Of a stretch of 22,671 nucleotides of DNA, positions 1 to 22,671 are shown in pieces. The notes beneath the pieces were generated by a model. That model saw nothing but the letters and a program-made list of their open reading frames with translations. It did not search any database and was not told where the DNA came from. Position 1 is the first letter of the stretch, and every line of letters starts with the position of its first letter. This stretch comes from Myxococcales bacterium (GTDB lineage Bacteria; Myxococcota; Polyangia; Polyangiales; Polyangiaceae): NCBI GenBank assembly GCA_003151595.1, contig PLXW01000093.1, positions 1-22,671 of the forward strand, given 5' to 3'. The position numbers were made by a program, and so were the translations under genes.

Positions 1-307
1 CCTTGCGGTAGTAGTAGCAAGTGAACCGGAAGCTCGCGGGGCCCGGCAAGATGAGCATCGCCGGCGACAGGAACGCGAGACCCGACCCCTTCGCCCACGA
101 CGTGTCGAAGAACGGCGAGTAGAACGGCGAGAGGTACGGTCCGAACTCGTACCCTCCGTTCTCGAACGCGCGGAACGTCGCGTACACGATGAAGCCTGTG
201 AGCACGCACACCGTCGCCGCGGGGCCGAGCCACCACGAATCACGACGAAGGGTGCTGCCGAGGCCGGATGATTGAATCACCGGCAAACGCACCGCGGGAT
301 TGGCCAC
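1..307 (-). CDS. Succinate-dehydrogenase-associated membrane protein, N-terminal part (runs off the window)
   Basis: This is the first 102 codons of a gene that continues past the left edge. It starts at GTG 307, with a strong Shine-Dalgarno sequence (TAGGAGGA, 316-323) 8 nt upstream. The translation begins MANPAVRLPVIQ, has WWLGP at about residues 25-29 leading into a membrane helix (VCVLTGFIVYATF), and contains the run LSPFYSPFF and then SFRFTCYYYRK just before the edge. From memory, the LSPFYSP and CYYYRK signatures are typical of a membrane protein encoded next to sdhA/sdhB in actinobacteria and some myxobacteria, and often annotated as hypothetical or as a fumarate reductase membrane subunit. 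It is transcribed away from the next gene, so 308-431 is a divergent promoter region. The link to succinate dehydrogenase is family knowledge; no sdh gene is visible here. Confidence 0.75.
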   Translation of the reverse strand, partial: MANPAVRLPVIQSSGLGSTLRRDSWWLGPAATVCVLTGFIVYATFRAFENGGYEFGPYLSPFYSPFFDTSWAKGSGLAFLSPAMLILPGPASFRFTCYYYRK

Positions 308-431
308 TGAGAAAGTCCTCCTACGGCTCCTGGACCCCCGCCTGGAGCGGCGCGAACCTAGTCTGATCGGGCGTGTACGCGCAAGCGGCGGGCGATGATC
401 GGCGAGGGGGAATGCGCTAGCGTGCCGCGCC

Positions 432-1220
432 GTGCGCGCCAAAACGATGACGCTCGTCGCGCTGGGCGCGATGTTTCTCGCGCGCAGAGCCGACGCTTAC
501 CGCCCCTTCGACGGCACCGACGCAGACGTCGCTGAGCTCGGCGAGTTCGAGCTGGAGATGGGCCCGGCGCACTTCTACGCCCAGCGCGAGCGCAACTACC
601 TCATCGCGCCGGCGACGGTCCTCAACTTCGGCGTCTTCGACAAGACCGAGCTCGTCATCGACCTGAAGGACTACGTCGCCCTCGGCGCCGTGCCGACGGG
701 CGACCCGCGCGTGCAGCTCCTCGATACCGACGTCTTCTTGAAGCACGTGTTCCGCGAGGGGATCCTTCAAGGCCAGACGGGTCTCAGCATCGCCGCCGAA
801 GGGGGACCGCTCACGCCCGAGATCAACGGCACGAACGCCTTCGGGGCTTCGCTCGCCGTGATCCTCTCGTACCGGTGGGACTGGGGAACGGTGCACTTCA
901 ACGAGATGGGGCAGTACACGCGCGAGCACACGGGCGACCTCTGGAGCGGCGTCATCGTCGAGGGGCCGCACGAGTGGGTCGTGCGCCCGGTGACGGAGCT
1001 CTATTACGAGCGCGACTTCACGGTGAACCAGACCGAGTCGCTGCTCGTGGGCGCCATCTGGACGCTGAAGAACTCGTTCGTCCTCGACCTCGGCGTCCGC
1101 GGCGCGCGCGTGGGCGACGAGAACGCAGGCGAGATACGCCTCGGATTCACGTGGGCGCTCCCGATGTGGGAACCGGCGAACAACGCCGCCGCGCGCTCGC
1201 TTCGACGCCGCACGATGTAG
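432..1220 (+). CDS. Outer-membrane beta-barrel-like protein (transporter-type)
   Basis: The 262-residue product starts at GTG 432, or possibly at ATG 447. It has a short signal sequence (MTLVALGAMFLARRADA) and then alternating hydrophobic and polar strands typical of a Gram-negative outer-membrane barrel, such as ELEMGPAHFYAQ, NFGVFDKTELVIDL and FVLDLGVRGARV. LGFTWALP near residue 240 resembles a closing barrel strand, although about 17 more residues follow. It resembles the loosely defined 'putative MetA-pathway/transporter' barrels common in myxobacteria and has the same general build as the barrel at 12181-12984. No Shine-Dalgarno sequence sits at a good distance; the nearest purine run (405-410) is about 21 nt away. 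The substrate is unknown. An alternative is a secreted beta-rich protein that is not a channel. Confidence 0.7.
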   Translation: MRAKTMTLVALGAMFLARRADAYRPFDGTDADVAELGEFELEMGPAHFYAQRERNYLIAPATVLNFGVFDKTELVIDLKDYVALGAVPTGDPRVQLLDTDVFLKHVFREGILQGQTGLSIAAEGGPLTPEINGTNAFGASLAVILSYRWDWGTVHFNEMGQYTREHTGDLWSGVIVEGPHEWVVRPVTELYYERDFTVNQTESLLVGAIWTLKNSFVLDLGVRGARVGDENAGEIRLGFTWALPMWEPANNAAARSLRRRTM

Positions 1221-1228
1221 AAGCTCGC

Positions 1229-1261
1229 TTGACGATAGTTCACTATTGAGTTAACTATATT
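1229..1261 (+). promoter_or_regulatory. Operator-like double palindrome overlapping a promoter
   Basis: An AT-rich island in GC-rich DNA holds two adjacent near-palindromes: ATAGTTCACTAT (1235-1246) and AGTTAACTAT (1249-1258), whose core AGTTAACT is a perfect palindrome. A -35-like TTGACG lies at 1229-1234. A -10-like TATATT at 1256-1261 is at a long spacing (21 nt); at the usual spacing only weaker hexamers exist. The site lies upstream of the VOC/ArsR/SRPBCC genes, so autoregulation by the ArsR protein encoded at 2230-2598 is the simplest reading. This is inferred, not shown. Confidence 0.5.
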
Positions 1262-1385
1262 CACCCGGGCGCTCGCCAGCGCGATTCACGCGCGGCGCGC
1301 GGTGAGTCTCCCCGGCGCGCCGTTCTTGCTCGCGTCGCTCCTGATCGTCGCGAGCTTCGTGTGGGCGCTTCGTGTCGCGCGCTGA
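1260..1385 (+). pseudogene. C-terminal remnant of a TCR/Tet-type MFS transporter
   Basis: An open frame with no usable start codon ends at TGA 1383-1385. It encodes a last transmembrane helix with the run SLPGAPFLLASLLIVASF followed by a short basic tail (ALRVAR). The motif (F/L)PGAPFLLA-LL is, from family knowledge, what TCR/Tet-family drug exporters carry at their twelfth helix. Such exporters are often found with ArsR and SRPBCC genes like those just downstream. Only about 40 residues remain, directly behind the operator-like site, as expected if a deletion removed the rest of the exporter gene. The frame stays open back to 1239, which is probably chance. The identification rests on one motif, so it is tentative. 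Confidence 0.45.
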
Positions 1386-1412
1386 AACGGTCTCGAAGAG
1401 AGGAGAATTCCC

Positions 1413-1832
1413 ATGGCGAAGAATCCCCCCGAAGGATGGTCCACGATCTCGTCCGCCGTCTTCTACGACGACGCGAGCGCCGCCATCGCGTGGCTCGAGC
1501 GCGTGCTCGGCTTCAAGACGCGCCTTCGCGTCGACGGTGAAGGCGGCGAGGTGATCCACTCGGAGCTCGTCTTCGGCGACGGCACCCTCATGGTGGCCTC
1601 TCCCAAGCGCGAGCCCATGAAGAGCCCGCGCAGCCTCGGTGGCGCGAACACGCAGTCGCTGATGCTCTACGTGAGCGACATCGAGGCCCACTTCGCTCGC
1701 GCACGCGCGGCCGGCGCGAAGATCATCGCCGAGCTCGAGACGAAGAACTACGGCGACGACTACGGCAGCAACCGAGGCTACGGGCTCGAAGACCTCGAAG
1801 GCCACCAGTGGTGGATCGCGGAGCGCCTATGA
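1413..1832 (+). CDS. VOC-family (glyoxalase/bleomycin-resistance-like) protein 1
   Basis: The 139-residue protein begins at ATG 1413, preceded by a good Shine-Dalgarno sequence (AGAGGAGAA). It shows the two beta-alpha-beta-beta-beta halves of the vicinal oxygen chelate fold. The first half has FYDDASAAIAWLERVLGF (residues 17-34) and the candidate metal-site segment VIHSEL (48-52, His49 and Glu51). The second half has LYVSDIEAHFARARAAG and ends DLEGHQWWIAERL. It is closest to the PhnB-like or 'extradiol dioxygenase-like' VOC group with no assigned substrate. Its stop overlaps the next start (ATGA at 1829-1832), so it is translationally coupled to a second VOC gene and an ArsR regulator. It is probably a small cytosolic enzyme or binding protein; the reaction cannot be told from sequence. 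Confidence 0.85.
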   Translation: MAKNPPEGWSTISSAVFYDDASAAIAWLERVLGFKTRLRVDGEGGEVIHSELVFGDGTLMVASPKREPMKSPRSLGGANTQSLMLYVSDIEAHFARARAAGAKIIAELETKNYGDDYGSNRGYGLEDLEGHQWWIAERL

Positions 1833-2233
1833 GCACCAAGACCGAATCCCCGCGCCTCACGCCGTACCTGGCGTACGCCGACGCGCCGAAGGCGATCGAC
1901 TTCTTGTGCCGCGCGTTCGGCTTCGAAGAGCGGATGCGCTACCCCATGCCCGACGGATCGATCGGTCACGCCGAGCTCACGTACGGCGACAGCGTGTTGA
2001 TGCTGGCGACGGCCTCCGAAGGCTTCGGCTTCACCAGCCCGCGCGATCTCCCCTCGGTGCACGCGCAGACGCACTGCCGCGTCGACGATCTCGCTGCGCA
2101 CTTCGCCCGGGCGCGCGACGCCGGCGCCACGATCGTCGCCGAGCCGGCGTTCGATCACGGCGTGCACATGTACCGCGCGCTCGATCTGGAAGGGCACCGC
2201 TGGATTTTCGCCGAGCCCGAGGAGGGCGCATGA
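1829..2233 (+). CDS. VOC-family (glyoxalase-like) protein 2
   Basis: The 134-residue protein starts at ATG 1829, overlapping the stop of the previous gene by four bases. An in-frame upstream start at 1808 exists, but the ATGA overlap is preferred. It is a paralogue of the preceding protein: APKAIDFLCRAFGFEERMR (residues 19-37), then GSIGHAELTYGDSVLML with candidate metal residues His47 and Glu49, then DDLAAHFARARDAGATIV and a terminal DLEGHRWIFAEP. Two different VOC chains encoded side by side may form homodimers or pair with each other; nothing in the sequence decides this. The gene ends in another ATGA overlap with the ArsR gene, so all three genes are one transcription and translation unit. 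Confidence 0.85.
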   Translation: MSTKTESPRLTPYLAYADAPKAIDFLCRAFGFEERMRYPMPDGSIGHAELTYGDSVLMLATASEGFGFTSPRDLPSVHAQTHCRVDDLAAHFARARDAGATIVAEPAFDHGVHMYRALDLEGHRWIFAEPEEGA

Positions 2234-2598
2234 GCGCCGCGCTGAAGCTCGATCGCATGTTCGTGGCGCTGGCCGATCCCACGCGCCGCGGCGTCGTCGA
2301 GCTGCTGCGGAAGAAGCCGCATCGCGCCGGCGAGCTCGCCGAGGCCATGGCCATGAGCCCGCCGGCGATGAGCCGTCACCTGCGCCTCCTCCGAAGCTCG
2401 GGGCTCGTGGAAGAAGCGTCGATCGCCGAAGACGCTCGCGTGAGCGTGTACCGCTTGCGGCACGAGCCGTTCGTCGCGCTGCGATCGTGGCTCGACGACG
2501 TCGAAGAGTTCTGGGGAGGGCAACTCGACTCGTTCAAGGCGCACGCCGAGAAGCGCGTCCGAGAGAAGGAGAACGAGAAAGCGAGGCGCAAGTCGTGA
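2230..2598 (+). CDS. ArsR-family winged-helix transcriptional regulator
   Basis: The 122-residue DNA-binding protein starts at ATG 2230, with GAGGAGGG just upstream and an ATGA overlap with the VOC gene. The winged helix-turn-helix is clear: FVALADPTRRGVVELL (residues 11-26), the HTH core AGELAEAMAMSPPAMSRHLR (33-52) and wing LVEEASIAEDARVSVYRL (59-76). The C-terminus is a charged helix (EKRVREKENEKARRKS). There are no metal-binding cysteines of the ArsR/SmtB type. It matches the 'ArsR plus SRPBCC' subgroup (SdpR-like), where the regulator is followed by an AHSA1-type gene. That is what comes next, although here the partner is broken. It probably binds the palindromes at 1235-1258. Confidence 0.9.
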   Translation: MSAALKLDRMFVALADPTRRGVVELLRKKPHRAGELAEAMAMSPPAMSRHLRLLRSSGLVEEASIAEDARVSVYRLRHEPFVALRSWLDDVEEFWGGQLDSFKAHAEKRVREKENEKARRKS

Positions 2599-2997
2599 AG
2601 ACCGCCGACAGCGTCAAGGTGACGACGTTCATCGAGGTCGATCCGGAAGACGCCTTCGACGTCTTCACGCGCGAGACGGATCTCTGGTGGCGGCGCGGCC
2701 CGCGCTACCGGACCGGTGGCGATCGTCGCGGCACGCTCCGCTTCGAGCCTGGCGCGGGCGGCCGCCTCGTCGAAGCGTTCGACGACGGTGAGGTGTTCGA
2801 GATCGGGCGCGTGCTGGTGTGGGGACGGCGGCACGCGCGTCACGCTCGAGCATCGCGGCTGGGACGCGCTGCGCGCAGACCACCCTGCGCGCCACGGTCT
2901 CACCGGCGCAGGCTTCACTGCCATGATCGGCCTGTGGTGGGGCGAGCTCGCCACGGCGCTGCGCATGCACGCCGCGAAGCGCCGCGCGACGCGATAA
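2595..2997 (+). pseudogene. SRPBCC/AHSA1-family protein, broken by an internal frameshifting deletion
   Basis: The gene starts at GTG 2595 (GTGA overlap with arsR). Its N-terminal half is normal for the family: KVTTFIEVDPEDAFDVFTRE (from residue 8), then LRFEPGAGGRLVEAF and FEIGRVLVWG. The frame then departs after about 2827. The expected C-terminal half, GGTRVTLEHRGWDAL through IGLWWGELATALRMHAAKR, continues in the +1 frame to TAA 2995-2997. The usual middle segment (roughly 25-30 residues covering 'EPP-RLVFEW...FAP...TEVEV.F.P') is absent, so this looks like a deletion of several tens of bases that also shifts the frame, not a single-base error. The original protein would have been a START-like ligand-binding partner of the ArsR system. 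Confidence 0.8.
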
Positions 2998-3008
2998 GCT
3001 CCGCGCCG

Positions 3009-4487
3009 ATGAAAACTCGGCAAGCGTTCGTCGGGCTCACGATCGCTGTCACCGGCGTCGCCTGTCACTCGTCGTCGTCGCCTTCGTCTCCGACCGCGCC
3101 GGTCGACTCCGGTCCTCCCGGCTCGTGCGCCGTCACCGCGCCCACGCTCGCGGACTGGCGCATCCACGCCGACGGCACGCTCTTCCGCGACGCGAGCGAT
3201 CGCGTCGTCTTCCTTCGCGGCGTGAACGCGGGCGGTCGCAGCAAGTTCGCGCCGTACGTCCCGTTCGACTATCCCGCCGGCGGCTACGCCACCGCGCTCT
3301 CCGCGTACATGGATCGCGCGAAGTCGTGGGGCATCGACGTCATGCGCGTCCCGTTCACGTGGGCCGCGCTGGAGCCTGTCGAAGGGCAGACCGACGACGC
3401 CTGGCTCGCCATGTACGACCAGTTCCTCGACGCCGCGTGGGCGCACGGCATCTACACGATCGTCGACTTCCACCAGGACGTGTACTCGGAGGTCTTCTGC
3501 GGCGACGGCTTCCCGGCATGGACCGTCCCCGACGCCGGCCCGCTTCACCACGACTGCCCGCAGTGGCAGCTCGAGTACTACCAAGACCCGGGCGTCACCG
3601 CGGCGTTCGACGTGTTCTGGGATGCGTCGTCACCGGTGCAAGTGGCGTACGGCAAGGCGTGGGACGGGATGGTCGCCCGCTACAAAGACAAGCCGGGCGT
3701 CCTCGGCTTCGAGCCGATCAACGAGCCGGGCTGGGGCACCGCCGACGAGAAGACGTTCGACGCGACGACGTTGACCGCCTTCTATTCGACGATGGTCGCG
3801 CGCATGCGCACTGCCGCTCCGTCATCGCTCGTCTTCGTCGACCCGACGGGCATCGACGGCACGCTCGTCTCGACGACGCTCGCCAAGCCGACGCCAGTCA
3901 CCGGCACCGGCGGCGCCGACGGCATCGTCTTCGCGCCGCACTACTACCCGCTCGGCAACGACACGATGGATCCCAACGCGGGGCTCCAGACGTGGACCAA
4001 GATCGGCGCGGCGTGGAACGTCCCCACGTTCCTCGGCGAGTTCGGCGCGAGCCACGACGACGTCAACGCGCTCCCGTACATGACCGACATTTTCACGGCC
4101 ATCGACGCCCTCGGATTGAGCGCCACCGAGTGGGAGTACAGCGTCGAGAGCGAAGAGTGGAACAGCGAGACGGACAGCCTCGTCGGCTCCGACGGCGGCG
4201 AGTACGAGGTCGTGCAAGCCGTGGCGCGCCCCTTCGCGCGCGCGGTCGGCGGCAGCGCGATCACGCAAGCATGGGACCCCACCGCCCAGACCTTCACGCT
4301 CGCGTACACACCGGCGAGCGGCGTCACGGAGGTATCGCTCCCGTCGCGCGCCTTCCCTTCGGGCTACGCCGTCACGATCACGGGCGCATGCTTCGACGCG
4401 AGCACGCCGGGTCGCATCCTCGTGCAACCCGACGCCTCGTCGAAGAGCGTCTCGCTGAAGATCACGCCGCGCGAAACGCGCGACTAG
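3009..4487 (+). CDS. Secreted glycoside hydrolase family 5 enzyme, endoglycosylceramidase-like
   Basis: The 492-residue product starts at ATG 3009. The N-terminus (MKTRQAFVGLTIAVTGVAC, Cys19) suggests a lipoprotein or secreted protein, followed by a Ser/Pro-rich linker. The TIM barrel covers about residues 45-390. FLRGVNAGG opens it, and VDFHQDVYS (152-160) is the motif typical of endoglycosylceramidases. Acid/base Glu239 lies in EPINEP and nucleophile Glu344 in FLGEFGA. A C-terminal beta-sandwich follows (about 400-492, with AITQAWDPTAQTFTLAYTP), as in the family. Endoglycosylceramidases release the intact glycan from glycosphingolipids; a GH5 relative acting on another lipid-linked or beta-linked sugar is the alternative. 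It would act outside the cell or on the cell surface. The open frame extends upstream to 2487, but that part overlaps the arsR and SRPBCC genes and is not coding. It meets the next gene tail to tail, 6 bp apart. Confidence 0.88.
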   Translation: MKTRQAFVGLTIAVTGVACHSSSSPSSPTAPVDSGPPGSCAVTAPTLADWRIHADGTLFRDASDRVVFLRGVNAGGRSKFAPYVPFDYPAGGYATALSAYMDRAKSWGIDVMRVPFTWAALEPVEGQTDDAWLAMYDQFLDAAWAHGIYTIVDFHQDVYSEVFCGDGFPAWTVPDAGPLHHDCPQWQLEYYQDPGVTAAFDVFWDASSPVQVAYGKAWDGMVARYKDKPGVLGFEPINEPGWGTADEKTFDATTLTAFYSTMVARMRTAAPSSLVFVDPTGIDGTLVSTTLAKPTPVTGTGGADGIVFAPHYYPLGNDTMDPNAGLQTWTKIGAAWNVPTFLGEFGASHDDVNALPYMTDIFTAIDALGLSATEWEYSVESEEWNSETDSLVGSDGGEYEVVQAVARPFARAVGGSAITQAWDPTAQTFTLAYTPASGVTEVSLPSRAFPSGYAVTITGACFDASTPGRILVQPDASSKSVSLKITPRETRD

Positions 4488-4493
4488 CGAGAC

Positions 4494-4961
4494 TCAGTGA
4501 GCGGTGCCGCCCGGCAAACACAAGCCGGTCATCGTGTTGCACTGCGCGCCCGAGATGCAGTCGGTCGCCGCGGCGCAGGGGAACGCGCACTTGCCGAACT
4601 GCGTGTTGCAGTGGGCGAGGCCGCACGCCGAGTCGCTCGTGCACGGGAGCGCGAGAGGTCCCGGAGTCGCGAGCGGTGCGGTCGGAGCGGCGCCCGGAAC
4701 GGCCGGTGCTGCACCCGGAACCGCGCCCGGCGCTTGCGGGTAGCCCGTCGGCGCCGCTTGCGGATAACCCGCCGGCGCTTGCGGGTAGCCCGTCGCCACC
4801 GGCTGCGGATACGCGGCCGTCGCACCCGGCTGCGGGTATCCCATCGGGTAGCCGCTCGCTGCGGCCGCCGCGGTCGACGGGTCAGGCGTCGCTGCGGGCT
4901 TGCTGCAGGCGAAGGCCACGACGCAGACCGCAACCAGGCTCAAGCTTCCAAAAGTACGCAC
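4494..4961 (-). CDS. GYPQ-repeat, Cys-rich lipoprotein
   Basis: The 155-residue protein starts at GTG 4961, with GAGGAGG 5 nt upstream; the longer frame from 5018 lacks this support. The signal MRTFGSLSLVAVCVVAFAC gives lipid-anchored Cys19. Residues 37-78 contain repeated (G/A)YPQ(A/P) units, then an Ala/Pro/Gly stretch, a low-complexity stalk about 70 residues long in total. The C-terminal 50 residues hold eight cysteines (107, 113, 118, 125, 129, 135, 141, 148), including CTSDSACGLAHC and CNTMTGLC. That pattern resembles the small disulfide-rich 'Dickkopf-like/EB-like' modules seen at the end of many myxobacterial lipoproteins. It is probably a surface-displayed module on a flexible stalk. 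The function is unknown. Confidence 0.8.
   Translation of the reverse strand: MRTFGSLSLVAVCVVAFACSKPAATPDPSTAAAAASGYPMGYPQPGATAAYPQPVATGYPQAPAGYPQAAPTGYPQAPGAVPGAAPAVPGAAPTAPLATPGPLALPCTSDSACGLAHCNTQFGKCAFPCAAATDCISGAQCNTMTGLCLPGGTAH
4674..4853 (-). repeat. In-gene repeats encoding the GYPQ and PGAAP stalk
   Basis: Imperfect repeats of about 18-24 bp, read on the minus strand, encode GYPQ-containing units and then PGAAP units. On the plus strand the phrase GCTTGCGGGTAGCCCGTCG recurs with small changes. The units keep the reading frame, so they shape the stalk of the lipoprotein and are not an independent element. Confidence 0.7.
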
Positions 4962-5058
4962 GGTGACCTCCTCGACGGCGAGTCTCGCGGTGCGCGGCTC
5001 GGCCAAATGTGAGGCCAACGATTATCCGCGCGGCGCGCGATCGTCAACTGCGTGATCG

Positions 5059-5307
5059 TCAGCCGTTCGTGCGGCGGGCCGGCTCGACATGGTCGACCGG
5101 AATGGGTCGGCTGAACCCGCGCATGTCGACGGGACCGTGCGCGCGCGAAGGACGGCTGAGCCGCATCTCGCCGGCGACGTACGCTCCGATTGCCACCGTG
5201 GCGAGCACGATGGCGGCGATGACGAACGCGATCGACAGCGCCTGCGAGCTCGCGAGGAGGCTCGCCGCGATGCACGCCAGTGCGAGGAGGGTGACGAAGG
5301 TGCGCAT
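5059..5307 (-). CDS. Small two-helix membrane protein
   Basis: The 82-residue product starts at ATG 5307. Two hydrophobic segments follow each other closely: MRTFVTLLALACIAASLLAS (residues 1-20) and LSIAFVIAAIVLATVAIGAYV (about 24-44). After them comes a basic, probably cytoplasmic, tail (RLSRPSRAHGPVDMRGFSRP) ending in VEPARRTNG. I do not recognise a family. The first segment could instead be a signal peptide, leaving one anchor. The gene lies behind the GYPQ lipoprotein gene on the same strand, with about 97 bp between them, and diverges from the lipoprotein gene at 5393. Confidence 0.6.
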   Translation of the reverse strand: MRTFVTLLALACIAASLLASSQALSIAFVIAAIVLATVAIGAYVAGEMRLSRPSRAHGPVDMRGFSRPIPVDHVEPARRTNG

Positions 5308-5362
5308 GACGCGAGTAGCTATACCGCTCTCGACGACACGTGCGAGCCCAAGCGAACCATTT

Positions 5363-5376
5363 TCGGACGATTCCGA
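5363..5376. promoter_or_regulatory. Short inverted repeat between divergent genes
   Basis: TCGGA (5363-5367) and TCCGA (5372-5376) are separated by CGAT in the 85-bp gap between the small membrane protein gene and the divergent lipoprotein gene. It may be an operator half-site pair. It is short and could be chance. Confidence 0.2.
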
Positions 5377-5392
5377 GTAATGTCCGCGCGCT

Positions 5393-5791
5393 TTGCGTCT
5401 GGCCTGTGTCGCTCCTCCATTTTTCTCGCTGGCGCTCCTCGCGTGCTCGTCGAGCACGACACCGGAAGGGCCACAGTGCGCGAACGGGTCGACCGCCGTC
5501 CCGTTCAGCGACGCCGGGATTCTTCCGCTGCGCGCGCTTCCGACCGGAACGCCGTGCGCGCCGAGCGCGGTGTGCAGCGCGACGATCGATGCGTGTCCCG
5601 ACGACTGGCCCGCGGGCGCAACGGCGCCGCTCACGTCGAACGCGACGCCGTATCAGTGCACGTGTCCGGGCGGCGTGTGGTCGTGCGCTCCGACCACGAC
5701 GACGGCGCCCCGCTGCTCCATCCTGGGTGACGCAGGGCTCGGCGACGCGGGGTCAACCGACGCGGGCTCGACCGACGGAGGGACCGACTGA
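5393..5791 (+). CDS. Cys-rich lipoprotein with DAG-rich tail
   Basis: The 132-residue product begins at TTG 5393. The signal LRLACVAPPFFSLALLAC has a good lipobox (LLAC, lipid Cys18). Cysteine pairs lie in the middle (CAPSAVCS, CPDDW, YQCTCPGGVWSC), and the end is Asp/Gly/Ser repeats (DAGLGDAGSTDAGSTDGG). The only nearby ATG (5380) is in another frame, so the TTG start is chosen because that frame carries the lipobox and normal composition. The stop overlaps the next start by one base (TGATG), so the two lipoproteins are made together. It is likely an outer-membrane or surface lipoprotein of unknown function. DAG tails of this kind are a feature of Sorangiineae-like proteomes. Confidence 0.7.
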   Translation: MRLACVAPPFFSLALLACSSSTTPEGPQCANGSTAVPFSDAGILPLRALPTGTPCAPSAVCSATIDACPDDWPAGATAPLTSNATPYQCTCPGGVWSCAPTTTTAPRCSILGDAGLGDAGSTDAGSTDGGTD

Positions 5792-6339
5792 TGCGCGCGT
5801 TCGCTCTTCTCCTCTCTCTTCTCACTCCTCTCACTCTCTTGTCGCTCGTCGCGTGCTCGACCTCACCGGGCCCCGCTTCCGACGGCGTCGATGCGTCGGG
5901 CCCGCAAGGCATCGGTGCAACGTGCGATCCTTCGCGCGCCGATCCGTGTCTCCCCACGGGCGACGTATGCACCGGTGTCACGTGCGACCCCGCGCTCCGT
6001 GTTTGCCTGGAGTTCGCCACCGACGCCGGCCCTCCCTGCAACGCCGGGAGCGCGCCGTGTGGCAGCACCGCCGATTGCGACCTCGGTCTCACGTGCGGCT
6101 TCCCCGTCACCGGCGGATGCTCGGCCCGAGGCACGTGCATCGATCCTCCGCTCCCGTGCGAGAACGACGCTGCGAGCTGCGCCACCGCGCCGCCCGTCTG
6201 CGGATGCAACGGTCTCCCCGATCCGCTCGTCGTCGGCGGCTATGCGACAGCGCCCGTGGCGAGCACGGTCGCCTGCATCGACGGCGGCCCCGTGCTCGAC
6301 GCCGGTTCGCTCGACGCCGCTGACGCCGCCGGCGATTGA
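5791..6339 (+). CDS. Cys-rich lipoprotein, coupled to the preceding lipoprotein
   Basis: The 182-residue product starts at ATG 5791, sharing one base with the previous stop. The signal peptide MRAFALLLSLLTPLTLLSLVAC ends in a canonical lipobox (SLVAC, lipid Cys22). The mature part has about 17 cysteines in short motifs such as CDPSRADPCLPTGDVCTG, CGSTADCDLGLTCGFP and VCGCNG. These resemble the disulfide-rich 'X-C-x(5)-C' modules that myxobacterial secreted proteins carry. The C-terminus is Asp/Ala-rich (VLDAGSLDAADAAGD). It is probably a surface-anchored partner of the 5393 lipoprotein. No enzymatic motif is visible. Confidence 0.8.
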   Translation: MRAFALLLSLLTPLTLLSLVACSTSPGPASDGVDASGPQGIGATCDPSRADPCLPTGDVCTGVTCDPALRVCLEFATDAGPPCNAGSAPCGSTADCDLGLTCGFPVTGGCSARGTCIDPPLPCENDAASCATAPPVCGCNGLPDPLVVGGYATAPVASTVACIDGGPVLDAGSLDAADAAGD

Positions 6340-6446
6340 GACGAGCGGTCGTCCCGATCGCACGAATCGCCCGAAGCTGCGGACGAAACGGATTCAATTC
6401 ATCATCTCCTTCGACCGCGCGCGCGCGAGCTAGACTGCGCGGCATC

Positions 6447-6470
6447 ATGAACGGGAGTCGCACGGCGTGA
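6447..6470 (+). other. Possible seven-codon leader ORF overlapping the adaptor start
   Basis: ATG 6447 begins MNGSRTA and stops at TGA 6468-6470, which overlaps the GTG start of the adaptor gene (GTGA, 6467-6470). A -10-like TAGACT lies at 6431-6436. The arrangement would couple leader and adaptor translation, but with seven codons it may be accidental. Confidence 0.25.
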
Positions 6471-7768
6471 AGAAGCGAATCGGATGGATCGTCACGCTGC
6501 TCGTGGTCGTGGCCGCAGGGGTCGTCTTCTGGCGTTACCGGTCCGCGCACCACGCGCCCGACGTCACGTACAAGACCACCGCCGCCTCACCGCACAAGAT
6601 CATCGGCAAGGTCACGGCCAGCGGCACGCTCTCGGCGATCGTGACCGTGCAGGTTGGCACGCAGGTGTCGGGACGTATCCAGAAGCTCCTCGCGGACTTC
6701 AACTCGCAGGTGAAGAAGGGGCAGCTCGTCGCCAAGATCGATCCGCAGCTCTTCGAAGCGGCGGTCGCGCAGTCGCAGGCGAACTACCTCCAGGCGCAGG
6801 CGAGCATCGTGAACTCCGAGGCGCAGGCGAAGAACGCCGACCTCCAGCTGGCGCGCACCAAGGCGCTTCACGAGCAGAACCTCGCCGCGCAGGCCGATCT
6901 CGACACCGCCACGGCGACGGCGGCGATGGCGCACGCCGGCATCGACATGCAGCGGGCGAACCTCGCGCAGGCGGCGGCGTCGCTGCATCAGGCGCAGGTG
7001 AACCTCTCCTACACCAGCATCCTCTCGCCGATCGACGGCGTCGTGATCTCGCGCAGCGTCGACGTCGGTCAGACCGTCGCCGCGTCGCTCTCGGCGCCGA
7101 CGCTGTTCACGATCGCGCAAGACCTCACGAAGATGCAGGTCGATTCCAACGTCGCCGAGGGGGACGTGGGCCGCTTGCAAGTGGCGATGGCGACGTACTT
7201 CACGGTCGACTCGTTCCCCGGCCAGAAGTTCCGCGGCAAGATTCGTGAGATCCGCAACTCGGCCACCACCGTGCAGAGCGTCGTCACGTACGACGCCGTC
7301 ATCGACGTCGACAACAGCGACTTGAAGCTCCGTCCCGGCATGACGGCGAACGTGACGGTCATCTACGCGCAGCGCGACAACGCCCTCTCGATCCCGAACG
7401 CCGCCTTTCGCTACCGCCCGCCGGCGTCCGCGACCCCGGCGCCGACGCCCGTGGTGAGCGCCACTGCGAGCGCCGTCGCGAGCGGTGCTTCGATCAGCGG
7501 ATCCGCCGCGCCCGCAGGGAGCGGTGGGCACGGCCATCGCTCGCGCCCGGCCACCGACGACGCCACCGATCCGAAGACCATCTGGGTGATGCGCGACGGC
7601 ACGCCGCAGCCGGTCTCGATCCACGCCGGCCTCAGCGACGGATCGTTCACCGAGGTGGTCGACGGCGATCTCAAAGAAGGCGATCTGGTGATCACCGAAG
7701 CCGTCACCACCGGTGACTCTGCACCTGCGCCGTCGGCCACGGGCCGCGGCATGCCGCGCGGCTTCTGA
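6467..7768 (+). CDS. MacA-like periplasmic adaptor subunit (HlyD/RND type)
   Basis: The 433-residue membrane-fusion protein starts at GTG 6467. One N-terminal helix (IGWIVTLLVVVAAGVVFW, residues 5-22) anchors it in the inner membrane. GKVTASGTLSAIVTVQVGTQVSGRIQ and VKKGQLVAKIDPQLFEAAVAQ form the first lipoyl half. A coiled-coil hairpin about 90 residues long follows (Ala/Gln-rich, LDTATATAAMAHAG), then the second lipoyl half (YTSILSPIDGVVISRSVDVGQTV) and a beta-barrel domain (LRPGMTANVTVIYAQ). An Ala/Ser/Pro-rich insert with GGHGHRSRP (about 328-365) interrupts the C-terminal part before the membrane-proximal domain (TIWVMRDGTPQPVSIHAGLSDG). It would link the ABC permease encoded downstream to an outer-membrane TolC channel, which is not in this window. 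Confidence 0.92.
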   Translation: MKKRIGWIVTLLVVVAAGVVFWRYRSAHHAPDVTYKTTAASPHKIIGKVTASGTLSAIVTVQVGTQVSGRIQKLLADFNSQVKKGQLVAKIDPQLFEAAVAQSQANYLQAQASIVNSEAQAKNADLQLARTKALHEQNLAAQADLDTATATAAMAHAGIDMQRANLAQAAASLHQAQVNLSYTSILSPIDGVVISRSVDVGQTVAASLSAPTLFTIAQDLTKMQVDSNVAEGDVGRLQVAMATYFTVDSFPGQKFRGKIREIRNSATTVQSVVTYDAVIDVDNSDLKLRPGMTANVTVIYAQRDNALSIPNAAFRYRPPASATPAPTPVVSATASAVASGASISGSAAPAGSGGHGHRSRPATDDATDPKTIWVMRDGTPQPVSIHAGLSDGSFTEVVDGDLKEGDLVITEAVTTGDSAPAPSATGRGMPRGF

Positions 7769-7780
7769 GCGAGGACGAGC

Positions 7781-8517
7781 ATGGCCGGACTCCTCGAGAT
7801 GGTCGACGTCACGAAGGTCTACGCGACCGGCGACGTCGAGCTGCGCGCGCTCGACGGCGTCTCGCTCTCCGTCGCCGAGCGCGAGTTCCTGGCCATCATG
7901 GGGACGTCGGGCTCGGGCAAGTCGACGTTGATGAACATCGTCGGCTGCCTCGATCGTCCGACGAGCGGCACGTACGAGCTCGCCGGTCGCCACGTCGGCT
8001 CCATGAGCAAGAACGAGCTCGCCGAGATCCGCGGCCAGTTCCTCGGCTTCGTGTTCCAGCAGTTCAACCTGCTCGCGCGCACCAGCGCGATCGAGAACGT
8101 CGAGCTCCCGCTCGTGTACACGGGGACGAAATCGCGCGAGCGAAGAGAGCGCGCCGTCGCCGCGCTCGAGCGCGTGGGTCTCGGCCATCGCCTCGAGCAC
8201 CACCCCAACCAGCTCTCGGGCGGCCAGCAGCAGCGCGTCGCCATCGCCCGCGCGATCGTCAACCGCCCCAAGTTGATCCTTGCCGACGAGCCCACCGGCG
8301 CGCTCGACTCGCGCACCAGCGTCGAAGTGATGGCGCTCTTCCAGGAGCTCTCCGAGACCGGCATCACCGTCGTCGTCGTCACGCACGATCCCGACATCGC
8401 GTCGTACGCCTCGCGCGTCGTCTCCATGAAAGACGGTCGCATTCAATCGGACGAGACGCAGGTCCCGCGCCGCGCGGTGCCGCCCCCCTCGAAGAAGCCC
8501 GGCGAGGCGGCGCCCAC

Positions 8518-8521
<4 letters not shown>
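7781..8521 (+). CDS. MacB/LolD-type ABC transporter ATP-binding protein
   Basis: The 246-residue ATPase starts at ATG 7781. All nucleotide-binding motifs are present: Walker A GTSGSGKST (41-49), Q-loop VFQQFN (Gln93), signature LSGGQQQR (145-152), Walker B LILADEP with catalytic Glu170, and H-loop His202. The sequence GTSGSGKSTLMNIVGCLDRPTSG is typical of the MacB/LolD/YknY clade. A Pro-rich tail of about 20 residues follows the core. It energises the permease encoded immediately downstream, whose GTG start overlaps this stop (GTGA, 8518-8521). Unlike E. coli MacB, the ATPase and permease are separate proteins, as in Bacillus YknY/YknZ. Confidence 0.95.
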
Positions 8522-9747
<1,226 letters not shown>

Positions 9748-9754
9748 CCGCGGG

Positions 9755-10486
9755 CTACTCGTCTTCCTTCAGATCGCGGATCGAGTTTCCGTCCAGCCCG
9801 GCGACGTCGAAGTGCCACCCGGCGCACGACGCTCCGGGGAGCGACTCGTGCAGCTTCGCGGCGAACTTGGCGAGCGCGTCGGGTCCGCTCGATCCCGAGT
9901 AGTCCATCGCCACCAGCGCGACCGAGTGATGGTCGCGCGTCGAGAACAACGACGCCGAGACCTCGAACGCATTCCGCTCCGGCATCCGCATCGGCGCCAT
10001 GCCCATGCCGCGCGATCGCCCGCTCCCGCGCATCCCGCCACTGCTCGGCGGGGCCATCGGCGCTTGCGAAGGCGCGGCGCCGCCGTCGACGCCGCCCGAT
10101 CGCGGACGCCCGGCGACGGTGAACACGAGCACTTCGTCGCCGCTCGCCGCGGGCGCCAGCTTGTTGAGGAGCCCCTCGGTCACGCCGTTGGCGCGCGCGT
10201 AGTCGTCGATCGCGCCGGCGAGCTCCTCGTTCTTCGCGACGAGGTCCTTGTCGTACGCGATGGGGCACGTCCCCGGTCCGAACGACGACGAGAGCTTCGC
10301 GCCGAGATCGTCCCACGCCTCGGCGTTCATTCGCCCATCGCGGAACACGCCGAGGATCGACACCTTCGGCGCGGTCTTCGGGAAGTCGGGCGCATAGCGC
10401 ACGCTCCACTGCGTCTCGTCTTCCGCGCAGGCGGCGGCGACGGCGATCAAGAGAAAGGAGACCCTTCGAAGCGCGACCAGTTTCAC
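9755..10486 (-). CDS. Unrecognised lipoprotein with Gly/Met/Pro-rich central insert
   Basis: The 243-residue product starts at GTG 10486, chosen because it opens a clean signal peptide (MKLVALRRVSFLLIAVAAAC, Cys20). The longer frame to 10555 adds an Arg-rich non-signal stretch. The first mature half contains PKVSILGVFRDGRMNAEAWDDL and a short Cys-containing segment (GPGTCPIAYDKDL). The middle is low complexity (SSGGMRGSGRSRGMGMAPMRMP), and the C-terminal half is FEVSASLFSTRDHHSVALVAMDYSG then SCAGWHFDVAGLDGNSIRDL. I do not recognise a family. It lies tail to tail with the permease gene (7 bp apart) and diverges from bacterioferritin. It is probably periplasmic or outer-membrane anchored. Confidence 0.75.
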   Translation of the reverse strand: MKLVALRRVSFLLIAVAAACAEDETQWSVRYAPDFPKTAPKVSILGVFRDGRMNAEAWDDLGAKLSSSFGPGTCPIAYDKDLVAKNEELAGAIDDYARANGVTEGLLNKLAPAASGDEVLVFTVAGRPRSGGVDGGAAPSQAPMAPPSSGGMRGSGRSRGMGMAPMRMPERNAFEVSASLFSTRDHHSVALVAMDYSGSSGPDALAKFAAKLHESLPGASCAGWHFDVAGLDGNSIRDLKEDE

Positions 10487-10584
10487 GCGCTGCTTATCCA
10501 ACGTCGCCGCGCGCACGTCGAGTGCTTCTCGCCGCGGCGCACGCGGGCTTGCCAAGCTCGGGCACCGGTGTTCCTCTCCCGCGC

Positions 10585-11055
10585 ATGAAGGGCAACCCGC
10601 GCGTCATCGACATGCTCAACGAAGTGCTCACCGGCGAGCTCACGGCCATCAACCAGTATTTTCTGCACGGCCGCATGTGCAAGAACTGGGGTTACGAGCA
10701 CCTCGGCGCGCACATCCTGAAGGAATCGATCGACGAGATGAAGCACGCCGACAAGCTCATCGAGCGCGTCCTCTTCCTCGACGGCCTCCCGAACCTTCAG
10801 CGCCTCGGCAAGCTCAACATCGGCACGACGGCGCCGGAGATCCTCCGCTCCGATCTGGCGCTCGAGATGACGGCGATCCCGATGCTCAACAACTACATCC
10901 AGGCCTGCCGCGACCTCGGCGACAACGGGACGGAGGACCTCTTCCGCAACATCCTGGTGAGCGAGGAAGAGCACGTCGACTGGCTCGAATCGCAGCTCGA
11001 GCTGATCAAACAGCTCGGGGAAGTGCAGTACCTGACGCAGCAGATTCGCTCGTAA
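10585..11055 (+). CDS. bfr: Bacterioferritin
   Basis: The 156-residue product starts at ATG 10585, giving the family's usual length and N-terminus (MKGNPRVIDMLNEVLTGELTA). The longer frame to 10522 only adds unlike sequence. The complete di-iron ferroxidase centre is present at the canonical positions: Glu18, Glu51, His54, Glu94, Glu127 and His130. The haem-ligating Met52 is also present (IDEMKHADKL), so it should bind haem between subunits. Twenty-four subunits would store iron as a mineral in the cytoplasm. Its reductive partner bfd is encoded 226 bp downstream, separated by a palindromic repeat and a Fur-type promoter, so the two are probably expressed under opposite iron conditions. Confidence 0.96.
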   Translation: MKGNPRVIDMLNEVLTGELTAINQYFLHGRMCKNWGYEHLGAHILKESIDEMKHADKLIERVLFLDGLPNLQRLGKLNIGTTAPEILRSDLALEMTAIPMLNNYIQACRDLGDNGTEDLFRNILVSEEEHVDWLESQLELIKQLGEVQYLTQQIRS

Positions 11056-11069
11056 GCGGCGGCCCTCGG

Positions 11070-11179
11070 CCCGCACGAGCCCTCACCGCCGGCCCCTCTC
11101 CCGCAAGGAGAGAGGGGAGGAGAGATCACGCGTTGGCTCCCCCTCTCCCCTTGCGGGAGAGGGGGCTGGGGGGTGAGGG
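11070..11179 (+). repeat. Palindromic intergenic repeat element, copy 1
   Basis: A ~100-bp element starts with CCCGCACGAGCCCTCAC and ends with CTGGGGGGTGAGGG. Inside, CCCCTCTCCCGCAAGG and a second block of the same type (CCTTGCGGGAGAGGG) form a long, GC-rich hairpin interrupted by a short AT-richer loop. A second, closely similar copy lies at 17457-17567 in the same orientation. It lies between bfr and the bfd promoter and could end the bfr transcript. Elements with CCCTCTCCCGCAAG cores are widespread short palindromic repeats in proteobacterial-type genomes. Confidence 0.85.
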
Positions 11180-11234
11180 TGCGCCGGGAATTCCGCGGGA
11201 TTCTTGCCTTTCCCGGAAATCGACGTCCTCGACC

Positions 11235-11264
11235 TTGAAGATGATAATGGCATTCAGTATCATC
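11235..11264 (+). promoter_or_regulatory. Fur-box promoter of bfd
   Basis: GATAATGGCATTCAGTATC (11243-11261) matches the 19-bp Fur consensus GATAATGATAATCATTATC at 15 of 19 positions. It is framed by the inverted repeat GATGATA (11240-11246) and TATCATC (11258-11264). A -35-like TTGAAG (11235-11240) and a -10-like TATCAT (11258-11263) are exactly 17 bp apart, with the box filling the spacer. The bfd start lies about 20 bp further on. Fur with iron would therefore block this promoter, and low iron would open it. Confidence 0.8.
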
Positions 11265-11281
11265 AAGGGCACGAGGTCGGG

Positions 11282-11524
11282 ATGTACGTCTGCGTTTGCA
11301 ATGGCGTCACGGATCGAGAAGTCAGCGAGGCCATCGAGGCCGGCGCGAAGACGCGCACCGCTGTGACCCGTGCATGCGGCGCCGGCGGCGACTGCGGCAG
11401 CTGCCACAGAGCGATCGACGAGATGCTCGGGTCGAAGTGCTCCCCTCTCGATAAGAGCGCCGACAAGAAGACTGCTGACGGGCTCATCGCGGCCCGCGAC
11501 CTCGTTCGCGAACGCGCCGCCTGA
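11282..11524 (+). CDS. bfd: Bacterioferritin-associated ferredoxin, [2Fe-2S]
   Basis: The 80-residue protein starts at ATG 11282, which places all four cluster ligands at their standard positions: Cys4 and Cys6 (MYVCVCNG), Cys38 and Cys41 (GDCGSCH). The longer frame to 11204 runs back through the Fur box and is not used. In characterised bacteria Bfd docks on bacterioferritin and passes electrons to its haem so that stored Fe3+ is released as Fe2+. The C-terminal 30 residues (SKCSPLDKSADKKTADGLI onward) are longer than in E. coli Bfd. Only 18 bp separate it from the cytochrome gene at 11543, so it may be the first gene of that operon. Confidence 0.95.
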   Translation: MYVCVCNGVTDREVSEAIEAGAKTRTAVTRACGAGGDCGSCHRAIDEMLGSKCSPLDKSADKKTADGLIAARDLVRERAA

Positions 11525-11542
11525 GTCGCGCGGAGGAACGCC

Positions 11543-12184
11543 ATGAAGGCTTTCGTGTCTTTGCTTATTGAAAACGGTAGTCAAGTTCACCCGTCCCACA
11601 TGGGCGCCCTCGCGCTGGCGAGCGCCCTCGCGCTCGCGCCGGTCGGGTGCAGCTCGGCCGAGCCCTCGGTGGGCGCCGACGCGGGCGGGACGTTCACCGC
11701 GTACCAAGCCGACTTTCAGACCTATCGCGCGTGGCAGTCGTTCACGTTCGAAGGCAAAGCGGTCCCCGATAGCCCGCACGCCGTGGCCGGTGTTCGCACC
11801 GAATACATCAATCACCTGCCGCCCAAGGGGGCGACGGCGTTCCCGGTGGGGACGATCATCGTCAAGGTTCTCGACGACGATCCCGCGCTGCAAACGTTCG
11901 CGATGGTGAAGGTCGGCGGTGGGTACAACCCCGACGGGGCCAAGGATTGGGAGTGGTACGAGCTTCTCAACGACGCCGATGAGAGCGTGACCATTCGCTG
12001 GAACGGCGCCATCGCGCCGCAGGGCGACCCCTACGCGAGCTCGCCCGTCAGTTGCAACGATTGCCACTCCCAGGCCGCGAGCACCGACTACGTGCAGTCG
12101 GGGGCGCTCAATCTCGCGCGGCTCAACTCGGGCGCCCCCTTCGACGGCGGCGTCCTCGACGCGCTGGACGGAGCGTCGGAGTGA
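11543..12184 (+). CDS. P460-like c-type cytochrome lipoprotein
   Basis: The 213-residue product starts at ATG 11543, with GCGGAGGA about 7 nt upstream; ATG 11600 would give a cleaner signal (MGALALASALALAPVGC). The lipobox is PVGC (Cys36). The mature domain has YRAWQSFTFEGKAVPDSPHA, RTEYINHLPPKGATAFPVGT, VKVGGGYNPDGAKDWEWYEL and a single haem site CNDCH (Cys171, Cys174, His175) near the C-terminus. Both the haem position and the 'R-x-YIN…G-x-FPVGT' pattern fit the cytochrome P460 family. P460 proteins oxidise hydroxylamine or related nitrogen species, with a Lys cross-linked haem, but many homologues have no known role. The end overlaps the next gene (GTGA). A small lipid-anchored electron carrier is the alternative. 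Confidence 0.85.
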   Translation: MKAFVSLLIENGSQVHPSHMGALALASALALAPVGCSSAEPSVGADAGGTFTAYQADFQTYRAWQSFTFEGKAVPDSPHAVAGVRTEYINHLPPKGATAFPVGTIIVKVLDDDPALQTFAMVKVGGGYNPDGAKDWEWYELLNDADESVTIRWNGAIAPQGDPYASSPVSCNDCHSQAASTDYVQSGALNLARLNSGAPFDGGVLDALDGASE

Positions 12185-12984
12185 AGGCGCTCCTCGGGGT
12201 CGGCGCGGTCGCTGCCGTGATGCTCACCTCGTTTGCTGCGCAGGCGAACCCGCGCCCGCTGCCGTTCACCTACAACTACGAGACGCTCGGCGAGGGGGAA
12301 GGGGAGATCGAGCAGTACGTCGACATGACCCCCGTGCGCGCGCACGACGCCATCGGCAAGGAGGTCTACTACGCGGCGATGCAGTACCAGACCGAGTTCG
12401 AATACGGCATCACCGATCGCCTCGAGCTCGGGCTCTACGTCGCGCTGCAGCCGAAGCCCGATTACGCCGACGCGGCGACGCTGACCGAGGGGACCGGATT
12501 CAAGGAACGGCTCCGGTATCGGTTTGCCGAGGAAGGGGATTGGCCGGTCGACGTCGCGCTGTACGGCGAGCTCGTCGAGTACGACGTCGAGTTCGAGGTC
12601 GAAGCGAAGATCATCTTGCAGAAGCGGTTCGGCAAGCTGCGGATCGCGGCGAACGCCTGGGCCGAGCGCGAGTGGTACTACGGGCTCAATCAGCGCGATT
12701 GGGTTCTCAACCCGACCATCGGCGCCACGTATCAAGTCACCCCCGCGTTTCACGCCGGCGTCGAATACTGGATGCGCGCGGAGTTTCCCGATCCGTCACC
12801 GCAGGTGCGCACGTTCAATCTCGGGCCGCACCAATTCGTCGGGCCGGCGCTGATGGTGAACTTCGGAAAGATCTGGTGGTCGACAGGTGTGTACGTCCGC
12901 CTCGACGACATGGGGCACACGCCGCAGCCGCTCGACAACTTCGGGCCGATCTGGGTACGGACCGTCATCGGCGTGAGCTTGTAG
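12181..12984 (+). CDS. Outer-membrane beta-barrel-like protein of the cytochrome operon
   Basis: The 267-residue product starts at GTG 12181, in a GTGA overlap with the cytochrome gene. A classic signal peptide is present (MKALLGVGAVAAVMLTSFAAQA). The rest is amphipathic strand after strand: GEGEIEQYVDMTPVRA, TEFEYGITDRLELGLYVALQ, GKLRIAANAWAEREWYYG, GATYQVTPAFHAGVEYWM and a last strand VRTVIGVSL with a terminal hydrophobic residue. It probably forms a barrel of about 12-14 strands in the outer membrane. Placed between a P460-like cytochrome and a di-haem enzyme, it may serve as a conduit or docking barrel for extracellular redox chemistry. This role is inferred from position only. It has the same general build as the barrel-like protein at 432-1220. 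Confidence 0.85.
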   Translation: MKALLGVGAVAAVMLTSFAAQANPRPLPFTYNYETLGEGEGEIEQYVDMTPVRAHDAIGKEVYYAAMQYQTEFEYGITDRLELGLYVALQPKPDYADAATLTEGTGFKERLRYRFAEEGDWPVDVALYGELVEYDVEFEVEAKIILQKRFGKLRIAANAWAEREWYYGLNQRDWVLNPTIGATYQVTPAFHAGVEYWMRAEFPDPSPQVRTFNLGPHQFVGPALMVNFGKIWWSTGVYVRLDDMGHTPQPLDNFGPIWVRTVIGVSL

Positions 12985-12986
12985 TC

Positions 12987-15356
12987 ATGCGCCGCGGCGC
13001 TCTCGCAGGTTGGGGATGTGCGCTCGGTCTCTTGGTCGCGTGCTCGTCGAAGCCACAGGCGACTCCTCCGGCCGTGGCATCGAGCGACGCGGGTGTGCCA
13101 TCTCGGCCGATCGCGATCACGTCGCGTGCGACGCGCTTCATGGTCGCGGACCACATGCGCGCGGCGCTCGAGATGCAGCTGTCGGGAGAGCCCTTCGCCA
13201 CGGCCATGGGGCGCGACCTCGGGGGGTACAGCCGCGACTGGACTCCGCCGAACGTCTATTTCGATCCGTCGCCCACGTCGACCGGGCCGTGGATCGATCT
13301 GGCCGGGTTTTCGAGCGGGATCGAGTCGTACGAGTACTCGAAGCAGCCGATGAACACCCTGGCGTTCGAGTCGGGCGCGGGGGTGTCGCTGGCGTACGGA
13401 TCGCTCATCAATCCGGCGGGGCTGAACGGGAGTCTGGCCTGTGCGGGGCTGCGCGATCGCGTGCAGCACCTGGGCGCCGCGAGCAACGGAACCTCGCGGT
13501 TCATCCACGCCGAGAAGTCCGAGACGAACCCGCTCGGCTGGCCGGGGATCTGGCCGACCGTGGAGCCGTTCATCTCGTTCGATCCGACGATCGCGGCGAC
13601 GAGCTCGGTGTCGGAGGCGTGCTCGATCACCTCGGACGACGATCCCGGGTCTTCGGGATCGATGATGAGCGACGACTACGAGTGCGACGCGACCTCTCTC
13701 CACTTGCCGGATCGCGCGACTCAAATCGACAGCGCGATCTCGCCCGGCAGCAGCGGGTGGGCGGGGTGGAAGGCCGCGTTGTGGATCCTCAACTACCTGC
13801 AGGTGATGCACGACTCGAACGAGAGGGCGATCACGAAGGTCGCAGACTCCGACCTGGCCCGCGTCGGCGCGTCGGGGAACGCAGTCGTGAGCACCGACGT
13901 GGGAGACAGTCCCGCTCCGGTGCCCGGGATCTATCTCGGGTCGAGTGACATCGAGGGGTTTCAGGCGGGGATGATGATCACCGCGCTCGACAACGAAGCG
14001 GCCGATTGGCTCTTCGCGCACACGACGACCGACGGCGCGACGCTCGGCGGATTCGCCGATACGAAGAGCGCTCTCGCGTACGACACGAGCGCGACGTTGC
14101 GCTGGTTCCCGGCGGAGATCGCGGTGACGGAGATCGCGGACGCCAACTGCGCGTTTCCGCGGCCGAGCGGGTACGCGATTCGATCGAGCGCGAGTCATCT
14201 CATCGATCTCGCCGGGCTGCTCGGGACGTACGCCAGTCTTTATGCGCTCACCGATCGGGCGAACGTCGCCACGGGTGGAGCGCAGCCGGCCGAAGCGTAT
14301 TTCGACGGCGATCCGTTCGCGGTCGACGACCAGATCGCCGACGGCGAAGACACGTTGCACGATCGATCGCTGGCGATGATTCGCGTCGCCCTGGTGAACG
14401 TGCTGCGCATGCACGTCGATCCGGCGTCGGGGATTCCGGTCGACGACGCGACGTTCGCCGGGAGCGCGCCGTCGCGCGGGACCACGCTCTCGGCTTCGAG
14501 CGCCGCATACGCGCTCCTCGCGCTTCGCACGACGCGGCGATCGCTCTCCGACTTGCTCACGCTCTACTCGAACACGACGCCCGACACGGCGACGCTGGCC
14601 ACGCCGATCGACGCGCCGCCGATCGCGCCGTCGGTCACGGTGACGAGCGAGCTCAATGCGCTGGTCGAAGCGATCTCGGGTCTCTTCTATGACCACCTCA
14701 CCGATGCGAGCGGGCGCGCGTGGGCGGGTTGGGACGTCTCGAAGAAGGCGATTACCAGCAGCGAGGATCTCCTCGATTCGCATACGGCCGCCGTGCGCGC
14801 GCTGCTCCTCGCGTACCTGGCCTCGGGGAACGTGAAGTACCGCGATCGCGCGCTCGCCGTGTTCGAGCGGGCGGACGCCGTGTTCTGGGATGCGTCGGCG
14901 CGGATCTATCGGGCGGTGGCGGGCGAACCGTCGGACACGGTGACGTACTCGCCGGTTCGCTTCGCGCTCGTGCAGGCGATGCTGCGCGATACGTACGAGC
15001 TCATCGCGGCGAACGACGGGCACGCGGCCTTGGCGGCGAAGCTCCTCGATCGCGTGGGGCGCATGAACAAGCTCGTCTTGAACGGGTGGGACGATCGCAA
15101 CGGTGATCAGAAGGTCGACTACCCCGCGGAGTGCATGCTCTCGGCCGACGGAACGCCGCGCGGCGGGTTGCAGATGGGCGAGCGGACGCTCACCGGCGAG
15201 TCGGGGAGCAACGTCGATACGTTCGACGCCGGCGTCGCGCGAAAGCCCGTGGTCGATCGCGACTCGGATTGCGTGCCCGAGATCTCGGCGGCGCAGCTAC
15301 CGGCGGCGCTCGCCGATTCGGTGACGTTCCAGATCGCGAAGGCGGTGAGCAAGTGA
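12987..15356 (+). CDS. Large secreted lipoprotein of the cytochrome operon, possibly helical-toroid fold
   Basis: The 789-residue product starts at ATG 12987, 3 nt after the barrel stop. The signal peptide ends in LGLLVACSS (lipid Cys19). I do not recognise a named family. The N-terminal half contains YSRDWTPPNVYFDPSPTST and a Cys pair (EACSITSDDDPG … DDYECDATS). From about residue 240 helical pairs appear: WAGWKAALWILNYLQVMHD, SHLIDLAGLLGTYASLYAL, SAAYALLALRTTRRSLSDLL, HTAAVRALLLAYLASGNVKY and RDRALAVFERADAVFW. This spacing suggests an (alpha/alpha) toroid like six-hairpin glycosidases or terpene-cyclase-like folds. The tail has VDRDSDCVPEIS. There is no CxxCH haem site. Its stop overlaps the di-haem gene, so it may be that enzyme's partner or protein substrate. 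Confidence 0.8.
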   Translation: MRRGALAGWGCALGLLVACSSKPQATPPAVASSDAGVPSRPIAITSRATRFMVADHMRAALEMQLSGEPFATAMGRDLGGYSRDWTPPNVYFDPSPTSTGPWIDLAGFSSGIESYEYSKQPMNTLAFESGAGVSLAYGSLINPAGLNGSLACAGLRDRVQHLGAASNGTSRFIHAEKSETNPLGWPGIWPTVEPFISFDPTIAATSSVSEACSITSDDDPGSSGSMMSDDYECDATSLHLPDRATQIDSAISPGSSGWAGWKAALWILNYLQVMHDSNERAITKVADSDLARVGASGNAVVSTDVGDSPAPVPGIYLGSSDIEGFQAGMMITALDNEAADWLFAHTTTDGATLGGFADTKSALAYDTSATLRWFPAEIAVTEIADANCAFPRPSGYAIRSSASHLIDLAGLLGTYASLYALTDRANVATGGAQPAEAYFDGDPFAVDDQIADGEDTLHDRSLAMIRVALVNVLRMHVDPASGIPVDDATFAGSAPSRGTTLSASSAAYALLALRTTRRSLSDLLTLYSNTTPDTATLATPIDAPPIAPSVTVTSELNALVEAISGLFYDHLTDASGRAWAGWDVSKKAITSSEDLLDSHTAAVRALLLAYLASGNVKYRDRALAVFERADAVFWDASARIYRAVAGEPSDTVTYSPVRFALVQAMLRDTYELIAANDGHAALAAKLLDRVGRMNKLVLNGWDDRNGDQKVDYPAECMLSADGTPRGGLQMGERTLTGESGSNVDTFDAGVARKPVVDRDSDCVPEISAAQLPAALADSVTFQIAKAVSK

Positions 15357-17347
15357 GGGCGCGCGCTTGCACCTGGACGATCGCGCTGGCGATCGGGGCC
15401 TCGGCGGCGACCGACGCGTGCTCGTCGTCGCAAGGCGCGACCGGGAGCGTGTCGGAGCACTCGTCGAGCATCGCCGTGAGCTTCGACGCGAAGACCGTGT
15501 ACGTCGTGAACGCCGACGCCGACTCGGTGTCGTTCCTCGACGCGCGCGGGAAGAAGCTGACGCGCGAAGTGCTCCTGGCGAAGACGGCGCCAGCGGTCGA
15601 TGCGGCGGGGCGCTTCGAGCCCGCGGTGAGCCCGCGCGCGCTGGCGCTGGGGCCGAACGGGAAGACGCTGTACGTGACGGGCGAGCGATCGGGCGAGGTG
15701 TTCGCGATCGACGCCGCGAGCGGCGCGGTGCTTCACCGGGCGAAGGTGTGCGCCGAGCCGGTGGGCGTGCTGGCGTCGCCCGATGGCGCGTCGGTGTTCG
15801 TGGCCTGCTCGCAGGACGACATGGTCGCGGAGCTCGACGCGACGTCGCTGGCGAAGAAGACGACGACGGCCACGGATCGAAAACCGTGGGGGCTCGGGTT
15901 CAGCGCTGACCACGCGCAGATCTACGTGACCCATCTGCTGGGCCCGGGCGTGACGGTGCTCAGCGCGTCGTCGCTGGCGATCGCGGATCGATGGGCCATG
16001 CCCGACGGACCGCCGCAGAGCGATCCGGGCGACACGTCGGGTGCCGAGGACGCGCTCCTTCCGCACGGGCCTTCGCGCGGGATCTACGACGTGCTCGCGC
16101 GGCCTGGCTCACGCGAAGTGTGGGTCGCGCACATGATGCTGGGGATCGACACGCCGCAGCCGGCGCTCGTCTTCAACATGACGGCGTTCTCGGCGCTGTC
16201 GCTGATCGACGATCAGGGGAAATCGCTGGCGCGCCTCAGCGTGACCGCGGTCCCGGGTGACGGCGGCGCGTTCGGCGACGTGACCTCGGGGCCGCGCGCG
16301 ATGGCGTTCTCCGCGGACGGGAAGCTCGCGTTCGTGGTCGATACGGCGAGCGAAGACGTGCTGGTCGTCGATGCCGACGCGCGCTTCGAGTCGTCGCTGG
16401 TGCGTCCGCTGCCGGGGCATCAGCCCGAGGGGATCGCGGTGGCGAGCGACGGGCATCTCTATGTCGACGAGCGCAACACGAGCGACGTCGCGGTGCTCGA
16501 CTTCACGTCGGGAGACGCGGGGCCGACGTTGAGCGCGGAGAGCGGGACGATCGCGCGGCTCGCGCACGCCGATCCGATGCCGAGCGCGATGCGCCTCGGG
16601 CAGCATCTCTTCAACTCCGCCGACAGCGACGAGCTCCCGCTCACGCAAGACCACTGGGTCGCGTGCACGACCTGTCACGTCGAAGCGCGGAGCGACGCCG
16701 TCACGTGGCTCTTCGCGCAAGGCCCGCGCGACACGCCCTCGAACGCCGGCGGCATGTTGCAGACCGGGTTTCTCTTTCGCCAGGCCGCGCGCAACAAGGT
16801 GCAGGACTACTGGGAGACGATCGACATCGAACAAGGGGGACACTTCCCCGACCCCACGAGCGCCGCGTCGGTGCCGGCGCTCGCTTCGGATCTCGACGCG
16901 CTCGAGACGTACGTCGACTACGCCATTCCGCTTCCGGTTCCGCCGAGCACGCTCGACCCGGCGGAGGTCGCCAATGGGAGCGCGCTCTTCCAGAAGCTCG
17001 GTTGCAGTGGCTGTCACTCCGGGCCGGCGTTCACGGATTCGGGTGAGGGGAATCCCACGCTCGATCTGACCGTGATGCCGAAGATGCACGACGTGGGGAC
17101 GTGGGTGAGCACCGGGGCCTACCCCGACGTGGCCGTGCCCGATCAGATCGGCGACCCGCGGCCCGCGGGTATGTTCGACACGCCGAGCCTCCGCGGCATC
17201 TCGGACAGCGCTCCCTACTTGCACGACGGACGCGCGGCGACGCTCTTCGACGTCTTCACGATGGCGCCGAAGATGGTGGGGCCAGAAGCCGCGGCGCTCT
17301 CGCAGAGCGACAAGGCTGCGCTCGTCGCGTACCTGCGATCGCTCTGA
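15353..17347 (+). CDS. YVTN beta-propeller fused to a di-haem cytochrome c peroxidase/MauG-like domain
   Basis: The 664-residue protein starts at GTG 15353 (GTGA overlap). Its N-terminal signal region ends near ATDACSSS, with only a weak lipobox. Residues 45-400 form a propeller built of repeats such as DAKTVYVVNADADSVSFLD, NGKTLYVTGERSGEVFAID, DGASVFVACSQDDMVAELD and DGKLAFVVDTASEDVLVVD. The C-terminal third has two c-haem sites, CTTCH (438-442) and CSGCH (551-555), and the family signature FDTPSLRGISDSAPYLHDGR. It belongs to the cytochrome c peroxidase/MauG/MbnH superfamily, which reduces peroxide or oxidises a partner protein. Propeller-peroxidase fusions are known in myxobacteria. It is the last gene of the module, followed by tandem repeats and the second palindromic element. 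It is periplasmic or surface located. Confidence 0.92.
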   Translation: MRARACTWTIALAIGASAATDACSSSQGATGSVSEHSSSIAVSFDAKTVYVVNADADSVSFLDARGKKLTREVLLAKTAPAVDAAGRFEPAVSPRALALGPNGKTLYVTGERSGEVFAIDAASGAVLHRAKVCAEPVGVLASPDGASVFVACSQDDMVAELDATSLAKKTTTATDRKPWGLGFSADHAQIYVTHLLGPGVTVLSASSLAIADRWAMPDGPPQSDPGDTSGAEDALLPHGPSRGIYDVLARPGSREVWVAHMMLGIDTPQPALVFNMTAFSALSLIDDQGKSLARLSVTAVPGDGGAFGDVTSGPRAMAFSADGKLAFVVDTASEDVLVVDADARFESSLVRPLPGHQPEGIAVASDGHLYVDERNTSDVAVLDFTSGDAGPTLSAESGTIARLAHADPMPSAMRLGQHLFNSADSDELPLTQDHWVACTTCHVEARSDAVTWLFAQGPRDTPSNAGGMLQTGFLFRQAARNKVQDYWETIDIEQGGHFPDPTSAASVPALASDLDALETYVDYAIPLPVPPSTLDPAEVANGSALFQKLGCSGCHSGPAFTDSGEGNPTLDLTVMPKMHDVGTWVSTGAYPDVAVPDQIGDPRPAGMFDTPSLRGISDSAPYLHDGRAATLFDVFTMAPKMVGPEAAALSQSDKAALVAYLRSL

Positions 17348-17354
17348 CAGCGAT

Positions 17355-17447
17355 TTTTGGCCGGCGACTTTTGGCCGGCGACTCTCGGCCGGCGACTCTC
17401 GGCCGGCGACTTTTGGCCGGCGACTTTTGGCCGGCGACTCTCGGCCC
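17355..17447 (+). repeat. 14-bp tandem repeat, six and a half copies in two variants
   Basis: Units 1, 2, 5 and 6 read TTTTGGCCGGCGAC. Units 3 and 4 read TCTCGGCCGGCGAC. A seventh partial unit begins TCTCGGCC at 17439. The period is exactly 14, not a multiple of three, so this is not a coding repeat. Each unit carries the palindrome GCCGGC. It begins 8 bp after the stop of the di-haem gene. Confidence 0.9.
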
Positions 17448-17456
17448 AGGCCCATT

Positions 17457-17567
17457 CCCGCACGAGCCCTCACCCCCGGCCCCTCTCCCGCAAGGGGAGA
17501 GGGGAGGAGAGCGAGCACAGCGTGCTCCCCCTCTCCCCTCGCGGGAGAGAGGGCTGGGGGGTGAGGG
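17457..17567 (+). repeat. Palindromic intergenic repeat element, copy 2
   Basis: This is the same element as at 11070-11179, in the same orientation, starting CCCGCACGAGCCCTCAC and ending GGGGGGTGAGGG. The arms CCCCTCTCCCGCAAGG and CCTCGCGGGAGAGAGG pair, and the loop here is CGAGCACAGCGTG. A strong hairpin after the cytochrome operon may stabilise or end its transcript. Confidence 0.85.
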
Positions 17568-17650
17568 ACGCGCGTAGAAGAGCGATCACCTACATGGACC
17601 GATCGCGGGATCAGCGGTATCGTTCTGCGCGCGCGATTCACCAAAGCCCT

Positions 17651-17668
17651 TGATTTAGGGGCAAATCA
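17651..17668. promoter_or_regulatory. Perfect 6-bp inverted repeat, possible operator
   Basis: TGATTT (17651-17656) and AAATCA (17663-17668) are separated by AGGGGC, in the spacer before the von Willebrand lipoprotein gene. It is AT-rich in a GC-rich genome, which is unusual. No promoter hexamers are confidently placed next to it. Confidence 0.3.
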
Positions 17669-17853
17669 CGACGCGGCTGGACAGGGCAGCGCACGATCGC
17701 CGAGATCGCACAACGTGACTGTTTCTTTCTGGCTCTCTTGGAATCGAGCTTTCCTCCTTCACGAAGAATGATTTCTGGATGACGGTTCCACGGTGGGCCG
17801 GCCATCGGCTGATAAGACTCGGACTGTCGCTGCCCCTACCTCGGGAGATCGCA

Positions 17854-20331
17854 ATGCATTCACGCTTGCTCCGCTGCACCCTGGCGAGCCTCACGCTCGT
17901 CGCATCGACCGGCGCTCTGGCATCCGGATGCCTCAGTCGTCCGGTGGTGCCCGGTGAGCCGGTCACGAAGACGAACTTCACGACGAACATCCAGGAGCAG
18001 GCGGTCGACAAGCTCGACATCTTGTTCTCGATCGACAACTCGGCGTCGATGGGCGACAAGCAGCTGTTTCTCGAGGGCGCGATCCCGGACTTGATCAACC
18101 GGCTCGTGTCGCCGTACTGCCTCGACGCCACGGGCGCCGTGCAGGGGCCATCGACGAACATCCCCACTCCCGGGACATGCCCGAACGGCCAGACCGTCGA
18201 GTTCCCGCCGGTGCACGACATGCACATCGGCATCGTGAGCTCGTCGCTCGGGCCGCGCCTCGGCGACGTGCCGAAGGGGGTCGCCGGAGCCGCGTGCCTC
18301 GCGACCGGCACCGTGACGATCGGCACGACGCAGTACCCCGAGCACAACGACGACGCCGCGCACTTGCTCAATCGCTCGACGCTCCCCGGCGCGGCGACAC
18401 CTGCCGAGACGGCGCTCGCCGATGCCGCGGGCGGATTCCTCGCCTGGTTCCCGACCGTGGACGCGAACAAGGGGAAGCCCGGCCCCGTCGGCGGCAGCGC
18501 GGCGATCGTCGGACCCGACTCGACGCAGCTCGTGAGCGACTTCCAGGATCTCGTCATCGGCGTTCACCAGTACGGGTGCGGCATCGAGTCGCAGCTCGAG
18601 AACTGGTACCGCTTCCTGATTCAGCCCGACCCGTACGCGACGCTCGGAACGCACAACAACGCGCAGAACCAGCCGATCGCGAACTGGGTTGGCGTCGACA
18701 CGGTGATCCTCCAGCAGCGAAAGGACTTCCTCCGTCCCGACTCGCTCGTCGCCATCATCGTCCTCACCGACGAGAACGACTCCGAGATCGACGTGCGCTC
18801 GCTCGCCGGGCAGGGCTACCTGTTCATGAGCACGGCGTTTCCGCCTCCGCACGGGACGGCAGCCTGCGACTCGAATCCCGGCGATTCCGCCTGCCAGTCG
18901 TGCGGCAGCGCGACGGCCAGCGACCCGAGCTGCAAGCTCGCGAACAATCCGTACACGGCCTCGACGGACTGGGGCTTCGACTTGAACCTTCGCCACGTGC
19001 ACATGAAGGCGAAGTACGGCCTCGATCCGCAGTTCCCGGTCGAGCGCTACACGACCGGCCTCTCGTCGCTCACGGTCCCGGATCGGACCGGTGAGTACCC
19101 GAGCGACGCGAAGGGGAACGTTGCGTCGAGCTACCAGGGGCAGAACGACTGCTCGAATCCGCTCTTCGCCGGTGTGCTCCCCGATCCGTCGAAGCTGTCG
19201 CCGGGGATCGCGACCGCGACCACGATCGCACCCGCCGACGCGACGCTGCTCTGCAAGCTCCCCGCGGGGCAGCGCGCGAAGAACCTCGTCTTCTACGCCA
19301 TCATCGGCGGCGTGCCGCACGAGCTGCTGCACTTCGATCCGAACAGCCCGACCGCCAGTCAGCTGTCGGACGCCGACTGGGTGAAGATCCTCGGCAACGA
19401 TCCGGAGAAGTACGACTACGGCGGGATCGACCCGCACATGATCGAGTCGTACGCGCCGCGCGCCGGGCTCTCGGCTCCGGGCTCTGCGAATACGGCGGAT
19501 CCGATCAACGGGCGCGAGTGGATCACGAACCAGGGGCCGCACACCGACCTCAACGTCGACCGCGAGTACGCCTGCATCTTCCCGCTGGACCAGCCGCGTG
19601 ACTGCACCAACCCCGACAACAAGCTGGCGTGCGACTGCACGGCCGCGCCGGGCGTGCTCACTCACGACCAGACGTCGCCGGTGTGCGATCCGACGACGGT
19701 CACGCAGCAGGACTACGCGAAGGCGTACCCCACGATCCGTGAGCTGCTCGTCGCGCACAAGATGGGCGATCAGGGGATCGCTTCGTCGATCTGCCCGATT
19801 CATGTCACGGACAACGCGGCCAAGACGGATCCGCTGTACGGGTATCGTCCGGCCGTCGCGAGCATCGTGAACCGTTTGAAGAACGCGCTCACGAACCAGT
19901 GCTTGCCGCAGAAGCTCACGCCGGATTCGACGGGCGCAGTGCCTTGTTTGATCCTGGCGACGCTGGCGCTGCCGGGGGACGAGTCGGCGTGCACTGCGCC
20001 GGGCGTGAGCGGACTGACGGTTCCCGATGCGACGGTGCTCGCACAGTTCAGGAAGACCGAAGAAGCCGACTACCAGGCGAACGGAGGGGCCGCCGCAGGG
20101 CTTCCCGATCCGAACACGCTGCCGGTTTGCCAGGTGACGCAGATCCTCGAGCAGGGCGGGGCATCCTGCAAGGCGTCAACGACCCAATCTGGCTGGTGCT
20201 ACGTCGAAGGCGCTGCGGCCGGGACGTGCTCGCAAGCCATCCTGTTCACGACGGGAGCGCCCCCGACCGGATCGAAGATCAGCCTTCAGTGCATCGAAGA
20301 GTCCACCGCGGGTGGCGACGGCGGGCAGTGA
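17854..20331 (+). CDS. Large lipoprotein with von Willebrand factor A-like domain
   Basis: The 825-residue product starts at ATG 17854, with CGGGAG about 7 nt upstream; the frame open to 17779 is ignored because the signal peptide begins here. The signal MHSRLLRCTLASLTLVASTG runs to lipobox LASGC (Cys26). The MIDAS-type metal site is DILFSIDNSASMG (Asp61, Ser63, Ser65), with a later acidic loop IIVLTDENDSEID (Asp306). The domain is interrupted by long inserts, and the C-terminal half has several Cys pairs (CDCTAAPGVLTHDQTSPVC, TSGWCYVEG-like segments) and an Asp/Gly tail. Proteins opening with 'DILF-x-IDNS-x-SM' are a common surface lipoprotein type in Polyangia, presumably adhesion or ligand binding. 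No partner gene is adjacent. It is followed by a strong terminator. Confidence 0.88.
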   Translation: MHSRLLRCTLASLTLVASTGALASGCLSRPVVPGEPVTKTNFTTNIQEQAVDKLDILFSIDNSASMGDKQLFLEGAIPDLINRLVSPYCLDATGAVQGPSTNIPTPGTCPNGQTVEFPPVHDMHIGIVSSSLGPRLGDVPKGVAGAACLATGTVTIGTTQYPEHNDDAAHLLNRSTLPGAATPAETALADAAGGFLAWFPTVDANKGKPGPVGGSAAIVGPDSTQLVSDFQDLVIGVHQYGCGIESQLENWYRFLIQPDPYATLGTHNNAQNQPIANWVGVDTVILQQRKDFLRPDSLVAIIVLTDENDSEIDVRSLAGQGYLFMSTAFPPPHGTAACDSNPGDSACQSCGSATASDPSCKLANNPYTASTDWGFDLNLRHVHMKAKYGLDPQFPVERYTTGLSSLTVPDRTGEYPSDAKGNVASSYQGQNDCSNPLFAGVLPDPSKLSPGIATATTIAPADATLLCKLPAGQRAKNLVFYAIIGGVPHELLHFDPNSPTASQLSDADWVKILGNDPEKYDYGGIDPHMIESYAPRAGLSAPGSANTADPINGREWITNQGPHTDLNVDREYACIFPLDQPRDCTNPDNKLACDCTAAPGVLTHDQTSPVCDPTTVTQQDYAKAYPTIRELLVAHKMGDQGIASSICPIHVTDNAAKTDPLYGYRPAVASIVNRLKNALTNQCLPQKLTPDSTGAVPCLILATLALPGDESACTAPGVSGLTVPDATVLAQFRKTEEADYQANGGAAAGLPDPNTLPVCQVTQILEQGGASCKASTTQSGWCYVEGAAAGTCSQAILFTTGAPPTGSKISLQCIEESTAGGDGGQ

Positions 20332-20381
20332 GCTGACGCACGCGATCGCGACGCGCGTGTGAGCGCGCGCGAGGTGAGAGA

Positions 20382-20414
20382 GAGGCGCGATCGCGAGAGC
20401 GGTCGCGCCTCTTT
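20382..20414 (+). terminator. Rho-independent terminator after the vWA lipoprotein
   Basis: GAGGCGCGATCGC (20382-20394) pairs with GCGGTCGCGCCTC (20399-20411) over 13 positions with one G-T wobble. The loop is GAGA, and TTT followed by CGATTT comes directly after. It lies 51 bp beyond the lipoprotein stop. Confidence 0.8.
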
Positions 20415-20532
20415 CGATTTGTGACTGCGCGTGCTGGACGCGCGCGCAGCGAGCTGGCGCGGTCGGAGCCGCTCCGCATCGAAGGCCTCGGGAAGGAAAG
20501 CACGCGCCCCCTTCGTTCGATCTGAACTTCCG

Positions 20533-20577
20533 ACGACTTACGGCGTAAGGGCTGCGCCCTGTCGCGTCTTATGTCGT
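20533..20577. promoter_or_regulatory. Nested small inverted repeats upstream of the sigma-like gene
   Basis: CTTACGGCGTAAG (20537-20549) and AGGGCTGCGCCCT (20548-20560) are perfect inverted repeats with 3-nt centres that share two bases. Outside them lie ACGAC (20533-20537) and GTCGT (20573-20577). This may be an operator or an RNA structure in the leader of the cassette. The function is unknown. Confidence 0.35.
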
Positions 20578-20673
20578 GTCGCCGCGCGCAGCTGGAGGGA
20601 GAATACCCACCGCGCTGGACACGCGCCATTCGGGCCTTGCCCCCACGCCCGACCTCGTCTACTCGCCTCCGCC

Positions 20674-21351
20674 GTGCCCCCGTCCACGCCCGCCATCGAC
20701 GCCATCCTGGCCGCACAGGATTGGGCCGACCTCTCCGGTCGGCTCACCAAGTACGCCCACGTCCGTCTTCGAAAGACGTCGTGGCACACGGCGGAGGAGA
20801 TCGCGCAGCAGGCCATCGTCCAGCTCCTCGATCCGGCGTATGCGACGTGGGATCGCGACCGGCACCCGGACCTCTTCGACTGCCTCGGATCGATCGTGAA
20901 CGGGCTCGTGGCGAATCACTCCCGACGCGCGAGCCGCCGGGGCGCGCACGTCACGCTTCGGGACGACGATCCCACGCACGACGACGAGCAGGAGCCGATT
21001 CAAGAGGAGAGCCTCCCCGCGAAAGGAGCGGAGGAGGAGCCGGAGGAGCTTCCGCCCGCGCCCGTCGACGACGCCCACCACCTCGTCGATGCGCGCTCTC
21101 CGGAAGATCTGGTCACGCGCGCGTCCGCCCAGGCCCGCCGTGACGAGGCGGCGATGGCGATGCTGCGCGCGAGCTTCGACGGAGACAGCCTGTGCCTCGC
21201 GCTCCTCGACCGCATGAAGGGCGATAGCAGCCCGGCGGCGGACGCCGAGGCGCTCGGAGTGCCGGTCGCCGAGATCTATGAAGCCAAGCGCCGTTTGATG
21301 CGTCACGCTCAACGAATCGCGCGCGACCTCGCTGGCGGAGGCGAGTCATGA
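20674..21351 (+). CDS. Sigma-70-like (ECF-type) factor with acidic linker
   Basis: The 225-residue product starts at GTG 20674, without a visible Shine-Dalgarno sequence. Residues 15-85 resemble sigma region 2: RLTKYAHVRLRK, AEEIAQQAIVQLLDPAYATWD and LFDCLGSIVNGLVANHSRRASRR. Residues 97-137 are a very acidic linker (DDDPTHDDEQEP … EEEPEELPPAP). The C-terminal part (145-220) resembles region 4: LLDRMKGDSSPAADAEALGVPVAEIYEAKRRLMRH. It would direct RNA polymerase to specific promoters, although a sigma-like DNA-binding regulator without polymerase binding is also possible. The stop overlaps the next ATG (ATGA, 21348-21351), so it is encoded as a unit with the two following genes. Confidence 0.7.
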   Translation: MPPSTPAIDAILAAQDWADLSGRLTKYAHVRLRKTSWHTAEEIAQQAIVQLLDPAYATWDRDRHPDLFDCLGSIVNGLVANHSRRASRRGAHVTLRDDDPTHDDEQEPIQEESLPAKGAEEEPEELPPAPVDDAHHLVDARSPEDLVTRASAQARRDEAAMAMLRASFDGDSLCLALLDRMKGDSSPAADAEALGVPVAEIYEAKRRLMRHAQRIARDLAGGGES

Positions 21352-21797
21352 TGAGCACGAAGAAGCCCCGTACCGACGCCGAGATCCTCGACCAGCTCCA
21401 GGCCGACGCGGAGCTCGAACGCATCAAGCGTCTGACGCCCGCCGAGGTCTCCGCCGAGATCCGCGCTGCGGGCGGGGACCCGGAGGCCATCGGCGCCCGC
21501 GGTGCGGCGCTCGCGGCGAGGCTCCTCGCTGAACGCGGCCTCGATTGGAAGACGCGCGCGAACGCTCGGAAGGGGGCGATGGCTCGGAGCGTGGGGGAGT
21601 GGCCGAGCTTCAAGGCGCTCTCTCGTACCGAGCTCCTCGCGCGGATTCACACGGCGCGCGCCGATGCGCGGTTCGCGGCGCCGGTCGTCGCGGCGTTCCG
21701 GAAGCGCGGCGACGAAGACGTGAGCGACGACGAGCTGCGCGCGCTCCTCGAAGAGATCGAAGTGCTGCGCCGTCTCCACGCGCCCGACGACGAATGA
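21348..21797 (+). CDS. Small charged helical protein of the sigma/ImmA cassette
   Basis: The 149-residue soluble protein starts at ATG 21348 (ATGATG, overlapping the previous stop). It is helical and charged throughout: DAEILDQLQADAELERIKRL (residues 10-29), PAEVSAEIRAAGGDPEAIG, GAALAARLLAERGLDWKTRA and a C-terminal segment DDELRALLEEIEVLRRL (127-143). There is no signal or membrane segment. I do not recognise a named family, but proteins with an 'SDEELRALLE' end are, from memory, common next to ImmA/IrrE peptidases. Sandwiched between a sigma-like factor and a metallopeptidase with ATGA overlaps on both sides, it is a candidate inhibitor of the first and substrate of the second. This is inference. 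Confidence 0.75.
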   Translation: MMSTKKPRTDAEILDQLQADAELERIKRLTPAEVSAEIRAAGGDPEAIGARGAALAARLLAERGLDWKTRANARKGAMARSVGEWPSFKALSRTELLARIHTARADARFAAPVVAAFRKRGDEDVSDDELRALLEEIEVLRRLHAPDDE

Positions 21798-22576
21798 AGC
21801 GCCACCGCGCTCCTCTCGCGCTCCCCGCGCAAGCCGCGCGCGACGTCCTGGGGCTGCGCGGCATCGGCGCGCCCGACGAGATCGATCTCGAGGCGCTCAT
21901 CGCCGATTTTCGGATCACGCTCCGGCGCGACGCGATCGGCTACGCCGAGGGGCGCCTGGTTCGATGCGGGCGGCGCGGCGTGATGACGATCGACGAGTTG
22001 GCGTTCCTGAGCGAGAAGTGGCGTTTCGTCTTGGCGCACGAGCTGGGGCACTTCCTTCTTCACGAGCATCGACTGGACCTGTCGTGCTTCCCGAAGCGGT
22101 CGGCGACACGCGACGAGAAGAGCCGGAGCTTTCTCGACGAGGAAGCCGCGAGCAGCTTCGCGAGCGTGCTGCTCATGCCGGACGAGATGGTGAAGGCGCG
22201 TTACGAGCGCGCCGAGTCGCCTATGGATCGCGCGCGCCGGCTGGCGTCGACGTTCGGTGTGTCGCTCCCGACGGCGGCGCTGCGTGTGCTCGATTTCACC
22301 GACGAGCCGTGCGCTGTGGCGTACGTGGAGCGGGGCGTCGTAGCGTGGTGCACGGCGAAGCGGGCGTTCGGAGTGACCGTTCCGAAGCGCGCCGAGCTGC
22401 GTGATTGCGGCGACGTGGGGGGAGCGGCGCGCGTCGTAGGCGCGGGGGCGTGGGGTCGCGCGGTCGCGGGGGTCGAGCGGGTATGCGAGCAGTCGGTGGC
22501 GCTCGCGCCGTTCGACGCGAGCGTGACGATGCTTTGGCATGAGGCGGCGAGAGGCGTGGGGGAAGTCGCGGTGTGA
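21794..22576 (+). CDS. ImmA/IrrE-family metallopeptidase
   Basis: The 260-residue protein starts at ATG 21794 (ATGA overlap). The zinc site HELGH (His82, Glu83, His86) lies in FVLAHELGHFLLHEH, and the third-ligand region FLDEEAASSFASVLLMPDEM (113-132, Glu116 or Glu117) has the pattern typical of the family. DEIDLEALIADFRITLRR (28-45) is the usual N-terminal segment. From about residue 150 comes the helical domain that follows the peptidase in IrrE-like proteins (DRARRLASTFGVSLPTAALRVL), then a C-terminal part with VAYVERGVVAWC. Relatives cleave repressors: ImmA cuts ImmR in ICEBs1 and IrrE cuts DdrO in Deinococcus. Here the likely target is a neighbouring protein in the same operon. Confidence 0.92.
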   Translation: MKRHRAPLALPAQAARDVLGLRGIGAPDEIDLEALIADFRITLRRDAIGYAEGRLVRCGRRGVMTIDELAFLSEKWRFVLAHELGHFLLHEHRLDLSCFPKRSATRDEKSRSFLDEEAASSFASVLLMPDEMVKARYERAESPMDRARRLASTFGVSLPTAALRVLDFTDEPCAVAYVERGVVAWCTAKRAFGVTVPKRAELRDCGDVGGAARVVGAGAWGRAVAGVERVCEQSVALAPFDASVTMLWHEAARGVGEVAV

Positions 22577-22671
22577 GCGTTCGCGTCGGCGTTCGCGTTC
22601 GCGGGGAGAGAGAAAAACTCGGGGCTCTCTCTCGGGACTGACGAGCTTGCCCGGGTGCTCGGGCGCATCAA

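Follow-up and report, generated by a model that had tools for sequence, protein, structure and literature searches.

Several described systems bear on the gene run reported here, which lies in a 22,671-nt stretch of DNA from a Myxococcales bacterium (contig PLXW01000093.1, analysed at its full length and called the window below). We take the di-haem family DUF1111 to be today's DHOR. An imelysin acting with a DUF1111 di-haem protein and controlled by Fur has been described (PMC3143127), and the window's run resembles such operons (Pseudomonas aeruginosa PA4370-PA4373; EfeUOB) in its apparent low-iron control and in pairing a di-haem protein of DUF1111/DHOR type with an exported protein. A P460-type cytochrome also occurs within imelysin/DHOR clusters of Myxococcota. 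The window differs in that none of its proteins scanned is an imelysin, that its lipoprotein LP789 is of another family with a toroid fold, that its di-haem domain forms a fusion with a propeller, and that the first gene of the run is bfd. As in MbnH/MbnP and MauG, a di-haem enzyme of the CCP superfamily accompanies an exported protein that carries no haem, and hydrazine synthase beta-gamma has the same kind of fusion of a propeller to a CCP-like di-haem domain. Cytochromes P460 and c'-beta have, like the window's cytochrome, a CxxCH near the C-terminus, and P460 has in addition the cross-linking Lys position; the toroids of N-acylglucosamine 2-epimerase, GH105 and GH76 have the (alpha/alpha)6 fold predicted for LP789.

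The run consists of five closely packed + strand genes, with all four junctions within -4 to 18 nt. Its first gene is bfd, encoding a bacterioferritin-associated ferredoxin (11282..11524; Fer2_BFD PF04324, 57.9 bits vs. a cut-off of 26), followed after 18 nt by the gene of a P460-type haem c lipoprotein (11543..12184). The GTG start of an outer-membrane beta-barrel gene of channel type (12181..12984) lies over the P460 stop in a 4-nt overlap (GTGA). After a further 2 nt begins the gene of a 789-residue lipoprotein of an unnamed family without a haem motif (LP789, 12987..15356), which overlaps by 4 nt (GTGA) the last gene, PropDH (15353..17347), encoding an N-terminal YVTN-type propeller and a C-terminal di-haem domain of the DHOR/CCP superfamily. 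The initial annotation had described the same five gene identities, and these stand, as do its 18-nt gap and its overlaps; the gap before LP789 is 2 nt and not 3 nt as it had given. The upstream neighbour of the run is the bacterioferritin gene bfr (10585..11055, + strand, with ATG at 10585), scoring 214.5 bits on TIGR00754 (cut-off 125.55) and 133.4 bits on Ferritin. A palindromic repeat of about 105 bp flanks the run. Its left copy (11070..11179; repeats D2/D4, inverted repeat I2) lies together with a Fur box between bfr and bfd, and its right copy (17457..17567; repeats D2/D4, inverted repeat I3), 3′ of PropDH, is a possible candidate for the transcript end. No structural RNA was matched in Rfam in 10400-18000.

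A Fur box ahead of bfd, claimed in the initial annotation, was recovered: GATAATGGCATTCAGTATC (11243..11261, + strand), an imperfect palindrome, matches the consensus at 15/19 positions forward and 14/19 reversed. We take the consensus used for this scoring to be that of Fur. A one-strand scan of 200 first-order Markov windows gave a top score of 14, reached once, and 15 in 0/200. The box lies over the only two promoter-like sites of 11000-17800 (hexamers at 11220-11248 and 11235-11263), and no terminator-like site was found in that interval, internal or after PropDH; shuffled controls gave means of 0.3 promoter-like and 2.8 terminator-like sites. Between bfd and 11543, where the initial annotation had allowed for a separate promoter, no promoter-like site was found. 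Its statement that no terminator is visible between bfd and the cytochrome also holds, though the scan misses any end after PropDH too, which makes the absence of internal terminators weak evidence. A possible second Fur-like site, GAAAACGGTAGTCAAGTTC (11570..11588, + strand), lies within the P460 signal-peptide codons. On the consensus alone it was rejected as a Fur box (12/19, chance level), and it is retained only because it matches at 16/19 the box ahead of bfd in L009, a locus of a distant relative, no other window site scoring above 13. The peptide LLxENGSQ encoded there is common to the window's own protein, P0121, and to P0122 and P0123.

LP789 and PropDH are a conserved pair that forms the core of the run. 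We searched 377 Myxococcota genomes, many of them MAGs and possibly incomplete, scoring per genome 2 candidates for LP789, 3 for PropDH and up to 9 for P460, so that misses are possible. LP789 was present in 13 genomes and PropDH in 8, all 8 within the 13 (hypergeometric 1.4e-13). A separate check matched PropDH in 14/18 LP789 genomes, or in 13 when G003, whose partial match is on a six-haem propeller protein, is left out. LP789 has at least 921 homologues; the best 120 of 921 LP789 and the best 120 of 849 PropDH proteins shared 27 contigs vs. 0.32 by chance, in a test that included all 47 P460 matches and treated equal-length contigs as identical. Among 31 LP789 loci (L001-L025 and L050-L055, two from some genomes, with genes called by a simple ORF/GC3 script), PropDH lies near LP789 in 15 and a different six-haem propeller protein is found in four (L016, L017, L021, L025). 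The remaining 12 have neither; eight of these are fragments or near contig ends (L001, L003, L004, L018, L020, L023, L024, L051), and L008, L011, L019 and L055 are not. This strict pairing is open to a relation of catalyst and partner.

The four-gene module proposed initially survives in its LP789-PropDH core but not as one fixed unit, P460 standing mostly behind an imelysin (20/30 loci). A uniform module was rejected: in the searched genomes P460 is for the most part separate from LP789-PropDH, P460 and LP789 occurring together in 4/377 genomes, each time on different contigs (4/4), and P460 adjoins the window's barrel type in just 2/30 barrel loci. The converse concern, that homologues of the four genes never occur together elsewhere, falls away with the strong LP789-PropDH linkage. 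In L009 the order bfd-P460-barrel-...-LP789-...-PropDH is repeated. This locus is from a distant relative, its LP789, P460, barrel and PropDH being 42.5-44.3% identical to those of the window. Its Fur-like boxes at 2054 and 2161 are followed by bfd, which overlaps P460 by 4 nt (ATGA), and then, on one strand, by the barrel, two small cytochromes, an FAD protein, LP789, a glycosyltransferase-like membrane protein and PropDH. A second LP789 gene of L009 and bfr point away from each other on either side of a 15/19 box, and in L017 bfr, a 17/19 box and bfd all lie about 2 kb or less from LP789. L050 has a 15/19 box ahead of LP789; in L014 a box of 14/19 lies where a barrel-like gene upstream of LP789 starts, and in L015 one of at least 14/19 is about 8.6 kb away. 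Boxes of at least 14/19 occur in 5/31 LP789 loci (shuffles 0.50) and are absent from 26/31; none was found before LP789 in Minicystis rosea (L013). The peptide pattern encoded by a box over the start codon, a loose one in that MK plus hydrophobic residues is frequent in signal peptides, is fitted by 12 of the best 120 of 921 LP789 relatives, 0 of the best 120 of 849 PropDH and 1/47 P460.

Where P460 follows an imelysin, the imelysin gene is directly upstream, and in 16 of those 20 loci DHOR precedes it. Fur boxes of at least 14/19 were found in 6/11 imelysin-P460 clusters examined (shuffles 0.10), the 11 being hand-picked from the 20, with L128 truncated at a contig end and L126 lacking a DHOR match. 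Box-to-start distances were 13-25 nt, with L127 left out because the script had taken its DHOR in a wrong frame. L125 and L126, the clusters of this kind with the window's barrel type, have a best box of just 13/19. The imelysin and porin queries were drawn from the surveyed P460 loci themselves; Pfam named four imelysins and two DHOR pieces, and the L095 imelysin was assigned by reading.

The haem motif of the window's P460 protein is CNDCH (CxxCH; residues 171-175, 12053-12067). The protein reaches 20.6 bits on PF16694, below the cut-off of 27, and we therefore call it P460-type and not a filed member; PF16694 is annotated on 20/47 listed relatives. A single-sequence PDB search was too weak, and a profile did slightly better. 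The best-scoring chain for the profile was 7ead (E 7.5e-4), a c'-beta without the cross-linking Lys. In a weak profile match to 6hiu, the Methylococcus P460 (E 0.008), K108 (11864-11866) aligns with Lys78, the cross-linking Lys of McP460 (PMC11928373, Table 2). Invariant in 23/23 P460 relatives, K108 is a putative cross-linking position. In the same weak match Asp102 of 6hiu, the distal carboxylate of hydroxylamine-oxidising members, aligns beside a variable column. The window protein differs from described P460 and c'-beta cytochromes in being a lipoprotein, in its iron-type gene clusters and in a distal carboxylate that is not clearly conserved. The neighbouring gene product was confirmed, at the level of an AlphaFold2 model (pLDDT 93.0, pTM 0.85, 13 strands listed), as a predicted closed outer-membrane beta-barrel of 12 strands; its best Foldseek matches, a COG4313 channel, FapF and NanC, are outer-membrane channels. 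The barrel family is present in 51/377 Myxococcota genomes, with at most six candidates scored per genome and misses possible.

LP789 had no match at E ≤ 0.1 in Pfam, imelysin PF09375 included, or in NCBIfam, and nothing credible in the PDB by sequence (best E 0.15). PF09375 was likewise absent from the window proteins scanned. The structure model of LP789 is a predicted (alpha/alpha)6 toroid. The epimerase, GH105 and GH76 toroids are likened to it by fold, LP789 being about twice as long and without a Pfam match, and its listed structure matches are just 5-15% identical. No imelysin stood among the 50 matches listed each from Foldseek and VIA, which is not evidence of absence. Many residues of the family are invariant (193 alignment columns), many Trp and Tyr among them.

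PropDH carries CxxCH motifs at residues 438 and 551 (16664-16678 and 17003-17017) and exceeds the Pfam cut-offs for Lactonase PF10282 (42.1 bits) and DHOR PF06537 (25.0 vs. 22.0). A profile search with its C-terminal part gave hydrazine synthase gamma (5c2v_C, E 1.4e-21) as nearest. The sixth-ligand position is Tyr in the aligned MbnH (in MauG, presumably Tyr294) and Met in the peroxidase 1iqc. Among the 17 PropDH that have both haem motifs, a count that excludes L005, which is cut, as well as L011 and the four six-haem loci, it is A, M, T, L, K, H or R, that is Tyr in 0/17 and Met in 1/17, as read by fixed offset with the MbnH Tyr taken from the alignment. The axial Met that bacterial cytochrome c peroxidase has at its electron-transfer haem is thus present in 1/17 and absent from the window's PropDH.

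Gene order, linkage, Fur-type boxes and folds were computed, and from these we infer chemistry and function. We regard it as an even call that the five genes form an iron-starvation operon, the exported part of which acts like the Fur-regulated imelysin/DHOR (EfeO/EfeB-type) iron modules, with LP789 and PropDH replacing imelysin and DHOR. To judge from the sequence and the relatives, low iron would cause Fur to leave 11243-11261 and a single transcript would run from bfd to PropDH. Bfd, with its established role in getting iron out of bacterioferritin, would help draw iron from the adjoining bacterioferritin. Outside the cytoplasm LP789 would bind or process a substrate, in the simplest case an iron species or an iron-binding ligand, and PropDH may oxidise or reduce LP789 or the substrate bound to it. 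P460 could be another partner, in redox work or in gas binding, and the barrel could provide the path through the outer membrane. As LP789 has no Pfam imelysin match, its standing in place of imelysin draws on gene position and the common di-haem class.

The toroid fold, common to sugar epimerases and glycosidases, and the glycosyltransferase-like membrane protein beside LP789 in 6/31 loci point to glycan chemistry and against the iron explanation. Also counting against the latter are the 26/31 LP789 loci without a box of 14/19, L013 among them, the distant box of L015, the 13/19 boxes of L125 and L126, the separate contigs of P460 and LP789, and the 12/31 loci with neither PropDH nor the six-haem propeller protein. 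On the glycan view LP789 could act on carbohydrates at the cell surface as an epimerase- or glycosidase-like enzyme, with PropDH oxidising the released sugar or relaying its electrons and the iron link indirect, e.g., through an iron-binding glycan. We consider this rather unlikely: a common fold does not show function, the listed structure matches are of low identity, the glycosyltransferase-like protein scores 19.5 in Pfam, under the cut-off of 24.2, and the Fur-type boxes and the bfd and bfr neighbours are left unexplained. A chance position of bfd next to a four-gene run whose expression does not depend on iron would fit the 26 LP789 loci lacking a box, the AT-rich stretch inside the P460 start, which leaves room for another promoter, and a terminator scan that, blind to an end after PropDH, can't exclude one after bfd. 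Yet bfd overlaps P460 behind Fur-like boxes in L009, bfd and bfr recur beside LP789 in L009 and L017, Fur boxes occur in 6/11 of the other P460 clusters examined, and there are no promoter-like sites from bfd downstream to 17800; we hold a chance arrangement to be quite improbable.

The initial annotation had suggested that PropDH is a MauG/MbnH-like enzyme oxidising Trp or Tyr of its partner LP789. The strict pairing with a haem-free lipoprotein, the many invariant Trp and Tyr of LP789 and weak matches of all 15 PropDH in A5 to TIGR04039 (MbnH) speak for it. The proposal is nevertheless weakened and now appears unlikely: PropDH reaches 47.3 bits on TIGR04039, far below the cut-off of 362.85, and 21.5 on TIGR03791 (cut-off 443.85), the axial Tyr is missing, its C-terminal half is nearest to hydrazine synthase gamma and passes the DHOR cut-off, and the partner has no NCBIfam match. 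Membership of PropDH in MbnH/MauG was rejected on score and axial residue despite its two CxxCH in the CCP superfamily. Nitrogen-oxide handling, with P460 oxidising hydroxylamine or binding NO and PropDH acting like hydrazine synthase beta-gamma to shield the iron-starved cell, is in keeping with the conserved Lys position, with the nearest profile and with the beta-gamma fusion model, matched by all 15 PropDH in A5. It is very improbable in our estimate, given 57.3 bits on that model (NF052342) vs. a cut-off of 1250, the absence of an alpha subunit from the seven proteins of the window that were scanned, and a distal carboxylate of hydroxylamine oxidation that is not clearly conserved. PropDH differs from hydrazine synthase also in its partner, LP789.

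We suggest tentatively, and with somewhat less than even confidence, that LP789-PropDH is an undescribed surface redox system of iron-starved Myxococcota that evolved in parallel with imelysin-DHOR (EfeO-EfeB). In it the toroid lipoprotein would stand for imelysin and PropDH for DHOR, with P460 and the barrel as a plug-in common to both. A literature search returned no paper joining di-heme, beta-propeller and bacterioferritin-associated ferredoxin. The unnamed LP789 family, with its strict di-haem partner, would thereby gain a testable setting in low-iron surface redox work, and P460-type cytochromes, known from work on hydroxylamine and NO chemistry, are now placed in imelysin/DHOR clusters, of which several begin with Fur-type boxes.

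The five genes of the run follow one another closely: bfd (11282-11524), encoding bacterioferritin-associated ferredoxin, a cytochrome P460-type haem c lipoprotein (P460, 11543-12184), an outer-membrane beta-barrel (12181-12984), the 789-residue lipoprotein LP789 (12987-15356) and the propeller/di-haem fusion PropDH (15353-17347). With junctions of 18, -4, 2 and -4 nt in that order, the tightly packed run described in the initial annotation is real. The bacterioferritin gene bfr (10585-11055) is located just upstream. A Fur-type box ahead of bfd (11243-11261) matches the consensus at 15 of 19 positions, a score attained by 0 of 200 Markov windows (one strand scanned), and the only promoter-like hexamers within 11000-17800 sit on this box. 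The sequence supports putative iron regulation of the run. It had also been noted that no terminator is visible between bfd and P460; indeed, no terminator-like site was found in 11000-17800, but since the scan was blank also after PropDH, the absence of internal ones carries little information.

The run is bracketed by copies of a ~105-bp palindromic repeat (11070-11179 and 17457-17567; 95-96% alike in two blocks), whose 16-base core occurs four times in the window, once with 2 mismatches, and in exact form in 0 of the 135 fetched loci. Directly 3′ of PropDH there is a tandem array of a 14-bp unit (17350-17439; 6.4 copies, 93% matches), followed by a gene for an 850-residue protein without Pfam family (17779-20331); a 43% identical protein is encoded ~5 kb upstream of LP789 in locus L018 (2574-5075). 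Elsewhere in the window are a GH5 family glycoside hydrolase with a GH5 C-terminal domain (2787-4484) and, judged by reading only, a MacA/MacB-type efflux set (6467-9747). The nearest named relatives of the window are Polyangiaceae.

Judged from their genomic distribution, LP789 and PropDH form a pair: of 377 Myxococcota genomes, 13 carried LP789 and 8 carried PropDH, all of these 8 being LP789 carriers (p 1.4e-13). In 7 of these 8 the two genes share a contig with at most 2.4 kb between them; in genome G369 they lie on separate contigs. A more sensitive search found full-length PropDH in 13 of 18 LP789 genomes. PropDH is adjacent to, or one to two genes from, LP789 in 15 of 31 LP789 loci, and in 4 others a nearby gene encodes another kind of propeller protein, one bearing six CxxCH motifs. 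Divergent LP789 genes accompany such a protein in L016, L017, L021 and L025, and the two scanned (L016, L017) carry C554/C7-like haem domains. Neither partner was seen in 12 of the 31, of which 8 are fragmentary or lie close to the end of a contig. In the protein collection (best 120 of 921 LP789 and best 120 of 849 PropDH relatives, 119 each without the window's own, and all 47 P460), with contigs of equal size taken as the same, LP789 and PropDH had 27 contigs in common vs. 0.32 by chance, PropDH and P460 7, and LP789 and P460 4. ACHREM_14275 (PropDH) and ACHREM_14280 (LP789) are numbered five apart in one record, VGI39_43670 (P460) and VGI39_43680 (LP789) ten apart in another.

The iron link recurs across relatives' loci. 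In L009, LP789, P460, the barrel and PropDH share 42.5-44.3% identity with their window counterparts. This locus has two Fur-like boxes and, on one strand, genes for Bfd, P460 (overlapping bfd by ATGA), the barrel, a pair of small cytochromes, an FAD protein, LP789, a glycosyltransferase-like membrane protein and PropDH; a second LP789 is divergent from bfr, with a Fur-like box between them. In L017 a 17/19 box occurs near LP789 together with bfr and bfd, and L050 carries a 15/19 box ahead of LP789. At L014 a 14/19 box overlies the start of a barrel-like gene leading into LP789 and PropDH, within ATGAAATTGGTTTTCAATATC, which encodes MKLVFNI. Searching the first 20 residues for such 'translated boxes' (MK[VLMIAT][VITA][FIV][NITKS]) gave 12 of the best 120 of 921 LP789 relatives, 1 of 47 P460 and 0 of the best 120 of 849 PropDH, which is no more than suggestive. 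Boxes of at least 14/19 occur in 5 of 31 LP789 loci vs. 0.50 in shuffles; the 26 without one speak against the iron link, so that either Fur governs only some of these loci or their motif is a different one.

P460 itself, found in 27 of the 377 genomes, usually has its home in another iron-type cluster. Imelysin is directly upstream in 20 of 30 P460 loci, preceded in 16 of those by DHOR (a di-haem family, taken as DUF1111); samples of these proteins were named by Pfam. Among 11 of the 20 clusters, taken with more flank, 6 contain a Fur box scoring 14/19 or better, as against a mean of 0.10 of 11 in shuffles; in L129, L130 and L131 the box ends 25, 13 and 17 nt, respectively, upstream of the earliest possible DHOR start. 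A barrel is downstream of P460 in 11 of the 30 loci, in two of the window's type; the imelysin-P460 clusters with that type, L125 and L126, score only 13/19 at best. PMC3143127 describes Fur-regulated imelysin-like proteins that have di-haem partners of the DUF1111 type; our literature search found no paper reporting P460 together with imelysin. The proposed grouping of P460 with LP789 holds within one locus in L009 and L011, both outside the 377, but the 4 co-carrying genomes among the 377 (0.93 expected, p 0.0096) all have the two on different contigs. The P460 signal peptide (11543-11602) opens with an odd LLxENGSQ, retained in relatives P0122 and P0123, and the underlying DNA agrees with the box ahead of bfd in L009 at 16 of 19 positions. 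A ~100-residue haem c lipoprotein gene follows barrel relatives within ~150 nt in L076-L078, L082, L086, L087, L090 and L091, which suggests a barrel-cytochrome pair in its own right.

The strict LP789-PropDH pairing makes it possible that PropDH modifies LP789 in the manner of MbnH, as initially proposed, although PropDH lacks the defining residue. The strongest rival is a glycan-active LP789, because of its fold in the predicted structure and the glycosyltransferase-like neighbours in 6 of 31 LP789 loci. The polytopic protein at LP789/PropDH in L007, L009, L010, L014, L015 and L025 is GT-C mannosyltransferase-like (TMEM260-like), a match below cut-off in the one protein scanned.

Gene linkage in the run and its relatives is well supported. 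Most likely, the run works through a low-iron transcript with an exported redox set that would be a variant of imelysin/DHOR. Low iron would yield one transcript for Bfd and this set; Bfd, which has a role in mobilising bacterioferritin iron, would aid its release. As to substrate and chemistry, we infer that LP789 may bind or process an iron species or ligand, with PropDH performing a redox step and P460 and the barrel assisting.
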